Of a stretch of 64,000 nucleotides of DNA, positions 1 to 64,000 are shown in pieces. This stretch comes from Acidisphaera sp. S103 (GTDB lineage Bacteria; Pseudomonadota; Alphaproteobacteria; Acetobacterales; Acetobacteraceae), in contig NZ_LMUJ01000072.1 of assembly GCF_009765975.1 (NCBI RefSeq), forward strand, positions 11,838 through 75,837. Reading direction: 5' to 3'. The notes below the pieces were generated by a model. It had not been told where the DNA came from and searched no databases. It saw only the letters and a list, made by a program, of their open reading frames with translations. The translations under genes and the position numbers were made by a program. Positions within the stretch are counted from its first letter, which is position 1. The number at the start of each line of letters is the position of its first letter.

Positions 1-277
1 AAGCGTCTGTTGCGCGGTGAAGATTGCCTCGGCCGTGCGGGCGGCCAGTTCCTTGCCGGGTTCGGAGGCACCGGCCTGCACAACCACCGGATGTCCCTGC
101 GGAGAACGGGCGATATTCAGCGGTCCTCGCACCCTGAAGTGCCGGCCCCGATGATCCAGCGTATGGACCTTCGCGGTATCGAAATATTCGCCACTGGCCC
201 GGTCCCGGGTGAACGCGCCGTCGTCGATGGTGTCCCACAGCCCGGTAACCACATCGGCGAATTCCACACCCCACACT
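1..277 (-). pseudogene. NtaA/DszA-type flavin monooxygenase, fragment
   Basis: The minus-strand translation reads as the middle of a bacterial luciferase-like monooxygenase. It contains VVTGLWDTIDDGAF, then VRGPLNIARSPQGHPVVVQAG, the substrate/FMN-side loop also present in the four full-length relatives here (for example VRGPLNVPRSPQGRPVLVQAG in the gene at 2421). Similarity stops abruptly near 277: the frame continues upstream into unrelated residues with no start or N-terminal half. The gene is therefore 5'-truncated, and its C-terminal part lies beyond the left edge. The family is a sound match; the exact breakpoint is an estimate. Confidence 0.7.
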
Positions 278-528
278 AAGGTTATATACAGCGACGGCGG
301 CGCGCTAGTTATTCATTGGCCCTGGCTGATGGAGGGTGGGAACGTCCCACCACACCGGCCCGGGTCACGAACACAGTCGGATCGTCGCCCGATCGAGGCA
401 TCGCACATCGCGAAATCCCGCGACGATCTTGCACGTCAAATAGCTTCGGGAGCGGTTGGCACACTCCACATTCATCGATTTCGAGGGATCTCCGACGCCC
501 CATCGAAGGATGAACCGCTTCGGCCAGG

Positions 529-750
529 ACGCAGTCCGCCGCGCGAACAAACCCGCCAGTGGGCTGGTCGGCTTTGCCGCCATACGCTCCGCCGCGAGCG
601 TCTTCGCGAGATCGCGCTCTCCAGCCCGAAATGCCGCCTCGATCAAGGTCAGATCGATAACGTCACGCTGGGCATGCCTGCCGCCAAAACGGTGGGCAAT
701 CGTCCGCACCGGGCGGATCAGTTGCACCGCGTAATCATAGTGGCAAAACC
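529..750 (-). pseudogene. C-terminal fragment resembling a TPR (TTC38-like) protein
   Basis: The minus-strand translation contains RIAH-like sequence followed by RFGGRHAQRDVIDLTLIEAA and a short tail with AAERMAAKPTSPLAGLFARR. The GGxHAQRD...TLIEAALRAG pattern is typical of the end of tetratricopeptide-repeat-38-like proteins. No N-terminal part is found; upstream lies the rhodanese gene, and downstream the frame runs into unrelated residues. It looks like a gene tail left by the same rearrangement that truncated the monooxygenase at 1-277. The family call is from memory of the motif and is moderate. Positions 278-528 hold nothing else recognisable. Confidence 0.4.
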
Positions 751-774
751 GCCATGGTCACGATCGCCGCGGAG

Positions 775-2397
775 CTAGGTGGCGAGCGGCAGGCGGAACT
801 GGACAAGGCCGTCGCGATCGAGCTGCTCGACGATCACGTCGCCCCAGTGGACATAGGCCGCCAGGGTGACTCGCCGTTGTTCCAGGGTCGGCAGCTTGGG
901 CAATGCCTCGGACGGGTCCAGCGCGGGCTGATCCAGTCCCCGTCCCGGTTCCCCCAATCCAGCCGCAATCCAGCCGGCCGTCCCGCCGGCCAGGGCGAGA
1001 ACACGCCGCTTGCCGTGCCAAACGAGTTCAGCGGCCGCAAGCCGTGCCAACGCACCGTCGGAGGAGGTCAGCACGATGGGTCCCGTCCCCGGCGCCTGGT
1101 CCAGCCGGCTGACCAACGTCAATCGCCGCACGACGATCGAGCCGGGAATGTAGAGACGCTCGCGGAAATAGGGCGGCGGCGCTTCCAGATCCAGCACCAC
1201 TGCGCCGGACGCGATCAGCGCCGCCAGATCAACGGGCTGGATCGTTTCGCCACTATACAAGTCGCCCAGGATCCGCTTCTCGACCCGTCCACTCTCCGTT
1301 CGATCTGCCGGTGCTACGGGATGGATAAAGACATTGCTGAGGCCAAGCTGATACAGCCACGACGCGGTGATGGCGGCGCGCACCAGGTCTGGATCGTCAA
1401 GCAGGACGATCCGCCCCTCCCGCACGCCAACATAACGGTCCGTCGCCTGAACAAGCTGCCCGCCGGGCGCCGACAGCGCGCCAGGAAAGTGGCCGGCCTC
1501 GAATTCCTCGGCCGTACGGACATCGAACAGATAAAGCGTGCGATCCGTTCGGCTGGACCTGAATGTGTCGAGCAGGGCACGGTCGATCGTCCGCACACCG
1601 AACCGGGCGGCGATGCGCGAAGCAGCTTCCCGAGCCTTGGCCAGACCTGCCGCCGACGGTTTGCCGGCCTGCGCTGTCGCGCCTCGGCTTGGCTCCAGTC
1701 CCGCCAGCAGCCATGCCGCGGTTCCGTTCTCCAACGATACGACCGGATTGGGAATACCGGCGTTCAGCAGCGCCTGTGCACCGATGATGGCGCGGGTGCG
1801 TCCGGCACAGTTGACCACGACCTGGGTTGTCGGTGACGGTACCGCATCAAACACCCGGTGCAGCAGTTCCGCGCCCGGTGCCGCGATACCATCCGGGATG
1901 CTGATGTGGTTGAATTCCTCCAGCGGACGGGTATCGAGCACAATCACGTCCTGCCCGGAGCTGAGGAGCTTATGAAGCTCCCCGGCGCCGATCTTCGGGG
2001 TTTGATAGTGCCGCTCGACGAACTCCCCCAGTGCCTTGCTCAGCGAATTCAGGCCAGTGATCAACTCGTTGCCCCCGACACCCCAGCTCCGAAGGCCGCC
2101 GGCCAGTACCCGGACGTTCTGATATCCTATCGCCGTCAGGCGGGCGGCGGCGGCCGGTGCCAGGCTGGCGCCGTCATCGTCGGTCACCACGATGCGCACG
2201 CCGCTCCGCGGCAGCAATTCGGCCGCCCGCAGTTCGATCTCGCTGAAAGGCAACTCCACCGCCACCGAGATGTGGCCAGAGGCATAACGGTCGCCTTCGC
2301 GGACATCGACGACCGCGATCTCGTCCGGGTCGAGTACCGCCCGTCTCAATTCCTCCGCCGTGATGCTTTCCACTCGGACTGCTTCGACATCGGCCAT
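775..2397 (-). CDS. Four-domain rhodanese-like sulfurtransferase
   Basis: A 540-residue protein of four consecutive rhodanese domains, roughly residues 11-115, 135-240, 285-385 and 400-490. Only the second has a catalytic cysteine, C197 in the loop VVVNCAGRTR. The matching loops of the others read VVTDDDGA, IVLLDDPD and VLTSSDG, so they are probably structural. Rhodanese domains carry persulfide sulfur to thiols or cyanide. The ATG at 2397 is preferred because GGGAG lies about 8 bases upstream; a GTG at 2424 would instead overlap the stop of the monooxygenase gene (GTGA). It is the second gene of an operon with that monooxygenase, which suggests handling of released sulfur. Substrate unknown. 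Confidence 0.85.
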   Translation of the reverse strand: MADVEAVRVESITAEELRRAVLDPDEIAVVDVREGDRYASGHISVAVELPFSEIELRAAELLPRSGVRIVVTDDDGASLAPAAAARLTAIGYQNVRVLAGGLRSWGVGGNELITGLNSLSKALGEFVERHYQTPKIGAGELHKLLSSGQDVIVLDTRPLEEFNHISIPDGIAAPGAELLHRVFDAVPSPTTQVVVNCAGRTRAIIGAQALLNAGIPNPVVSLENGTAAWLLAGLEPSRGATAQAGKPSAAGLAKAREAASRIAARFGVRTIDRALLDTFRSSRTDRTLYLFDVRTAEEFEAGHFPGALSAPGGQLVQATDRYVGVREGRIVLLDDPDLVRAAITASWLYQLGLSNVFIHPVAPADRTESGRVEKRILGDLYSGETIQPVDLAALIASGAVVLDLEAPPPYFRERLYIPGSIVVRRLTLVSRLDQAPGTGPIVLTSSDGALARLAAAELVWHGKRRVLALAGGTAGWIAAGLGEPGRGLDQPALDPSEALPKLPTLEQRRVTLAAYVHWGDVIVEQLDRDGLVQFRLPLAT

Positions 2398-2420
2398 GTG
2401 AGGTCTCCCAGTGTTGACGT

Positions 2421-3755
2421 TCACGCTACATTCGCGAGCGGCGCCGCCGCGGATAATCGGCGAGGGTGCGATAAGCCAAGGTGGTCACGCAGGGTTGTCC
2501 CGTTGTAGGCCTGCCGGAACAGTCCACGACGGCGCAGCTCCGGCACGACATGGTCCACGAACAGCTCCAGCCCTGACGGGTAGGCGTCCATGTTCAGGTT
2601 GAAACCATCTGCCGCCCGGCCACGAAACCACACCTCCATATCATCGGCAATCTGGTCCGGCGTTCCCACGATGATGCGGTGCCCGCCGTGCGGATTGCGC
2701 CCAAGCACCTGGCGAACGGTGAGATTTTCGCGGCTCGCTTCGCGAACGATATTTTCCACGAACCCCCTCGATACATGGTTGCTGACATGGTCCAGAATAT
2801 CGGTTGGGAACGGACGATCGAGGCGCAGCCGGTCCGCGTCGATGCCAAATCGTTCGGCCAGCTTCACCCGCTCCTCATCGAGATCCAGCAGCGCGTCCAT
2901 CTCCGCCTTGCGCGCCCGTGCCTCGGCTTCGGTGCTGCCGATCACCGGATAAAGTCCGGGCAGGACGACCAGCCCGTCGGGATCGCGCCCAAATCCCACG
3001 GCCAATGCCTTGACGTTCGCGTAGAAGCCCTGCGCTTCCCCGAATGTTCGTTGCACGGTGAACAACGCGTCGGCCCACCGCGAACCCAGTCGCTGGCTTG
3101 CGTCGGATGCCCCGGCCTGCACCAGCACGGGGCGGCCTTGCGGCGAGCGCGGCACGTTCAGCGGACCACGCACCGAAAACGAATAGCCCTGGTGGTCTAT
3201 CGGACGAACCCGGTCGAGATCGGCATAGATCCCGGTCCCCACATCAGCCACCAGCGCATCATCATCCCAACTGTCCCACAGTTTCACTACCACCTCGACG
3301 AATTCCTCCGCCCGCTGGTAGCGGTCGGCGTGCGGCGGCAATTCCGGCAGTCCGAAATTCGCCGCCGCTCCGTTGTGCTGCGTGGTCACGATGTTCCACG
3401 CCGCACGGCCCTTGCTGATATGATCGAGCGAGGCAAACCGACGGGCCACATGAAACGGATGCTCGAATGTCGTTGAGGCGGTCGCCACCAGGCCAATCCG
3501 TTCGGTTACCGCCGCCATCGCGGTCAGCACGAGCGCCGGATCGAGCGCCTGCCACGGGCGGTCCCGCGCCGTGGCGTCGAGCGCGGAGTGGTCCGCGAAG
3601 AACACCGCATCGAAGGTGCCGCGTTCCGCGATCCGTGCGATTTCCAGAAAGCCGTTGAGGTCGGTGACGGAACGCGGGTTGGCCTGCAACCGCCAGGCCG
3701 CGCCGTGGCGTCCCGAGGGAATGACGTTGGCGTTCAGGTGAAGCTGCCGGGTCAT
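2421..3755 (-). CDS. NtaA/SnaA/DszA-family FMNH2-dependent monooxygenase
   Basis: About 444 residues, the normal length for this luciferase-like group, which oxidises sulfones, nitrilotriacetate or related compounds using reduced flavin from a separate reductase. It starts MTRQLHLNANVIPSG and has AERGTFDAVFFADHS, the LDHISKGRAAWNIVTT segment and VRGPLNVPRSPQGRPVLVQAG, all family hallmarks. The ATG at 3755 matches the start of related proteins; a GTG four codons earlier is possible. It leads the operon with the rhodanese gene and is divergent from the oxidase at 4188. Sulfur-compound specificity is inferred from the neighbourhood; the substrate cannot be read from sequence. Confidence 0.88.
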   Translation of the reverse strand: MTRQLHLNANVIPSGRHGAAWRLQANPRSVTDLNGFLEIARIAERGTFDAVFFADHSALDATARDRPWQALDPALVLTAMAAVTERIGLVATASTTFEHPFHVARRFASLDHISKGRAAWNIVTTQHNGAAANFGLPELPPHADRYQRAEEFVEVVVKLWDSWDDDALVADVGTGIYADLDRVRPIDHQGYSFSVRGPLNVPRSPQGRPVLVQAGASDASQRLGSRWADALFTVQRTFGEAQGFYANVKALAVGFGRDPDGLVVLPGLYPVIGSTEAEARARKAEMDALLDLDEERVKLAERFGIDADRLRLDRPFPTDILDHVSNHVSRGFVENIVREASRENLTVRQVLGRNPHGGHRIIVGTPDQIADDMEVWFRGRAADGFNLNMDAYPSGLELFVDHVVPELRRRGLFRQAYNGTTLRDHLGLSHPRRLSAAAPLANVA

Positions 3756-4044
3756 GCTATTTGTCACCCCAGTTGGTCCGGGCCGCCACGAACCGTGCGT
3801 TCGAGCAGCGGCGTCCGGTAGAACTTTCTGCGTCTGTGTATATGTCTATATAACTATCTTATGTAGGTCAACATACTCCATGCATTCGAGAACCCGAATG
3901 TCGCCGTGCCGCAAGGGCAACGGCATTTATCAGGGACAGCCCAATCGACGGTGAGGCCATAGCGACATAGCATTTCAAATGTGGGGACACCGCCACACCC
4001 ACATACCCCGATTTACGTGATCTAGGGCGGTTAAATTACATTAT

Positions 4045-4064
4045 ACGTGTTGACGGCGTGTTAA
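4045..4064 (+). promoter_or_regulatory. Tandem operator-like half-sites
   Basis: ACGTGTTGA (4045-4053) and GCGTGTTAA (4056-4064) repeat with an 11-base period, about one DNA turn. The second copy is identical to the right arm of the inverted repeat between the tauD-like gene and the monooxygenase at 26878. This suggests, but does not prove, one regulator acting on both promoter regions. Confidence 0.35.
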
Positions 4065-4101
4065 GCAGGTATCATCGTATCCCCAGGTTGTCCGTGTCGC
4101 G

Positions 4102-4132
4102 GCGTATCGGGCAACACCGATGCCCGATACGC
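4102..4132 (+). promoter_or_regulatory. Perfect 12-bp inverted repeat in the leader
   Basis: GCGTATCGGGCA (4102-4113) and TGCCCGATACGC (4121-4132) are perfectly complementary around a 7-base loop, 56 bases before the start codon at 4188. No run of T follows, so a classical terminator is unlikely. It may be an operator, an attenuator hairpin or an mRNA-stabilising stem. Confidence 0.5.
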
Positions 4133-4187
4133 GCGATCCTCACAGTGGATCGCCACCCCGCTCTATCAGGAAAGGGAGCCCCCCCCC

Positions 4188-5414
4188 ATGAATGACCTTG
4201 CCGTCCAATCCAAACTCGACTTTCTGGCCCCGGTCACCCCGAATTCCGATGCATTGCGCGCGCTGTTCGACAGCATCGCCGAGGGCGCCAGTGAGCGGGA
4301 GCAGGAGCGCCGGCTTCCCTATGATGTCATCGACCTGATCCGCCGCTCCAGACTGTGTGCATTGCGGATCAAGACGGTCAACGGCGGCCCCGGCGCCACC
4401 GCTCGGGAATTGTTCGATGTCGTCATCCAATTGGGCGACGCTGACCAGAACGTTGCACATATCGTGCGAAACCATTTCGCTCTCGTCGAGCGCTTCGTGC
4501 GGAACCACCCACAGGGGAAGCATGCCAAATGGCTCACGGCAGTTCTGGATGGGGCCATCATCGGGCTTGCATTCGGGGAACTGGAAACCAAACAGGCAGG
4601 CAGCCGTGAGGTCCGTACGACGCTGGCACCGGACGGCGGCGGCTATCGCCTCAACGGCATCAAATACTATAGCACCGGCAGTCTGTTTTCAGACTACGTG
4701 CTGGTACGCGCCGTCACCCTGGACGGGGAGTCTGCGTCGGCGATCGTTCCGGCCAACCGCGAAGGGGTCGAACTGGTCGACGATTGGGACGGGTTCGGCC
4801 AACGCCTGACCGGCAGCGGTACAACAATCCTGCGCGACGTATGGGTTGAAGCGGATGAGGTCGTGTTCGACCGCGAGGGACCATTCTACACCCAACCGTA
4901 CACCGCAACGATTCCGCAGCTGATCCTAACCGCTATCAATGCCGGTATCCTGCGATCGATCCTGCGGGACGCCACCGCACTGGTTCACCGGCGGCAACGA
5001 TCGTACTACCATGCAGCAGCCGAGCGCCCGGCCGACGATCCGATTTTGCAGCAGACTGTGGGGCAGATCGCCAGCAACGCATTCGCCGCCGAGGCGACCG
5101 TGCTCGCGGCCGCGGATGCGCTGGACGTTCTCGACGCGGTACGCGACCGCGGCGAACACGATACGTCAGCGGCCTTGGAGGCGTCTCTGCGTGCCGCCAA
5201 AGCGAAGGTGGTGGTCGATGAACTGACCATCCGTTCCGCCAGCCTACTGCTGGACGTCGGCGGGGCATCGGCAACCAAACATTCCCAAAATCTCGACCGG
5301 CACTGGCGCAACGCCCGCACGCTCGCCTCCCACAATCCCGGCACGTACAAGGCGCGCGCGATCGGCGACCATGTCATCAACGGCGTGCCGCTTCCAACCA
5401 GCGGATTCTTCTGA
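4188..5414 (+). CDS. DszC/SfnB-like acyl-CoA-dehydrogenase-family oxidase
   Basis: A 408-residue flavoprotein of the acyl-CoA dehydrogenase fold, in the branch that includes DszC (dibenzothiophene monooxygenase) and SfnB/SfnC-type sulfur-starvation enzymes rather than true beta-oxidation enzymes. Visible motifs are SEREQERRLPYDVIDLIR near residue 37, NHFALVERF, the KYYSTGSLFSDYVLV segment, VDDWDGFGQRLTGSG, and the C-terminal HWRNARTLASHNPGTYKAR. Relatives use reduced flavin and oxygen. The start ATG follows GGAAAGGGAG and a run of nine C. It leads an operon with an SsuABC-like transporter, consistent with oxidation of an imported sulfur compound. A paralogue of equal length lies at 28272. Confidence 0.85.
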   Translation: MNDLAVQSKLDFLAPVTPNSDALRALFDSIAEGASEREQERRLPYDVIDLIRRSRLCALRIKTVNGGPGATARELFDVVIQLGDADQNVAHIVRNHFALVERFVRNHPQGKHAKWLTAVLDGAIIGLAFGELETKQAGSREVRTTLAPDGGGYRLNGIKYYSTGSLFSDYVLVRAVTLDGESASAIVPANREGVELVDDWDGFGQRLTGSGTTILRDVWVEADEVVFDREGPFYTQPYTATIPQLILTAINAGILRSILRDATALVHRRQRSYYHAAAERPADDPILQQTVGQIASNAFAAEATVLAAADALDVLDAVRDRGEHDTSAALEASLRAAKAKVVVDELTIRSASLLLDVGGASATKHSQNLDRHWRNARTLASHNPGTYKARAIGDHVINGVPLPTSGFF

Positions 5415-5464
5415 ACACGCCGTGCGCCACCGAAACAGAGACGAACCATGACCGTAACCGCCAC

Positions 5465-6361
5465 ATGACGTCGATCGTATTCAACTCGGTGACAGTCACA
5501 CGGCCCTTGCCGCGATCAGGGCTCCAATCCGGCGACGATACCGGCCTGATCGATCTTAGTCCGCAACCGAACCTCGCGCGGCGGAAGTCTGCCCGGGCGC
5601 GCTGGCACCGCGTGATGCTGCGAGCGACTATGCCGCTGGTGATCCTTCTGATCTGGCAACTGGCCTCCACTTTTGGCCTGGTAACGCCGGAGGTGTTGCC
5701 TTCCCCGTCCGACATCGGATCCGCCTTCGCCGAACTCGTTCGTCTTGGCGACCTTCAGGCCGCCCTTCCCGTGTCACTCGGCAGGGCCCTGACCGGCCTG
5801 GCAATCGGTGGAACGACCGGACTGGCGATCGGCCTGTTCGCCGGACTGTGGCGGATCGGCGAGGGCCTGTTTGATGCACCGTTACAGATGCTGCGGACCA
5901 TTCCGTTCATCGCGCTTGTTCCCTTGTTCATCACCTGGTTCGGTATCGGGGAACTGGCTAAGCTGATGGTGATCATCGCCGCAACGATCTTCCCGATGTA
6001 TCTCAACACCTACGCCGGAGTACGAGGCGTCGATCCGAAGCTGATCGAAGCCGCGTCTATTTTTGGCCTGAGTCATCGGCACACAGCCTGGCATGTCATT
6101 CTGCCGACCGCACTGCCGTCCATCCTGGTCGGCTTGCGGTATGCCTCGGGGGCCGCATTGCTGGCCCTGGTCGTCGCGGAACAGATCAACGCCAGCTCCG
6201 GCATTGGCTACATTCTGAACAATGCCAACATGAACCAGCGCTCCGACATCATCATCGCCGGCATCCTGGTTTACGCCGCGTTGGGAATCGCCATCGATCT
6301 GCTTATGCGGATGGTGGAACATCTCGCGCTGCCGTGGAGGGCCAAGCTTGTCCTCGCCTGA
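5465..6361 (+). CDS. SsuC/TauC-like ABC transporter permease
   Basis: A 298-residue inner-membrane protein of the binding-protein-dependent transport family, with a poorly hydrophobic N-terminal 50 residues and then about six membrane segments. The EAA-type loop is visible as EAASIFGLSHRHTAWHVILP. It should form the channel for sulfonate, taurine or a similar organosulfur compound with the ATPase at 6348 and binding protein at 7075. A six-codon open frame (ATG at 5448) ends with a TGA that overlaps this start as ATGA. The true start could differ by a few codons because the SD is weak. Confidence 0.85.
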   Translation: MTSIVFNSVTVTRPLPRSGLQSGDDTGLIDLSPQPNLARRKSARARWHRVMLRATMPLVILLIWQLASTFGLVTPEVLPSPSDIGSAFAELVRLGDLQAALPVSLGRALTGLAIGGTTGLAIGLFAGLWRIGEGLFDAPLQMLRTIPFIALVPLFITWFGIGELAKLMVIIAATIFPMYLNTYAGVRGVDPKLIEAASIFGLSHRHTAWHVILPTALPSILVGLRYASGAALLALVVAEQINASSGIGYILNNANMNQRSDIIIAGILVYAALGIAIDLLMRMVEHLALPWRAKLVLA

Positions 6362-7055
6362 TCACGCCGTCGAACTCCACCAGGTTCGCCGAGTTTTCGG
6401 CGAACGTGCCGTTCTCGACGGCTTCGAACTGACCATCCGATCGGCCGAATTCGTTGCGGTTCTTGGCCCATCGGGCACTGGCAAAACGACGTTGCTGCGT
6501 CTGCTGTCGGGACTGGATCAGGCTGATGCCGGTTCCGTGCGCGTGGCGCGCCGGCGGTCCGTCGTATTCCAGGAGCCGCGGCTCGTGCCGGCCAAACGCG
6601 TATGGCAGAACGTCGTCCTGGGCCAACGGGGTTCCGCGGCTCGCCAGCAGGCGGTCGCTGCGTTGACAGAGGTTGGTCTTGCCGATCACGTCGACGCCTG
6701 GCCGAAGACGCTGTCCGGCGGAGAAGCACAGCGTGTGGCTGTGGCCAGGGCGATGGTGCATGAACCAGGTCTGCTGTTGCTGGATGAGCCGTTCGCCAGC
6801 CTGGACGCACTGACCCGCATCCGGATGCATGAACTTGTCGCGCAGCTTTGGCAGCGACACCGCCCGGCTGTCGTACTCGTTACGCATGACGTCGATGAGG
6901 CCATTCTGCTAGCGGACCGGGTGATCGTGCTCTCTCATGGCTGTGTGACCCTTGACCTGCCGATTGGCATCCCACGTCCACGCGGGCGCACCGGACGGCA
7001 GTTCGCTGAATTGCGCGCCAGTCTGCTGAGCAAACTCGGCGTATTGGTTCATTGA
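6348..7055 (+). CDS. SsuB/TauB-like ABC transporter ATPase
   Basis: A 235-residue ABC ATPase with Walker A GPSGTGKTT, signature LSGGEAQR and Walker B LLLLDEP. It reads from a TTG start: GGAGG lies about 8 bases upstream, and the coding region overlaps the permease by 14 bases, indicating translational coupling. It energises the permease encoded just before it. At the lower end of the length range for SsuB proteins but with all ATPase motifs present. Confidence 0.87.
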   Translation: MSSPDHAVELHQVRRVFGERAVLDGFELTIRSAEFVAVLGPSGTGKTTLLRLLSGLDQADAGSVRVARRRSVVFQEPRLVPAKRVWQNVVLGQRGSAARQQAVAALTEVGLADHVDAWPKTLSGGEAQRVAVARAMVHEPGLLLLDEPFASLDALTRIRMHELVAQLWQRHRPAVVLVTHDVDEAILLADRVIVLSHGCVTLDLPIGIPRPRGRTGRQFAELRASLLSKLGVLVH

Positions 7056-7074
7056 CGCACCAAGGAAGATCGAC

Positions 7075-8076
7075 ATGGCCGTTTCCCGCCGCCGCCTGAT
7101 GACCCTGGCCGGGGCTGCCGCTCTAGCGGCACCGTACGTCCGTGCAGATGAGCGGAAAGTCAGGCTGATCGTTGGAACGCAGGACATCGCACTGCAGGAA
7201 ACCGTCAATGCCTCGAAGGTCCTGGATGGCAGTCCGTTCGATCTGCAGTGGGCGACGCTGCCCGGTCCGGCGGCCCAGCTTTCCGGCCTGTATTCAAAGG
7301 CGATCGATGTCGGACTGATGGGTGATACGTCGTTGATTATCGAGCAAGGACGTGCCCGCACCGATTGGACCGGAAGCAATCAGCCGCTGCAGATCGTTGC
7401 CGGCTGGCGGAATCTGGACCGCGCCTATCCGCCGATCATCACCGCTGTTCGCACCGCGGCGAATATCAATACGCTGGCCGATCTGCGCGGGAAGACGTGG
7501 GCTTTCAACTTCGGCGGATTCAATTACCTGCAATATGTCCTCACCCGCATCAAGGCCGGCCTGAAGGTCAGCGACATCGTGCCGGTGCAGCTTGTGGATA
7601 CAAATGCCGCGGCGGCGGCCTTCAACAGCGGCCGAGCGGATGTGTTCTCCGGCGGGCCAGGGCCGATTATCGAGGCACTGAACAAGGGGACGGCACGCAT
7701 CCTGATCATCAGTGATGATCTCGATATTCCCTCTCTCGGCGTCTTCACGGCCCGCGCCGACGTGCTTCGCGACGATGCCAAGAGCCAGGCATTAGCGGAT
7801 TTCCTCAACCGCGTCCGGCTGCATTGGACGTGGTACGCCAACAACCTTGGCGCCGTGGAGCGCATCCTTGTCGAGAAACTGAAACAGACACCAGACAAGG
7901 CAAAATACTACGCCGCCTCCGGCGCATCCGTGTTCCGTCCGCTCGACGATGACCTGATGCGCCATGAACAGCGCATCGCTGACGTGCTGTTCGAATCCAA
8001 GGACATCAACAAGAAGATCGACGTAAACATCGAATTCAGCCGCCGGTTCAATCAGGCGACTGTCCAGGCCAGTTGA
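7075..8076 (+). CDS. SsuA-like substrate-binding protein
   Basis: A 333-residue periplasmic binding protein of the NMT1/SsuA type. The N-terminus MAVSRRRLMTLAGAAALAAP is an export signal with a twin-arginine-like RRRL, cut near VRADERK. It has the family pattern of KVRLIVGTQD at the first strand, LADLRGKTWAFNFGG in the first third and FNSGRADVFSGG in the middle. It should capture the organosulfur ligand for the permease and ATPase just upstream. The next in-frame material downstream is a relic of an oxidase gene (8083-8199), so this gene was once followed by a second oxidase. Confidence 0.87.
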   Translation: MAVSRRRLMTLAGAAALAAPYVRADERKVRLIVGTQDIALQETVNASKVLDGSPFDLQWATLPGPAAQLSGLYSKAIDVGLMGDTSLIIEQGRARTDWTGSNQPLQIVAGWRNLDRAYPPIITAVRTAANINTLADLRGKTWAFNFGGFNYLQYVLTRIKAGLKVSDIVPVQLVDTNAAAAAFNSGRADVFSGGPGPIIEALNKGTARILIISDDLDIPSLGVFTARADVLRDDAKSQALADFLNRVRLHWTWYANNLGAVERILVEKLKQTPDKAKYYAASGASVFRPLDDDLMRHEQRIADVLFESKDINKKIDVNIEFSRRFNQATVQAS

Positions 8077-8082
8077 ACATAG

Positions 8083-8199
8083 TTGGGTCAGAACGATATC
8101 GGGCGCATCGTGGGCGACGACTTCGTCAACGGCAAACTGCCCGACCTCGCCTGGGGTGTCGGGGTTGCTGAAAAGGCTGGGAAGGGCACCGACGCATGA
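8083..8199 (+). pseudogene. C-terminal relic of a DszC/SfnB-like oxidase
   Basis: An open stretch after a TAG at 8080 translates as GRIVGDDFVNGKLPDLAWGV and a short tail, ending in a TGA that overlaps the next ATG (ATGA at 8196). The GDxxVNGxxPP pattern matches the C-termini of both intact oxidases here (IGDHVINGVPLP at 4188; IIGDYAVNGTPPP at 28272). All upstream coding sequence is gone, and only 6 bases separate the relic from the binding-protein stop. It appears to be a deletion scar that keeps the old translational coupling to the monooxygenase downstream. Confidence 0.6.
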
Positions 8200-9560
8200 C
8201 CGAATTGCTGTTCAACGCTTTCATCATGAATACCGTTTCTCACATCCAGCACGGATTGTGGCGGCACCCGGCCGCGCGGCAGGCCGACTTTGACGACGTA
8301 CAGGTCTGGATCGACCTGGTCAGGACGCTGGAGTCAGGTCTCTTCGATGCCGCCTTCTTCGCCGATGTGGTGGGACTGTATGGGCCGGTCAACGGCGATT
8401 ACGAGGTCAACGCCCGCGAGGGCCTGCAGATCCCCAGTCACGATCCTTCCGTCCTGATGTCGGCGCTGGCCGTGAATACCGAGCATCTCGGGCTTGCCTT
8501 TACCAGTTCGGTGCTTCAGGCCCATCCGTTCGAATTCGCCCGGCGTGCGTCGACCCTCGATCACATCAGCAAAGGCCGCATTGCCTGGAACATCGTGACC
8601 AGCACGCAGGAAAATGCCGCGCGGAATTTTGGCCTGGATCGGCTGACAGCGCACGATGAGCGGTACGAATGGGCCGACGAATATCTGGATGTCGTATTCA
8701 AGCTCTGGGAAGGATCATGGGACGAAGGGGCACTGCTGAAGGATCGCCAGCGAGGCGTATTTTCCGACTACACGAAAATCCACAAGATCCATCATGTCGG
8801 GAAGCGATATCGGGTAGAAGGTCCACACCTGCCCGCACCATCGCCACAGCGCACGCCGCTGCTGTTCCAGGCCGGGTCCTCCCCGGCCGGCCGCGCTTTC
8901 GCGGCGCGCAACGCCGAGGCTCAGTTCATTTCGACACCAAATCCGGCGGCGGCGGCAGAACTGATCGCCGACACGCGCCGCTTGGCCGAAGCCGCAGGGC
9001 GCCATAGTGACGACATTAAATTCTTCCAGGGGTTCGTCCTTGTAACCGGCAGTACGGAGGAAGAGGCTCGGCGTAACGAAGCAGATCTTGAGCGATATAT
9101 CAGTCCTGACGGTTTCCTGGCCCATGCAAATCTGGGCGTCTCGCAGGACGACGGCCGTCCGCTGCCGCCTGATACGTTGCTGGCCGATGTAAAGACGAAC
9201 GGCGGCCGCAGTCATATCGAATGGATGCGCAAAAGCGTGCCTGACCGAGAGCCGACTGTCGCCGACCTGGGTAGATTGACGTCCCGTCGGCACGCTCGCC
9301 TGGTTGGCACGCCGGAGCAAATCGCCGATCAACTCGTTGTCTGGCAGCAGGCCGGCATCGATGGGGTGAACCTGATCAACTGGATGATTCCCGGTTCGTA
9401 CGAGGAATTTTCGCGGCACTTGCTGCCCGTTCTTCAGAAACGAGGCCTTGCCAAGCACGAATATGCAAAAGGCACGCTACGCGCCAAACTGTTCGGTCAC
9501 GACCGGCTCAATGATCGCCATCCTGCTGCCCGCTACCGAGGCTACTTTACACCGCGGTAG
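8196..9560 (+). CDS. NtaA/SnaA/DszA-family FMNH2-dependent monooxygenase
   Basis: A 454-residue luciferase-like monooxygenase, about the length of DszA. It has TLESGLFDAAFFADVVG, RRASTLDHISKGRIAWNIVT, FGLDRLTAHDERYEWADEYL and a C-terminal VGTPEQIADQLVVWQQ. The central loop reads VEGPHLPAPSPQRTPLLFQAG instead of the VRGPLNVPRSPQG form of its three paralogues, so its substrate probably differs. It starts in an ATGA overlap with the relic oxidase tail and is the last rightward gene of the transporter operon, converging on the monooxygenase at 9619. Confidence 0.87.
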   Translation: MTELLFNAFIMNTVSHIQHGLWRHPAARQADFDDVQVWIDLVRTLESGLFDAAFFADVVGLYGPVNGDYEVNAREGLQIPSHDPSVLMSALAVNTEHLGLAFTSSVLQAHPFEFARRASTLDHISKGRIAWNIVTSTQENAARNFGLDRLTAHDERYEWADEYLDVVFKLWEGSWDEGALLKDRQRGVFSDYTKIHKIHHVGKRYRVEGPHLPAPSPQRTPLLFQAGSSPAGRAFAARNAEAQFISTPNPAAAAELIADTRRLAEAAGRHSDDIKFFQGFVLVTGSTEEEARRNEADLERYISPDGFLAHANLGVSQDDGRPLPPDTLLADVKTNGGRSHIEWMRKSVPDREPTVADLGRLTSRRHARLVGTPEQIADQLVVWQQAGIDGVNLINWMIPGSYEEFSRHLLPVLQKRGLAKHEYAKGTLRAKLFGHDRLNDRHPAARYRGYFTPR

Positions 9561-9618
9561 CGCCCGAAGCTGCCGCGCCGCTCGACCGGACGTCATGACG
9601 CTTCAAACGGAAGGCGCT

Positions 9619-10935
9619 TCATTGAGGCGCGCCAAGATCGTAATGATCGCGTAGCGTGGCGCCTTCGTAGTCGCGGCGAAACAGGCCGCGTCGTTGCAAA
9701 ATAGGGACCACACCATCAACGAAGTCGGTAAGGCCACCAGGCAGATAAGCTGGCATGAAGTTGAATCCGTCGGCCGCTCCGTTGCTGAACCATTCCTCTA
9801 TCCGCTCGGCGACCTGTTCCGGGGTACCGATCATGGTCTGATGGCCGCGGGCACCGGCCATGCGCTGAAGAAGCTGGCGCAGCGTCAAGTTCTCCCGCTG
9901 AACCAGCGTCGCAACTAGGGCGGTACGGCTGCGATGGGTTTCCACCGTTTCGTTCTCTGGGAAGGCATCGGCCGGCAACGGCGCATCGAGTGGATAATTA
10001 CTGAGGTCCACGCCGGTGAAACCGCGCAACTGGCGCAGCCCGTATTCCGGCGCGATCAGTTCGTCGAACTCGGCGGCCAGATTCTTCGCCTCGGCCTCAG
10101 TACCCCCGATGATGGGGCTGAGTCCGACAACGATCCGCACCCGATCAGGGTCGCGCCGGTTCTCGATCACACGCCGGCGGAACCCCGCGTAGAACTGCTG
10201 GCCGTCCTCCAACGTTCGCTGGGCAGTGAACACGACCTCGGCGTGCCGAGCGGCGAACGCCATGCCGGTTTCGGATGACCCTGCCTGAATCAGCACCGGC
10301 CGGCCTTGGGGAGAACGCGGGACATTCAGCGGGCCGCGAACTTTGAAAAATTCACCCTCATGGAAAATTTCATGAATTCTTCCGGCATCGGCATAAATAT
10401 CGTTGGCGCGGTCGTCGATGATCGCGTCCGCATCCCAGCTATCCCACAGCTTCTTCACTGCCTGAACAAAATCCTCGGCGCGACGGTAGCGGTCCCGATG
10501 GGCAGCGATGCCATCCAGCCCATAGTTCAGCGCCACGGCTTCGTTGCTGGTGGTTACGATGTTCCATCCAATGCGCCCCCCACTGAGCTGATCCAGCGAG
10601 GCGATCTTGCGTGCCACGCTGAACGGCTCGTTGAACGTGGTGGAAACGGTTGCAGCCAGCCCGATCGTATGGGTCACGGCACTCAGCGCGCCGTGCAGCG
10701 CGATCGGGTCGAGCTGCTCCACCGGCCGGTATGTCACGTTGTCGGACAAGGCCGGCGTATCGCCGTAGAACACGGCATCGAGCTTTCCCCGCTCCGCGAT
10801 GTCGGCGATCATCTTGTGGAAAGCAAGCGAACTGAGACGTACCGGCGCGGTACGCGGATGCCGCCACGAAGCCTCATGGTTGCCGCCGGTGCTGACGTGG
10901 ACGTTGAAATGAAGCTGACGCGGACGCCTGGTCAT
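9619..10935 (-). CDS. NtaA/SnaA/DszA-family FMNH2-dependent monooxygenase
   Basis: A 438-residue member of the same group, starting MTRRPRQLHFNVHVSTGG. It has IAERGKLDAVFYGDTPALS, LDQLSGGRIGWNIVTT, VRGPLNVPRSPQGRPVLIQAG and IGTPEQVAERIEEWF. It lies about 90 bases downstream of the fused ABC ATPase gene and reads the same way, so it is probably the terminal gene of the peptide-type ABC operon (16271 to 9619). That pairing suggests the transporter imports this enzyme's substrate. Reduced flavin must come from elsewhere. Confidence 0.87.
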   Translation of the reverse strand: MTRRPRQLHFNVHVSTGGNHEASWRHPRTAPVRLSSLAFHKMIADIAERGKLDAVFYGDTPALSDNVTYRPVEQLDPIALHGALSAVTHTIGLAATVSTTFNEPFSVARKIASLDQLSGGRIGWNIVTTSNEAVALNYGLDGIAAHRDRYRRAEDFVQAVKKLWDSWDADAIIDDRANDIYADAGRIHEIFHEGEFFKVRGPLNVPRSPQGRPVLIQAGSSETGMAFAARHAEVVFTAQRTLEDGQQFYAGFRRRVIENRRDPDRVRIVVGLSPIIGGTEAEAKNLAAEFDELIAPEYGLRQLRGFTGVDLSNYPLDAPLPADAFPENETVETHRSRTALVATLVQRENLTLRQLLQRMAGARGHQTMIGTPEQVAERIEEWFSNGAADGFNFMPAYLPGGLTDFVDGVVPILQRRGLFRRDYEGATLRDHYDLGAPQ

Positions 10936-11027
10936 GGTGTCGGTTCCTCGGAAAAGTCGGGTGCTTGATCGCGTGCATTGCGTGCCATGTGTCCGCTCGG
11001 TTCAGCCGCGATCCGAAAGAACGGCCC

Positions 11028-12662
11028 TCACGCGGCCAGCGCGAAACGCAGGCGCGGGACAGCAGCGACAAGGTCTTGGGTGTAACGACATTGCGGACGC
11101 AGCAGGATGTCGTCCACGTCGCCGCTTTCCACCGCTTCGCCCTGGCTCATGACCAGCACCCTGTCGCTCAGGTGATGGATGACGCCGAGATCGTGGGAGA
11201 TGAACAGGTAACTGATTCCGAATTGATGCTTGAGATCGCCCAGCAGATCGAGGATCTGCGCCTGGATGGAAACGTCCAGAGCGGAAACGGGTTCGTCGCA
11301 CACAATGACCTTCGGGCGCGAGGCGATCGCTCGGGCGATCGCGACCCGCTGACGCTGGCCGCCCGACAATTCAAGCGGCCGGCGGATGCGAAACGCATTG
11401 GACAGGCTGACAAGCTCCAGCAACTCGGTGACGCGTGCCCGCCGATGCGCCTCATCCTTTGGCAGGCTGTCCTCAATGACACGCTCGACAGTCCAACGGG
11501 GGTCGAAGGAACTCAGCGGGTCCTGATAGACGATCGAGATGCCGCGCCGCCATTTCCGGCGCTGCCGTTCCGGCAAGGCCGTCCAGGGCGCACCGTTGAG
11601 CAGTACCTCGCCTTCATCGGGCGTTTCGAGCGCCATCACCATGCGCGCCACGGTGGATTTGCCCGACCCGGATTCACCTACGATCCCTAACGTCTCGCCG
11701 GTGTTCAGCGAAAACGAAACGCCGCGCACGGCGGTGTGCAGGCTTCCGTCCGGGCGTCGAAACCGCTTCACCAGCCCGTTCGCCTGCAACAGCGGATTTT
11801 CCGCATACGACGGTGCCGCCGGTTGCACAGGCAACGACGGGCGCGGTGCCGACGCGGGCGCCAGCCGCGTGCCGCGCGAATGCATCGACGGAACGGCATT
11901 GAGCAGGCGGCGTGTGTACTCGTGGCGGGGTTCCCGGAAAACCTGGTCGGCAGCTCCGCACTCCACGACCTCTCCACGCCGCATGACGATCACCTCGTCG
12001 GCCATGCGGGAAACGACTGCGAGGTTGTGGCTGATCAGGATCAGCGCCTTGCCGCGCGCCTGTGTCTCCGCCAGCAAATCCAGTATTCGCGCCTGCACCG
12101 TGACGTCCAGGGCAGTCGTCGGTTCGTCGGCGATCAGCAGCTTCGGGTCCAACGCCAGGGACGCGGCTATCAGTGCGCGCTGGCGTTGGCCGCCCGACAG
12201 CTCATGCGGCAGTTGCCGCGCCTTGACGGTTGGTTCCGGCACACCAACCCGTTCCAACAACCGAACGACATGCTCGGTCCGTTCGGTTCGCGACCTCGCC
12301 TCGCCATGCAGTTGCAGACCTTCTGCGATCTCCCGGCCAACCGGCCGCAACTGATCCAGGGATACCAGCGCATCCTGCAGCACGAAACCGATATGCCGGC
12401 CGCGGACGCGCCGCCACTCGCGATCCGGCAAGGCAGTCAGGTCGCGGCCTTCGAAGGAAAGACGGTCGGCCTGCACCAGGGCGCCCTGCCCTGCCAAGCC
12501 GACCAGGCTGCGCGCCGTCACACTTTTCCCCGATCCGGACTCCCCGACGATGGCGAGGCAGCGTCCCGCTTCCACGGTGAAAGAGACACCCTTAACAACT
12601 TCGTTACCGCGTCCGAAGGATACGCGCAGATTGTCGACGGCGAGCAGAGGAGGATTGATCAT
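11028..12662 (-). CDS. Fused Dpp/Opp-type ABC ATPase (two ATPase domains)
   Basis: A 544-residue protein carrying both ATPase halves of a peptide/nickel-type importer, equivalent to DppD plus DppF. Domain one (about 1-250) has GESGSGKSVTARSL, LSGGQRQRALIAASL and IADEPTTALDV. Domain two (about 290-540) has GESGSGKSTVARMV, LSGGQRQRVAIARAI and CDEPVSALDVS. The ATG at 12662 overlaps the permease stop as ATGA; reading further upstream only antisense-like residues precede it. The cytosolic dimer would drive the permeases at 12659 and 13555. Confidence 0.9.
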   Translation of the reverse strand: MINPPLLAVDNLRVSFGRGNEVVKGVSFTVEAGRCLAIVGESGSGKSVTARSLVGLAGQGALVQADRLSFEGRDLTALPDREWRRVRGRHIGFVLQDALVSLDQLRPVGREIAEGLQLHGEARSRTERTEHVVRLLERVGVPEPTVKARQLPHELSGGQRQRALIAASLALDPKLLIADEPTTALDVTVQARILDLLAETQARGKALILISHNLAVVSRMADEVIVMRRGEVVECGAADQVFREPRHEYTRRLLNAVPSMHSRGTRLAPASAPRPSLPVQPAAPSYAENPLLQANGLVKRFRRPDGSLHTAVRGVSFSLNTGETLGIVGESGSGKSTVARMVMALETPDEGEVLLNGAPWTALPERQRRKWRRGISIVYQDPLSSFDPRWTVERVIEDSLPKDEAHRRARVTELLELVSLSNAFRIRRPLELSGGQRQRVAIARAIASRPKVIVCDEPVSALDVSIQAQILDLLGDLKHQFGISYLFISHDLGVIHHLSDRVLVMSQGEAVESGDVDDILLRPQCRYTQDLVAAVPRLRFALAA

Positions 12663-13558
12663 ACCGGGTGAAACCGTCCTTCCAGCCGGTCCTGGAGATG
12701 CTGGCCGATGACGGTAACGGACAAGGCGAAGACGATGATGGCGAATCCGGGCATCACCTCCAGCCACCACGCATTGACGACGTAGTCGCGTCCTGCATCC
12801 AGCAGCGCACCCCATTCCGGCGACGGTGGCGCGACACCCAGGCCAAGGAAGGCGAGTCCCGAGGCCCAGACGATGGACTGGCCCAACCCCAGCGTGATCA
12901 TCACGACGAGCGGCCGCATGGCGTTGGGAAAAATGTGTTGGCGGACGATGCGTTGCCACGAATGCCCGAGTGCCGTTGCCGCTTCCACATATCCTGCCCT
13001 CCTGACCGCCAGAAATTGTCCCCGGATCATGCGGGCATATCCCGGCGCGGTGCCGACACCCACGGCCACGATCAGGGTTGCGGTCGTGGCATCGAAGATC
13101 GTTACGAACAGCAAGGCGAGGAACAGGTTGGGGAACGCGAACATTACCTCCAGAAAGCGGCTGATGAGGCTGTCGGCCATGCGCCCACCAAGGCCGGCGG
13201 CAATGCCCAGCGTCAGGGCGATCGACATGCTGAGCGTTGTCGCGCCAACCCCGATCGCCATCGATTGCGCCGTTCCCTGGACGACGCGGGAGAAGACGTC
13301 ACGGCCCGACTGGTCGGTACCGAAGATATGGCTGAGGGACGGGGCTTGGAGCGTCGAGAACAGATCGGTCCGGAATGGGTCGTGTGTCCGCAGCACGCCA
13401 GGCGCCAAAGCGGCGAGCACGAAGCCGCCGAGGATGAAGGCGGCAACGTAGACGCTGACGGGTATGCTCGTTACAAACGTTACGACATAGGTAAGTCGCC
13501 GACGAAAATCGCCGGAGAAACCCAAACGGGTGCCGGTGATGGTGCTTGTACTGCTCAT
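12659..13558 (-). CDS. DppC-like ABC transporter permease
   Basis: A 299-residue inner-membrane permease with an N-terminal OppC-type region followed by about six membrane segments. A characteristic periplasmic stretch reads HIFGTDQSGRDVFSRVVQG. The cytoplasmic coupling loop is EAATALGHSWQRIVRQHIFP. It overlaps both neighbours by four bases (ATGA), so it is translated as part of the transporter operon and pairs with the permease at 13555. Confidence 0.9.
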   Translation of the reverse strand: MSSTSTITGTRLGFSGDFRRRLTYVVTFVTSIPVSVYVAAFILGGFVLAALAPGVLRTHDPFRTDLFSTLQAPSLSHIFGTDQSGRDVFSRVVQGTAQSMAIGVGATTLSMSIALTLGIAAGLGGRMADSLISRFLEVMFAFPNLFLALLFVTIFDATTATLIVAVGVGTAPGYARMIRGQFLAVRRAGYVEAATALGHSWQRIVRQHIFPNAMRPLVVMITLGLGQSIVWASGLAFLGLGVAPPSPEWGALLDAGRDYVVNAWWLEVMPGFAIIVFALSVTVIGQHLQDRLEGRFHPV

Positions 13559-14547
13559 GCTGCCTTCAATCGGGGGTCGATGATAGGATAGGCGAGATCG
13601 ACGATCAGGTTTGCAACGATATACATACCGGCGGAAACGACGATGATGCCCGTCACCAGGGGGATGTCGCGCACGGACGTGGCGCTGACCAGCAGACCGC
13701 CGATACCGGGCCGAGCAAAGACGGTTTCGATGACGGCCGCACCGGAAAACAATGCCCCGAGGGCCCAGCCTGAAAGGGTTACGCCCGGCAGCACGGCGTG
13801 CCGTAGCACGTGGCGTAACCTGACTCCGAAGTCCCCCATCCCGCGCATGCGTGAGGACATCACGAAAGGCTGCTCCAGCACGCGTGCGAATTCCTCCCGG
13901 ATGATCCGGCCGATGAAGCCGGAGAGCGGGATCGCCAATGCCAGGGACGGCAATACCAGGCCAGGAAGACCGTTATTGCCCTCGACCGGGAACAAGCCGA
14001 GTTTGACCGCGAAGATAACCAGCAGAATCGTGCCGATCCAATACGGCGGCGAAACCGCAATCGCAACCTGCAACGCCCCGACGAAGGACGATACCCGACC
14101 CTGGCGCCCCGCGGTGGCAAGTGTCAGGACGATTGCCATGACCCATGCCAAAACCAGAGCCGATAGCGTAAGCTGGATGGTTGGCCAGATCTGTTCGGCG
14201 ATAATGTCGATGACCGGGCGGTGTGCCTGATAGGATTCGCCAAAGTCGCCGCTGACCAAGCCGGAAATGTAATGAGAATATTGCACGATCAGGGGATCGT
14301 TGAAGCCGTATTTGGCATTCACCGCCGCGATCTGCGCCGCACTCGGCTGGCTGAACGTACCAGACGCAAGATTGATGATCATCTCGGCTCGGTTGCCCGG
14401 CATCAGAGCCTGGACGCAAAAGGTGAACGTCGCAGTGGCCCAAAAGACGGTAATGGCTCCCAACAGGCGGCTGGCGACCCAACGGACACGCCGTCTGCCG
14501 CCCGCCCTATCGGCTGTCGACGCAACACCCGCGGTAACTACGCTCAT
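13555..14547 (-). CDS. DppB-like ABC transporter permease
   Basis: A 330-residue inner-membrane permease of the peptide/nickel importer type. A single membrane segment near residue 35 (GAITVFWATATFTFCVQALM) is followed by a periplasmic stretch and five more segments. The coupling loop region reads RMRGMGDFGVRLRHVLRHAVLP. It starts in a four-base overlap with the binding-protein gene and ends in one with the second permease. Ligand unknown; an organosulfur compound is inferred from the monooxygenase downstream. Confidence 0.9.
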   Translation of the reverse strand: MSVVTAGVASTADRAGGRRRVRWVASRLLGAITVFWATATFTFCVQALMPGNRAEMIINLASGTFSQPSAAQIAAVNAKYGFNDPLIVQYSHYISGLVSGDFGESYQAHRPVIDIIAEQIWPTIQLTLSALVLAWVMAIVLTLATAGRQGRVSSFVGALQVAIAVSPPYWIGTILLVIFAVKLGLFPVEGNNGLPGLVLPSLALAIPLSGFIGRIIREEFARVLEQPFVMSSRMRGMGDFGVRLRHVLRHAVLPGVTLSGWALGALFSGAAVIETVFARPGIGGLLVSATSVRDIPLVTGIIVVSAGMYIVANLIVDLAYPIIDPRLKAA

Positions 14548-16271
14548 TTCTCGAAATACGCGTCGTAGAAGACCGGCTCACTGACTGGCCCCGATATCCA
14601 GACATCCTTGAGCTTCGGCTGGCTGGCGATCGACACGGTGAGGGGAAACAGGCCGACGACGGCGGCGTTGTCGACAATGAGGCGCTGGGCGTCCTGATAA
14701 AGTTTCAGACGTTCTTTGTCATCGAAGTCGCTGTCGGCCGCCGCGATCAGCTTCCATAGCGCCGGGGGTTGGAAGCGGGAGGCATTGTTCGCATTCACGA
14801 ACCCATCATGGTCGGGCCGCCAGGAGATTTTCAGGATTTCCGCGCCGGCGGCAACCCAGTAAGCAGGCTGGGCCTCATAATCGTGCGGACCACGCCCCTT
14901 GCCGGCAAACCAGTCGGCCTGTTGGATCGGCTTCAACACGACATTGAAACCGGCAGCGCGGGCCTGGTCCTGCAGGATCTGAAGCACCAGAACTCCGTCG
15001 CTCGAGATCAGCGAGCCGCCGGCGTAGAGCAGCCGCACCGTGAGCGGCTTACCGTCTTTGGTACGGATGCCATCGGAGGTGCGCCCGGTCCAACCGGCTT
15101 CATCCAACAGGCGGTTGGCGGCGGTGAGATCGTACGGATCGGAAGCGTCAAGTTCCTTTACCCTCTCGGGGGAGCTTATGCTCATGGAGCCGTTGGCGTT
15201 GTATGGCACCGCGCCACGAAACGCGACGTCGACCGCCTGGCGCCGTTCCGAGACATGGGCAAAGGCCTGGCGCACGCGCACGTCGTCGAACGGTGGAAAC
15301 GCAGTATTCAGTTGCAGGCGCGTGGGGGTCCCGCCGGTGATGTCCCGGATGACTGTGAATCGCTTGTTCGCGTCCGCCCAATCGACGGCCGGTACGTCAT
15401 AGATCGCATCGGACTCGTCAGTCAGCAGGGAACCGTAGCGAACCGTGTTGTCCTTCAGGAACTTCCAAATGATTTCGTCCACATAGGCCGGTCCCTGATG
15501 CTTAGCGGTGGCGGGGGCTGAATTATAATTCGGGTTGCGCTTCAGGATGACGTTCTGGCCGTGATTCCATTTTTCGACATAGAAAGGTCCCGACCCGATC
15601 GGCTTCTCACATGTCGCCTGCGGACCAAGCGCCAAGGCGGTCGGGGAGAGAAGTCCGAAGAAATACGTCGATAGCACGGTCAACAATTGCTCGTAAGGCT
15701 GCCGGAGGTCGATCCGCAGGGTCAGGGGATCGGGCGCTGTGACGGCACTGATGTAGTCTCCGACATAGAGTTTGGCGTTTACATTGGCCTTGTCGGGATC
15801 ATTCGAGAGCCAGCGATTAAAGTCTGCCACGATGGCGTTCGCGTCGAGCGCTGTGCCGTCAGTGAATTTCACATTCGGTTTGATCTTAAAGGTATACGTC
15901 CTGCGATCATCGGAAATCGTCCACTCCGTCGCGATCCACGGCACGATCCGGCCATCGTGCGTCCGGGCAACGAGATTATCCGCGTACTGCCGCTGGATGT
16001 ACCCGGCCTGAACCCAGCCGGCGTAAAGGCACGGCGGCTCCTGCTCATGGCCGTAACGAATTGTGCCGCCTCGATTTGGATCCGCGGATGCTGGCGGCGC
16101 GACGGCCAAGCTGATACCAGCAAGAATAAATCCAGCCATCAGGCGTTGACGTGGAACGGCCGGCTGTCGTGAAACCAGTGAGGACGTAGCCCCGCTGCAT
16201 GACGCGGGGGCGGACAGGACCCTGCCGCGAAACACCGTGAATGCAATGCCGCCGAATGGCGCAATCGCCAT
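14544..16271 (-). CDS. Family-5 extracellular solute-binding protein (DppA-like)
   Basis: A 575-residue periplasmic binding protein (SBP_bac_5). It shows GGTIRYGHEQEPPCLYAGW, TYTFKIKPNVKFTDGTALDA and the GSGPFYVEKWNHGQNVILKR segment. The ATG at 16271 has AAGGA about 8 bases upstream, which gives an unusually long leader before the hydrophobic signal at residues 45-63 (MAGFILAGISLAVAPPASA). An internal ATG at 16139 would give a normal signal peptide but has no SD. It is the first gene of the ABC operon and should deliver the ligand to the permeases. Confidence 0.88.
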   Translation of the reverse strand: MAIAPFGGIAFTVFRGRVLSAPASCSGATSSLVSRQPAVPRQRLMAGFILAGISLAVAPPASADPNRGGTIRYGHEQEPPCLYAGWVQAGYIQRQYADNLVARTHDGRIVPWIATEWTISDDRRTYTFKIKPNVKFTDGTALDANAIVADFNRWLSNDPDKANVNAKLYVGDYISAVTAPDPLTLRIDLRQPYEQLLTVLSTYFFGLLSPTALALGPQATCEKPIGSGPFYVEKWNHGQNVILKRNPNYNSAPATAKHQGPAYVDEIIWKFLKDNTVRYGSLLTDESDAIYDVPAVDWADANKRFTVIRDITGGTPTRLQLNTAFPPFDDVRVRQAFAHVSERRQAVDVAFRGAVPYNANGSMSISSPERVKELDASDPYDLTAANRLLDEAGWTGRTSDGIRTKDGKPLTVRLLYAGGSLISSDGVLVLQILQDQARAAGFNVVLKPIQQADWFAGKGRGPHDYEAQPAYWVAAGAEILKISWRPDHDGFVNANNASRFQPPALWKLIAAADSDFDDKERLKLYQDAQRLIVDNAAVVGLFPLTVSIASQPKLKDVWISGPVSEPVFYDAYFEK

Positions 16272-16872
16272 AATCTATATCCTTCGAAGTGGAAAGTACA
16301 TCACAAGTGTCATGGACATGTCCTCCGACATCTTTCGATGCGGGCCCGCACGACGTTGGGTGGCGGCCCGCGGGAAAGCTATAAGCATATTCACGACGTG
16401 GTCAACGCATAAATACGTTTGTATATCGTTAATACGGCCCGAGTGCCACGCCGAGCTAGGGTTAGTGGGATTCGGCTATGGTCAAAGCAATCGCCAAGGC
16501 AACCATGCCACGGTCCCTTCGCTTAAGGTTCATCTCCGAAGCGCTCCCACGGCTCCCTAAGATTGGCGCGGGAGATGGAGGAGCCTGACGAGCTCTGTAG
16601 AACACCGACGTATCAAAGCTGCGGCTGGAATCTTTATGCACGGTCATTTTAGGTAATTAAGTGGGCAACACTTGACTCGATAGGATAGTCGATCAAATAT
16701 GCCGCCGCATGCTGTAACGCTTGGTTACGGTTGCCGTTTCTTCCCTAAACTCGGCGACGCCTACCCGGCGTCGTCGCTTTCTTTACGAGCGGCGCGTGTC
16801 GGTCAGACAGGGAGAAGGGACATAGTGGTTGTGAAATCGATCCATGACAACCTCCCCGAACGATCCACCAGA
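16272..16872. other. Gene-poor intergenic region
   Basis: About 600 bases between the family-5 binding protein and the end of the next leftward operon. Positions 16385-16440 are AT-rich and probably hold the promoter for the ABC operon. A terminator-like hairpin lies at 16755-16773. Short open frames here show no recognisable protein. Confidence 0.45.
16755..16773. terminator. Possible terminator hairpin
   Basis: CGACGCC and GGCGTCG pair perfectly around TACCC, about 100 bases beyond the stop of the leftward beta-propeller gene. On the plus strand it is followed by a T-rich run (TCGCTTTCTTT). The leftward direction has no clear T tract, so the direction of action is uncertain. Confidence 0.35.
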
Positions 16873-17976
16873 TCAATGGCAGACCCCGTAGCTGCCGGCC
16901 AGGACGATGGCAGTCGGGTGACCTGGCATGGCGATGGACTCTGTCAGTTTGCGGCGCTGGGCGTTGATGACGGCCACTTGATCGGCATCGATCAGCGGCA
17001 AATAAAGCTTTTGGCCGTCTGGCGTGACACCACCACGCGCAGGGGTGCCAGCGAGGGGGATTTCCCCGGCCGCGTGCATCACTTCCAGGTCATAGAGCAG
17101 GACCGACTTGGCGGTTACACTCGGTATGAGTGCCAACGTATCGAACCATCCAGTATAGACAATGCTGACACCCGTGGCCGCCTTCAGCACGGTCGCGTTC
17201 TGTGCATCACCGTCACGAATGACCATCAGCGTACCGCGTTGGTTGTCCACGACCAACAGATACGCACCTGTCGCTGACGGAAAGGCAACGGTCGCCGCGG
17301 GTCCAGCAGGAATTGGAGCCAGTGGGCCCGACCGTTCCAGGTCCAGTACGCCGATCCCACCTCCGCTATCCGATTGCACGAAAAGCCGCCGGCCATCAGG
17401 CGACCGACCAAACGCCAAACTGCCACTCGGCAACCCGGTGGCAATAGCGGGATCCAACTGCCCCTTCAGGGCATCCATGACGTCGATCGCGCCAGCCTCT
17501 GCTCCAGCGAAATAAACCTTCCTGCTGTCGATGCTGAACACCATATCCCGCAGGTGCGGCAAGCCGTGCGCGGTCCCGACGATCCGGCGACGCAAAAGAT
17601 CGAGCAACACGACGTGCCCGTTTTTGGTGTCCGCCAGAGCGACCGTCAGGCCATCGCTGCTGACCGTCATGCGGCTAGGAACCAGATCGAGCGGTACGGT
17701 GCTTATCGTTTTAAGCTGCAGATCGACGATATTCACAAGCGGGCCTTTACCGTCGATCGCAAGCAGCTTGCCGATCGACGATGCGATCTCGATCTGTTTT
17801 GGTACCAGCCCAACATCGACGCTGCCAGCAATCTTGTCCGTATCCGGATCGATGTAAGGCACGACATGTTGGTCGGACAACGACACAAAAATCGCCTTGT
17901 TCGTGTCGAAAGTATCTTCATCGGCGTAGGCAGAGCTGACGAGCAGCGCAAGGAGAACGGCGAGGACAAACTTCAC
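16873..17976 (-). CDS. Exported YVTN-type beta-propeller protein
   Basis: About 367 residues. It begins at a GTG one base after the stop of the ABC ATPase gene, with signal peptide VKFVLAVLLALLVSSAYA. The rest repeats a propeller-blade pattern, for example KNGHVVLLDLLRRRIVGTAH, EAGAIDVMDALKGQLDPAIA and SPDGRRLFVQSDSGGGIGVL. Such proteins act as periplasmic binding or scaffold domains; no catalytic motif is visible. Its tight coupling to a taurine/sulfonate-type ABC system is unusual and suggests a linked periplasmic role. Function unknown. Confidence 0.75.
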   Translation of the reverse strand: MKFVLAVLLALLVSSAYADEDTFDTNKAIFVSLSDQHVVPYIDPDTDKIAGSVDVGLVPKQIEIASSIGKLLAIDGKGPLVNIVDLQLKTISTVPLDLVPSRMTVSSDGLTVALADTKNGHVVLLDLLRRRIVGTAHGLPHLRDMVFSIDSRKVYFAGAEAGAIDVMDALKGQLDPAIATGLPSGSLAFGRSPDGRRLFVQSDSGGGIGVLDLERSGPLAPIPAGPAATVAFPSATGAYLLVVDNQRGTLMVIRDGDAQNATVLKAATGVSIVYTGWFDTLALIPSVTAKSVLLYDLEVMHAAGEIPLAGTPARGGVTPDGQKLYLPLIDADQVAVINAQRRKLTESIAMPGHPTAIVLAGSYGVCH

Positions 17977-17977
17977 G

Positions 17978-18748
17978 TCAGGCCGCCAATGCGGGAACAG
18001 CACCCATGTCACGCAGAATCCGCTGGCGGATCTCGGTGAAGCGTGGGGAGGCGCGGTCGCGCGGTCGGGGCAGATCCAATGCAATCTCCTGCGTGATCCG
18101 CCCCGGATGGGGCTGCATCACCAGGACACGGTCGCTTAGATAGACTGCTTCCTCCACGTCGTGGGTCACCAGGATCATCGTCACGCGACGAGCCTGCCAG
18201 ATGCGTAGCAGTTCGTCCTGCAACCTGATCCGGGTCAACGCATCCAGCGCACCGAGCGGTTCGTCCAGCAACAGGATTTCGGGCTCACTGACCAGTCCAC
18301 GGGCGATCGCTGCGCGCTGCGCCATGCCGCCAGACAATTGGTAGGGGTAGGCCTGTTCGAACCCGGCCAAGCCAACCAGTTCGATATGCCGGTGGACCGC
18401 ATCCTGCTTGCGTTGCCGCGGCCAATTCATATTCTCAAGGCTTAGCCCGATGTTTTCCGACAGCGTCAACCACGGCAACAGCCGGTGATCCTGGAACACG
18501 ATGCCCCGGCGCAGGCTGGTACCCTGGATCGGTTCACCATCCAACAGGATCCGGCCGCGGAACGCAGCATCCAGTCCAACGATCAGTCGCAACAAGGTGG
18601 ACTTGCCGCATCCGCTGGCGCCGACCAGACTGATGAAACTACCGGGCTCGACGTCCAGGTTGATGTCGTGCAGCACGTCGAGGGTGCGGCCTTTCACTTG
18701 ATACTGCTTGCCGACATGGCGCAGGCGGAGACTCCCCTGTTCCATCAT
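17978..18748 (-). CDS. SsuB/TauB-like ABC transporter ATPase
   Basis: A 256-residue ABC ATPase with Walker A GASGCGKST, signature LSGGMAQRAAIARGL and Walker B LLLDEPLGALDALTR, typical of the nitrate/sulfonate/taurine group. It follows the permease gene by one base, and the propeller gene follows it by one base, so all are one transcript starting at 20644. Confidence 0.9.
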   Translation of the reverse strand: MMEQGSLRLRHVGKQYQVKGRTLDVLHDINLDVEPGSFISLVGASGCGKSTLLRLIVGLDAAFRGRILLDGEPIQGTSLRRGIVFQDHRLLPWLTLSENIGLSLENMNWPRQRKQDAVHRHIELVGLAGFEQAYPYQLSGGMAQRAAIARGLVSEPEILLLDEPLGALDALTRIRLQDELLRIWQARRVTMILVTHDVEEAVYLSDRVLVMQPHPGRITQEIALDLPRPRDRASPRFTEIRQRILRDMGAVPALAA

Positions 18749-18749
18749 G

Positions 18750-19577
18750 TCAGTTGCCCTCGAAACCTTGTTTCCAGCGGAGCAGGTGACGCTCCAGAAG
18801 CAATACGCCGCGGTCGATCGTGAAGCCGACGACGCCGATGATAACCATGCACACCAGCAACTGATCGGTCAGCAGCAATGCCTGAGCGCGGAAGATCAGG
18901 TAGCCGATGCCCTGCATGCCGCTGAGGCCCTCGGCCACCACGACCATTGCCCAGGCCAGGCCGGCACCATACCGGACCCCGACCAGGATGCTGGGCGTCG
19001 CGGCGGGGATAATGATGCGCCGGATGAACTGCCAGCGCCGCAGCGTCAGGACGCGCGAGAGGTCGATGTAGTCCTTCGGCACGCCGCGGATACCTTGCAA
19101 TGTGTTGAGGAACACCGGGAAAAACACGACTTTGGTGATGATGACGACTTTCGCCAGCGGCCCGATGCCGAGCCATAGGACGATCAGTGGCAGCCAGGCG
19201 ATGGCCGGAATTTGGCGGACGCCATCCAATGTGGGCCCCAGGATGCGCTGGATCGCGCGTGACAGGCCTGCGGCAGCACCGAGAAGGATTCCCAGGCCGG
19301 CGCCGTAGATAAAGCCCTGAAGCACGATCTCAATACTTGCCAGGAAATCGAGCAGGAAATCCTGTTGGGTCAACATCGTGAAGAAGGCGACCACCGTCTT
19401 TTCCGGTGTCGGCAGGAACACCGGTTTGACCCATCGCAGATGGGAGGCGAGTTCCCACAGACTTAGAATGGCGAGAGGCAGAAGCGCGCCGACCGAGATT
19501 GGCAGGCCCGCCTTGTCCACGGACGGCGGGGCGTCGGCCGGCAGCGCGGCAACGGTCAGGCTGATCGAGCCGTCCAT
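18750..19577 (-). CDS. SsuC/TauC-like ABC transporter permease
   Basis: A 275-residue inner-membrane permease with six predicted membrane segments. The family loop reads DLSRVLTLRRWQFIRRIIIP, followed by ATPSILVGVRYGAGLAWAMVV, close to SsuC/TauC proteins. It sits between the binding-protein gene (8 bases upstream) and the ATPase gene (1 base downstream). Confidence 0.9.
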   Translation of the reverse strand: MDGSISLTVAALPADAPPSVDKAGLPISVGALLPLAILSLWELASHLRWVKPVFLPTPEKTVVAFFTMLTQQDFLLDFLASIEIVLQGFIYGAGLGILLGAAAGLSRAIQRILGPTLDGVRQIPAIAWLPLIVLWLGIGPLAKVVIITKVVFFPVFLNTLQGIRGVPKDYIDLSRVLTLRRWQFIRRIIIPAATPSILVGVRYGAGLAWAMVVVAEGLSGMQGIGYLIFRAQALLLTDQLLVCMVIIGVVGFTIDRGVLLLERHLLRWKQGFEGN

Positions 19578-19585
19578 GTGCGCTC

Positions 19586-20644
19586 TCAGTAAACGCTATA
19601 TTCGCCGCCCCGGAAGAAGCGCCGGTCGACAAAGGTCTCGAGCTGCGCATCCGTCAGGTGATGGTCCGCCAGGATTTCATCGCCATGTGCAAGGTACCAG
19701 GCCTGGAAGCCTTTGACCGCGGCAACGGCGGCCGGGGCTGACGGCTCACCATTGATGAAGCTGAACGAAGACGGGTCGGTCAGGGTGAAGCGCGCGATGT
19801 CAATCGGCAGACGGCGGCCCTTGGCGACAAGTTCGACAGCTTCTTCCTGATTCTCTCGAGCCCAGGCAATGGTTCGTTCCCGCGCCTGCAGAAAGGCCTG
19901 GATCGCGCGCGGATGCTGTTCGGCGAACTCTCGCATCGCGAAATACGATACGCGTCCGGCGTCGTTGACATAGACCCCGTTGTCCGGGCTGTGCCCGATC
20001 GCCTTGACCTGACCGGATGTCCACAGCGCAGCGTTGTCCGCAGTGCCGATATGGGTGGCGGTCGCCTCGATCCGGCCACTTAACAGTGCGTTGGTCGTGG
20101 CGACGGTATTCATGATGTTGGTGAAACGGACGGCGCCCGGTTGCTTCGGCGTATCCAGGGGCACACCGGCGTCGTCCAGTATCTCGGTCGGAGAGGTCCA
20201 GCCGCAACTGACCCTGCTGGAGCCGAGAGTCTTGCCCTTCAGGTCCGCCACCGTTTGGATCGGCGAGTCCGCCAGCGCCAGGACAGGGGTCCGAGCTGGC
20301 GAGGACCGGGTCGAGAGCCATACGATGGAAGCATCGATGCCGTTGGCCTTATGGATGGTCGCCGGATACATCATGCGCTGCGCCAACGCGAGGCCGCCAC
20401 GATCCAGCAGCGCCGCCTCGGAGCCTGAAAGCTGGGTGGTGCCGGGATCGACCAACCGGACGTCGGTCGTGCCGATCCGCGCGTAGGCCTCCTGCAGGAA
20501 ACCCTTTGCGTAGGCAACGACAGTCCAGTCCTCGATCGGCAGATTGATTGAAGGCAATGGTTCTTCGCTATGCGCCGATTGCCTGATGAATCCCAGCATG
20601 AGTGCGAACGCAATCATGAGGTACACTGGCTTTTTCCACGGCAT
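19586..20644 (-). CDS. Nitrate/sulfonate-type ABC substrate-binding protein
   Basis: About 352 residues with an export signal (MPWKKPVYLMIAFALMLGF) cut near the AHSEEP region. The mature part shows LPIEDWTVVAYAKGFLQEAY, VADLKGKTLGSSRVSCGWTS and NALLSGRIEATATHIG, as in SsuA/TauA-like proteins. The ATG at 20644 is chosen because GGAGAAG lies upstream at normal spacing; an ATG eight codons earlier has none. It is the first gene of the permease/ATPase/propeller operon. Ligand probably a sulfonate or other organosulfur compound, inferred from context. Confidence 0.85.
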   Translation of the reverse strand: MPWKKPVYLMIAFALMLGFIRQSAHSEEPLPSINLPIEDWTVVAYAKGFLQEAYARIGTTDVRLVDPGTTQLSGSEAALLDRGGLALAQRMMYPATIHKANGIDASIVWLSTRSSPARTPVLALADSPIQTVADLKGKTLGSSRVSCGWTSPTEILDDAGVPLDTPKQPGAVRFTNIMNTVATTNALLSGRIEATATHIGTADNAALWTSGQVKAIGHSPDNGVYVNDAGRVSYFAMREFAEQHPRAIQAFLQARERTIAWARENQEEAVELVAKGRRLPIDIARFTLTDPSSFSFINGEPSAPAAVAAVKGFQAWYLAHGDEILADHHLTDAQLETFVDRRFFRGGEYSVY

Positions 20645-20829
20645 CGGCTTCTCCAAACACTGTTTCATTAAACCACGTTCAATAAACGCTATTACTATGG
20701 TCGTTATATACGAGTCAATTACGTGTTGTAGTTTTCAAGCGTAATATTGAAGTGGAGTTAGGCATCTCGATGCGGTTGTCTATCGCGCACCCAGGATGGT
20801 GTCCGGCAGCAACTTCTTCAACGTTTTCG
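20645..20829. promoter_or_regulatory. Short intergenic region between leftward operons
   Basis: An AT-rich stretch (about 20660-20760) upstream of the binding-protein gene at 20644 is the likely promoter region. No gene is seen, and no repeat matching the operator-like sites at 4045 or 26661 is obvious. Confidence 0.35.
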
Positions 20830-21039
20830 TCACGAAGACTTAGACCGGGATTCGAACCAATCGCAGCCCGACCGGTTCGACAGGTACACATCGTGCACGG
20901 CGCATAGGCCATCGCCATCACGGACAGAGGAAAATCCGGACCCCATGATCGCGAAGCCCGGAAACACCGCCTCCAGTTTCGCACTGTCGTTGTCGAAGTG
21001 ACGGCATGTGCCGCATCGTCCTGGCAAAACCCGTGTCAT
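20830..21039 (-). CDS. Small Cys-rich protein, putative metal binding
   Basis: A 69-residue protein starting MTRVLPGRCGTCRHFDND. Its ATG overlaps the stop of the YeiH-type transporter gene as ATGA. C9 and C12 form a CxxC pair, and C46, H49 and C59 lie in DGLCAVHDVYLSNRSGCDWF, a spacing that suggests a small zinc or iron-sulfur site. The pattern CGTCRHF...GLCxxHDxYL...SC resembles small uncharacterised proteins of proteobacteria that I recognise only loosely. Translational coupling suggests it works with the transporter. Confidence 0.65.
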   Translation of the reverse strand: MTRVLPGRCGTCRHFDNDSAKLEAVFPGFAIMGSGFSSVRDGDGLCAVHDVYLSNRSGCDWFESRSKSS

Positions 21040-22421
21040 TGCGCCAGGGATGCCCAATAGTGGCCAAATACCAACGCCGACAGCACGAATCCAAGCGCCA
21101 CATTCACGACAACGCCGGCAGAGAAAGCAATGAATGGCTTACCGCCGGCGGGCGCGAATTCGCGCAGCCGCGTGGTCAATCCGATGCTGAGAAAGCAGAA
21201 TGTGAAAGCCCAGACCCGCAACGATGTGATCGGCGCAATCAGTCCAGGCCGAATAATCGTATTGTAGTCGGCGAACGTGACATTGCGCACGGCCAGGGTG
21301 ATCAGCAGCGACGCGACAAGAAACCCAACTACGAATTTCGGGAAACGCCACCAGATCTGGCCGATATCGACGCCGCCTCCGATCTCAGCAACCTCCCACC
21401 GTGTGACGGCGATGACCGACAGAACCAATGCCCAGACACCAATCCATACGTCGCGGCCGACGACCTTGATCAACGTGTAGGACCATACGGCCTGCTCCGG
21501 CGTTCCCGCGACAGCGCCGGTCGAAGCGAAGCCGCCATAGGTTTGCGCCGCCGCGAATCCGGCCGCGTCGGCGAACTCCGAGGTTCCGATCCAGGCACCG
21601 CCAACGCCTGCAGGCAATGACAGAAAGCGAGATACCAACGGCAACACCAGGATCATGATGATCGCCCAGAGGACGACCAGGGTTATGGCGATCGGCGGAT
21701 ACTCTTTCTTCGCGCGCACAGCCCCGGCGATGGCGATCGCGGCCGAAACGCCGCAGACTGCTCCGCCTGCCCCGAGCGTGGCGGCAAGCCGCTTGTCCAG
21801 TCCGAGGTATTGCGCGGTGAAGAAGATCACCAGGAAGGTTACGATAGAGACGATCGATGCCTGCAGGATCGCCACCGGTCCCGCCCAGACGATCAGAGTA
21901 AATGGCAGCGTCGCACCCAGCAGCACGATCCCTAGCTTGACGTAGAATTCGACCCGGAATCCGGCATCGAGCCAACGCGGCAGGCCGATCACGTTGGAAA
22001 TGATCAATCCGCCGACAAGGGCGATCAGCGGCGGCTCCAGATTATAGAAGATCGCCCGATCCCATGCGCCCGCCGCGATCACCATGACCGAAAGCACGTA
22101 AACCAGAACGAACCCCAATACGAAATGACGAACCGAATAGCCGATCGCGGACGCAGCGATGCTGAACAGGCCGAGGAAAACACCGAATTGCACCAGGTAG
22201 CGGACAGCGTTTGCCTCGAAATGCCCGAATAGCTGAGGAAACGTGGACCATTTCGGTGGAGAGACCGCCAGCCAGGCGATGCTGGAGCCGTTCACGAACA
22301 AAGCGTAGGCCACCAGCGAAGCGCCCAGACCCAGCCACACAGCCCACCAGTCTTCCTTCCGCCACAGTTCGGTCCAGCCGGCACTACTGCTTTGTGTGAC
22401 TGTCGACTGCTGCACGCTCAT
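21036..22421 (-). CDS. YeiH/UPF0324-type putative sulfate or sulfite exporter
   Basis: A 461-residue membrane protein with about ten or more hydrophobic segments, of the YeiH (Cons_hypoth698) family often annotated as sulfate exporters. Characteristic stretches are VKLGIVLLGATLPFTLIVWA, ATLGAGGAVCGVSAAIAIAG and WIGTSEFADAAGFAAAQTYG. It is longer than a typical YeiH (about 340-350) because of an N-terminal extension with two or three extra membrane segments. It lies in an ATGA-overlapping operon with an SsuA-like binding protein and the Cys-rich protein. Export of sulfite from C-S cleavage is a reasonable inference. Confidence 0.82.
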   Translation of the reverse strand: MSVQQSTVTQSSSAGWTELWRKEDWWAVWLGLGASLVAYALFVNGSSIAWLAVSPPKWSTFPQLFGHFEANAVRYLVQFGVFLGLFSIAASAIGYSVRHFVLGFVLVYVLSVMVIAAGAWDRAIFYNLEPPLIALVGGLIISNVIGLPRWLDAGFRVEFYVKLGIVLLGATLPFTLIVWAGPVAILQASIVSIVTFLVIFFTAQYLGLDKRLAATLGAGGAVCGVSAAIAIAGAVRAKKEYPPIAITLVVLWAIIMILVLPLVSRFLSLPAGVGGAWIGTSEFADAAGFAAAQTYGGFASTGAVAGTPEQAVWSYTLIKVVGRDVWIGVWALVLSVIAVTRWEVAEIGGGVDIGQIWWRFPKFVVGFLVASLLITLAVRNVTFADYNTIIRPGLIAPITSLRVWAFTFCFLSIGLTTRLREFAPAGGKPFIAFSAGVVVNVALGFVLSALVFGHYWASLAQ

Positions 22422-23512
22422 GCCAGGACATCCTTGTAAATCCGGCTGGCGAACCGTACGGGATCGGTGGATGGCTTCAGGACGCCGATCAGTTTCATAT
22501 CGGTGATATAGACGGCCAACTCATCCTTCAGAATGGGCGTGGAAGGATGGTGATGATGGGTATGCTGCCGTAACATGTCCGCCAGATCGGCCGCCGGCAC
22601 GGGCGAATACTGGGCGAACACGGTCCCGGCGTCCAAGGGGTCGTTGGCGACATGCTCCGCGGCTTCCAGGATTGCCTGGGTGATGGCGGCAGCGGTCGCA
22701 CGTTCGTTTTCGATCAGGGTGTTGCGAATTCCCAGCACACAGCACGACAGCGTCCGATAGGGCCCATCCAGATTGGTATTGATCGTGATCAGTTCACCGT
22801 TGCTGCGCTTTTCAACAATGTTGACGTTGGGATCAGCGTCGGCGATGGCGTCGATCTCGCCTTTCTGAATGGCCAGACCGAGCACCTCACCGGGATAGGC
22901 GCGCCATTGCACATCGGAATTCGGATCGATTCCCAATTTCGTAAGTTGGATGGCATAGAAGTTCTTTGCGGCGCTGATCATGCTGGTGGTGCCGATGGTT
23001 TTCCCGCGTAGCTGGGACAATTCCTTGATCCCGGATTTCACCGGGGCCAGCAGATGAATGCATCCACCGTGGACACCTGTCGTGAAGCTGACTTGCAAAC
23101 CCTGCTCCAGCGGCTTCAGCCACTGGAGAGCGAAACTGACACCGGCATCGGTTTTCCCGGTGGCGATCGATTCCAGGATTTGGTCCTGCGCGCCGCTGAA
23201 GTTCACGATCTCCACATCCAGGCCGTGCTTATCGAAATATCCGCGATGCAAGGCCACCGGAACTGAACTGGTGCAGACACCAGTGCCGCTCCAGGCGAAA
23301 CGGATCGGCTTCCGGGGTGAAAGGATTACGGGTGCGGCCAGCGGCGGCGCCACTGTATCGGCCACGTGGCAAATCGGCGCCGTATCGATCAGGGCGCCAC
23401 CACCGACACGAGACGCGCCGAACGCTCGGGTGGCTGCATACCCGAACGGCGCCGTAGCACCTATACCAAGCGCGGACCGCACGAGTGTCCGCCGATGCAG
23501 GGGAAGTGTCAT
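22418..23512 (-). CDS. SsuA-like substrate-binding protein without local permease
   Basis: A 364-residue binding protein. The N-terminus MTLPLHRRTLVRSALGIG is a twin-arginine-like signal. The mature part has RFAWSGTGVCTSSVPVALHR, LDVEIVNFSGAQDQ, LSQLRGKTIGTTSMISAAK and IQKGEIDAIADADPNV, typical of NMT1/SsuA proteins. It lies between the ferredoxin gene (15 bases upstream) and the YeiH-type gene (ATGA overlap). No permease or ATPase is in this operon, so it either shares a transporter encoded nearby or delivers its ligand to the operon's own membrane protein. Confidence 0.85.
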   Translation of the reverse strand: MTLPLHRRTLVRSALGIGATAPFGYAATRAFGASRVGGGALIDTAPICHVADTVAPPLAAPVILSPRKPIRFAWSGTGVCTSSVPVALHRGYFDKHGLDVEIVNFSGAQDQILESIATGKTDAGVSFALQWLKPLEQGLQVSFTTGVHGGCIHLLAPVKSGIKELSQLRGKTIGTTSMISAAKNFYAIQLTKLGIDPNSDVQWRAYPGEVLGLAIQKGEIDAIADADPNVNIVEKRSNGELITINTNLDGPYRTLSCCVLGIRNTLIENERATAAAITQAILEAAEHVANDPLDAGTVFAQYSPVPAADLADMLRQHTHHHHPSTPILKDELAVYITDMKLIGVLKPSTDPVRFASRIYKDVLA

Positions 23513-23527
23513 TGCGATTCTCCTTGT

Positions 23528-23848
23528 TCAGGCGGGGGGAAGAAGCTGATAGCTTCGATCGTTGCCGCGAAGATGACGCGCCGGCTTGCTCCAGCCGATC
23601 GCCCTGCGGTAGCTGCCCAGAACATCGGCAAGGGCGTGTTCATCAACCGGTTCGATACCCGTGGTATGGGGCGAAACGTATAGCGCATCCTCCGGACAGT
23701 AGAGTTCGCACATGAAACATGTCTGGCAGTCATTCTGACGGGCGACCACGGGGGCGGCGCCGGCGACGCGATCGAACACATTCATCGGACACACCTGGAC
23801 GCAGATATTGCATTCGGTGCAGCGTTCGGTGCTGACGAGTTCGATCAT
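23528..23848 (-). CDS. AprB-like 2[4Fe-4S] ferredoxin subunit
   Basis: A 106-residue ferredoxin with two CxxCxxCxxxCP clusters: C10, C13, C16, C20 in CTECNICVQVCP and C41, C44, C47, C51 in CQTCFMCELYCP. The ATG at 23848 overlaps the flavoprotein stop as ATGA, so the two are co-translated and probably form a complex in which the ferredoxin passes electrons to or from FAD. This arrangement resembles AprA-AprB of adenylylsulfate reductase, but it is shorter than AprB and no other dissimilatory sulfur gene is present. Confidence 0.82.
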   Translation of the reverse strand: MIELVSTERCTECNICVQVCPMNVFDRVAGAAPVVARQNDCQTCFMCELYCPEDALYVSPHTTGIEPVDEHALADVLGSYRRAIGWSKPARHLRGNDRSYQLLPPA

Positions 23849-25428
23849 GCGGCAAGCCCCTGTTCCGCCCGCTCGACCGGCGGCAACGGCCGCACCCACA
23901 CCTTATCCAATCCACCGCTGGCAAAGGCATGACGCTGAGTTGGGTCGGTCCCGGTATGATCCAGCCGCCGATGCATGCCGCGCGTTTCCGAACGCGCCAG
24001 GGCACTGCGATACATCCATCGCGCCGTTGCCAGCATTGCCACGGCTTCCCGCGCTTTCGAAGCCTCGGAGCGGGCAGCAGGCGACGCGCGACGCGCTTCA
24101 TGCCAGTGATCATCCAGCACGGTCAGGGCTTTTTCCAGCCGGTCACCGGTTCGGAAATAGTTGGTTTCGTACGGAAACACCTGGCTTTGCACCACGCGAA
24201 CAAGCGCCTGCGGGTCCATCGCGAAGCCGCCACCCCCAACCAGCGCCGCCCCGCCGCTACGATGCACCGCGCGGCGCGTCACCGGCCCGCTGGCACGCGC
24301 ATGGTCCGCCGCCCCGCGTCCAGCCCAATGACCGGACGACATTGCCCAGGCAGCGTTGTGGCTTCCGCCCCCGGTGAACCCGCCGCAGATCAGCTCGCGG
24401 GTCGCCGCATCGCCGGCCGCGTAGAGGCCAGGGACCGAGGTGGCGCAGCTCTCGTCGATGATGCGCAGGCCGCCGGTGCCACGAACCGTCCCCTCAAGCC
24501 GCAGGGTCACCGGAAAGCGCTGGGTGAAAGGATCGATACCAGCCCTATCGAATGGCAGGAAGAAATTGGGCTGGGCGACACGCATGGTCGCCTGTGTCGC
24601 ACCGTCGGCCTTGTCGATCTGGGCATAGACCGCTCCGCGTTGCAGCCATCGCGCAATCACCGACCGGCCGCCTTTCGACGAAGCCCCCGGAATGGCGGCG
24701 CCAGAGGGCGCGGTGAACGTCGCCCAATTGTAAAACAACGTTTTGGTCACGGATGCGAAAGCCGGTGCAATAGCGTAGGCGTTGGAAAACTCCATTCCGG
24801 AGAATTCCGCGCCTACTTCAGCCGCCATCAGATAGCCATCGCCGGTCAAGACGTTACAACCGAGACCATTGCTGAGGAACGCACAACCGCCGGTCGCGAT
24901 CACCACCGCCTTCGCCCTGCCGGTCCAGGCCGCATCCTTCTGACGGTAGACACCGGCCGCACCGGCAACCGCCCCGTGTTCATCCACCAACAATTCCAGC
25001 GCCGGTGCCTGATCCATGATACGCACCCCGGCGCCTTTGACCCGACGGCGCATCAACCGCATATACTCGGGTCCTTGCAATGAATTGCGGCGTGGCGCGC
25101 CGTCCTGGTCCAACGGAAATGGATAGCCCCATGCAGCGATTTCGTTGACGCCATGCCACGTGCGATCCAAGACCCGCGCCATCCAGGCAGGATCGGCGAG
25201 GTGACCACCCAGAGTGTCGCGACTGTCCATGGCGGCCTGACGCTTCGCGGGATCGGGCGGCACATACCAGACGCCGGTTCCGGCCGCTGCTGTCGCCCCG
25301 GAACTGCCACAGAAACCTTTATCGGCCAACACCACGCGCGCGCCACCGGATGCCGCGGTCAAGGCGGCCCAGGTTCCGGCAGGACCGCCGCCGAGAACAA
25401 GCACGTCGGTATCGAAGTCGCCGGCCAT
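23845..25428 (-). CDS. AprA/fumarate-reductase-like FAD flavoprotein
   Basis: A 527-residue flavoprotein. The FAD dinucleotide motif is VLVLGGGPAGTWAALTAA near residue 9. Other family regions are CGSSGATAAAGTGVWYVPP, AVVIATGGCAFLSNGLGCN and the C-terminal FAD-side GLYAAGDAATRELICGGFTG. The tail has the helical AprA/SdhA-type domain. AAGGA lies 8 bases before the ATG. The typical fumarate-reductase catalytic HRLGxNSL stretch is replaced by GGGSHNAAWAMSSG, closer to AprA-like proteins. With the ferredoxin, the SsuA-like protein and the exporter it suggests a redox step on a sulfur oxyanion or organosulfur substrate; this is inference. Confidence 0.8.
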   Translation of the reverse strand: MAGDFDTDVLVLGGGPAGTWAALTAASGGARVVLADKGFCGSSGATAAAGTGVWYVPPDPAKRQAAMDSRDTLGGHLADPAWMARVLDRTWHGVNEIAAWGYPFPLDQDGAPRRNSLQGPEYMRLMRRRVKGAGVRIMDQAPALELLVDEHGAVAGAAGVYRQKDAAWTGRAKAVVIATGGCAFLSNGLGCNVLTGDGYLMAAEVGAEFSGMEFSNAYAIAPAFASVTKTLFYNWATFTAPSGAAIPGASSKGGRSVIARWLQRGAVYAQIDKADGATQATMRVAQPNFFLPFDRAGIDPFTQRFPVTLRLEGTVRGTGGLRIIDESCATSVPGLYAAGDAATRELICGGFTGGGSHNAAWAMSSGHWAGRGAADHARASGPVTRRAVHRSGGAALVGGGGFAMDPQALVRVVQSQVFPYETNYFRTGDRLEKALTVLDDHWHEARRASPAARSEASKAREAVAMLATARWMYRSALARSETRGMHRRLDHTGTDPTQRHAFASGGLDKVWVRPLPPVERAEQGLAA

Positions 25429-25632
25429 ATTGAATTCCTTCGGGAAAGGTTCGTCTCCGAGCCGAAGCCGAGGCGCACGCGATCAGTCGTCGAGTTCGCT
25501 TCCTCCGCCGGGGATCAGGCGGTGCCTTACGCTCCAGCGCGTCGACCACCAGGTCCCCGAGCATTTTGCCGCCGATCGTCGGCCCATCCTCATCAAGCAT
25601 TCCCGGCGAGGTCTGGATTGCCGCTTTTCGCG
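25429..25632. other. Intergenic region, no recognised gene
   Basis: About 200 bases between the tauD-like gene and the flavoprotein gene. A minus-strand open frame here (containing EDGPTIGGKMLGDLVVDALE) reads more like protein than random sequence and could be a gene relic, but I do not recognise it. Confidence 0.3.
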
Positions 25633-26607
25633 TCAGGAAATCGTGTTGAATAGCTCGCCCACCAATGGACGCGCAACGAAACCATCCGGGCCGATCGACA
25701 GATCACCGCCGACTGTGGTGCGATGGACGATCCGCTGCTCTTTCAGATGCGGCCCATCGACTGGTCCGAAATGGCTCGTCGAACGATTGTCCCACACCGC
25801 AATGGAACCGGGCGCCCAGCGGAAGCGCACCTGGTAGTCTGCATGCCCGCTGAGTTCCTCGTTGAGATAATCCAGTAGCGCGGCGCTTTCACTGGGCTGC
25901 AATCCGTCGATCGCCTTGATGAAGCCGGTGCTAAGGAACAGCGCCTTGCGGCCAGTTTCGGGGTGAATCCTGACCAACGGATGCAACGATGCAAACGGCC
26001 CGGGCGCTCGGCCATCATAACGCGGCGGCCGAGGCAATCCGTTCGCGGCATCATCACGCACGTGGATCGCGTGCAGCCCATCGAGGAAGCCCTTCAGCGG
26101 CGTCGACAGGCCGTCATACAGCGCCTCCAGATCCGCCCACACCGTATCGCCGCCATACGATGGGATTTCGACGCCACGTAGAATGGTGATCGCGGCGGGA
26201 TTGGCGACAAAGGTGATATCAGTGTGCCACCCCCTGCCCTTCCGCGAGCGGGATACCGGCCGCAACGGATGGTCCGCGTCCAGGCGGAACGTCGGATATT
26301 CCTGGATCCCGCCGAACAGCTTGTTGACCTTGATCTCGGGGCGTTCTTCCAGACCGTTGGTGACGGGATGCGCGGGCGTGACCGCACCAAAATAACGCGT
26401 GAAACGAATCTGCTGGTCGTCGTCGATCGACTGGTCACGAAAAAACAGGACCTTGTACTTCAGCAGCGCCTGCCGCAAACGCGAGACGGTTTCTGCATCG
26501 AGTTCGTGGCGCAGGTCAATGCCGCTTACATCGGCGCCGATTAGCGCCGTCGTGGGATGGAATCGCAAATCCGAAGTCACGGCTGGCCGGTCCAACGTTA
26601 ACGACAT
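25633..26607 (-). CDS. TauD/TfdA-family Fe(II)/2-oxoglutarate dioxygenase
   Basis: A 324-residue dioxygenase. The iron-binding HxD is in GWHTDITFVANP and the distal histidine in TSHFGPV or QRIVHRTTVGGD. The N-terminal HPTTALIGADVSGIDLRHEL and the FRDQSIDDDQQIRFTRYFG stretch are typical of TauD, which releases sulfite from taurine. The ATG at 26607 is preferred because AGGAGGAA lies directly upstream; an earlier in-frame start has no such site. It heads the leftward operon region with the flavoprotein-ferredoxin genes and is divergent from the monooxygenase at 26878. Substrate probably a sulfonate or sulfate ester. Confidence 0.87.
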   Translation of the reverse strand: MSLTLDRPAVTSDLRFHPTTALIGADVSGIDLRHELDAETVSRLRQALLKYKVLFFRDQSIDDDQQIRFTRYFGAVTPAHPVTNGLEERPEIKVNKLFGGIQEYPTFRLDADHPLRPVSRSRKGRGWHTDITFVANPAAITILRGVEIPSYGGDTVWADLEALYDGLSTPLKGFLDGLHAIHVRDDAANGLPRPPRYDGRAPGPFASLHPLVRIHPETGRKALFLSTGFIKAIDGLQPSESAALLDYLNEELSGHADYQVRFRWAPGSIAVWDNRSTSHFGPVDGPHLKEQRIVHRTTVGGDLSIGPDGFVARPLVGELFNTIS

Positions 26608-26660
26608 GTCTTCCTCCTCAGAGTGTGGAGATACATTACGCACGTCTTAGACGCTAATCA

Positions 26661-26693
26661 ACATTAAACACGCTTTTTTTGCGTGTTAAATGT
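26661..26693. promoter_or_regulatory. Near-perfect 13-bp inverted repeat, operator candidate
   Basis: ACATTAAACACGC (26661-26673) and GCGTGTTAAATGT (26681-26693) are complementary with one mismatch around a 7-T spacer. It lies between the tauD-like gene and the rightward monooxygenase operon, where a shared regulator would bind. It could also form a hairpin. The right arm's GCGTGTTAA recurs at 4056 in the other divergent promoter region. Confidence 0.5.
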
Positions 26694-26749
26694 GTTCAAC
26701 GAAAATTCCAGATGATATGATGCCTCGGCACGAACCATGGGGTATTGCC

Positions 26750-26878
26750 GTGAACGACGTCGCCTTGCCCGAACTGCGACAGATTTATGATCCGATCGCC
26801 AAAGCCGCTGCCGCGCCCGATACGGATCGGATGCATCCGCTGGCTTCGCGCAAGCCCGTCAGGTTAGGTTTCTTTTGA
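26750..26878 (+). CDS. Short ORF coupled to the monooxygenase, possible UGSC-like N-terminal relic
   Basis: A GTG-started frame of 42 codons (an ATG 20 codons earlier is in frame) whose TGA overlaps the ATG of the monooxygenase as TGATG, so its translation would feed that gene. The product reads LPELRQIYDPIAKAAAAPDT then HPLASRKPVRLGFF. The pattern of DPxAxA...APRPxSLxGxxxGxxDN seen at the start of UGSC-family proteins is similar, so this may be the N-terminus of such a gene after deletion. That identity is tentative; it could also be a leader peptide. Confidence 0.35.
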   Translation: MNDVALPELRQIYDPIAKAAAAPDTDRMHPLASRKPVRLGFF

Positions 26879-28218
26879 TGGACCGGCGCGAACTGCATCT
26901 GAACATCAACATTCTTAACGCCGGCTTCCACGCCGCTGCCTGGCGGACGCCATCCAGCGACCCGGCTGCGTTTGTCAATGTCCGGCACTATGTCGAAGTG
27001 GCCAAGATCGCCGAGCGGGGCACGTTCGATGCGGTCTTTCTGGCCGACACGCCCAGCTTTGCCGACCGTCCCGACTACCGCCCCTACCAGGCGTTGGAGC
27101 CGACCATCGTGCTGGCGACCATCGCCGCCGCGACCGATCGGATCGGCCTGATTGGAACCGCCTCCTCAACCTACAACGATCCATACAATCTGGCACGCCG
27201 GTTCGCCACGCTGGATCTGGCAAGCGGCGGCCGGACGGGTTGGAATGTCGTTACGACAGCCGATCCCGGCGCATCACGCAATTTCGGCTTCGACAATGTC
27301 ACCGCGCACCGTGACCGTTACGAACGGGCTGCGGAATTCTGCCACGTTGTAAAGGCGCTTTGGGACAGTTGGCAGGATGACGCGCTGGTCGGCGACAAGG
27401 CTACCGGCCAATTCGTCGATGTCGCCCGCGTGCACCCCATTCAGCACGCCGGGCATCATTTCAAGGTACGGGGTCCGCTAAACGTACCGCGTTCCCCACA
27501 AGGCCAGCCCGTGCTGATCCAGGCCGGCGGGTCGGAAGACGGCCGCAACCTGGCCGCGCTACATGCCGAAGCGATCTTCTCGGTCGCCCAGACCGAGGCT
27601 GATGGGCTGGAGTTCGCCCGCAACATCCGAACCCGAGCCGAACGTTTCGGCCGCACCGGGCCGATCGTGTTCCTGCCTGGTCTGGCCACAACAATCGGCT
27701 CGACGGAGGCCGAGGTGAAGCAGCGGGAACAAGCGCTCTGGGACCTGCTGCCGACTGAATACAGCATTGGACGCATCGCCGGCCTGCTGCAGATCGATCC
27801 CGATCGTCTGGAACTCGACAGGCCCTTGCCGGACAATGTGTCGATACCGGAACATGGCATGCAAACCTTCGCTGCCGCCACGCTTCGCGTCGCGCAGCAG
27901 GATCGTCTGACGCTGCGGCAATTGCTACGCAAGCTGGGCGGCGGCACAGGTCACCGCTTGCTGACCGGGACACCTGAACAGATCGCCGATGATATCGAGC
28001 GATGGTTCCTGTGCGGCGCCGCCGATGGCTTCAACCTGATGCCTGATGTGTTGCCCGAGGGGTTGGAGACGTTCGTCGATCATGTCGTTCCGATATTGCG
28101 ACGGAAGGGCATCTTCCGCCACCGATACACCGGTCATACTTTACGAGATCATTTCGGTCTTGTCCGGCCCGGCGACAGTCTCGCGGCACAACGGCGCACG
28201 ATCGCATCAGCAGCTTGA
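26878..28218 (+). CDS. NtaA/SnaA/DszA-family FMNH2-dependent monooxygenase
   Basis: A 446-residue luciferase-like monooxygenase beginning MDRRELHLNINILNAG. Family segments are IAERGTFDAVFLADTPSF, LDLASGGRTGWNVVTT, VRGPLNVPRSPQGQPVLIQAG and LTGTPEQIADDIERWF. The ATG at 26878 sits in a TGATG overlap with the short upstream frame. It is followed by a DszC/SfnB-like oxidase and an SsuD/SfnG-like monooxygenase, a three-gene oxidative unit in which successive flavin-dependent steps on one sulfur compound are plausible. Confidence 0.88.
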   Translation: MDRRELHLNINILNAGFHAAAWRTPSSDPAAFVNVRHYVEVAKIAERGTFDAVFLADTPSFADRPDYRPYQALEPTIVLATIAAATDRIGLIGTASSTYNDPYNLARRFATLDLASGGRTGWNVVTTADPGASRNFGFDNVTAHRDRYERAAEFCHVVKALWDSWQDDALVGDKATGQFVDVARVHPIQHAGHHFKVRGPLNVPRSPQGQPVLIQAGGSEDGRNLAALHAEAIFSVAQTEADGLEFARNIRTRAERFGRTGPIVFLPGLATTIGSTEAEVKQREQALWDLLPTEYSIGRIAGLLQIDPDRLELDRPLPDNVSIPEHGMQTFAAATLRVAQQDRLTLRQLLRKLGGGTGHRLLTGTPEQIADDIERWFLCGAADGFNLMPDVLPEGLETFVDHVVPILRRKGIFRHRYTGHTLRDHFGLVRPGDSLAAQRRTIASAA

Positions 28219-28271
28219 ACATCGTTGATAACAGTAACCGGAGCGACAATGAACAGCAAGGATTTGCGTCC

Positions 28272-29498
28272 ATGACCATGGCCGCCAACGCGTGGGGTAC
28301 TCCGCCCTCGCTGACCTATGACCGCCTCGCCGAACCGTTTCGTCCGATTTTTCAGCGCATCGCCGCAGAGGCCGTACAACGGGACCGCGAACGGCGATTG
28401 CCCCATGACCAACTCGCTTGGTTGCGACAAGCCGGCTTCACGGCCCTTCGGATTCCGGTCGAACACGGCGGTCTGGGGGCCACATTGCCCGAGTTGTTCG
28501 GCTTATTGTCCGAACTCGCGGAAGCCGACTCCAACCTGACGCAGGCGCTGAGAGCGCATTTCGGCTTTGTCGAAGATCTTCTGAACACCGCGGATACGGC
28601 GTGGCGTGACAGGTGGTATCAGCGGATCGTCGCTGGTGAAACGGTTGGCAGCGGCTGGAGCGAGACCGGCAACGAGACGGTCGGCAAGCTGTCGACAACC
28701 CTGACCCGGGACGGGGATCACTGGCGGATCAACGGTCAGAAGTTCTACACGACCGGTTCGTATTTTGCCGACTGGATCGGTGCCGGCGCTGTCGACGGCG
28801 ACGGCGATACCGTTTCGGCCCTGGTTTCCACCAGAGCCGAGGGCGTCGATGTGATCGACGACTGGGACGGCTTCGGCCAGAAGATGACCGGCAGCGGAAC
28901 AGCGAAATTCGCCGACAGCCCGGTCGACGACGACCAGGTCCGCCCGGCGAGCGAACGGTTCGTGTATCGCATCGCATTCTTCCAGCTTGTCCACCTCGCC
29001 ACGTTGGCCGGCATCGGACGGGCGGCGGCGAATGAGGTCGCGCAAGCGGTCGCGGAACGGCCACGCACTTATTCGCACGCCGCGGCCGCCGCCTCCCGCC
29101 AAGACCCGCAAGTGCTTCAAGTCGTCGGACGGGTGCGCGCCTTAGCCTATGCCGCCGGCGCCATCGTGGCCAAGGCCGCACAGGCCACACAGACCGCCTT
29201 CGAAGCAGGACAGGGCACCGACGCGGGCCTGGCCCTGGCTTTGTCCGAGATCGAGGTAGCCCAGGCGCAGGTGGTCGTCCCGCGCCTCATCCTTGACGCA
29301 GCGACGATCTTGTTCGATGCGCTCGGTGCGTCGGCCTCGCGCGGCTCCCGAGGATTTGATCGTCACTGGCGAAACGCGCGGACCCTGTCGTCACATAATC
29401 CGCTCATCTACAAAGAAAGAATCATCGGTGACTATGCCGTGAACGGCACGCCGCCGCCACTGACGTGGTTCGCCGAAGAGAAGATCGCTGCTGAATAG
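28272..29498 (+). CDS. DszC/SfnB-like acyl-CoA-dehydrogenase-family oxidase
   Basis: A 408-residue paralogue of the oxidase at 4188, with RRLPHDQLAWLRQAGFTALR, KFYTTGSYFADWIGAGAV, VIDDWDGFGQKMTGSG and FDRHWRNARTLSSHNPLIYK. The ATG at 28272 has AAGGA about 10 bases upstream; a second ATG two codons later is possible. An eight-codon open frame begins at 28250 and ends just across the start, so reinitiation may affect expression. Located between two monooxygenase genes in the same direction. Confidence 0.86.
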   Translation: MTMAANAWGTPPSLTYDRLAEPFRPIFQRIAAEAVQRDRERRLPHDQLAWLRQAGFTALRIPVEHGGLGATLPELFGLLSELAEADSNLTQALRAHFGFVEDLLNTADTAWRDRWYQRIVAGETVGSGWSETGNETVGKLSTTLTRDGDHWRINGQKFYTTGSYFADWIGAGAVDGDGDTVSALVSTRAEGVDVIDDWDGFGQKMTGSGTAKFADSPVDDDQVRPASERFVYRIAFFQLVHLATLAGIGRAAANEVAQAVAERPRTYSHAAAAASRQDPQVLQVVGRVRALAYAAGAIVAKAAQATQTAFEAGQGTDAGLALALSEIEVAQAQVVVPRLILDAATILFDALGASASRGSRGFDRHWRNARTLSSHNPLIYKERIIGDYAVNGTPPPLTWFAEEKIAAE

Positions 29499-29516
29499 CG
29501 CAACGGAGCCGATCAC

Positions 29517-30578
29517 ATGCCACAGTACGACCTACGCTTTGGAATATGGACGCAGGTTTATGGTGCGTCCGGATCCTTCTTCCACCCACAGGATCCGCCG
29601 GACGCCTCATGGGAGCGCAACAAGCGCCTTGTGCTGCAGGCAGAATCCCTCGGCTTCGAATCAACGCTGGTCGCCCAACATCTCTTCAATCCCCGCGATG
29701 ACGAGCGCGATCAGTTGGAGACTTGGACGGCGAGCACGGCACTCGCCGCCGTGACCAGCCGGATCGAGATCATCGCCGCGATCAAGCCATATCTGTTCCA
29801 TCCGGTGGTGCTGGCCAAGATGGCAAGCCAGATTGAGGAGATCAGTCACGGACGCTTCGCCATCAACCTCGTGAACGCCTGGTTCAAGCCAGAGCTGGAA
29901 CGAGCAGGTATCGCGTTTGCTGACCATGATGATCGATATGCCTACGGACGGGAATGGATTGAGGTCGTCCGGGCGCTGTTTCGGGGCCATCGGGTCAATT
30001 TCGCTGGCAACCATTTCAACATCGAAGACTATCAAATCCGCCCGGTGGGACGGTATCGCGAACGGCCCATCATCTATGCCGGCGGCGAATCGGAACAGGC
30101 ACAGGCCCTTGCCGCGGATACTGCCGATATCTGGTTCATCAATGGCCAGCCGCCGGATGATGTTCGCCGCCTCATTGGTGCCGTCGCCGCACGTCCCAGG
30201 CATGAAACGCCCATTCGTTTCGCCTTGTCGGCCTTCGTCGTTGCACGCGAGACAACCGCCCAGGCCGAGGATGAACTACGCTATCTGTTCAGTCTTTCCC
30301 AGCAGGATGCGCCGCTGCGTCAGGCAATGGCGGGCCGAACCGACCCGAAGGCCGTGATGTTCAAGACGTTCGCGCGCAATCCCGCGTTCGGCAGCAATGG
30401 CGGCACGGCCGCCGGCCTGGTCGGCAGCTACGACACCGTCGCGGCACGAATCCGGCATTTCGCTGACCTTGGAATTGAAACCTTCATGCTGCAGTTCCAA
30501 CCCTTCGAGGCTGAAATGGCGCGATTCGCCAATGAGGTTCGTCCCCGCGTCGATCGGCTGACCAAAACCGCTGCTTGA
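29517..30578 (+). CDS. SsuD/SfnG-like FMNH2-dependent monooxygenase
   Basis: A 353-residue luciferase-like enzyme, the length of alkanesulfonate (SsuD) and dimethylsulfone (SfnG) monooxygenases. It shows MASQIEEISHGRFAINLVNA, WFKPELERAGI, ERPIIYAGGESEQAQALAAD and a C-terminal GLVGSYDTVAARIRHFADLG. Enzymes of this group cleave C-S bonds to release sulfite or sulfinate using reduced flavin. It lies 18 bases after the oxidase gene and is probably the last gene of the operon. Whether it prefers sulfones or sulfonates cannot be judged from sequence. Confidence 0.85.
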   Translation: MPQYDLRFGIWTQVYGASGSFFHPQDPPDASWERNKRLVLQAESLGFESTLVAQHLFNPRDDERDQLETWTASTALAAVTSRIEIIAAIKPYLFHPVVLAKMASQIEEISHGRFAINLVNAWFKPELERAGIAFADHDDRYAYGREWIEVVRALFRGHRVNFAGNHFNIEDYQIRPVGRYRERPIIYAGGESEQAQALAADTADIWFINGQPPDDVRRLIGAVAARPRHETPIRFALSAFVVARETTAQAEDELRYLFSLSQQDAPLRQAMAGRTDPKAVMFKTFARNPAFGSNGGTAAGLVGSYDTVAARIRHFADLGIETFMLQFQPFEAEMARFANEVRPRVDRLTKTAA

Positions 30579-30581
30579 GCT

Positions 30582-31612
30582 TTATCCGCGCCGGACATTC
30601 CAGGAGTAGGTTGCGGTTCCTTCCAACAAGCCCACCAGATCGCTGCGATAAGCCGATCGGATAAAAAATTCCCCGAGCGGAATGCTGGGAACCGTATCGA
30701 AAGCCTCAGCCTGGATCGCATTGGTCAGCCGAAGGCGTTCAGGGTCGCTCTTTGCCTGCAACCATTGTGCCGTCGACGCCTCGATTTTCGCGTTTTCATA
30801 CCAACCGAACCAGCAGGTACTGCGCTGCCCGCGCAACGGCGCGCTGACCGCCGGATTTGCGGTCGATGAGCCGGTCCACCACGTATGAAATACCGACCAA
30901 CCACCCTTGTCCACCGACTCTCGATTGGTGCGGCGCTGAACCACTGTACCCCAATTGGTCTCGGCAATCTCGACGTTCAGACCGAGCTTGCGAAACAAAT
31001 CGTAGGTGACGTCACCAAATGGCGCGATGCTGGCAAAATCGGTGGGATTGATGATGACCACCTTCTCTCCATTATAGCCGGACGCGGCGATGTCGGCTTT
31101 GGCGCCCTCGATATCCCCCTTGTAGAGCGGGGCGTCTGTTTCCGTGGCATACGGCGTGCCGCAGGGAAACACTGACCGGCATTGGCGATACAGTTCCGGA
31201 TCGCCGCCTGCGACCGCGGTCAAGTAATCGTCCTGATTGACCGCCTTCAGCACGGCGCGGCGCAATTTCACGCTGTTGAACGGCGCCTGTAAATGGTTGA
31301 AGCGCATGTAGCCGATGTTGCCGGTGGGGTCCGAAATTCCCAGCTTTACGTCCGGATCTTTCTTCAGCAACGGCACCAGATCCGCCTGCACCTGCTCCCA
31401 CCAGTCTACCTCGCCATTCTGCAAGACTGCCGCGGCCGTGGCCGCATCCGGAATGAAACGCCATTCCACCCGTTCCATATGCGCGACCTTGCCACCGGTG
31501 GACCAGTCGGGCGGCTCCTGCCGGGGAACGTAGTCGTCAAACTTCGTGTAAGCAATGAAAGCGCCCGAGACATACTCGTCCTTGAGAAATCGATACGGGC
31601 CGGGGCCTCGGC
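30582..31612 (-). pseudogene. Family-5 solute-binding protein, 5'-truncated
   Basis: From the C-terminal end this reads as a good SBP_bac_5 protein: GPGPYRFLKDEYVSGAFIAY, VEWRFIPDAATAAAVLQNGE, FNSVKLRRAVLKAVNQDDYL and AETNWGTVVQRRTNRESVDK. The first 160-200 residues, including signal peptide, are missing. Near 31612 the sequence switches to a chloride-channel gene on the opposite strand, although the minus-strand frame stays open for about 60 unrelated codons. A non-functional fragment is the likely reading. Confidence 0.75.
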
Positions 31613-32386
31613 CGGTATCGCCGCGGCTTTCAATACACCACTGGCCGGCATCGTATTCGGAATTGAAGAGATGAGCCGAGCCTTCGACGTCGCCTCCAGC
31701 GGCTTGCTGATTGTCGGCATCATTGCCGCTGGCCTGACTTCTCTGACTCTGCTCGGCGATTACACTTATTTCGGCACGACTGCGGCGACGCTGCACGTGG
31801 CATCCGGATGGCTGCCGCGCCTGTATGCGGTGTCCTTGGCGGGCTGCTCGGGGGTATATTCAGCCGCATCCTGATCGAAGTGGCCGCGGGACTTCCAGGA
31901 GCAGTGAGGCGAGCGGTCAGTCGTCATCCAATTCTGTTCGCCCTGGTGTGCGCATTGGACACGGCTGTTTGTGGCCTCGCCTCCGGGGACACGATCTATG
32001 GCACCGGCTACGGCCAGGTCAAGGCGCTCCTGGACCATGGCGTGCCTCTGCCGCAGTCCTTTGGTTTGTTGAAGATGATTGCAACGACGCTGGCTTCGAT
32101 CAGCGGGATCCCGGGCGGGATCTTCTCCCCTTCTCTGGCGGTTGGTGCGGGGATCGGGTTCAACGTCTCAGGCCTTTTTCCCGGGACGCCCGTGGCGGCG
32201 GTGGTCCTGCTCGGAACGGTGGCCTACTTCGCAGGCGTGGTTCAGGCGCCAATCACGGCGTTCGTCATCGTCACGGAGATGACCAACGACCACGCAATGG
32301 TCATCCCAATGATGACCGCGGCCTTCATCGGCTACGCGACGTCGCGGCTGGTCTTCCCGGAGGGCGTCTATCACGCTCTGTCCTAG
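31612..32386 (+). pseudogene. ClC chloride channel, truncated and frameshifted
   Basis: The plus strand picks up a ClC protein in the middle: GIAAAFNTPLAGIVFGIEEM is the conserved GxFxxP-type region. It continues to LGDYTYFGTTAATLHVASG, then shifts frame near 31805-31815 to CGVLGGLLGGIFSRILIEV, GYGQVKALLDHGVPLPQSFG and GIPGGIFSPSLAVGAGIG. The C-terminus is intact up to the stop at 32386. The N-terminal third and start are lost at the junction with the binding-protein fragment. Not expected to function. Confidence 0.8.
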
Positions 32387-32511
32387 AACTTCCTTGCCAC
32401 CGCGCGCTCGCTAGAAGCCCCTTTGCCCAGCCTAAACTACAACTCTGAGCCTCCTGATGGAGGGCCGGGAGCGCCGTTGCCTCCGCTCGCGAACCTACAC
32501 GGTTAGGTAAC

Positions 32512-33250
32512 GGGTTTGTCGTAAAGTTGGCCGACTGATTCGCTTGGCTTACGTTTGCCGGGAGCGATTTTGGTGGGCAAGTGGCAATGGTTGAGTTCAA
32601 GGGCAGTCACTTCGAACGGGAGGTGATCCTGTGGGCGGCCCGTTTGTATGTGGCGTATCCGATCAGCTACCGTCAGCTTGAGGAAACGATGGCGAATCGC
32701 GGCGTTGAGGTTGACCACGCAACCCTCAATCGATGGGTGCTAAAGTACGTTCCGCAGTTGGAGCAGGAATTTCGAGTACGCAAACGCCCGGTAGGGCTCG
32801 GCCGGTGAATGGACGAGACCTATGTGAAGATCAAGGGAATCTGAAGCACCTGCATCGGGCCGTCGACAAGGCCGGTGCCACAGCCGATTTTCTGCTGACC
32901 GCCAAGCGGGATCGCAACGCAGCGCTAAGGTTCTTACGCAAGGCGATCAAGAGGAATGAAACACCCGAGAAGATCACGATCGGTAAGAGCGGCACCGCCG
33001 TCGCGGCGATCGAAAGCCAGAACGCCGAGACTGAGGTGGGTACTCAGGTACGGCCGATGCCAGGGTTCAAGTCCTTCTGGTTTGCCGCGGTAACGCTTGC
33101 CGGCATCGAACTCATGCACATGATCCGGAAGGGCCTACTGCTGCCGACAGGCGTGGCGTGCCCGGCTCGGCAATTTTATTCGTTGGCGGGATAAGGGCTG
33201 TCATCCCTGCGGAACTCACACGTCCACGACGAAATTTTACGACAGAACCC
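32512..33250 (+). mobile_element. Degenerate IS6-family insertion sequence
   Basis: About 740 bases bounded by imperfect inverted ends: GGGTTTGTCGTAAAGTTGG on the left (from 32512) and, reading inward from 33250, GGGTTCTGTCGTAAAATTT. It encloses a broken IS6-type transposase. The length is slightly below an intact IS6 element (about 800 bases), in keeping with internal deletion. Positions 32387-32511 to its left hold nothing recognisable. Confidence 0.7.
32587..33150 (+). pseudogene. IS6-family transposase, broken
   Basis: The N-terminal part reads VEFKGSHFEREVILWAARLY and then the YPISYRQLEETMANRGVEVD helix-turn-helix. After a frame change near 32750-32820 it continues with HLHRAVDKAGATADFLLTAK, KAIKRNETPEKITIGKSG and MPGFKSFWFAAVTLAGIELM. 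The segment that normally carries the catalytic YLNNIVEQDHR stretch is deleted between the EVGTQ and MPGFKS stretches. The enzyme must be inactive. Confidence 0.8.
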
Positions 33251-33273
33251 CGACAACAGTGCATGGTGGGGAT

Positions 33274-33564
33274 TCAAGATTTCGAATACCCCAGGCATGG
33301 CGACGACCGCATTGTAGCGCCACCGCGGCGACCGAGATGGTTCGAAGACATCCCTGGCAAATCACGCAGGGCAAGCTTATAGCGCAGGCGCCAGAACACC
33401 ACGGGGGCGATGACATCGCTGGGATACTGTGTTCGCTTCAATAAGCAAGCACTCCACTCATTGAACTGTTTGCCGCAAGCGCGACAACGAAACCGCCGGC
33501 AGCCCTGAGAGTGCGCTCGCGCCGCTCCGAAACGGAAGCCGACCCGCATGCAAATACATTCCAT
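33274..33564 (-). pseudogene. IS6-type transposase N-terminal fragment
   Basis: The minus strand translates as HSQGCRRFRCRACGKQFNEW followed by QYPSDVIAPVVFWRLRYKLA and LRDLP. This is the zinc-finger plus helix-turn-helix start seen in a second type of IS6-related transposase. The frame is lost just after LRDLPGM and no catalytic domain follows. It lies tail-on to the neighbouring IS6 remnant. Confidence 0.6.
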
Positions 33565-33744
33565 CGGTCCGTCCGACCTTTCCTCATCACGGTCATTTAG
33601 CGCTGACGGAAACTAATCGCGACTGTCGAAGTCAAGCCGCGGCAAATTTCGTTGATACGCCGGTCTGACTGGCAGCAATCATCGGCAGAAGAACCGCCGC
33701 TGACTGCTGCCGTCTGATCGCCTCTGATCCCAGAGGTGTTATTG

Positions 33745-34191
33745 TTATACCGTAATTGCAACATTTATCGCTTGAAAGTCGCTGTGACCAGCGCTTTGAG
33801 CGGTCGACTTATGAAACACGTGCGGATTGTCCGGTGAATCCCCACCATCGGTGTGCTGCTTGTGCCAGGCAGCGGCCGCCGCGTCGGTCGCCCTTGGGTT
33901 ATCCGGTGAATCCCCGCCATCGGTGTGCTGCTTGTGCCAGGCGGCGGCCGCCGCGTCGGTCGCCCTTGGATTGTCCGGTGAATCCCCACCATCGGTGTGC
34001 TGCTTGTGCCAGGCAGCGGCCGCCGCGTCGGTCGCCCTTGGATTGTCCGGCGAATCCCCACCATCGGTGTGCTGCTTGGCAACCGTGGTTACCCCAGAGG
34101 CACCCGAACCAGTTGGGACTTGAGCGAATGCCGGCACCGATGTCAGCAATCCGGCAACCATTCCGATTATCGAGAGTCGGATCGTTTTCAT
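33745..34191 (-). CDS. Exported protein with 24-residue tandem repeats
   Basis: A 148-residue protein with signal peptide MKTIRLSIIGMVAGLLTSVP cut after AFA. Three near-identical 24-residue units follow (residues 39-110), each reading KQHTDGGDSPDNPRATDAAA then AAWH, plus a partial fourth, and then a tail ending NVAITV. The ATG at 34191 has AGGAA about 8 bases upstream. The mature part is hydrophilic, with repeated Asp and His that could bind metal or cell-wall material; no known domain is recognised. It is divergent from the HtrA-like protease gene. Confidence 0.7.
   Translation of the reverse strand: MKTIRLSIIGMVAGLLTSVPAFAQVPTGSGASGVTTVAKQHTDGGDSPDNPRATDAAAAAWHKQHTDGGDSPDNPRATDAAAAAWHKQHTDGGDSPDNPRATDAAAAAWHKQHTDGGDSPDNPHVFHKSTAQSAGHSDFQAINVAITV
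33834..34080. repeat. 72-bp coding tandem repeat, three copies plus partial
   Basis: Units at 33834-33905, 33906-33977 and 33978-34049 differ by only a few bases, followed by a partial copy to about 34080. The period is exactly 24 codons, so the array keeps the reading frame of the exported protein. The near identity at DNA level points to recent expansion. Confidence 0.9.
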
Positions 34192-34269
34192 AGCAAATTC
34201 CTCAGCAGAGAGTTGATCGTGTCTATTCGCCAGAATCGACTCACGGAGTACGCGTTTGGTTGTTAGCAA

Positions 34270-34473
34270 CGCCCGTCCAATCGGACCCCTTGGGTTTGCC
34301 TCTGGCAGCTATAGAGACCGTGGCCAGCCAAGATTTATTCGGCGTCGGCAGGATTTTTTTGCGATGTAGGTATGGGGCTACAAAATTTTTTTGATCGCCG
34401 CGAATAAATCGCACCACCGGACGGTCTTGTTCAAATCAGGGTTTCGCGCCCTTCATCCAAGGAGTCATAAACC
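34270..34473. promoter_or_regulatory. Divergent intergenic region upstream of the HtrA-like gene
   Basis: About 200 bases with two T-rich runs (near 34350-34360 and 34384-34393) that could be promoter or terminator elements. AAGGAG lies about 8 bases before the ATG at 34474. Confidence 0.35.
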
Positions 34474-35901
34474 ATGCCGCGACTGACAGTTTGCTTATCC
34501 GCGCTCGTGGCGACGCTCTTGTGCGGCGTCCCTCATGCCCGCGGCGACGAGGGCCCGAGCACTCCCGATGTCGTCTTGCAGGATCTTTCCGCGGTCGTCA
34601 GCATCTCCGGTTTACGGCCGCCAAGCTCACCTGCCGCTCTGCCGGCTGATGTCAGTTCAGCCACAGGCGCGGCGGCGGGGACCCCGACACGAAATGGCTC
34701 CCCAGGACAACCGGCGAAAGCGACAGCACAGCGGAGCACCCGGATTCTCGGTTCCGGCTTCATCATCGATCCAAGCGGGATCATTGTCACCAACAGGCAT
34801 GTGGTCGAGGGGATGACCAACATCCTTGTCACGCTCGAGGACAACACGCTGCTGCACGCGACGGTGCTCGCCCAGGCAAGCCAGATCGATGTCGCACTGC
34901 TCAAAGTCACGCGGGGCCCGCCGCTCCCAGCCGTCCGATTTGGCGACAGCGACGCGGTACGCGTAGCTGACCCCGTGCTTGCAATCGGCAATCCGCTCGG
35001 CTTTGAAGGATCGGTCTCGCAGGGCATCGTCAGCGCCCTCAATCGCGATATTCGCGACTCGCCGTTCGACGATTACATCCAGACCGACGCTGCCATCAAT
35101 CACGGCAATTCCGGTGGCCCCCTGTTCAACATGCGAGGGGAAGTGATCGGCATGGACACCGCGATCTTCGCGGCGGGAACATCTGGTGGCTCGATAGGTC
35201 TCGGTTTCGCCATCCCATCGAACGACGTCAAGATTGTCGCTGCTGCTTTGCGAAGTGGCGGCGTCATGAAGGTGGGTACGCTCGACTTCCGTCTTCAGCA
35301 GGTCACGCCGGGAATCGCGGATGCATTGAACATGCCGAAAGCCGAAGGCGTGATTGTCGGCGGAACGAAGGAGGGGGGCGCTGCCGCCAAATGCGGTATC
35401 ATCGCCGGTGACATCATTTTGCGATACGGCGATATGGACGTCAAAGACGTGCGGGCGCTCGCACGGGCCATTGCGCGAACGCCTCCGGGGACTGCTGTCA
35501 ATCTGCTGGTCTGGCACAACGAGGAACCCAAAGTGGTCGTGGCGACAGTGCAGGAACTTCCGTCTTTGGCATCGCCGCCGCCGGCCCTTCCCGCACCGGC
35601 CGCGAACCCCTCCGACCCTGGCTGGACCTTGAGGCCGATCAACGATACCGCACGCCGTACGTTCGGCATCGGCGGTGATCAGAGCGGTGTCGTCGTGACA
35701 CAGGTCGCCTCGGACGGGACAGCCGCGGACGCGGGGATCAGCGTCGGCGACGTCATCGTCGAGGTCCAGCAGGCAAAAGTCGCTGAACCCAATGATGTGG
35801 TTCGGCAGGTGTCACTCGCCCGCGAGCAGCAGCGTCGCTACGTCGCACTGCTCGTGCACAATGCCGACGGGCTGCGCTGGCTCGCCCTGAGCCTGGGTTA
35901 G
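34474..35901 (+). CDS. HtrA/DegP-like periplasmic serine protease
   Basis: A 475-residue protease with a signal peptide (MPRLTVCLSALVATLLCGVP), a low-complexity linker to about residue 88 and a trypsin-like domain. The triad is visible as H109 (IIVTNRHVVEG), D139 (QIDVALLKV) and S213 (INHGNSGGPLF). Two PDZ-type domains follow, about residues 265-360 and 390-475, each with a carboxylate-binding-like glycine loop (EGVIVGG; SGVVVTQV). Such enzymes degrade or refold damaged envelope proteins. Length and layout fit the family. Divergent from the repeat protein, which may be a client or unrelated. Confidence 0.87.
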   Translation: MPRLTVCLSALVATLLCGVPHARGDEGPSTPDVVLQDLSAVVSISGLRPPSSPAALPADVSSATGAAAGTPTRNGSPGQPAKATAQRSTRILGSGFIIDPSGIIVTNRHVVEGMTNILVTLEDNTLLHATVLAQASQIDVALLKVTRGPPLPAVRFGDSDAVRVADPVLAIGNPLGFEGSVSQGIVSALNRDIRDSPFDDYIQTDAAINHGNSGGPLFNMRGEVIGMDTAIFAAGTSGGSIGLGFAIPSNDVKIVAAALRSGGVMKVGTLDFRLQQVTPGIADALNMPKAEGVIVGGTKEGGAAAKCGIIAGDIILRYGDMDVKDVRALARAIARTPPGTAVNLLVWHNEEPKVVVATVQELPSLASPPPALPAPAANPSDPGWTLRPINDTARRTFGIGGDQSGVVVTQVASDGTAADAGISVGDVIVEVQQAKVAEPNDVVRQVSLAREQQRRYVALLVHNADGLRWLALSLG

Positions 35902-36019
35902 CTTGCGACCCGCGGGCTGGGATCCTCGATCAGACCGCAACGCAACGGTCTCCGCTAGGCCTACGGGCAGCCGGCGATGCCGGTGCTAACGCTGGAGAGC
36001 GGTCAATCCGGTTCCGTCA

Positions 36020-36130
36020 GTGTTCGTGCCGGCAAAAATCGTGGCAAAGCCGAAAATCATCGAATGGGGGCCGTATCATCAGCAACTGAACACCCGTATG
36101 GCGGCGCACGACATCGCGGCGATCGCGTCG
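36020..36130 (+). pseudogene. Short relic of a family-1 sugar-type binding protein
   Basis: About 35 codons read KIVAKPKIIEWGPYHQQLNT then RMAAHDIAAIAS. This matches the early WGxYHQQLNTRMAAGDxPD region of family-1 extracellular binding proteins. Nothing before or after continues the match, so it is a gene scrap. The rest of 35902-36293 shows no feature. Confidence 0.4.
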
Positions 36131-36293
36131 CTATCCCAGCTTCCACCTCGCAAACCCCGATCACCTGGTCGCATTGGAATCGTAACGAGTCCAGCCGGTT
36201 CGCATGCTCCCGCAATCGAAGGCCGGCCGTCCCATGGACCCCCAAGATTATTAAGGGCAGCCTGGGTGCCAGAAAAATCGGGAGTCGTCCAAA

Positions 36294-37510
36294 ATGATCC
36301 GCCGCCGCACCTTGCTTTCGGCTGCCGCCGCCTTGCCGCTGCGCAGCGCCTACGGCCAAAGCAGCCACACCATTCGTATCGGCGTACTCACCGACCTCAA
36401 CGGCCCCAACTCCGCGTCCAATGGCCCTGGTTCGGTGATCGCCACGCAACTCGCCGCGGAAGACTTCATGGCGACGCACCCGGGCATAAAAGTCGAGGTT
36501 CTGTCGGCCGACTACCAATCGAAGCCCGATCTTGCCGTGTCGGTCGCGCGCGATTGGTTCGATCGCCAGGGAGTCGACATCGTCTCCAATATCAATAATT
36601 CCGCCGCTGCACTGGCGATCGCCAACCTGGTCAAGGAGAAGGATAAGGTCGCGCTGTTCACCAGTCCTGCCAGTTCGGCGCTGACGGGCTCCGCCTGCGG
36701 CCCCAACCACGTGCATTGGACCCATGACACCTGGGCGGCCGGCAAAGTCACCGGCGGCGCGCTGGTAGCGCAGGGCGGCGCCAGTTGGTATTTTGTCGCT
36801 GCCGATTATGCGTTCGGCCACCAACTCGCGACCGATACCGCTGGGTTCGTCGCCGAGGCGGGCGGCAAAGTGCTGGGTACCGTATTTACCCCATTTCCGG
36901 AAACCACCGACTTTTCATCCTTCCTGGTGCAGGCTTCTTCCTCCGGCGCCAAGGTCATTGGCCTCGCGAACAGCGGCATCGACACCGTGAATTGCGTGAA
37001 ACAGGCGCACGAATTCGGGCTGACCGCGAAAGGCACTCAATTGGCGGCCTTGCTGATGATGCTGCCGGACCTGCACGGCGAGGGCTGGAGACCGCGCAGG
37101 GACTGTTCCTGTCTGAAGCATTCTATTGGGACCTGAACGAAGGCACACGCGCCTATGGCAAGCGCTACAGCGCGCGGGCGAACGGCTGGATGCCATCAAT
37201 GGTCCAGGCGGGTGATTATGCCGCCAACACCCACTGCCTGAAGGCGATTGCGGCACTGGGGATCGAAAACGCGCACAGTGGACGTGCCATTGTGCAGCAG
37301 ATGAAGGCGATGCCGACCGACGATCCGCTCTTCGGCAAAGGCACCGTCCGGGCCGACGGCCGTGTGCTGCACCCGATGTATCTATTCCAGGTGAAGTCAC
37401 CCTCCGAGAGTCGCTACGATTGGGACTACTACAAGGTGTTGCGCACGATCGGCGGCGACGAAGCGTTCCGGCCACTTGCTGACGGGCACTGTCCAATCGT
37501 GCACACGTGA
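36294..37510 (+). pseudogene. Branched-chain-amino-acid-type binding protein, frameshifted
   Basis: A Peripla_BP_6 binding protein with signal MIRRRTLLSAAAALPLRSAY, then HTIRIGVLTDLNGPNSASNG and GGASWYFVAADYAFGHQLAT. The frame breaks near 37085: the first frame ends soon after MLPDLHGEG, and the match resumes one frame over with LETAQGLFLSEAFYWDLNEG to the end at 37510. One base gained or lost in a G-rich stretch explains it. Either a recent pseudogene or a sequencing error; otherwise full length (about 400 residues). No permease or ATPase is adjacent. Confidence 0.75.
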
Positions 37511-37589
37511 ATGGCTCCGGCGCGGAGGCAGTCCGTCAGTCTCGGCCGCTCTATCGAGCGGAAGCCTATCAGAAGCCGCAGGTAATTTT

Positions 37590-38235
37590 AGGGGCATTGT
37601 CACCTTAACCCAAGGCGGACAGTGTGGGGACCAGGATTATCCGGCGGTGCCGGTTGTGCTGCGTTCTCGGTGCTCGTTTCCTGATGCAGACATTGAAGAC
37701 GTTCGACCGGAGCTCGTGATGCCAGCGAATGCGAGGTGGCGTCGGCGGAGGCAGAAGTGGCCGTAAATGAGGGCGCAGGCAAGGAGAAAGCCCTGAGCTT
37801 GCCGGGACAATTTGAAGTGCTGCATCTGCCGCTCTCGTCGTCATGTCGATCAACGTGAGTCCTCGGCCCGACCATTGAGATACTGGCTGTGTGGATGTTC
37901 GACGCCAGGAAGCATTTGACTCTGAGTGACGCTGTAGCTGCGCAACTTGTCGGCCACAGTTGCCCCCCGGCTCATATTGCAAACCCGTCAGCGGCCGCTT
38001 GAACATACGCTTGGCCACCTGGGCATCGCGCCGGGCCTGAACCGGTATGTCGAGTACGACGCCATCCTGATCGACGGCGCGCCAGAGGTAATGCTCCACG
38101 CTCAGGATGCGGATGAAGACTTCATCCATGTGCCACTTGTCGCCAGTCCGGGGCCGGGGCCGTTGTAGGCGGTCGGCGAAGCTGGCGGCGAATTTCCTAC
38201 ACCAGCGACGGACAGTCTCGTAGGAGGCAGCGACA
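37590..38235 (-). mobile_element. IS6-family remnant, second type
   Basis: Minus-strand pieces of an IS6-type transposase: YETVRRWCRKFAASFADRLQ, DKWHMDEVFIRILSVEHYLW, RAVDQDGVVLDIPVQARRDA, then, after frame changes, MQHFKLSRQAQGFLLACALI. The catalytic aspartate region (DEVF...DQDG) is kept, but the N-terminal zinc finger is missing and the middle is frameshifted. It abuts the MFS gene on its right. Inactive. Confidence 0.7.
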
Positions 38236-38284
38236 CCGCTTTACGCTCTGTTCGAATTTGGCCGATCATCTCTCCCGTCGGTGG

Positions 38285-39619
38285 TCAATCGATGGCCGCC
38301 TGATCCACCGGCAGGCTGACTTCGTGAATGCGGGCCACGAAATGCAGTGCAACGATCAACAACGACGCAACCACGAAGAAGCCGGACATGGCGACGAAGC
38401 CCAGCGTGAAACTGCCGGTCAGTTCTCGCGTCCAGCCAACGATAAACGGGCCGACCAGTCCGCCGCAGTTGCCGACCGAAATGATCATGGCGATGCCCGC
38501 CGCCGCCGCCCGCCCGGTCAGGAAGGACGGCGGGATCGCCCAGAACGTGCCGAAGAAACAAAAAATCCCGGTCACACCGATGGTCAACGCAACGAGAGAC
38601 AACGAGGCCGAAGCGAAGGCAGCACTGGCTGCCAATCCCGCGGCGGCCACCAGTCCGGCACCGGCGACGTGCCATGTGCGTTCCTGCATGCGATCGGAAT
38701 GACGCCCCCACAGGATCATGCCGATCGACCCGCACAGGAATGGGATGGCAGTAACAAAGCCGACCTGCAGATTGGTCAGGCCAAAGCCCTTGACCAGTTG
38801 CGGAATCCAGATGCCGATCCCCTGGTTGCCGACGATGTAGCAGAAATTGATGGCGCACAGCGTGATGACCCTGCCATTGGTCAGCACCTGGGCGACAGTG
38901 AAGCTCTGCCGCCGTTCCATCGCTTCGCTTTCGCGTGCCAGCACCCCCTGCAGCCAGTCGCGTTCAGCCCCGGTCAGCCACGCCGCCTGCCCTGGCCGAT
39001 CGGTCAGCACGAACAGGCACATCACGCCTAGGATGATGGCAGGGCTGCCCTCAATGATGAACAGCCATTGCCAGCCATGCAGGCCCCAAATCCCCTCCAT
39101 CCCCAGCAGCGCTCCGGAAATCGGTGATCCGATCACCACGCTGATCGGTATTGCCACCAGGAACGCGACCATCGCCTTCGCCCGCCAGACCGCCGGAAAC
39201 CACAGCGTCAGGTAGTAGACGATGCCCGGCACAAAGCCGGCCTCGGCGACGCCCAGGATGAAGCGCGCCGCATAGAAATTGTAGGCGTTGGTCACCAGGA
39301 ACGTGCCCATCGACACCAGGCCCCAGGTGATCATGATACGGGCGATCCATATGCGCGCGCCAAAGCGATGCATGGCGAGGTTGCTGGGAATCTCGCAGCA
39401 GACGTACCCGGCGGAGAAAATGCCGAACCCCAGCCCCAGTGCGGCGGAGCCCAGGCCGATATCCTTGGCCATGGTCAGCGAGGCGACACCGACATTCACC
39501 CTATCCAGCGAACTAACGACGTAGCTACAGAACAGGAATGGAACCAGCCGCCATAATAGCTTGCGGAACAGCGCATCCTGCATAGCCGGTCCGAAGCCGG
39601 CGGCCGGCGCTGCGCTCAT
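38285..39619 (-). CDS. MFS transporter, anion:cation symporter type
   Basis: A 444-residue major-facilitator protein with about 12 membrane segments. Early motifs are LDRVNVGVASLTMAKDIGLG in the first segment and FGARIWIARIMITWGLVSMG; later AEAGFVPGIVYYLTLWFPAV is typical of the ACS family, which imports organic anions such as phthalate, tartrate or hexuronates. It overlaps the FAD-oxidoreductase gene by four bases (ATGA). Substrate likely the compound oxidised by that enzyme. Confidence 0.87.
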   Translation of the reverse strand: MSAAPAAGFGPAMQDALFRKLLWRLVPFLFCSYVVSSLDRVNVGVASLTMAKDIGLGSAALGLGFGIFSAGYVCCEIPSNLAMHRFGARIWIARIMITWGLVSMGTFLVTNAYNFYAARFILGVAEAGFVPGIVYYLTLWFPAVWRAKAMVAFLVAIPISVVIGSPISGALLGMEGIWGLHGWQWLFIIEGSPAIILGVMCLFVLTDRPGQAAWLTGAERDWLQGVLARESEAMERRQSFTVAQVLTNGRVITLCAINFCYIVGNQGIGIWIPQLVKGFGLTNLQVGFVTAIPFLCGSIGMILWGRHSDRMQERTWHVAGAGLVAAAGLAASAAFASASLSLVALTIGVTGIFCFFGTFWAIPPSFLTGRAAAAGIAMIISVGNCGGLVGPFIVGWTRELTGSFTLGFVAMSGFFVVASLLIVALHFVARIHEVSLPVDQAAID

Positions 39620-41235
39620 GTGCCGGTCCCTCGATTGGTCTGCGCCATATCGCGCGCGGCGATCAACCCGAACGTCATCGCGGAGGCAAGCGAAAATCCC
39701 GTCTGATAACCAGACCCGGTTTCAGTCCGAGCGGCAGCGTTGCCAATCGCGTACAGCCCGGGGATCGGCATGCCGCGCACATGCAGGACCCGCGCGCGCT
39801 GGTCGGCCAGAACGCCTGCCGAGGCCAGCGAGGTCGGATGCAGCTCGATGCCGTAAAACGGCGCCTGCTCGATGGGACCAAGCGTGGCGCCGGGCGCGAA
39901 TCGGGTCAGGCCGCGCGCCGTCTCGCCGCGATGGAACGCGCTATCGGTACCCTGGCGAGCGTCCGCGTTGAAGCGGTCCACGGTCGCCTGCAACCCGGCC
40001 GGGTCAATCCCCAGGGCCTCAGCCACGGCACTCAATGTTGAACCGCTGGCGACCCACGACGGAATGGGCGCACCCGGCTTGCGACCGGCGAAGGAGTGGC
40101 CGCGTGCGTACTGGGCATCGAAGATGAGGAAGCAGGGCAGGTTCGGCTGCTCGCGCGTGTCGACATCGAACACACGCAGACTAGGTGCCGCAGCCTGAAA
40201 GAAAGTCTCGTCAGTGAAACGGCGTCCATAGCGGTTAACCACCATGGTATGTCTCGCTGTCAGTTCCTGAGTGCCCGACAGGCGGCAGGGTGCGTTGCCG
40301 CCGGTCGGCGCATCATCGGGGTTACGGAATCCCATGAACACCGACAGATTATTGCCGATCACCCGCACGGCGGCACCGATCTCGGTGGCCATGACCAGGC
40401 CGTCGCCGGTGACGGAATCGGGAAACATCGACTGAAAACCCGGCAAGGCCTCGTAATTGGCGACCAGGTCGGGGTTGGACTCGTAACCGCCGCAGGCGAT
40501 CGCGACGCCACGCCGAACCTCGATCCGCTCGCCGGCAGTGGTGACTACGCCGGTGACGCGGCCGTTTTCAGTGGTCAGGCGCTCGACCGCGGCGCCGGTA
40601 CGGATCCCGACACCCCGAGCCGCCGCAAGCCGCACGAACCAGGCGACCAGACCGGCGCCGAAACCACGCAAATCTTGCCCCTCATGCTCTGTCAACAGCG
40701 TCTCGTCCCAGGCGGCCAAGTTGTTCGGCCCTCCGAGTTTCATCATTGCGTTGCCGCTATGGCGGAACAACCGGCCAGCCGGCAGCAACACGCGATCCCG
40801 GTATTCACCCAGATCGGCACCAGCGATCGGTGGCGTGTCGACGATCCGGCCGCCGGCCTTCGCGCCGGGCGCCATGCCGTAATGGTCGATGCGCTGCGTC
40901 AACTGAAACGGGATTCCACACGCTTCGAAGAATTTCAGCGCTTCCGGCGCCTCCTCAACGAAAGTCCGCATGCGGCCAGCATCGAGCCCGCCCGCACCGA
41001 CATAACGCAGGTAATCGATCACCTCCGCCGGACTGTCGCTGCCGCCGGCCGCGGCGTTGAGGTGATTGGCCCCGACCCAAAGCGCACCGGCCGAAATCGC
41101 AGTCCCACCACCGAGTTTCTCGGCCTTTTCCAGCACCAGGCAGGACAGCCCGAGTTCGGCGGATGCGACAGCGCATGCCATGCCGGCGGCCCCCGATCCG
41201 ATCACCACGACATCATATTTTTCGTTTTCCGGCAT
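39616..41235 (-). CDS. FAD-dependent oxidoreductase, ketosteroid-dehydrogenase/FccA-like
   Basis: A 539-residue flavoprotein with an FAD motif VVVIGSGAAGMACAVASAEL at the N-terminus, GGGTAISAGALWVGANHL, VAIACGGYESNPDLVANYEA, and a C-terminal GLYAIGNAAARTETGSGYQT. This belongs to the flavocytochrome-c/3-ketosteroid-Delta1-dehydrogenase superfamily. No haem-binding motif or signal peptide is seen, so it is probably soluble. It follows the binding-protein gene by 31 bases and overlaps the MFS gene. Substrate unknown. Confidence 0.83.
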   Translation of the reverse strand: MPENEKYDVVVIGSGAAGMACAVASAELGLSCLVLEKAEKLGGGTAISAGALWVGANHLNAAAGGSDSPAEVIDYLRYVGAGGLDAGRMRTFVEEAPEALKFFEACGIPFQLTQRIDHYGMAPGAKAGGRIVDTPPIAGADLGEYRDRVLLPAGRLFRHSGNAMMKLGGPNNLAAWDETLLTEHEGQDLRGFGAGLVAWFVRLAAARGVGIRTGAAVERLTTENGRVTGVVTTAGERIEVRRGVAIACGGYESNPDLVANYEALPGFQSMFPDSVTGDGLVMATEIGAAVRVIGNNLSVFMGFRNPDDAPTGGNAPCRLSGTQELTARHTMVVNRYGRRFTDETFFQAAAPSLRVFDVDTREQPNLPCFLIFDAQYARGHSFAGRKPGAPIPSWVASGSTLSAVAEALGIDPAGLQATVDRFNADARQGTDSAFHRGETARGLTRFAPGATLGPIEQAPFYGIELHPTSLASAGVLADQRARVLHVRGMPIPGLYAIGNAAARTETGSGYQTGFSLASAMTFGLIAARDMAQTNRGTGT

Positions 41236-41266
41236 GTGTTTCCCCCAGCGTTTCGACCGCGACGCT

Positions 41267-42817
41267 TTAGCGCGGAAGGTAATTCGTGGTGCAGTTCTGA
41301 TGGTTCAGCGCCTGGAAAAACCGCGATTCCGGCGCGATCAACGACGCCGGCACATGGCGATTTGCGACCATTACCTGATGACCTTCCGCAATGAACACAG
41401 ACGAGCCGAAATCCACCAGCCAGGACTGCAAATCATCAAACCGCTCGCGCTTACGATCGCGGTCGCACTCGCACAGCAACGCACCAAACCGCTCGACCGC
41501 ACCCGGGTTCTTCTTCCACCTGGGACGCCAGTTACCGACATTCGTCGGGCCGCCCGGCAGCGGGAACACCGGGTTCATCGCGGCATAATCGTGCGCCAGA
41601 TCGTAGAACGGTTCAGACAGATTGTGAGCGCATTCGGTGCGTAGAAACAACGGTGGCAGCCAACCATCCGGCATGCCGTTGATGTCGCGCATCACCAGTT
41701 CGATGCCGGCCTGACGCCAGGCCGCCGCGATGATCTCCGCGATCCGTACGTTGTACGGCCGGCGTGGATCGACGTAGAAATCGCTCGCCAGGCCGCTGCC
41801 AAATCCCGCCTCCTTCAGCAGCGTCCGGGCCTTGGCAATGTCTTGGTCAAAGCGCCAACCGGCACCGGAATACCATTGGCTAAACCCCTTCACCGGGCTA
41901 CGCCACGGCCGAGCCTGGCCCAACATGCCGTCGGCCATGATCTGCTCGACCGGGGTTGCGAAGGCCAGCGCCTGGCGGACCCGCGCATCGTCGAATGGTG
42001 CGGCAGTGAAATCGATCTCCACCGAGTTATGCCCCGCCCAGGTCCGCAGCACGGTCAGGTCGTCACGCTTCAGCAACGCCACCGCCTCATCAGGCATCAG
42101 GCCGGCCAACACCACGGGCCGATTCTCATCCAGCATACGGATCGCTTCGGCGCGTGAGCCTACCTTTTGCACCTCGACCGCACCCGCCTCTGGCGCCCCC
42201 ATCCAGTACTCGTTGCGGCCGGAGAAGCACAACCGATCGGCATCCATGGACGTCAGCTCATAAGCACCAAAACCAGCGACATGGCTATTCAGCCACTCAA
42301 TACCCCAAGGATCCTCTGCCGAACTGCCGGCTTGGATTGCTGTCGAATCGACCATGTTGGGCGACACGGAAATCAGCCAGTTGGGAAAATGCGGATACGG
42401 ACTGCGCAGGTGAAACCGCAACCGATGCCGGTCGAGGATCTCCACCTGGGTCACACCGACCACCTCGCGCCAGCGCCAGCACGCCATGACGCCCTGTGCG
42501 GTGACTTTTTCGAACACCCAGGCGATGTCCTCGGCACACCATTCGTTGCCGGCATGGCTGCGGATGCCGGGACGCAGGCTTACGATCCAGTCGCCGTTCG
42601 CCTGCTCCTCCCACGCGGTCGCAAGCCGCGGCTGCATCATGTCATAGCGCGGCTCCATCACGCCGTCGCGTCCCGTGGATACGCCCGGTGCTGCCAGCGA
42701 GTCGTAGCTGAGTGCCAAATTCATATATAGATCGGGCGCAAAGATGTAGTTGGGATCGTCGTTATCCAGCTTCTGGCGGATCGTGCCAACTGGAACGATC
42801 ACGGGCTGTGTGCTCAT
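41267..42817 (-). CDS. Family-5 solute-binding protein lacking a signal peptide
   Basis: A 516-residue SBP_bac_5 protein: PRLATAWEEQANGDWIVSLR, VKGFSQWYSGAGWRFDQDIA and AFATPVEQIMADGMLGQARP are recognisable. The N-terminus MSTQPVIVPVGTIRQKLDND goes straight into the first domain with no hydrophobic leader, and no better upstream start with a leader is visible. It may have lost its leader or may act in the cytoplasm. No ABC permease is adjacent; it lies upstream of the FAD-oxidoreductase and MFS genes in one operon. Confidence 0.8.
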   Translation of the reverse strand: MSTQPVIVPVGTIRQKLDNDDPNYIFAPDLYMNLALSYDSLAAPGVSTGRDGVMEPRYDMMQPRLATAWEEQANGDWIVSLRPGIRSHAGNEWCAEDIAWVFEKVTAQGVMACWRWREVVGVTQVEILDRHRLRFHLRSPYPHFPNWLISVSPNMVDSTAIQAGSSAEDPWGIEWLNSHVAGFGAYELTSMDADRLCFSGRNEYWMGAPEAGAVEVQKVGSRAEAIRMLDENRPVVLAGLMPDEAVALLKRDDLTVLRTWAGHNSVEIDFTAAPFDDARVRQALAFATPVEQIMADGMLGQARPWRSPVKGFSQWYSGAGWRFDQDIAKARTLLKEAGFGSGLASDFYVDPRRPYNVRIAEIIAAAWRQAGIELVMRDINGMPDGWLPPLFLRTECAHNLSEPFYDLAHDYAAMNPVFPLPGGPTNVGNWRPRWKKNPGAVERFGALLCECDRDRKRERFDDLQSWLVDFGSSVFIAEGHQVMVANRHVPASLIAPESRFFQALNHQNCTTNYLPR

Positions 42818-43027
42818 GGATGGGTAGCCTTGATGTGTGTATTGGATCCGGGTCCGCGGACGTTGGCAGAGATCCCTGGGCGTTCGTTGACGACCGTGAA
42901 TCTATCGGCATTTCGCCGGATTGGCCAATAGCGGGCGGCACGACGCTGACATTGCACTGAACGGCGACATAGGACGCGCTTCGCCGCAAGCGCCTGGTGC
43001 GACGCACCACAGTAGGCGAGGTGCGGA

Positions 43028-43175
43028 CAGAACCTGTCCGACGAGATGCTGTGCGAGCGGTGACTGAAGAACCCCTATTACCAGTTGCTCCGCGGCGAGG
43101 ACTTCTTCTGCTACAGGCTGCCGTTCGATCGGTCCTCGATGACCGGCTGGCGCCCGCGCAAACCCAATATCGATG
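43028..43175 (+). pseudogene. IS5-type transposase fragment with in-frame stop
   Basis: About 49 codons reading QNLSDEMLCER, a TGA stop, then LKNPYYQLLRGEDFFCYRLP and FDRSSMTGWR. This matches the LSDExLCERWxENPYFQxFxGExFF...PFDRSSLTRWR block of IS5-family transposases. Nothing else of the element remains. The rest of 42818-43182 holds no recognised feature. Confidence 0.7.
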
Positions 43176-43182
43176 CGCCGCG

Positions 43183-43890
43183 TCAGTCGGTCGCGTTCTC
43201 CGCGATCCGCAGGATCTCCGACGTGTCTCGAATAGTAAGATGCTGATTGTGGCTCGTCAGCAGCCGCGCTTTTTCCCAGCCTGTCAGGATGCGGCTGGCG
43301 GTGTGAAGCGTCGTGCCGGCAATGTCAGCCAGATCTCTTCGCCGCAACGGGAACCCGATTACCGTGCCATCGACGGTGCTGTGCCCGGCTTGGCGCGCGA
43401 GCCGCAGTAACGCGTGGGCGACGCGCCGCTCCGCACGCTGCGTGGCGAGTTCGCGAACGCGGTCTTGCGCCTCCTGCAGGCGCTTGCCGATGATAAGGAT
43501 AACGTTAATGGCGATTTGCGGATAGCGGGCCATTAGCCTCATCAGTTCGTCCTCGCTCCAACTCGCTTCCGTGGTCTCGGCGAGGGTGATGGCGTCGGCC
43601 GGATAGCGTTTGTCTGTGAAGAGCGCGACCGTCCCGAACATCTCGGCAGGGCCGATGAAGCGGATCACGACCTGGGCGCCGTCGCTGCCTGATTGAGTTA
43701 TCCGGACGCTACCTTCGATGACGGCGTGAGCGCGAACGTTGTCATCGCCCTGGTTGAAGATGCACATATCCTTGGGCACGCGACGCACGCGCGCGCAGGT
43801 CGCCGCCGTTTCGAGGGCGGCGGGCGGCAGTTCCCGAAATAGGTCCATCGCAGCCAGTGTTTGCGGAGGCATCTGGGCATCTCTGATCAT
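43183..43890 (-). CDS. Crp/Fnr-family regulator, NnrR-like
   Basis: A 235-residue regulator. The N-terminal half is a cyclic-nucleotide-type sensor domain (CIFNQGDDNVRAHAVIEGSV; FIGPAEMFGTVALF), followed by a dimer helix and a C-terminal winged helix with RRRDLADIAGTTLHTASRIL. It lacks the N-terminal cysteines of Fnr, so it does not carry that Fe-S cluster. It is divergent from a nitric-oxide-reductase operon with a Crp/Fnr-type palindrome between them, which suggests an NO-responsive NnrR/Dnr-like role. That role is inferred from context. Confidence 0.83.
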   Translation of the reverse strand: MIRDAQMPPQTLAAMDLFRELPPAALETAATCARVRRVPKDMCIFNQGDDNVRAHAVIEGSVRITQSGSDGAQVVIRFIGPAEMFGTVALFTDKRYPADAITLAETTEASWSEDELMRLMARYPQIAINVILIIGKRLQEAQDRVRELATQRAERRVAHALLRLARQAGHSTVDGTVIGFPLRRRDLADIAGTTLHTASRILTGWEKARLLTSHNQHLTIRDTSEILRIAENATD

Positions 43891-43930
43891 GTGGAGACCT
43901 TACCCGCTGATCTGGAATAAGAGCAGCAGT

Positions 43931-43944
43931 TTGCTCCAGCGCAA
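43931..43944. promoter_or_regulatory. NnrR/Fnr-type operator candidate
   Basis: TTGCTCCAGCGCAA is a symmetric box with TTGC and GCAA arms; with the flanking bases the perfect arms are GTTTGC and GCAAAC around six bases. This has the spacing of Crp/Fnr-family sites (TTGxx-N4-xxCAA). It lies about 40 bases from the regulator start and about 115 bases before the membrane-protein gene, so it could control both. Confidence 0.55.
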
Positions 43945-44059
43945 ACACATCGGGTCAGCAGCGTCGTAAATTTCTTTGGAAAAGCTGGAGGCAAACCTAT
44001 GGAATCGCGGGTTCGCAGTGCCAAAGCGGGTGATCCTCTCCCTTTGGGGCGGGTGCGGG

Positions 44060-44539
44060 ATGATGGATGACGTCATTGTCGCCCGCTCGTTGCATGTGCT
44101 GGCCGTCGTAATCTGGATCGGCGGCGTCGCGATGGCGACGACGGTGGCGCTGCCGGCGGTTCGCCATGGCGATCTTGGGTCCGACAAGTTCCAAGCTTTT
44201 CAGGCCTTCGAACATCGCTTCGCCTGGCAGGCTCGCACGGCAATTGTCTTGGTCGGGTTGACCGGCTTCTACATGACGTGGCGGCTCGATCTGTGGGATC
44301 GCTTCCGCACCGTCGGCTTCTGGTGGATGCACGCGATGGTCTGCTTGTGGCTGTTGTTCGCCTTCGTCCTGTTCATCGCCGAGCCATTCATTCTGCACCG
44401 CCGTTTCCGCCTCTGGGCGACAGCGCAGCCGGAGGTCGCCTTCGCCCGGCTGCACCGGGCGCACTGGTTGCTGCTGGCGCTGAGCGTGGTGACGATCCTG
44501 GGCGCGGTGGCAGGCAGCCAGGGATGGTCGATCTTTTGA
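44060..44539 (+). CDS. Small four-helix membrane protein of the NO-reductase operon
   Basis: About 160 residues starting MMDDVIVARSLHVLAVVIWI, with four hydrophobic segments (about residues 10-30, 50-70, 85-105, 135-155). Helix one carries H11 in SLHVLAVVIWIGG, a pattern like CopD-type or haem-binding small membrane proteins found next to norB genes. It ends 74 bases before the NO-reductase gene. Start chosen at the double ATG after a G-rich stretch. It may help assemble the reductase or bring quinol-derived electrons; not established. Confidence 0.65.
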   Translation: MMDDVIVARSLHVLAVVIWIGGVAMATTVALPAVRHGDLGSDKFQAFQAFEHRFAWQARTAIVLVGLTGFYMTWRLDLWDRFRTVGFWWMHAMVCLWLLFAFVLFIAEPFILHRRFRLWATAQPEVAFARLHRAHWLLLALSVVTILGAVAGSQGWSIF

Positions 44540-44542
44540 ATA

Positions 44543-44560
44543 CCGGCCACGAGTGGCCGG
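44543..44560. promoter_or_regulatory. Hairpin between membrane-protein gene and norZ
   Basis: CCGGCCAC and GTGGCCGG pair perfectly across a 2-base centre, directly after the stop codon at 44539. No T run follows. It may partly terminate the transcript or act as a stability stem between the two genes. Confidence 0.4.
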
Positions 44561-44613
44561 CCGGCAAATGCGTGGGGAGAGCGGACCATGGATTTTGAGC
44601 AAGGGCTGACATC

Positions 44614-46950
44614 ATGACGCTGACTGCGGCGCATATCGACCCGCCGGTCGAAGATCCCGTCAGCAACGTTCTCAAATGGGTGCTGCTCGTCGTCGCCATC
44701 GCCACGTTTGGTCTGCTTGCCTGGGCGACGGTGGAGACTTACCGCACAGCACCACCGCAGCCGGAGCGCTTCGTCGCCACGGACGGGACCGTGCTGATGA
44801 CGGACGACGACATCGTGGCCGGCAAAGGCGGCTTCCAGAAAGCCGACCTGATGGATTACGGCAGCCTCTACGGCATGGGCTCCTATTATGGCGAGGACTA
44901 CACCGCCTCGACCCTGGTGCGGCTGGGCACGGAGACGCAGAACAATGTCGCCATGGCGACTACCAGGAAGGCGTTCGCGGTACTCACCACGGACCAGCAG
45001 ACCGCGGCGACCACGGTCATGCAGCACGATCTGCAGAGCATTGATCTGACGAAGACAGAAGTGGTGCTGCCGCCGCCCGTAGCGGCCGCCATCGTCAGTG
45101 TGCGCGATGATCTCGCCAAGTCGCTCAACGTCGCCAATCCTCCTGCGGGCTGGACGCCGGCCTACAGCCTGAACCCGCAACTCGCGCGCCAGACCGCGGA
45201 TTTCCTAGTATTTTCCGCGCTTACGACAGTCGCCCGGCGGCCGGGCGTAACCTGGTCCTGGACGGAGAACTGGCCCTTTGAACCGCTGGTCGGCAACACC
45301 CCCACCACCAACACCTTCCGGTGGACCTGGATCAGCTTCTGCTTCACCTTCTTCGCCTTTGGCGTGGTGCTGTTCATCTACGAATTCTTCCTGAACAACC
45401 CCGACGCCGCGCCGATGGATCCGGTGCTGGCGACTTTCCGGCCGCTGACGCCGAGCCAGAAGCGGATTGGCAAATATTTTCTTGTCGTCGCCGCGTTGCT
45501 GCTGGTCCAGATCCTGGCCGGCACGATCATGGCGCACTCCTATTATGATCGAACGAGCTTCTACGGCATCGCGATCAACGACCTCCTACCCTTCAACTTC
45601 TTGCGCGACGTCCATATCCAGGCGCCGATCGTCTGGATCGGCCTGTCGTGGATCGGGGCGGCGCTATTTCTCGCCCCCGCCATCGCCGGCGGCCAGGAAG
45701 CGAAAGGCCAGCACTGGCTGGTGGATTTCCTGTTCTGGGTGACGCTGCTGGTCGTGGCGGGTGCGCTGATCGGCGACTATCTCGGCATCATGGGGGTAAT
45801 CGACCAGAACTGGTTCTGGTTCGGCAACCAGGGTCTCTCCTACATCCAGCTCGGGCGCTTCTGGCAGATCGGATTCTTCATCGGTTTGGCGCTGTGGAGC
45901 CTGCTGGTGATGCGCGCGCTGTGGCCGGGCACGGCGCTTTGGCGCACGGCGGCGGGCCAGTTCTGGACCGGGCGCATCCGCATGGAGCACCTGATCTGGG
46001 CTTCCACCATCAATATTGCTGTCCTCTACGTGTTCGGCATGATCCCGCTCACCGGCATCGAGAAGTCTTTCACGCTCACCGACTTCTGGCGCTGGTGGGT
46101 GGTCCATCTCTGGGTCGAGCAGTCCTTCGAGTTCTTCGCCGCCGCCATGAGCGCCTATCTCCTGATGTCTGTTGGCTTGGTTTCCCGCAAGCTCGCCGAA
46201 CGGGCGACCTATTTCGAGATCATCTTGATTTTCCTCGGCGGCGTCATCGGCACCGGCCATCACCTTTATTGGGCCGGCGGTCCCAGCATGTGGGTGCCGA
46301 TGGGGAGCATGTTCTCCTTCATCGAGGTGTTGCCGCTGGTGCTGCTGATCATCGAGGCGATCAATCACTACCGCCTCATCAAGGCGCATCAGGAGTTCAA
46401 ATACCGGCTGGCCTACACTTATGTCATCGGGGCGGCGTTCTGGAATTTCGTCGGCGCCGGCGTGTTCGGCGGCGGCACGCTCAATGCGCCGCTGGTGAAC
46501 TACTACGAGCACGGCACCTTCCTGACGCTCAACCATGCCCATACCGCGCTGTTCGGCGCGTTTGGCGAACTGGCGATCGGGCTGATCTACTTCTGCCTGC
46601 GGTACATCGCCGCCGATCGGCAGCGCTTCAGCGAGAAGGTCGGGCTGTGGGCCTTCTGGCTCTACAATGGCGGGCTGGTGCTGTGGATACTGCTCAACTT
46701 CTTCCCGATCGGTTGGGCGCAGCTCGACGCCGTCTATGAGCATGGCCTTGCCTACGCCCGCAGCAGCACCTTCTACGACACGACCCTGTTTTGGCAGTGG
46801 ATGCGGCTGCCGGGCGATGTGCTGTTTGCGGTCGGCGCGTTGCTGATGGCGTGGGACTTTATCGTCAAGCTGCGCCCGCTCTATCCGCAGGCGGTCGATC
46901 GTCTGATCTTCCGCAAGCCGCTGCTGTCGGCTTCGGAACCGGCGGAATGA
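44614..46950 (+). CDS. norZ: Quinol-dependent nitric oxide reductase (qNOR)
   Basis: A 778-residue single-chain NO reductase. The N-terminal membrane segment VLKWVLLVVAIATFGLLAWA is followed by a large periplasmic extension (to about residue 225) that is found only in quinol-type enzymes. The rest has the haem-copper-oxidase-like fold: RDVHIQAPIVWIGLSWIGAA, VVHLWVEQSFEFFAAAMSAY, GVIGTGHHLYWAG with the paired histidines, and LNHAHTALFGAFGELAIG. Reduces 2 NO to N2O at the inner membrane, giving NO detoxification or a step of denitrification. No other denitrification gene is present, so detoxification is more likely. The next gene overlaps its stop. Confidence 0.92.
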   Translation: MTLTAAHIDPPVEDPVSNVLKWVLLVVAIATFGLLAWATVETYRTAPPQPERFVATDGTVLMTDDDIVAGKGGFQKADLMDYGSLYGMGSYYGEDYTASTLVRLGTETQNNVAMATTRKAFAVLTTDQQTAATTVMQHDLQSIDLTKTEVVLPPPVAAAIVSVRDDLAKSLNVANPPAGWTPAYSLNPQLARQTADFLVFSALTTVARRPGVTWSWTENWPFEPLVGNTPTTNTFRWTWISFCFTFFAFGVVLFIYEFFLNNPDAAPMDPVLATFRPLTPSQKRIGKYFLVVAALLLVQILAGTIMAHSYYDRTSFYGIAINDLLPFNFLRDVHIQAPIVWIGLSWIGAALFLAPAIAGGQEAKGQHWLVDFLFWVTLLVVAGALIGDYLGIMGVIDQNWFWFGNQGLSYIQLGRFWQIGFFIGLALWSLLVMRALWPGTALWRTAAGQFWTGRIRMEHLIWASTINIAVLYVFGMIPLTGIEKSFTLTDFWRWWVVHLWVEQSFEFFAAAMSAYLLMSVGLVSRKLAERATYFEIILIFLGGVIGTGHHLYWAGGPSMWVPMGSMFSFIEVLPLVLLIIEAINHYRLIKAHQEFKYRLAYTYVIGAAFWNFVGAGVFGGGTLNAPLVNYYEHGTFLTLNHAHTALFGAFGELAIGLIYFCLRYIAADRQRFSEKVGLWAFWLYNGGLVLWILLNFFPIGWAQLDAVYEHGLAYARSSTFYDTTLFWQWMRLPGDVLFAVGALLMAWDFIVKLRPLYPQAVDRLIFRKPLLSASEPAE

Positions 46951-47198
46951 CAATGACCAGCCGCACGCTCGATATCCGGCCGATGTCAAAGCGATGGGGA
47001 AGCTTCACCTCAAATCGGCGCATAGTGCTCAATGTGGACCTGGTGCGGGCCAGTCCGCGATTGATCGACTACGTGATTTGCCACGAACTGGCGCATGCCT
47101 TTTATCCAGACCACGGCGAGGGCTGGCGCAACCTCCTCGACACTGTGATGCCTGATTGGATGACCCGAAAGGCGGAATTGGAAAGTTCGTTGCGTTGA
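46947..47198 (+). CDS. Mini-metalloprotease, YgjP-like core
   Basis: An 83-residue protein starting MTMTSRTLDIRPMSKRWGSF in an ATGA overlap with norZ. It has the KRWGSFTSNRRIVLNVDLVR strand and the zinc motif HELAHAFYPDHG, the third ligand being the histidine of DHG. Full YgjP proteins have about 230 residues, so only the catalytic core is present. It could be a functional minimal protease or the tail of a truncated gene, but the clean coupling argues that it is translated. Confidence 0.6.
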   Translation: MTMTSRTLDIRPMSKRWGSFTSNRRIVLNVDLVRASPRLIDYVICHELAHAFYPDHGEGWRNLLDTVMPDWMTRKAELESSLR

Positions 47199-47597
47199 GA
47201 TGGCTGTCGGACCACTATCATCGAGCGGTTGCCAGATTCTCTGCGGCTGGTCCTGCCGATGCGCCTAGCAAGCGGGAGTGCTGAACGATGAGCTTCGTAT
47301 CCGCCTCGCAGCCGGCGCGGGGGAAGCGCCCGGGGAAGCAAAATCACCCTTACTTTGGCCTTCGGGGAAGCCCGACGACGCCCAGCGCAAGCCTTCGCCC
47401 TGCTGCGCGGCCGTTTTCATCACACCCTCCGGCGCGGGCGGAAAACCGGGCTTTAGGGACTGCATACATGCCGAAGGTAGCCGAAAACCCGCTACTTCCT
47501 GCTTTCTACTGCTTCCCCGGCTTTCGTGCCGGGGACGGGGAAGCAGAATCGGCCCCGAAGGACCACTCCTGATCCCTTGATTTCATTTAGAAAATCG
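47199..47597. other. Intergenic region, no gene recognised
   Basis: About 400 bases with several GGGGAAG motifs (47330-47345, 47363-47370, 47530-47545) but no protein or RNA I can identify. It is the boundary between accessory and core-type gene content. Confidence 0.4.
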
Positions 47598-47646
47598 GGA
47601 GCGGGCGAAGGGATTCGAACCCTCGACCCCAACCTTGGCAAGGTTG
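47598..47646 (-). pseudogene. 3' half of tRNA-Gly (GCC)
   Basis: The minus strand gives an anticodon arm with CAACCTTGCCAAGGTTG (anticodon GCC), a normal variable region, a T arm GAGGGTTCGAATCCCTT and the acceptor 3' strand CGCCCGC ending TCC. The 5' half (acceptor 5' strand and D arm) is absent: the bases before the anticodon arm are unrelated. It is not a functional tRNA. Such 3' halves are typical remnants of integration at tRNA genes. Confidence 0.8.
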
Positions 47647-47685
47647 TGCTGCAGCCCTCCGCAAACTGGGTGGCGCCAGCAACCA

Positions 47686-47711
47686 CCGTTCTAATAGGAA
47701 TCCTAGAACGG
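47686..47711 (-). terminator. Hairpin downstream of tRNA-Thr
   Basis: CCGTTCTA and TAGAACGG are perfectly complementary around ATAGGAATCC, whose own TAGGA/TCCTA can also pair. It lies about 30 bases after the 3' end of the leftward tRNA-Thr gene. No clear T run follows. Confidence 0.45.
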
Positions 47712-47742
47712 TAGCGGCCGGCTAATGCTTTGATTTAGCTGG

Positions 47743-47814
<72 letters not shown>

Positions 47815-47877
47815 AGCATGTGCGGGCCACGCTATACAGTCCCCCCGCACCGCAAGCAACCAGCTATAACCGTCCGC

Positions 47878-48327
47878 ATGATCCCAGACCCGATGCAAAA
47901 CGCGCTCGACGAGGCCAGGGCGGCCGCCGAGCGCGGTGAAATCCCGGTCGGCGCCGTGGTTCTTGGCCCCGACGGCGAGGTCATCGCAGGTGCGGGCAAC
48001 CGGACCGAAGCCGACAGCGACCCCACCGCGCACGCGGAAATCCTGGCATTGCGGGCCGCCGCGGCAATCCGGAAAAGCCCTCGCCTGCCGGATTGTGACC
48101 TGGTCGTCACACTGGAGCCCTGCCCGATGTGCGCCCACGCCATCAGCCTGTTCCGTGTCCGCCGGCTGATCTTCGGCGCCTACGACCCCAAGGGCGGTGG
48201 AGTCGATCACGGCGCCCGAATATTCGACGCGCCGTCCTGCCACCACCGTCCCGACATCGTCGGCGGCGTGCGCGAGACGGAAGCGGCGACATTGCTGCGC
48301 GACTTTTTCCAGGCGAAGCGGCAATAA
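47878..48327 (+). CDS. tadA: tRNA(adenine-34) deaminase
   Basis: A 149-residue cytidine-deaminase-fold protein with the zinc and catalytic motif TAHAEILALR (H and proton-donor E) and the zinc cysteines in PCPMCAHAI. It converts A34 of tRNA-Arg(ACG) to inosine. The ATG at 47878 gives a standard TadA N-terminus (MQNALDEARAAAERGEIPVG a few residues in). An upstream in-frame ATG at 47818 overlaps the tRNA-Thr region and is unlikely. Confidence 0.88.
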   Translation: MIPDPMQNALDEARAAAERGEIPVGAVVLGPDGEVIAGAGNRTEADSDPTAHAEILALRAAAAIRKSPRLPDCDLVVTLEPCPMCAHAISLFRVRRLIFGAYDPKGGGVDHGARIFDAPSCHHRPDIVGGVRETEAATLLRDFFQAKRQ

Positions 48328-48333
48328 GCCGGC

Positions 48334-50394
48334 ATGCCGTCAGCTTCCTTTTCCAGTGCGCCAGACCTCGCGCGCCTGCCGATCGTCGTCAACGCTCGGG
48401 CAATCAGCCTGTCGGAGGGCATTCGCGCGGGGCTTTCGGTGGCGGTCATCATTGCGCTGAACGAATATCTGGCGTTCGCGCCGTTGCGGGAGGCAGCGTT
48501 GGCGGCGTTGCTGACCTGCATCTGCGACCCGGGCGGGCCGATCCGCCGGCGTGTCCCGGTGCTGCTGACATTTGCCCTGCTGGGCGCGGCCGTGACGGCT
48601 GGGTTCGGTCTGCTGCGGGAATTTGGCCCCGCGGTGGCGCTGCCGCTGGGGGTGTTCGGGCTGTTTTGCTCTTCCTTCGTGCGGATTTACGGCCAGGCGC
48701 CGCAGCAGTTGGGCGCGTTGCTGGCGACGGTGCAGATATTATCGCTGGACCGGGGCAATTCCAGCCTGACGGAGGCCGGCATCTTGGCGGCTTCGTTCAT
48801 CGCCGGGGCACTGTGGGCGATTCTGCTGACCATGGTGATATGGCGCATTCATCCGTTCCTGCCGGCTCGGCGGGCGGTCGGCGAGGCGTATCGCAAATTA
48901 TCCGAGCTGGCCGGCGACCTGCACGCGCTGGTGCGGGCGCCAGCCATCTCCGATGCCGCGTGGGAGGCCCATGCCCGTATCCATCGGCGCGCCGCCCGCG
49001 ACGCGATCGAGGCCGCCAGGACAGTCGTCATGGACACGCTGCGCGCACGCGGGGCGGTGAGCAATCGAGCCGCCCAGGCGGTGATCCGGCTGGAGACGGC
49101 AGACCAGATTTTTGGCAGCCTGATCGCGCTGAGCGATCTGCTGGAGCACGCGTCACCGTCCGAACGGCACGTGGCAGAGCGGGTGTTGCGGCGGATGCGG
49201 CCGCTGTTGCTGATCCTCGGCCGGGGCATAGTCACCGACGATCCGGATGCGCATCACCGCATCGACCGGTCTATCGACGCGATCGTGGAGGGATTGGGTG
49301 CCCTGCCGGATGGCGCGCCGTTGTGGGCCATCGTCGACCGGATCACCGAGCGGCTGCGGATCGCGCATACGCTGGCGGTGCCGGCGAACTTGGCTCCGGG
49401 GGTCGATGCCAGCGGGCGAGCGATGCCGTTCTGGCCTCAGATGATACGGCCGCTGCGGGCGAATCTGGATTGGAAGTCCCCTGCCCTGCGCCATGCGGTG
49501 CGCACCGGCGTTGTCTCGGCACTGCCTTTGGCGTTCACGATGTTCTGGTTCACGCCGTACGATCACTGGCTGACGATGACCGTGGTGGCGACAATGCAGC
49601 CATACTATTCGCTGACCTATACGCGGGCGATCGAGCGCATTGCCGGCACCGCCGCCGGCGGAATCGTTGCCGCGGTGGTGGGACTGGTTTGCACGACTCC
49701 GCTGGCGATCGCGGGGGCGATGTTTCCACTGGCGATGCTGGCGTTCGCGGTGCGGGCGGTCAGTTTCGGGCTGTTCATGATGGCGCTGACGCCGCTGGTG
49801 GTACTGCTGGTGGAAACTGGCACGCCCGGAACCGACGAATGGATGATCGCCTTCGTCCGCGCCGCGTTCACCATCCTGGGCGGGCTGATCGCCGTGGGCG
49901 CGAATTTCGCGCTGTGGCCGAGCCGGGAGCCGGATCTGGTGGCGGCGGAGGTGAAGAACGCGATCGCCGCGCACGGTGCCTATGCCGAGGCGGATTTCTC
50001 CGCGCTGCTGGGCGACTCCACCGGTGCGGCCCTTGGGCCGGCTCGACGGGCGGCAGGGGTGGCGAGCAATGCGCTGGAGGCACTGATCACGCGCGCGCTG
50101 CTGGAGCCGGGGACAAAGCAGCGGGACGCGCTGGAGGCGGCGATGGTGGTCGATGCGGCGCTACGGCGGTGCGCCGGGCGGTTGGCGCGGCTTCAGCACG
50201 ATCCCCTGGTGGCCTCGGGCACGCCGGCGCCGGTTTTGCGGGTGTGGCGGGATTGGATCGGCATGTCGATGCGGCTGCTGGCGTCGGGACGGACGGACCT
50301 GCCGCCTCGGCCCGGCGGGACGGAAAATGATACGTTGGCGCGATTGGCTCGACAGATCGAGCTGATGGCGGGGGCGATGGAGCGACTGCGATAG
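48334..50394 (+). CDS. FUSC-family inner-membrane protein (AaeB/YccS-like)
   Basis: A 686-residue protein with the two-block FUSC layout: a first hydrophobic block at residues 25-165, a soluble alpha-helical region, and a second membrane block about 390-540 with YDHWLTMTVVATMQPYYSLT followed by ERIAGTAAGGIVAAVVGL. This region is the conserved FUSC signature. Family members export aromatic acids or fusaric acid, usually with a membrane-fusion partner, which is not encoded here. Starts six bases after tadA. Confidence 0.83.
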   Translation: MPSASFSSAPDLARLPIVVNARAISLSEGIRAGLSVAVIIALNEYLAFAPLREAALAALLTCICDPGGPIRRRVPVLLTFALLGAAVTAGFGLLREFGPAVALPLGVFGLFCSSFVRIYGQAPQQLGALLATVQILSLDRGNSSLTEAGILAASFIAGALWAILLTMVIWRIHPFLPARRAVGEAYRKLSELAGDLHALVRAPAISDAAWEAHARIHRRAARDAIEAARTVVMDTLRARGAVSNRAAQAVIRLETADQIFGSLIALSDLLEHASPSERHVAERVLRRMRPLLLILGRGIVTDDPDAHHRIDRSIDAIVEGLGALPDGAPLWAIVDRITERLRIAHTLAVPANLAPGVDASGRAMPFWPQMIRPLRANLDWKSPALRHAVRTGVVSALPLAFTMFWFTPYDHWLTMTVVATMQPYYSLTYTRAIERIAGTAAGGIVAAVVGLVCTTPLAIAGAMFPLAMLAFAVRAVSFGLFMMALTPLVVLLVETGTPGTDEWMIAFVRAAFTILGGLIAVGANFALWPSREPDLVAAEVKNAIAAHGAYAEADFSALLGDSTGAALGPARRAAGVASNALEALITRALLEPGTKQRDALEAAMVVDAALRRCAGRLARLQHDPLVASGTPAPVLRVWRDWIGMSMRLLASGRTDLPPRPGGTENDTLARLARQIELMAGAMERLR

Positions 50395-50721
50395 GGGCGG
50401 GGCGAAGGGCTGCAAGGCGTCATGGAGGGCTTTAAGACCCCTCCCCGTGTCCGCCGCGGGTTCTCAGGGCCGCCGACGCTGGTGGTGCGGAGGGTGTTGA
50501 GGCGCACGGGGGTTGCGATAAGGGCATGACCTGCCCCGTGTTGTGGTCGGGCCATCCATGCCTTGGCCGCGTTTCGGATAGAATGTCGTGGGTGGCCAGG
50601 CTAAGCCCCATGACCATCAGAACAAGCGATGGGCGGAGAATGGCTGGCCAGATCGGCCGCGGCTTAGCCCCCGTGGGCCAAGCTCGGCCCGGCTATCCGC
50701 GCTTCACCCGCCGATGCGAAG

Positions 50722-50744
50722 ATGGCCGGGAGATACCCGGCCAT
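50722..50744. terminator. Terminator-like hairpin
   Basis: ATGGCCGGG and CCCGGCCAT pair perfectly around AGATA, in the convergent space between the FUSC gene and atpF. It could stop transcription from either side, though no T run is present. Confidence 0.45.
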
Positions 50745-50784
50745 AACGGTGAGAACGCGCCGAACCATGACACAGGGACAGGCC

Positions 50785-50804
50785 GGTGCCTTCGTTCCGG
50801 CACC
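50785..50804. terminator. Terminator-like hairpin after the ATP synthase operon
   Basis: GGTGCC and GGCACC pair around an 8-base loop, about 30 bases beyond the leftward atpF stop. A weaker candidate than the stem at 50722. Confidence 0.3.
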
Positions 50805-50831
50805 TACGGGCGGTGAAGCCCTCGGCCCGCC

Positions 50832-51347
50832 TCAGGCCGCCCGGCGGGCGGCCAGTGCCGTCGGCAATTGGGTGATCGCGTGGTCGATCAGCAGCGAATC
50901 CGCGTCGGTGGTCAGGCCTTCGGCCAGCACATGCCGAGCGGCGGTGGTCGCGATATCGGCGGCGGCGAGACGGACGTCGTCGACGGCGGCCTTTTCGGCG
51001 GCGGCGATCCGGTCGATCGCCATTTGCTCACGACGCTTGGCGGACGCTTCGGCTTCGGCGGCGGCGGCGGTGGTCAACCGGCTGGCTTCGGCACGCGCCC
51101 CCTCGATCAGCGCCTTTGCATCGGCCAACGCATCCGCACGCTGCTTTTCGGCATCGCGCAGCATCGCCTCGGCTTCCCGGCGTAGCCTTGAGGCTTCCTC
51201 GAGTTCCGCCTTCACGTTGACGGCTCGGGCATCGAGAATGCCGGCCAGCGCGCCCCACAGCTTCTTCCCGAACAGGATGAAGAACAGGAAAAACGCCAGG
51301 ACAACCCAGTTTCTGGGTTCGGCGAAGAAGCTTGCCTCGGGGTGCAT
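50832..51347 (-). CDS. atpF: ATP synthase F0 subunit b
   Basis: A 171-residue b subunit: a short N-terminal segment, one membrane helix (WVVLAFFLFFILFGKKLW) and a long charged helix with LDARAVNVKAELEEASRLRR. It forms part of the peripheral stalk with b'. It is the last gene of the leftward atpI-B-E-F'-F operon. The F1 genes are elsewhere, as usual in alphaproteobacteria. Confidence 0.93.
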   Translation of the reverse strand: MHPEASFFAEPRNWVVLAFFLFFILFGKKLWGALAGILDARAVNVKAELEEASRLRREAEAMLRDAEKQRADALADAKALIEGARAEASRLTTAAAAEAEASAKRREQMAIDRIAAAEKAAVDDVRLAAADIATTAARHVLAEGLTTDADSLLIDHAITQLPTALAARRAA

Positions 51348-51363
51348 GATGCTCTGCTCCTAT

Positions 51364-51945
51364 TCAGCCGATACCGCGAGCGGCGAGGGCCGACCCGATC
51401 GCGGTATCCAGACGGCCGGCATCCGGCGCCGTCCCGGTCAATCGGGTGACCACCGTCGTCGCGGTTTCCGTGGCCACCTGGCGTAACGCACTCATTGCCG
51501 AAACACGGGCCTGGGCGATCTGCGCTTCCGAATCCTGCAACCGCTTTTCCAACCTTGCGTTCAGCGCCTCGGCTTGCTCCGCGGCTTTCTTCTTCGCCTC
51601 GTCCAGGGCGGCATTGATCGCCGCCTGAGCCTCGGCCCGCGCCTTGGCAGTCGCCTGATCGGCTTCCGCCATGCCGGCATCGGCACTGGCCTTGGCCGCG
51701 CGGGCCTCATCCAGGTCCCTGGCGATCTTCGTCCCCCGCTCCTCCAGCACCGATGCCACCAGCGGCAACCCGGCGCGGGAAAGAATCCAGTAAAGCAGCG
51801 CGAAAATGATCGCGCCCCAAACCACCTGGCTGGTCGTCAGCGGCGTGCTGAAGTCGAGCTGAGGCATCCCTTCCGCCATCGCGGCGACGGGCAGCATCGA
51901 CAAACCCGTTCCCAGTAGCGGTATGGTCCAGCGGGACAGTTTCAT
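51364..51945 (-). CDS. atpF': ATP synthase F0 subunit b'
   Basis: About 193 residues. The N-terminus MKLSRWTIPLLGTGLSMLPV is followed by MPQLDFSTPLTTSQVVWGAI, the usual b' start with its membrane helix, then a long coiled helix rich in Ala, Glu and Lys. The ATG at 51945 is chosen over one 14 codons upstream because the longer form adds unrelated residues. The hydrophobic leader before MPQLDF is longer than in many b' subunits. Confidence 0.9.
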   Translation of the reverse strand: MKLSRWTIPLLGTGLSMLPVAAMAEGMPQLDFSTPLTTSQVVWGAIIFALLYWILSRAGLPLVASVLEERGTKIARDLDEARAAKASADAGMAEADQATAKARAEAQAAINAALDEAKKKAAEQAEALNARLEKRLQDSEAQIAQARVSAMSALRQVATETATTVVTRLTGTAPDAGRLDTAIGSALAARGIG

Positions 51946-52004
51946 AGTGCCTGCCGAACGCGCTTGGACTTTCTTCGAACAAAGCATGAGCGCGTTCGCC
52001 TTTG

Positions 52005-52229
52005 TCAGACGAAGAGAATGATGAAGGCGATAACCAGGGCGTACAGCGCGACGGCTTCCGTCAGCGCGAAGCCCAAGATCGCGAGCCCGAACACCCGGTC
52101 GCGCGCGGCGGGATTGCGGGCCACGCTGGAGACGAGGGCGGCGAAAATGTTGCCGATGCCGACGCCGACGCCCGCGAGAGCGATCACGGCAAGACCGGCA
52201 CCAATCATCTTGGCGGAAGCGAGATCCAT
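52005..52229 (-). CDS. atpE: ATP synthase F0 subunit c
   Basis: A 74-residue two-helix proteolipid with the Gly-rich first helix ([20 protein letters not shown]), the polar loop with RNPAARD and the proton-carrying Glu in helix two ([17 protein letters not shown]). It forms the rotating c ring. Located between atpB and atpF'. Confidence 0.96.
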
Positions 52230-52305
52230 AGTTCTATTTCCTTTCGATTATCCAGCGCGCGGGCTGAGACGTCAGCCCGGTTGTTCAGGGGTTGAGAAGT
52301 GACAC

Positions 52306-53064
52306 TCAGTGCAGGTGAACCGCGTCATGCAGATAGATGCAGGTCAACACCGCAAACACATAAGCCTGCAGAACCGCCACCAGCAGTTCGAACCCGATCA
52401 GGATGGTATTGAGCCCGAACGACAGTCCGGCCGGGAAGTAGCCCAGCCATCCCAGACCGCTCAGCATGATGATAAAGGCGCCAAATACCTCCAGCATAAC
52501 ATGCCCAGCCATCATGTTGGCGAACAGGCGAACCGACAGGGAGATGACGCGCGAGAGGTAGGAGATCACCTCGATCACGACCAACAGCGGCGCCAGCACC
52601 ATCGGGATGCCCTGCGGCAGGAAGTAACTGAAGAAATGCAGCCCGTGTTCCTTGATCGCCACCGCCGTCACCAGCACGAATACCAGCAGGGCCAGCGCCA
52701 GCGTCACCATGATGTGGCTGGTGAAGGTGAAGAAATAGGGGAAGACGCCCAGCAGGTTGCCGAACAGGATGAAGAAGAACAGGGTGAACACGAACGGAAA
52801 GAATTTGCGGCCTTCCGGGCCGATCTGCTCGACGCACATCGACATCATGGACTCGTAGGCCAGTTCGGCCGCCGCCTGCAGCCGGCCCGGCACCATCGCC
52901 CGCGGCTTCATGCCAAACCACAGCAGGGCCAGCACCAACAGGCTGGCGACCACCATCATCAGGTTCGACTGGGTGAAATTCACCGAGGCGCCAATGCCGC
53001 CCAGGGCCGGATGAAGCTGGAACTGCCCCAGCGCGTCGATGCTGCTTGAACCCTCGGCCGCCAC
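52306..53064 (-). CDS. atpB: ATP synthase F0 subunit a
   Basis: A 252-residue membrane protein with the essential arginine in SLSVRLFANMMAGHVMLEVF and the C-terminal helix GFELLVAVLQAYVFAVLTCI. It forms the proton half-channels next to the c ring. It is 11 bases downstream of atpI. Confidence 0.96.
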   Translation of the reverse strand: MAAEGSSSIDALGQFQLHPALGGIGASVNFTQSNLMMVVASLLVLALLWFGMKPRAMVPGRLQAAAELAYESMMSMCVEQIGPEGRKFFPFVFTLFFFILFGNLLGVFPYFFTFTSHIMVTLALALLVFVLVTAVAIKEHGLHFFSYFLPQGIPMVLAPLLVVIEVISYLSRVISLSVRLFANMMAGHVMLEVFGAFIIMLSGLGWLGYFPAGLSFGLNTILIGFELLVAVLQAYVFAVLTCIYLHDAVHLH

Positions 53065-53075
53065 GCTGTGCGCTC

Positions 53076-53390
53076 CTACCCTCGATCAGACTGCTTTGGC
53101 GCGAACACACGCCAAAGGTTTGCCACGCCCGCCGCACCGCCCAGGGGGACGAACACCGCCGTCAGGATCGGGGTGGTGTGGAAAATCCGGTCCAGCCCGT
53201 AACCGATGGCGACCGCCACCACAAGAGCCGAAACCAACTCTACCCCAACCCGCGCGCCGATTCCCCACGCGGAGCCGCCAAGGCCATCCTGTCCGGGTGG
53301 CGTCGGCGGGGCGTCGAGACCCTGCTTGCTTCGGGCGACCTTCAGGCGATCCTCAAAAGAGGGCCCCGGGTCGCCGTCATCCTGACTCAT
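53076..53390 (-). CDS. atpI: ATP synthase protein I
   Basis: About 104 residues with two membrane helices (VGVELVSALVVAVAIGYGLD and FVPLGGAAGVANLWRVFA). The start MSQDDGDPGPSFEDRLKVAR has AGGAG about 7 bases upstream. AtpI helps assemble the c ring. First gene of the F0 operon. Confidence 0.9.
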   Translation of the reverse strand: MSQDDGDPGPSFEDRLKVARSKQGLDAPPTPPGQDGLGGSAWGIGARVGVELVSALVVAVAIGYGLDRIFHTTPILTAVFVPLGGAAGVANLWRVFAPKQSDRG

Positions 53391-53918
53391 GCTCGCTCCT
53401 GGCAACATTACATGCCGGAAAGCCGGCGCTTGCTACCGACGGGGGGGACGGGTGTCAAGAACGCTTGGTCGATTTGCCGCCCGGAATGAAACCCACCGTT
53501 GCCGGATGGCCACCGTGGCAGGCCTGCGCGAACCCGCCTCGATGCGCGATCGGCCGTCGTCCATGCCGTCGCGACGGCGGTTTGCGACCGTCGCACATTG
53601 CCCAATAGGACGATACGGCTGAATGGGGCCCAAACCGGCACACCGCGTAGCGGGCCGATCATGTCACAACAATTGGACTCAGGCTGGCCGTCACGACGGC
53701 GCCGGGATGTCAGGACAGATGTCCGGTGGATTGATTTGCCTGCTTTCCAACACGGAACCGAGATCATTGGTGATGCCTGCCGACAACAGACCGTGCCCCG
53801 CATCGTCGCTCACCAGCGCTTGATTACCAATTCGCTCCGCACCGCCAATGTTGCATGCGCGTGACACACGACAGCGCTCCCGCTTGCGTGATCTTGCAGA
53901 TTATAACAGGAGGAAATC
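53391..53918. other. Intergenic region, likely atp promoter
   Basis: About 530 bases between the leftward atpI and the rightward small membrane protein. No gene or repeat is recognised. Promoters for both directions must lie here. Confidence 0.4.
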
Positions 53919-53996
53919 ATGGGACCGGGAATTCTTCTTTGGCTGCTGGGCGTGCCGATCCCGATCATCATTTTGCTTGTGCTGCTCTGGCACTGA
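53919..53996 (+). CDS. 25-residue hydrophobic mini-protein
   Basis: The frame MGPGILLWLLGVPIPIIILL then VLLWH is preceded by AGGAGGAAATC, a near-perfect SD at the right spacing, and followed 24 bases later by a membrane-protein gene in the same direction. One transmembrane helix fills almost the whole protein. Very similar short proteins (MGPGxLLWLLGxPxPxIILL) are known in other proteobacteria as uncharacterised proteins. Too short for most gene callers, but the SD and composition make it convincing. Confidence 0.75.
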   Translation: MGPGILLWLLGVPIPIIILLVLLWH

Positions 53997-54020
53997 GTCC
54001 CAACCGACCGGAGAACAGCG

Positions 54021-54878
54021 ATGCAGACAACAACAATGCCCACCGATCCCGGCGCTCTGGTCGCCGAGACATCGGTGTCGGCCGTCTCGTGGGGTGCCAT
54101 TATCGCCGGCGCCTTCGTCATGGCGGCGGTCACGATCCTGTTGGTGGCACTTGGGTCGGGGTTGAGCCTCTCTTCCGTCTCGCCATGGCCAGGCAGCGGG
54201 GTTTCGGTGACGGGCTTCACCGTTATCACGGCAATATGGCTTATCGTCGTCCAGTGGCTGTCCGCCGCGCTCGGCGGCTACCTGACGGGGCGGTTGCGCA
54301 CGCATTGGGCGGGCGTGCATGTCCACGAGGTGTTTTTCCGCGACACCGCGCACGGTCTGCTGGCCTGGGCCGTTGCATCGGTGATCGGCATCGGCCTGCT
54401 GACCTCAGCCGTTTCGTCAATCGTCGGCGGTAGTGTCCACGCCGCAACCAGCCTGGCGGCCGGCGCGGCGTCTGGGGCAAGCCAGGGGGCCGCGCAGTCG
54501 GCGGCACCAGGCGGATACTACATCGATCAGTTGTTTCGATCCGACTCACAGGCGAGTTCAGGCCAGGACCCGCGTCCCGAAGCGACCCGCATCCTGGCAA
54601 TGGGGATACGGAATGGATCGGTCCCCGACGGCGACAAGACGTACCTCGCACGACTGGTGGCCGAACGGACCGGGATTTCCCAGGACGATGCGCGCAAGCG
54701 CGTGGATAACCTGATCGGTGAGGAACAAGCCGCGGAACAGAAAGTCAAAGCGGCAGCCGACCAGAGCAGGAAGGCAGTGGCGGCGCTTTCCTTCTATACG
54801 TTCTTCTCGATGCTGATCGGCGCATTCATCGCCAGCGTGGCCGCGGCGCTGGGTGGACGCAGCCGCGACGTTTACTGA
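54021..54878 (+). CDS. Uncharacterised membrane protein
   Basis: A 285-residue protein with three hydrophobic segments in the first half (about 22-45, 65-85, 115-135), a Gly/Ala-rich stretch, a charged helical region (VAERTGISQDDARKRVDNLI) and a last membrane helix near 255-275. It starts 24 bases after the 25-residue mini-protein and probably shares its transcript. No enzyme motif is visible. Repeated membrane-soluble-membrane layout suggests a membrane-anchored scaffold. Confidence 0.75.
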   Translation: MQTTTMPTDPGALVAETSVSAVSWGAIIAGAFVMAAVTILLVALGSGLSLSSVSPWPGSGVSVTGFTVITAIWLIVVQWLSAALGGYLTGRLRTHWAGVHVHEVFFRDTAHGLLAWAVASVIGIGLLTSAVSSIVGGSVHAATSLAAGAASGASQGAAQSAAPGGYYIDQLFRSDSQASSGQDPRPEATRILAMGIRNGSVPDGDKTYLARLVAERTGISQDDARKRVDNLIGEEQAAEQKVKAAADQSRKAVAALSFYTFFSMLIGAFIASVAAALGGRSRDVY

Positions 54879-54885
54879 TTGGACG

Positions 54886-54912
54886 GGGTCATACCGGCGA
54901 CCGGTATGACCC
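54886..54912. terminator. Bidirectional terminator-like hairpin
   Basis: GGGTCATACCGG and CCGGTATGACCC are perfectly complementary around CGA, exactly between the converging genes that end at 54878 and 54916. A 12-bp GC-rich stem in this position very likely ends both transcripts, although no T run is present. Confidence 0.7.
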
Positions 54913-54915
54913 GAT

Positions 54916-55749
54916 TCATCCTTGCCGCGGCAGCGTTTTCCGCAGCCATGCCGTCACGCGCTCGATGACCGCGTCCTGCCCCCCACGATAGAAGTGATCG
55001 CAGTTGGGGATGATATCGACCTCGCAGACACCCGCGGCGCGGTCGCGGAACGCCTCGGCGGGATAGGTTTCCGGGTCTTCCTGGTCCCCGCGTATATACA
55101 GGATAGGGCATGCAATGGACGGTGCCAGTTCCAGGGTGTCGGGCATCGCGCTTCGCCGGTCGAGGAAACTTTCCGGGGTGATGACGTACCACCAGCCCGG
55201 CATGAGCATCAGCTCCCGCCCACGGCCGGCCGCGACCATGGCCCGAGCCTGGGCGGTGAGTTCCTCCAGACGATCGCCCGCCATGAGGCCGGCCTGGCTT
55301 GACCGGCGCAGACCTTCCTTTCCGCCGCCGTGCGCCGACAGCAGGATCAGTGCCGGCGTGTCAGGATGCGCCACGACATGCGGCACGGCCAGCATGCCGC
55401 CGTTGCTGTGACCGATGATGACGGGCGGCGGAAACCCCTGGTCGGCCATCCACTTCGCGGCAATGCGGTTGTCCTCGATTCCGTCCGCCGTCAGTTGAAA
55501 CGCCGCGCCCTCGGCCGCGCGGCTGTCACGGATGCTCAGGATGTCGTGGCCACGGCGGTTGAACGCCAGGCATGCATAGCCCATCGCGGTGAGCGCCGGC
55601 GGCAGGAACCGTGGCGCGCCGACATAGAAATTCATCGTGTTGCCATGAAACAGCAGCACCGCGCCGACGGTCGGCTGCCCATCCGGCAGGTGCAAGGCAC
55701 CGTCCAGGGGAATTGTGTCGGTTTCGATCGAAATAAGTTCGGTTCGCAT
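54916..55749 (-). CDS. Alpha/beta hydrolase
   Basis: A 277-residue alpha/beta hydrolase. The oxyanion region is VLLFHGNTMNFYVGAPRFLP, the nucleophile elbow IIGHSNGGMLAV (Ser), and late candidates for acid and histidine lie in ILYIRGDQEDPETY and NCDHFYRGGQD. It resembles dienelactone-hydrolase-like and esterase-like proteins without a clear specific function. No signal peptide, so cytosolic. Confidence 0.8.
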   Translation of the reverse strand: MRTELISIETDTIPLDGALHLPDGQPTVGAVLLFHGNTMNFYVGAPRFLPPALTAMGYACLAFNRRGHDILSIRDSRAAEGAAFQLTADGIEDNRIAAKWMADQGFPPPVIIGHSNGGMLAVPHVVAHPDTPALILLSAHGGGKEGLRRSSQAGLMAGDRLEELTAQARAMVAAGRGRELMLMPGWWYVITPESFLDRRSAMPDTLELAPSIACPILYIRGDQEDPETYPAEAFRDRAAGVCEVDIIPNCDHFYRGGQDAVIERVTAWLRKTLPRQG

Positions 55750-55804
55750 ATTTACTGACCCATTCTGGCGAGAAACGCCGAACCACGATTATCGGCGCGC
55801 CGCT

Positions 55805-56101
55805 TCAGGCGGGCGGATTGCACTTGGTCCAGCCCCATTGTCCAGGCTGGAGTGTTATCGTCATCCCGTGCGTTGTCCAGCCGGTGGGGCCTCTGCGTAC
55901 CAGGGTGTCATCGGGGCATGACAGTCGCCGCCGTCCACCCGTACTGCGGGATAATATAAGGCCAAGTATCGTCTGCATTGCACGCGGCGCGCAAGACCCG
56001 GCGGTGGGTGCCGAAGGCTGCGTAGGGATCCACGCCGTGCCGTGCTGGATCAGATGACCCGGACTGGCGCCATGGCATGACGGATCAAGGGTTGGCGGCA
56101 A
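55805..56101 (-). CDS. Hypothetical ORF, uncertain
   Basis: A minus-strand frame of up to 98 codons whose C-terminal part (THGMTITLQPGQWGWTKCNP) looks protein-like, while the N-terminal part resembles random GC-rich translation. No SD is clear for any start. It may be the tail of a lost gene. The remaining sequence between 55750 and 56118 shows no feature. Confidence 0.25.
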   Translation of the reverse strand: MPPTLDPSCHGASPGHLIQHGTAWIPTQPSAPTAGSCAPRAMQTILGLILSRSTGGRRRLSCPDDTLVRRGPTGWTTHGMTITLQPGQWGWTKCNPPA

Positions 56102-56118
56102 CGCTATTTGGCATCGCC

Positions 56119-57462
56119 TTAAGCCGATACACGGGATTTAGCCAAATCAGCACTAACCGGGACAAGTCCGTGTTCGTGTCCGAAACGAATTCGCATTACC
56201 TCGGGGAGGGTCTTATCCGATTGTGCGACGGCGCCGCCAGCCCGGACCCGATACGCAGCCGCATGCGTCAGAGCGTCGGGAATCGTCCCATTTGCCAGGG
56301 AGCGGGCCGCCTCCAGGACCAGGCGGCGGAAACGGATTACGCCCATATCCGTCGGCCCCAGATGTTCGGTCGAGCGGTCAGCAATCAGGCCCTGGCTGTC
56401 CTGGATGCAGGCATCCTGCTCGGACACGCCCTCGATGCCGGTATAGCTTTCGGTCTTCTGTTTGGCACGATCGATCAGATAGTCGTTCTCCCGCCGGCGC
56501 AGGGGAATGTAGTGCGCATCGACCTCTGCATGGACGCCTGATCCGGCGCGGAAGCGCGCACGTTCCGCATCCGTCAGCGGACGTTCCGGGTTCCAGGTGT
56601 AGGTGTGGACCCAGCACGACGTGTCGTCGATCGGCACCCAGCACTGGCCGTGGTAGTTCTCGCCCGGAAAGGCGTTCGGCGCCAGGCCGTGGTTGGGCAT
56701 CAGAAACTGGCTGACCCGCCAATAGGTCTGGCCCGGGTCGCCTCGCCGAGCGGCGCCGAGAACGAGGCCAGCCGGGTGGTCGGCGATGGTGAAACGCGGG
56801 GCGCCGTCGTCGCGCATCCAGCGGACTGTATCGGTACCGGAGGAGACTTTGGCCAGCAGCCGGACGGTGACGTCGTCGGCGTCGGAGATGGCCATGTGAA
56901 GGAAGGAGAAATGCGCGGTGTCGAGTCCGCCTTCGCACGCCTGCGCCCAATTGCATTGTTGCAGCTTTTTGGAAACGAAAACATGCGAGGCGGGCAATAG
57001 CGCAAATTCAAGTTCGGGCAGAGGCGGTTTGTGTTCGCGCGGGCCGAGATAGGCCCAGACGAATCCCCCGGCTTCCTGCGTGGGGTAGGCCAGCAGATGC
57101 ACATTATCTTCCGCGCGCTGCCTCGCTGGGCCGGGGTCCATCGTCGGCAAGGCGAGGCAGCGGCCGTCAACGCCGAACTTCCAACCGTGATAAACGCAAC
57201 GGATGCCGCCTTCCTCATTACGGCCAAAAAACAGGTCGGCACCGCGATGAGGGCAGCGCGGGGAGACGAGACCGACGGTCCCGTCGGTGGCCCGGAAGGC
57301 CCGAAGGTCTTCGCCGAGGATCGTGACCCGGACTGGCGGGCCGTCGGGTTCGGGCAATTCGGTGCTGAGCAGGACCGGTTGCCAGAAATGGCGGAAGAGT
57401 TGGCCCATCGGCGTTTTCGGACCAGTACGGGTCAGCAGGACGTTGTCGGCTTCCGTCAGCAT
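56119..57462 (-). CDS. Rieske aromatic-ring-hydroxylating oxygenase, phthalate-dioxygenase-like
   Basis: A 447-residue oxygenase component. The Rieske [2Fe-2S] site is C70-P-H72 in SPRCPHRGADLF and C89-x2-H92 in CVYHGW. The mononuclear iron site is D181, H184 and H189 in GGLDTAHFSFLH. Length and N-terminus match phthalate 4,5-dioxygenase-like proteins, which hydroxylate or demethylate aromatic compounds using electrons from a separate reductase. No reductase gene lies next to it. Neighbours (an enolase-superfamily enzyme 55 bases upstream) suggest a catabolic operon. Confidence 0.87.
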   Translation of the reverse strand: MLTEADNVLLTRTGPKTPMGQLFRHFWQPVLLSTELPEPDGPPVRVTILGEDLRAFRATDGTVGLVSPRCPHRGADLFFGRNEEGGIRCVYHGWKFGVDGRCLALPTMDPGPARQRAEDNVHLLAYPTQEAGGFVWAYLGPREHKPPLPELEFALLPASHVFVSKKLQQCNWAQACEGGLDTAHFSFLHMAISDADDVTVRLLAKVSSGTDTVRWMRDDGAPRFTIADHPAGLVLGAARRGDPGQTYWRVSQFLMPNHGLAPNAFPGENYHGQCWVPIDDTSCWVHTYTWNPERPLTDAERARFRAGSGVHAEVDAHYIPLRRRENDYLIDRAKQKTESYTGIEGVSEQDACIQDSQGLIADRSTEHLGPTDMGVIRFRRLVLEAARSLANGTIPDALTHAAAYRVRAGGAVAQSDKTLPEVMRIRFGHEHGLVPVSADLAKSRVSA

Positions 57463-57517
57463 TGTGTCATCCTCCCCTTTTTCTTGTCGTGCACGGCAAC
57501 GCCGTAGGGCCGCCGGA

Positions 57518-58717
57518 TCAATATCCCGTCCGCGTCGCTGCGGCGGCGTAGTGCTTGCGGGGAAACTCCTCGGTGTAGGACCGCAGCCCCTTCCCCATCC
57601 GGGTGCCCATGTCGCGATAGGGTTTGGCTCGCAGGCGGGCGACGTCCAGGTCGATGCCGATGCCGGGCGTGGTCGGCAGATCGACGAAACTGTCGTGGAC
57701 GGTCAGCGGCGTCACCGCGATTTCGTCGCAGGCGGGTTTCAGGTTGATGAAGCACTCGGCGATCCAGAAATTCGGGATCATGGCGGAAAGCTGCACCGTC
57801 GCGGCCAGGCCGACCAATGTCGAATTGTAGTTGTGCGGGGAAATCGCTACCGCGTGCGGCTGCGCCATCGCGGCTATGTCGAGCATCGCGGAAATGCCGC
57901 CGCAGTTGCAGATATCCGGGTTGATGATGTCGGCGGCTCGGGCCGCCAGGGCCTGGGCGAATCCCTCCTTGGAGTAGATTGCCTCGCCCGTAACGATTGG
58001 CATCGGCAACGCGCGCCGGACTTCGGCTACCAGCTCGATGTTGTCGCATAAGCAAGGTTCTTCGTACCAACCGATATCATATTCGGCGATACGCTGGCCG
58101 ATGCGGATGGCGTGCATCGGGGCGAGGCGGCGGTGTACTTCGACCAGCAAAGTAAAGTCAGGGCCGAGCGCCTGACGCATTTGGCGGACGTAGTTGACGA
58201 CGTGGTCTTCGTCCTCGCGATGGATGAAATTACGCCACGGGCCGGGGAACGGGTCCCACTTCAACGCGGTGTAGCCGGCGGCTTTGACCGCCAGAGCGCG
58301 TTCGAGGTTTTTCTCGATGCTGTCGGTGCCGCTGGACCAGCCGTTCGCGTAGACCTTCACGCGTTCGCGGGAGGCGCCGCCGAGGATGTTGTACAGCGGC
58401 TGGCCGGCATTTTTCGCAACGATGTCCCACAGGGCGATTTCGATCGCACTCCACGCCGACATCAGGTCGAGCGAGGTTCGGCGCATCGCGAAATCCTCGA
58501 ACACCACCTGGGCGGTGTGGCGGATGCTGAACGCGTCGCGGCCGATCATGTATTTGGCCAGGTCGCGCAGCAGGTGTTCGATGACCGGTTCCTTGCCGGG
58601 GGTGACGTAGGCCTCACCCCAACCGTGCAGGCCGCTTTCGGTTTCGACACGGCAAAACAGCAGGTTCTTGGCGGTTCCGGGGTCGAACAGGAACGTTTCG
58701 ATGCGCGCGATTTTCAT
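57518..58717 (-). CDS. Mandelate racemase/muconate lactonizing-family enzyme
   Basis: A 399-residue enolase-superfamily protein beginning MKIARIETFLFDPGTAKNLL, with GGAGGATT about 8 bases upstream of the ATG at 58717. Metal-ligand regions appear as LLVEVHRRLAP, GWYEEPCLCDN and the following PIVTGEAIYSKEGF, and the ALKWDPFPGPWRNF stretch is typical of sugar-acid dehydratase subgroups. It probably dehydrates an acid sugar or a related polyhydroxy acid; exact substrate unknown. Shares an operon with the Rieske oxygenase. Confidence 0.84.
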   Translation of the reverse strand: MKIARIETFLFDPGTAKNLLFCRVETESGLHGWGEAYVTPGKEPVIEHLLRDLAKYMIGRDAFSIRHTAQVVFEDFAMRRTSLDLMSAWSAIEIALWDIVAKNAGQPLYNILGGASRERVKVYANGWSSGTDSIEKNLERALAVKAAGYTALKWDPFPGPWRNFIHREDEDHVVNYVRQMRQALGPDFTLLVEVHRRLAPMHAIRIGQRIAEYDIGWYEEPCLCDNIELVAEVRRALPMPIVTGEAIYSKEGFAQALAARAADIINPDICNCGGISAMLDIAAMAQPHAVAISPHNYNSTLVGLAATVQLSAMIPNFWIAECFINLKPACDEIAVTPLTVHDSFVDLPTTPGIGIDLDVARLRAKPYRDMGTRMGKGLRSYTEEFPRKHYAAAATRTGY

Positions 58718-58795
58718 GGACGAATCCTCCTGGCGGCGGAGAGTACGCCCGGTGCCGGGTGGCGGGCAAATGGCGGAATACGGTATGGCTGGGCG

Positions 58796-59440
58796 ATGGA
58801 CCCACGCATCCTGTTCCAGGACCAGCGCTTCGTCGTGCTCGATAAGCCGGCGGGATTGCCGGTGCATGGCGGTCCTGCTGGCGGCCGCAGCGTCGAGGAC
58901 TGGTTTCCGTTGCTGTCACGCCGCAAGGACGGACCGTGGCTGGCACACCGACTGGACGCCGATACCGCCGGTTGCCTGGTCATCGCGCTGCGGCGGGCCG
59001 CGTTGCTGGCGGCGCAGGCCTTGTTTGCGTCCGGTGATGTGCGCAAGACCTATTGGGCTGTGGTTTCCGGCCAGGTCTCCAGCGATCGGGGCATGATCGC
59101 CGCCCCGTTGCGCCGGGTCACCAGTCCACGCGGCTGGCACATGATCGTTGATGAGCGGTCGGGCCAATCCGCTACCACCGACTGGCAGGTGCGTGGCCGA
59201 ACCCGGGACAGAACCTGGCTGGAATTGACGCCACGCACCGGGCGCACGCACCAGATCCGCGTGCATTGCGCCGCGCTCGGCGCACCGATTCTCGGCGATG
59301 AGCGATATGGCTCGGCCGGCGGCGGCCTGCATCTGCTGGCGCGCGCGATCCACGTGCCGCTCGATCCGGCGGTGGATGTCTCCGCCGAACCACCGCCGCA
59401 CATGCTGGCCGCCCTGCGACAATGTGGCTTCCGCGGCTAG
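58796..59440 (+). CDS. RluA-family pseudouridine synthase
   Basis: A 214-residue protein with RFVVLDKPAGLPVHGG, the catalytic aspartate in HRLDADTAGCLVIAL, and the conserved LTPRTGRTHQIRVHCAALGA followed by PILGDERYG. This is the catalytic domain of the RluA family without an S4 domain, similar to small RluA/RluC-like or TruC-like enzymes. It modifies rRNA or tRNA uridines; the target is not clear. Divergent from the enolase-type gene 78 bases away. Confidence 0.87.
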   Translation: MDPRILFQDQRFVVLDKPAGLPVHGGPAGGRSVEDWFPLLSRRKDGPWLAHRLDADTAGCLVIALRRAALLAAQALFASGDVRKTYWAVVSGQVSSDRGMIAAPLRRVTSPRGWHMIVDERSGQSATTDWQVRGRTRDRTWLELTPRTGRTHQIRVHCAALGAPILGDERYGSAGGGLHLLARAIHVPLDPAVDVSAEPPPHMLAALRQCGFRG

Positions 59441-59968
59441 CCGCTAGAATCCAACACTTGGTGTCCCTTTTTACCGCTGCGATGACCTTTGTGGGCCTTT
59501 TGTCCATCGGGCCGGGCGTGGGTCGAGGTTAGCAATCGCCACAAGGCGCTGGCGGTCGGTATCAGAGATGTCAATCGCAGCTATCCAGGGGAAGCCCCAA
59601 TCGGATGCAGACATCAGATTATATCTACCAGTCCTCATCCAAACCCGACTTCCACCGGCTGGATCAGATCAGCTTATCCTGACGCCCCCCTGCGTTCTGG
59701 ACGGTGTCACGCTCTATTATGGAACGTTCTTCAACGAGCCGCGTAACGGCCGCATGGACATCGGAGCGGCGGCGTGCTATCACGCTTCTGTGAGCGGCGT
59801 GAAACGCGGCGGTTTTTTGAGATTTGGCCCTCCCCTAGCTGGCACCGAGCGTAATCCCGACCGAACTGGGCTGTTAAGATTTTCGGGAGATGGATGTTCG
59901 CCTTATCGGAAAGCCGAATTCCGTGAACTGGACGGCAACGGGATGGGATACCGGAGATAGGGCGTAGC
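59441..59968. other. Intergenic region with one repeat copy
   Basis: About 530 bases before the lipoprotein gene. It includes one copy of a short structured direct repeat (59535-59632); the rest contains no recognised gene. Confidence 0.4.
59583..59632 (+). repeat. Direct repeat copy A flanking the lipoprotein gene
   Basis: This 50-base stretch matches 60640-60689 at 42 positions. Upstream both copies also share ATCGCCACAAG (59535 here, 60580 there) with different spacing. The two copies frame the lipoprotein gene at 59969. Confidence 0.7.
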
Positions 59969-60502
59969 ATGAAAATCGTTTTCGATATCGGACGGATACG
60001 GATCGCGTGGCTGTTCGCCCTGCTGGTCGTGCTCGAAGGATGTGCCGGCCCGAAAATCGCGGCAGACCAGCTTGACAAGGTCGAACCGAATCAGAACCCA
60101 ATCTGTTCGTGTTCCTACGAGATTGCCGCCACGATCGATCCTGGGATTAACAATTACGAAGGCATTGACGAGTCGGTTCGTGAATCCCTGGATATAGCTC
60201 TGGCGAAATCGAAACTATTTACACCTGACTCTGCAATCAAGTACAAGATCAAAGCCGATGTTCTGGTTGCCAGCGAAGCCGCCTGGAGTTTTGGATCATT
60301 CAATGGGAAACTTTCAATTAGATATACTGTGCTAAACGCGTCTGGACAGGAGCTGCTAAAGACTGAAATCTACACAGAGGCTGGAAGCGACAAGGCGTAT
60401 TTTTCTGGCGCAGCCCGGCACCAGCGGTCACGAGCCGTAAACATTTCGAAGAATGTTCTACAATTCGTTGAGCGCCTCCGGACAAGCGGCGTTCTGACTT
60501 AG
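59969..60502 (+). CDS. Lipoprotein of unknown function
   Basis: A 177-residue protein with a membrane leader and a lipobox ending at C25 (VVLEGCAGPK). The mature part has NNYEGIDESVRESLDIALAK and KYKIKADVLVASEAAWSFG, a compact alpha/beta pattern with no enzyme motif that I know. GGAGATAGGG precedes the ATG. Its codon use (ATA, AAA, TTA, AAT) is more AT-rich than the neighbouring genes, and it is framed by direct repeats, which suggests recent acquisition. Confidence 0.7.
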   Translation: MKIVFDIGRIRIAWLFALLVVLEGCAGPKIAADQLDKVEPNQNPICSCSYEIAATIDPGINNYEGIDESVRESLDIALAKSKLFTPDSAIKYKIKADVLVASEAAWSFGSFNGKLSIRYTVLNASGQELLKTEIYTEAGSDKAYFSGAARHQRSRAVNISKNVLQFVERLRTSGVLT

Positions 60503-60578
60503 GTGCGGGCATGGGTTGTGGTTGGCCTCGGCCAGGAAGCAATTGATCGCCGCCCGACCTGCTTTTACGGGCTGTTCC

Positions 60579-60605
60579 GATCGCCACAAGATGTCAGTGG
60601 CGATC
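60579..60605 (+). repeat. Perfect inverted repeat within repeat copy B
   Basis: GATCGCCAC and GTGGCGATC pair perfectly around a 9-base loop. The matching part of copy A (near 59535) keeps only an imperfect version. It indicates that the repeats have a structured head. Confidence 0.6.
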
Positions 60606-60639
60606 CATTTGCGTATCCGCCGGACTCACACGTGCAACA

Positions 60640-60689
60640 ATCCAGGGGCATCCCTAATCGGATGCAAACGTCAGATTAGATCGACTAGT
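60640..60689 (+). repeat. Direct repeat copy B flanking the lipoprotein gene
   Basis: Fifty bases matching 59583-59632 at 42 positions, including the shared core AATCGGATGCA and TCAGATTA. It lies in the same orientation downstream of the lipoprotein gene. Confidence 0.7.
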
Positions 60690-60952
60690 ACCTCCGCACA
60701 GACGTTTTGACCGATAGCCATGACGATTATGAGCCGCTGCCGCCATGACCGGTGGCTTTTGGTTTATGGAAAACGGACGTTGATGCCCCGCCCCGTCGAG
60801 GTCCGTTCGGCGCACACCGCGGTTGTTCCGGGCATATCCACACCCGCCCTCTGGACGGCCCAACCGGCGCGGTCCACGATTGGCCGCAAAGCAAGGGTTC
60901 AGGGGGGAATAGTGATCAACGACGCGAATGCGTGGTTCACGGTCGTTGCCGT

Positions 60953-62797
60953 ATGACGGCCGTCTTTCGTCGTCAGTCGCTGGACAGGCTTGTCTTTGCG
61001 GTCGAGGCGCTGGTGGTCGTCACCATCATCGTCAATATCGCTGTCACGTTCAGCAACGCGGTTGTGCGGTATCTGACCAATCAGGACTTCCCCTGGGCAT
61101 CCGATGTCTGGACCATCCTGATCTCCATCATCACCTTCCTCGGCGCGCCGGCGTATTTCCGGCGCGGCGCGGGCATGGCCTACACCGCACTGATCGATCG
61201 ATCAGACAGTCCCAACAGACAAGCGCTGCGGGCGAGCGGCCTGGTCATCTTCCTTGCCGTCTGCGTCGTCGCACTGGCCGCCTATCCCGCGTTCTTCGCC
61301 GGACAGCTAACGCAAACATTGCAGGTAATCGGCCTCAGCTCCGCCTTCGTCGCGATGTGGCTCGGCCTCGGCCTCCTGCTGTTCTGTTTGTTCACGATCG
61401 AGAAACTCTGCGCCCTGAACGGGCGCGCAATCCTCATCGGCATCGCGGTCGGCGCGGCCATGGCCCTAACCGCGGTCGCGCTGCGGCGAGCCTACTATCT
61501 CGACGTCATCGAGATCGACCCGTTCCTGCTGATCGTGCCCGCACTGGTGGTCGCCTTCGTCACCGGCGTGCCGATCGCCGGCGTCCTGGCACTCGCCGGC
61601 CTGCTGTATTTCGTGCTCACAGGTGACGCACCGATCACCAGCGTCCCATCTTCGATGCAGTACGGCGTAACCAGCTTCATCCTGCTCGCCGTGCCGTTCT
61701 TCATGGTCGCCGGCACGCTGATGGAAGTCACCGGCATGGCACGCCGCATGATCGACACGGTGCAGGAATGGGTGGGCCATTGGACCGGCGGCCTGCTGGT
61801 CGCACAGGTTGTGGCGATGTACGTGTTCTCCGGCCTCAGCGGATCGAAGGCGGCCGACATCGCGACGGTGGGCGGCGTGATGAAAACACCGTTGCGCGAC
61901 TACGGCTATCCGCCAACGGAATCCGTCGCCGTTCTGGCCGCGAGTGCCGCCATGGGCGAAACCATCCCGCCCTCGCTGATGCTGCTCGTCCTCGGCTCCA
62001 TCACCACCCTGTCGGTGGGGTCGCTGTTCCTGGCCGGACTGCTGCCGGCGGCGATCCTGGCGCTGGTGCTGATCGCCGTGGTCATCGTCCGCAGCCACCT
62101 GTTCGGCCACCTCAAGGGACCACCGTTCCGCCTGAGCCGAGCCCTGCGCCGCACCCCGCAGGCAGTGCCGGCCTTCCTGGTGCCGGTGATCGTCGTGGGC
62201 GGCATCATCGGCGGCATCGCCTCCCCCACCGAGTCGGCAACCTTCGCCGTCGTCTACGGCTTCGCCGCCGCCATCGTGGTATATCGCAGCATCGGCCTGC
62301 GGACCGGCTGCATCGCCTTGCGCGACGCCGCGCTAACCGCCGGCATGGTGCTGTTCATGGTCTCCACCTCCAACCTGGTGTCGCAGGCGATCGTTATCGA
62401 CGGGCTGGGGCGTACGCTTGCCGCCGCCTTCGCGTCACTGCACAGCCCCACCATCTTCCTGCTCGGCACCGTCATCGTCATGGTCGTGGTGGGCTTCATC
62501 CTGGAAGGCATACCGGCGATCCTGATCGCCGCTCCGATCCTGCTGCCCGTCGCGACACGCGCTGGCATCGATCCGCTGCAATACGGCATAGTGCTGACCA
62601 TGGCTGTGGGCATCGGCGTTTTCCTGCCACCCATCGGCATCGGCTATTACATCGCCTGCGCGATCGGCGAGGCCCCGGTGAACGCAACGATGCGCCCCAG
62701 CCTGATTTACAGTGCGTTTCTCGTCCTGGGGTTGGTGATTGTCGTGCTGTTCCCGCAAATCACCGTCTGGGTTCCGCACTATTTCGGTATGCACTAA
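60953..62797 (+). CDS. TRAP transporter, fused DctQ-DctM membrane protein
   Basis: A 614-residue inner-membrane protein. The N-terminal DctQ part (about 1-150) has four membrane segments and VVRYLTNQDFPWASDVWTIL. The DctM part follows with VPFFMVAGTLMEVTGMARRM, SGSKAADIATVGGVMKTPLR, ETIPPSLMLLVLGSITTLSV and GGIIGGIASPTESATFAVVY. It imports carboxylates or similar anions using a sodium or proton gradient, with the binding protein at 62824. Confidence 0.9.
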   Translation: MTAVFRRQSLDRLVFAVEALVVVTIIVNIAVTFSNAVVRYLTNQDFPWASDVWTILISIITFLGAPAYFRRGAGMAYTALIDRSDSPNRQALRASGLVIFLAVCVVALAAYPAFFAGQLTQTLQVIGLSSAFVAMWLGLGLLLFCLFTIEKLCALNGRAILIGIAVGAAMALTAVALRRAYYLDVIEIDPFLLIVPALVVAFVTGVPIAGVLALAGLLYFVLTGDAPITSVPSSMQYGVTSFILLAVPFFMVAGTLMEVTGMARRMIDTVQEWVGHWTGGLLVAQVVAMYVFSGLSGSKAADIATVGGVMKTPLRDYGYPPTESVAVLAASAAMGETIPPSLMLLVLGSITTLSVGSLFLAGLLPAAILALVLIAVVIVRSHLFGHLKGPPFRLSRALRRTPQAVPAFLVPVIVVGGIIGGIASPTESATFAVVYGFAAAIVVYRSIGLRTGCIALRDAALTAGMVLFMVSTSNLVSQAIVIDGLGRTLAAAFASLHSPTIFLLGTVIVMVVVGFILEGIPAILIAAPILLPVATRAGIDPLQYGIVLTMAVGIGVFLPPIGIGYYIACAIGEAPVNATMRPSLIYSAFLVLGLVIVVLFPQITVWVPHYFGMH

Positions 62798-62823
62798 ACA
62801 AGAAATACGGGGGGACTCCATCC

Positions 62824-63828
62824 ATGCAAACAACAAGACGACGAGTCATCGCATCCACGCTCGGTATCGCGGGCATGAGCGGCCTCGCCGCACCGGCGAT
62901 CGGCCAGCGCGCTCGCGTGCTGCGCTACGGCAGCATGTTGCCAGCCGATAGCATCTACCACCGCGCCTGTGTGATGTTCGGCGACGAACTGGCCAAACTG
63001 TCGTCCGGCAAGCTGAAGGTCCAGGTCTATCCCGACTCGCAACTTGGCACGATCCCCGAGATGATGTCGTCGGTGCAGACCGGGTCGTTGCAAATGACCA
63101 TGGCCGTGTCGGCGTGGTTTTCCAAATTCATGAAGCCGCTGGATGCGTTCACCCTGCCCTACATCGTTCCTTCAGCCGACCAGTTGAAGACGGCACTCGA
63201 CGGCGCCCTTGGGCAACGCATCGCGTCGATGGGCGAATCGACTGGCTTCCAGATCATTGGCTACTGGCTGATCGGCGGCCGCCACATCGTCAACAAGCTG
63301 CGTCCCATCCACAAGCCCGCCGATTGCGCCGGCCTGAAAATCCGAGTGATCAACAGCCAGGTCTACATCCAGACCTTCCGAGCGCTCGGCGCCACCGCGG
63401 TGGCGATGGACCCGTCGGAACTCTACCTGGCCCTGCAACAGGGCGTCGTCGACGGCTTCGAATACCCCCTGCCCGACCTCGTCTCCTACAAGTTCTACGA
63501 GGTCACCAAGTATCTCTCGCTCGATGGCCACACCACCGACTTCTTCCTGATCGCGATCAACCGGCCGCTATGGCAGAGCCTGGACAAGGACGAACAAGGG
63601 ATGATGGCGCAGGCGCTGAAAACCGCGATGGACTGGCAATGGCGGGAACAGCCAGGCGAGATCGAAAAATCTCTGACCAAGCTGAAAACCCTGATGCAGG
63701 TGAACGAATTGACGCCGGAGGAAAAGGCGTCGTTCATCGAAACAACACGACCGGTCTACGCTCAGTTCGAATCCGCGGTGGGAAAAGATTTTCTCGACTT
63801 CGCGCGCAAGCAACTCGGCTCAACCTGA
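62824..63828 (+). CDS. TRAP transporter substrate-binding protein (DctP-like)
   Basis: A 334-residue periplasmic protein with a twin-arginine signal ([20 protein letters not shown]). Mature features are [40 protein letters not shown] and the ligand-clamp region [20 protein letters not shown], ending in [20 protein letters not shown]. The ligand-binding arginine is that of KIRVI. GGGGG precedes the start. Substrate is probably an organic acid, and the oxidoreductase downstream may act on it. Confidence 0.9.
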
Positions 63829-63863
63829 AAATCACGCAAGACCAGCAAACGAAGGGGAAACCA

Positions 63864-64000
63864 ATGGCAAACGAACCAGACGCGGACTTCATCGTCATCG
63901 GTGCCGGTTCAGCCGGCTGCGTCATGGCCGCTCGTCTCAGTGAGGACCCAAACGTCAAGGTCGTCCTGCTGGAAGCCGGCGGCGCCGACAGCAATCCGTG
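63864..64000 (+). CDS. GMC oxidoreductase, start only
   Basis: The first 45 codons read [20 protein letters not shown] then [20 protein letters not shown], the FAD-binding start of glucose-methanol-choline oxidoreductases. GAAGGGGAAA precedes the ATG. The window ends inside the gene. It follows the TRAP binding protein by 35 bases, so both probably serve one alcohol or polyol pathway. Confidence 0.85.

Follow-up and report, generated by a model that had tools for sequence, protein, structure and literature searches.

The window, by which we mean the whole 64,000-nucleotide stretch of Acidisphaera sp. S103 DNA that was analysed, carries five consecutive genes on its minus strand between positions 20830 and 25428. 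All five have an ATG start, a TGA stop and no internal stop codons. Read from the AsfA-like gene to the small gene at the far end, the junctions are a 4-base overlap, a 15-base gap and two further 4-base overlaps, and the preliminary description of five adjacent genes joined mostly by four-base overlaps is thus confirmed for three of the four junctions. The genes of the row and their flanking genes are as follows.

23845..25428, minus strand: AsfA-type FAD flavoprotein, 527 aa (assigned from Pfam, profiles and the tree)
23528..23848, minus strand: AsfB-type 2[4Fe-4S] ferredoxin, 106 aa, with a 4-base overlap with AsfA (assigned from the eight Cys of two 4Fe-4S motifs)
22418..23512, minus strand: SsuA/NMT1-type periplasmic binding protein, 364 aa, at the AsfC position (assigned from Pfam NMT1)
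21036..22421, minus strand: YeiH2, a divergent PF03601 membrane protein, 461 aa, putative sulfite (or related oxyanion) exporter
20830..21039, minus strand: four-Cys protein, 69 aa, with an ATG start and a 4-base overlap with the end of YeiH2
25633..26643, minus strand: TauD-type dioxygenase, upstream of the row; an alternative ATG start at 26607 is possible
26875..28218, plus strand: luciferase-like (LLM) flavin monooxygenase, divergent; candidate desulfonating enzyme
28215..29498, plus strand: SfnB-like protein, scoring 299.5 bits on TIGR04022, whose cut-off is 430.9
17978..20668, minus strand: ABC transporter of the sulfonate/nitrate type, made up of a second binding protein, a permease and an ATPase

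The TauD-type dioxygenase gene lies 204 bases upstream of the five-gene row, on the same strand. The binding protein within the row had been called an orphan, which holds in so far as none of the five genes encodes a permease, but the second binding protein, permease and ATPase set begins only 161 bases downstream on the same strand, and this transporter could serve it. The binding protein (Pfam NMT1, 74 bits) is not closely related to those beside the other asfAB pairs compared; it has 22% identity to the one beside asfAB in Azospirillum and no detectable similarity to the one in CH34, and for this reason it may not be AsfC. Two LysR references found no match within 8 kb of the window asfA, and none in the remaining frames scanned; a regulator may lie elsewhere.

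The flavoprotein and ferredoxin look like the known AsfA/AsfB redox pair for sulfur scavenging from aromatic sulfonates. The flavoprotein gave a single match on replicon NC_007974 of C. metallidurans CH34, with 68.2% identity over 97%; the CH34 genome paper places asfRAB on this replicon and names Rmet_4334/5 AsfA/AsfB (PMC2864759), and our match would correspond to Rmet_4334. The name AsfA as used here therefore comes through the CH34 match and not through the sequence of P. putida S-313, the strain in which a review describes AsfA/AsfB as required for aromatic sulfonate use, with asfA transposon mutants losing the use of aromatic sulfonates and keeping that of aliphatic ones (PMC4267179). 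The gene is also described as a field marker of arylsulfonate desulfurization (PMC9694294, PMC4267179). The earlier suggestion that the redox pair is undescribed is accordingly not supported, given this literature on AsfA/AsfB (PMC4267179, PMC2864759).

Comparison of 26 AsfA loci (window included) showed a ferredoxin match adjoining AsfA in every one. A binding protein lies within 8 kb in 20 of the loci; ABC genes are present in 20, LLM/SsuD in 9, TauD in 6 and SfnB in 6. Reference proteins were also taken from nine of the loci; the remaining 17 gave a ferredoxin in 17/17, a binding protein in 12/17 and ABC genes in 14/17. The occurrence of binding protein, ABC, LLM/SsuD, TauD and SfnB genes around AsfA upholds, if not firmly, the sulfonate setting first proposed for the locus. 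The window ferredoxin matches Fer4 families in Pfam, and the eight cluster cysteines of AsfB are invariant in an alignment of 15 sequences. Searching the genome itself with the flavoprotein returned five matches, the second of the two listed covering residues 8-212 only. Across the class, AsfA was found at 1e-90 in at least 2 of 385 genomes, own genome included (a lower bound, the rows shown having scores for three candidates per genome only), across the family in 6 of 150 genomes at 1e-100 or better, and a scan of viral contigs gave one relative.

We performed a phylogenetic analysis of AsfA among related flavoproteins (row unk_L149 was dropped beforehand), in which it forms a clade of its own beside AprA and the archaeal PAPS reductase (PAPSR), with split support of 98/94. 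AU tests reject its grouping with SdhA/Frd (p 0.019), NadB (p 0.035) or an unnamed Frd-like group (p 0.030). The branches are long, at 1.3 and 1.6 changes per site, and may attract each other. In Pfam, the matches of AsfA, FAD_binding_2 (68 bits, cut-off 20.4) among them, fall on the N-terminal FAD motif and the Frd C-terminal domain. The HGANR motif is found in 0/20 AsfA rows versus 8/9 Sdh/Frd/NadB rows and the HYx[MC]GG motif in 0/20 versus 7/9; both are also missing from most of the unnamed Frd-like rows. We take the His of HYxM(C)GG and the Arg of HGANR to form the dicarboxylate site of fumarate reductase, SdhA and NadB. Assignment of the flavoprotein as a fumarate reductase or aspartate oxidase was rejected on the AU tests and the missing dicarboxylate-site motifs, and placing it in a tree, as had been suggested, gave no firm grouping with Frd or NadB. 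The likeness to AprA/AprB noted at the outset fares less evenly, supported by the tree and the AU tests but not by the profile searches, in which SdhA (1.1e-33) and FrdA (3.2e-32) score above PAPSR (1.1e-26) and AprA (3.8e-19). An AlphaFold model of AsfA, built on a three-sequence alignment, had a mean pLDDT of 45.6 and was discarded.

These placements bear on how AsfAB may work, and in particular on whether the pair is itself a catalyst of the AprAB or archaeal PAPSR kind, with electrons moving between AsfB and FAD, and the FAD acting directly on the sulfur group or ring of the sulfonate with no supply of electrons to an oxygenase. AsfA matches the alpha subunit of PAPS reductase 8a8o over its full length (1.1e-26, positions 13-510) and AsfB matches its 104-aa beta subunit (4.9e-11), and together with the 98/94 split, the eight AsfB cluster cysteines invariant in 15/15 and the lack of a separate NAD(P)H reductase domain among the listed Pfam matches (though PF07992 Pyr_redox_2 passes its cut-off at residues 8-184, with 43.9 vs 26.1 bits) these matches favour such a role. 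They have to be set against the higher profile scores of SdhA/FrdA, the better solved matches of AsfB to polyferredoxins (3e-19), the possible attraction between the long branches and the absence of a loop of AprA (altered in PAPSR), which is a gap in all eight AsfA rows shown. This loop, with its Trp, presumably lies near the FAD and the substrate. On this balance we regard a catalytic AsfAB as possible but rather unlikely.

The fourth gene of the row encodes a membrane protein, YeiH2, that contains the whole PF03601 (Cons_hypoth698) domain at 137.7 bits (gathering cut-off 24.5), the family that we take to be the same as the PSE transporters. Against the YeiH model TIGR00698 it scores 73.2 bits, far under the cut-off of 232.6, and of five relatives three score 76 to 98 bits while two are not listed at E 1e-20. 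About 97 residues, hydrophobic segments among them, precede the TIGR00698 match, and a PDB sequence search with YeiH2 gave no match at E 1. YeiH was linked to sulfite resistance only recently, a yeiH deletion of Salmonella being reported as sulfite-sensitive (PMC12880088). Import by a YeiH2-type transporter is also possible, because a PSE-family transporter in Desulfovibrio is described as detrimental under molybdate (PMC10102598).

Close to the idea of the preliminary description is a scheme in which the module oxidises the sulfite released by the monooxygenases, as an AprAB running in reverse, and YeiH2 exports the resulting sulfate. The AprA-like placement of AsfA, the neighbouring sulfonate-cleaving families and the NCBIfam name of the YeiH transporter family (putative sulfate exporter) would fit this scheme, but AsfA lacks the AprA loop near the FAD and reaches 43.6 bits on the adenylylsulfate reductase model NF005331 against a cut-off of 557, and asfA mutants are described as keeping aliphatic sulfonate use, which should free sulfite as well (PMC4267179). 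We consider it very unlikely.

YeiH2 and the small gene form a conserved two-gene module across many bacteria, for which we found no description and which is apparently undescribed. Out of 398 genomes of the phylum, the same 11 carry both genes (own genome included), adjacent and on one strand in all 11, a co-occurrence with a Fisher p of ~1e-21 when kinship is ignored. Among contig loci for the best 80 of at least 595 YeiH2 relatives, the small gene follows YeiH2 in 54 of 76 uncut loci, compared with 3 of 2538 control windows. Two genome_contigs loci repeat loci from a different set of genomes (L124 is the same as L050, and L066 lies inside L047). The search motif itself requires the residues C, C, E, S, C, C and a start that precedes the YeiH2 stop by at most 20 bases, and the invariance of these six columns is partly due to that demand.

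The small-protein family has four conserved cysteines, a CxxC included. No Pfam family matched the window protein at E 0.001 and no Pfam or NCBIfam family fits it, so that it too appears to be undescribed; it is probably a metal- or cluster-binding subunit. Membership among the high-potential iron-sulfur proteins (HiPIP) was not accepted, the hints from four separate searches being weak and none significant. Pfam searches over 53 members gave HPIP_like at E 0.33 in one of the 53, outscored by DUF6011 (0.0012), DUF7140 (0.0017) and the zinc ribbon Zn_ribbon_NUD (0.0092), and PF01355 (HiPIP) was not among the matches. NCBIfam gave the small subunit of 4-hydroxyphenylacetate decarboxylase at E 0.0073 in 3 of the 53. 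In a PDB profile search HiPIPs appeared at E 0.49 to 0.78, behind an unrelated helicase at 0.13. Foldseek, run on a model with a mean pLDDT of 73.8, ranked 2y8n_B first of four (E 0.51) and 1hlq_C third (E 8.2); we assume chain 2y8n_B to be the small subunit of 4-hydroxyphenylacetate decarboxylase, which is HiPIP-like. The hhalign comparison with HiPIP (rows L205, L208, L210, L216 and L217 dropped from the set) gave a probability of 18.8% and E 0.0013 over 17 columns around the CxxC only, versus 0.2% for a ferredoxin control.

YeiH2 and the small gene also lie near asfAB in Sphingobium yanoikuyae (L035) and Paraburkholderia oxyphila (L094), in an order that differs from the window; YeiH2 is present in none of 23 AsfA loci reached without the YeiH2 search (window left out), and AsfA in only 1 of the 80 YeiH2 contig loci (best 80 of at least 595 relatives). 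The five-gene order recurs in none of the 25 other AsfA loci, and on this ground the single undescribed five-gene system envisaged at the outset was rejected. It is possible, if doubtful, that YeiH2 and its four-Cys partner act as an independent stress module and are a chance member of this operon, with a substrate unrelated to sulfonates: the sampled neighbours of YeiH2 are mostly unrelated (no Pfam family in more than 5 of 92, E 1e-8, crude gene calls) and, of 10 upstream neighbours picked by hand, 3 encode sigma-54 response regulators, but L035 and L094 combine the same pairs, if in another order, and in the window YeiH2 is joined to the operon by 4-base overlaps. Because both gene pairs recur elsewhere, we regard the five genes as more than a chance row.

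We favour, with some confidence, the reading of the locus as a two-module sulfur-scavenging operon that combines uptake, oxygenolytic desulfonation with AsfAB and removal of sulfite by YeiH2 and its partner. What the analysis establishes is the genes with their overlaps, that each of the two pairs is conserved, and the tree; the substrates, the transport direction, the C-S-cleaving enzyme and what the small protein does are inferences. The first module would consist of the asfAB pair and the sulfonate-type binding protein, which may import sulfonates together with the neighbouring ABC transporter; the TauD or luciferase-like monooxygenases encoded alongside would then cleave the C-S bond to release sulfite. 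Electrons may pass between AsfB and the AsfA flavin in either direction, and AsfA would be needed for aromatic sulfonates, by analogy with the published transposon mutant of another species. In the second module, YeiH2 and its four-Cys partner would export the excess sulfite (or a like oxyanion) from desulfonation, the small protein being needed for the function or regulation of YeiH2. A reading that goes further, and that we think unlikely, makes the pair an obligate two-subunit sulfite exporter found across many Gram-negative phyla. Its small protein would carry a metal site or a HiPIP-like 4Fe-4S site for sensing sulfite or reacting with it, and in this operon the pair would serve an AsfAB that is itself an AprAB-like catalytic flavo-iron-sulfur complex, acting on the sulfonate without being a supplier of electrons.

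The redox pair of this probable two-module operon looks like the known AsfAB, and what is apparently undescribed is the YeiH2 and four-Cys pair that is here joined to it. The position of AsfA beside AprA and PAPS reductase suggests a concrete in vitro test of the reaction of AsfAB on aromatic sulfonates, and a YeiH2 subfamily with a closely co-occurring four-Cys partner that has no entry in Pfam or NCBIfam gives a starting point for working out the mechanism of such transporters.

Comparison with described systems gives partial likeness throughout. The window small protein resembles HiPIPs and 2y8n_B as a small four-Cys protein, but its Cys spacing is different. YeiH2 spans the whole PF03601 domain as YeiH (PF03601, TIGR00698) does, and differs from it in the ~97 extra residues before the model match, its own small partner gene and its score of 73.2 vs 232.6 bits. 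AsfAB shares with AprAB an FAD alpha subunit and a 2[4Fe-4S] beta subunit, and AprA with PAPSR forms the nearest neighbour clade of AsfA; AprA is longer (626 to 670 residues in four AprA, vs 527) and has the loop missing in AsfA. The PAPS reductase of Methanothermococcus thermolithotrophicus (8a8o), described as assimilatory and as sharing 38% identity with the AprA of A. fulgidus (PMC10322725), is like the AsfAB pair in the full-length AsfA profile match and the small 104-aa beta subunit, but clusters with AprA at 100/100, with AsfA outside. The closest counterpart is asfRABC/AsfAB of P. putida S-313 and CH34: the flavoprotein is 68% identical to its CH34 match, the ferredoxin gene overlaps by four bases in CH34 as in the window, and a binding protein gene follows asfAB as in the asfRABC described (PMC4267179). 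The window differs in that no LysR gene lies within 8 kb, in a binding protein that is no evident orthologue of those of CH34 or Azospirillum, and in the YeiH2 and four-Cys genes appended to the row.

The five genes at 20830-25428 all lie on the minus strand in the order that the preliminary description had given, with junctions of -4, +15, -4 and -4.

The five genes and their surroundings
AsfA-type FAD protein, 527 aa, minus
2[4Fe-4S] ferredoxin, 106 aa, minus
Binding protein, 364 aa, minus
PF03601 membrane protein (YeiH2), 461 aa, minus
CxxC small protein, 69 aa, minus
Upstream of the five genes, same strand: TauD-type dioxygenase
Divergent from the five genes: luciferase-like monooxygenase (LLM), SfnB-like protein, another LLM protein
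Downstream of the five genes, same strand: second binding protein, permease, ATPase

Among the matches listed (the 25 best for the flavoprotein and the ferredoxin), none of the five proteins passed an NCBIfam cut-off: the flavoprotein scored 106.6 bits against TfrA (cut-off, 718), 89.2 against NadB (639) and 43.6 against AprA (557), and YeiH2 scored 73.2 bits against the YeiH model (232.6). The window holds five LLM genes (2421-3767, 8196-9560, 9619-10935, 26875-28218 and 29517-30578) and a rhodanese gene (775-2424), which together with the SfnB-like and TauD-type proteins look like a sulfur-scavenging island. A partial CLC chloride channel and a partial IS240-type transposase at 31808-33194 may be what is left of mobile DNA close to the sulfur genes. 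Elsewhere in the window, a beta-propeller frame (16873-18084; PQQ_ABC_repeats, 58 bits, cut-off 287) overlaps the end of the downstream ABC ATPase gene, and a ketosteroid-dehydrogenase-like FAD protein gene overlaps an HpaX-like permease gene (38285-41235), both below model cut-offs.

Judged by sequence, we assign the flavoprotein and ferredoxin as an AsfAB pair. A tblastn search of plasmids with the flavoprotein matched 68 records, 59 of them with a single place spanning at least 80% of the query and 22 in the 60 to 80% identity band; carriers over all identity bands included Azospirillum, Cupriavidus, Shinella, Paracoccus, Bradyrhizobium, Paenibacillus, Pseudonocardia, Nocardia and Nostoc. 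The sole match on the Cupriavidus metallidurans CH34 replicon NC_007974 (68.2% identity over 97%) is followed by a ferredoxin gene with a four-base overlap. An excerpt of PMC2864759 names asfRAB on that replicon, with AsfA/AsfB as Rmet_4334/5, a reductase-ferredoxin; because the record carries no locus tags, we infer that our match is the AsfA named there. According to a review (excerpt of PMC4267179), asfA transposon mutants of Pseudomonas putida S-313 could no longer use aromatic sulfonates but still used aliphatic ones. A ferredoxin match adjoined AsfA in all 26 AsfA loci, the window included, and within 8 kb of AsfA there were a binding protein in 20 and ABC genes in 20, along with LLM/SsuD (9/26), TauD (6/26), SfnB (6/26) and YeiH2 (3/26) around it. 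Nine of these loci were also the source of reference proteins, and the 17 that gave none all had the ferredoxin, with a binding protein present in 12 and ABC genes in 14. No LysR gene was found up to 8 kb away from the pair in the window. On a Paenibacillus cellulositrophicus plasmid (L026, 7974-12944), two AsfAB pairs flank one binding protein, the second AsfA having just 49% identity to that of the window. In Sphingobium yanoikuyae (L035), an LLM gene (15543-16895) and AsfA (13951-15546) share a strand and a four-base overlap, making this monooxygenase a candidate to work with AsfAB.

By position, the third of the five genes encodes a binding protein. Its product has 22% identity to the Azospirillum counterpart and no detectable similarity to that of CH34; its closest plasmid relatives are Paraburkholderia proteins (52% identity), and on a P. 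caribensis MBA4 replicon the relative lies ∼440 kb from the AsfA gene.

The preliminary description had called the redox pair AprA/AprB-like and proposed a tree, which supports this for the flavoprotein, though not firmly. In a 43-row maximum-likelihood phylogeny, 20 AsfA rows formed a single clade (100/100), and a split supported at 98/94 separated AsfA, four AprA and the alpha subunit of the archaeal PAPS reductase (PAPSR; 8a8o) from SdhA, Frd, NadB and unnamed Frd-like proteins. AU tests rejected grouping AsfA with SdhA/Frd (p 0.019), NadB (p 0.035) or the unnamed group (p 0.030, a comparison picked with the tree already known). However, the branches are long (1.6 to AsfA, 1.3 to AprA/PAPSR), which counts against the AprA-side placement. 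Profile searches count against it too: for AsfA, SdhA (1.1e-33) and FrdA (3.2e-32) outranked PAPSR (1.1e-26) and AprA (3.8e-19), and the top solved matches of the ferredoxin were polyferredoxins (3e-19), with PAPSR beta further down (4.9e-11). HGANR occurred in none of the 20 AsfA rows and in 8 of 9 Sdh/Frd/NadB rows, and HYx[MC]GG in 0/20 and 7/9, respectively; both are also missing from most unnamed Frd-like rows. In place of a loop with the sequence RPRSTGEG.GR.WY or nearly so in AprA, and KPNNPGAARHKMWY in PAPSR, the eight AsfA rows shown have a gap. Given the presumed roles of these motifs, AsfA seems to belong neither with the fumarate reductases nor with the APS reductases. A structure model of AsfA was of too poor quality for use.

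The putative exporter forms a separate pair with the four-Cys protein. On plasmids, the small protein had three matches (E 0.01), each just 3' of one of the three close relatives that the exporter has there. An order-wide search at 1e-20 found the exporter subfamily, named YeiH2 in this work, in 9 of 250 genomes, own genome counted; over these nine and two plasmid loci, the small frame lay within 700 bases of YeiH2 in 9 of 11, the two without it representing one genus. From a scan of genome contigs we retained the best 80 of at least 595 YeiH2 relatives, and the small gene follows YeiH2 in 54 of the 76 loci not cut by a contig end, 52 identified by a motif script that was positive in 3 of 2538 control windows and two more (L061 and L068) by BLAST. 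Starts picked by the script (n = 52) fall between 19 bases before and 89 bases after the YeiH2 stop, with overlap in 28 loci and an overlap of exactly four bases in 21. Among these best 80 of at least 595, the small gene accompanied YeiH2 in Pseudomonadota (40/41), Bacteroidota (4/4), Nitrospirota (4/4), Verrucomicrobiota (2/2), Thermodesulfobacteriota (2/2), Binatota (1/1) and Myxococcota (1/4), and in none of the Bacillota (0/14), Methanobacteriota (0/2) or Actinomycetota (0/2). Four Bacillota loci (L108, L112, L134 and L136) each have two YeiH2-like matches, and the four-Cys gene was not found there. On an 81-protein YeiH2 tree, the distribution of the small gene required four changes, versus 19.4 in shuffles.

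Across 398 whole genomes of the window's phylum, with at most four YeiH2 and 14 small-protein candidates scored per genome among the rows listed, YeiH2 at 1e-90 and the small protein at 1e-4 were found in the same 11, own genome counted, and adjacent on the same strand in all 11 (Fisher p about 1e-21, uncorrected for kinship; some of these genomes may have fed the search profiles themselves). The window's own genome encodes a second PF03601 protein yet a single small protein, and the 3.9-kb locus of the former contains no four-Cys motif.

C9, C12, E23, G28, S34, C46 and C59 are invariant among 53 small-protein sequences, a pattern partly imposed by the motif script, which required most of these columns. 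No Pfam or NCBIfam family fits the protein; several weak HiPIP-like hints are matched by equally weak ones to zinc ribbons or unknown domains, and direct profile comparison with 16 HiPIPs gave alignments limited to the CxxC region. Because the four cysteines are conserved, the protein likely carries a metal or cluster site.

The PSE transporter family is presumably the same as PF03601. In Desulfovibrio, a PSE-family transporter beside a two-component system is detrimental under molybdate (excerpt of PMC10102598), and deletion of yeiH renders Salmonella sulfite sensitive, for which its authors suggested a transport function (excerpt of PMC12880088). Ten hand-picked upstream neighbors of YeiH2 included three sigma-54 response regulators (L073, L091 and L122), one rhodanese and one nitrite/sulfite reductase domain protein (L137:7873-8928, an Eggerthellaceae contig). 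These regulators resemble the two-component genes beside DVU0543 (excerpt of PMC10102598). Given the yeiH deletion, these neighbors and the desulfonating families in the window, sulfite export would by analogy be the likeliest role of YeiH2, with import of an oxyanion a less likely one.

Of the loci analyzed, three combine the AsfAB and YeiH2 modules. One is the window; in the other two the modules lie on opposite strands (S. yanoikuyae L035) or on the same strand (Paraburkholderia oxyphila L094). AsfA was present on 1 of the 80 YeiH2 contigs (best 80 of at least 595), and YeiH2 in none of the 23 AsfA loci that were reached without a YeiH2 search. Our literature search, which took in the titles and abstract openings listed and excerpts of PMC4267179, PMC2864759, PMC9694294, PMC10441942, PMC8557817, PMC10322725, PMC13352529, PMC12880088, PMC5373536 and PMC10102598 and covered few subscription papers, found neither an account of a small protein that partners YeiH nor a link drawn between AsfA and AprA, an absence that is weak evidence. 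The YeiH2/four-Cys pair is worth study in its own right. The AsfAB part of the row is a new example of an already known kind of system, and what is new beyond that is its linkage to YeiH2 and the four-Cys gene.
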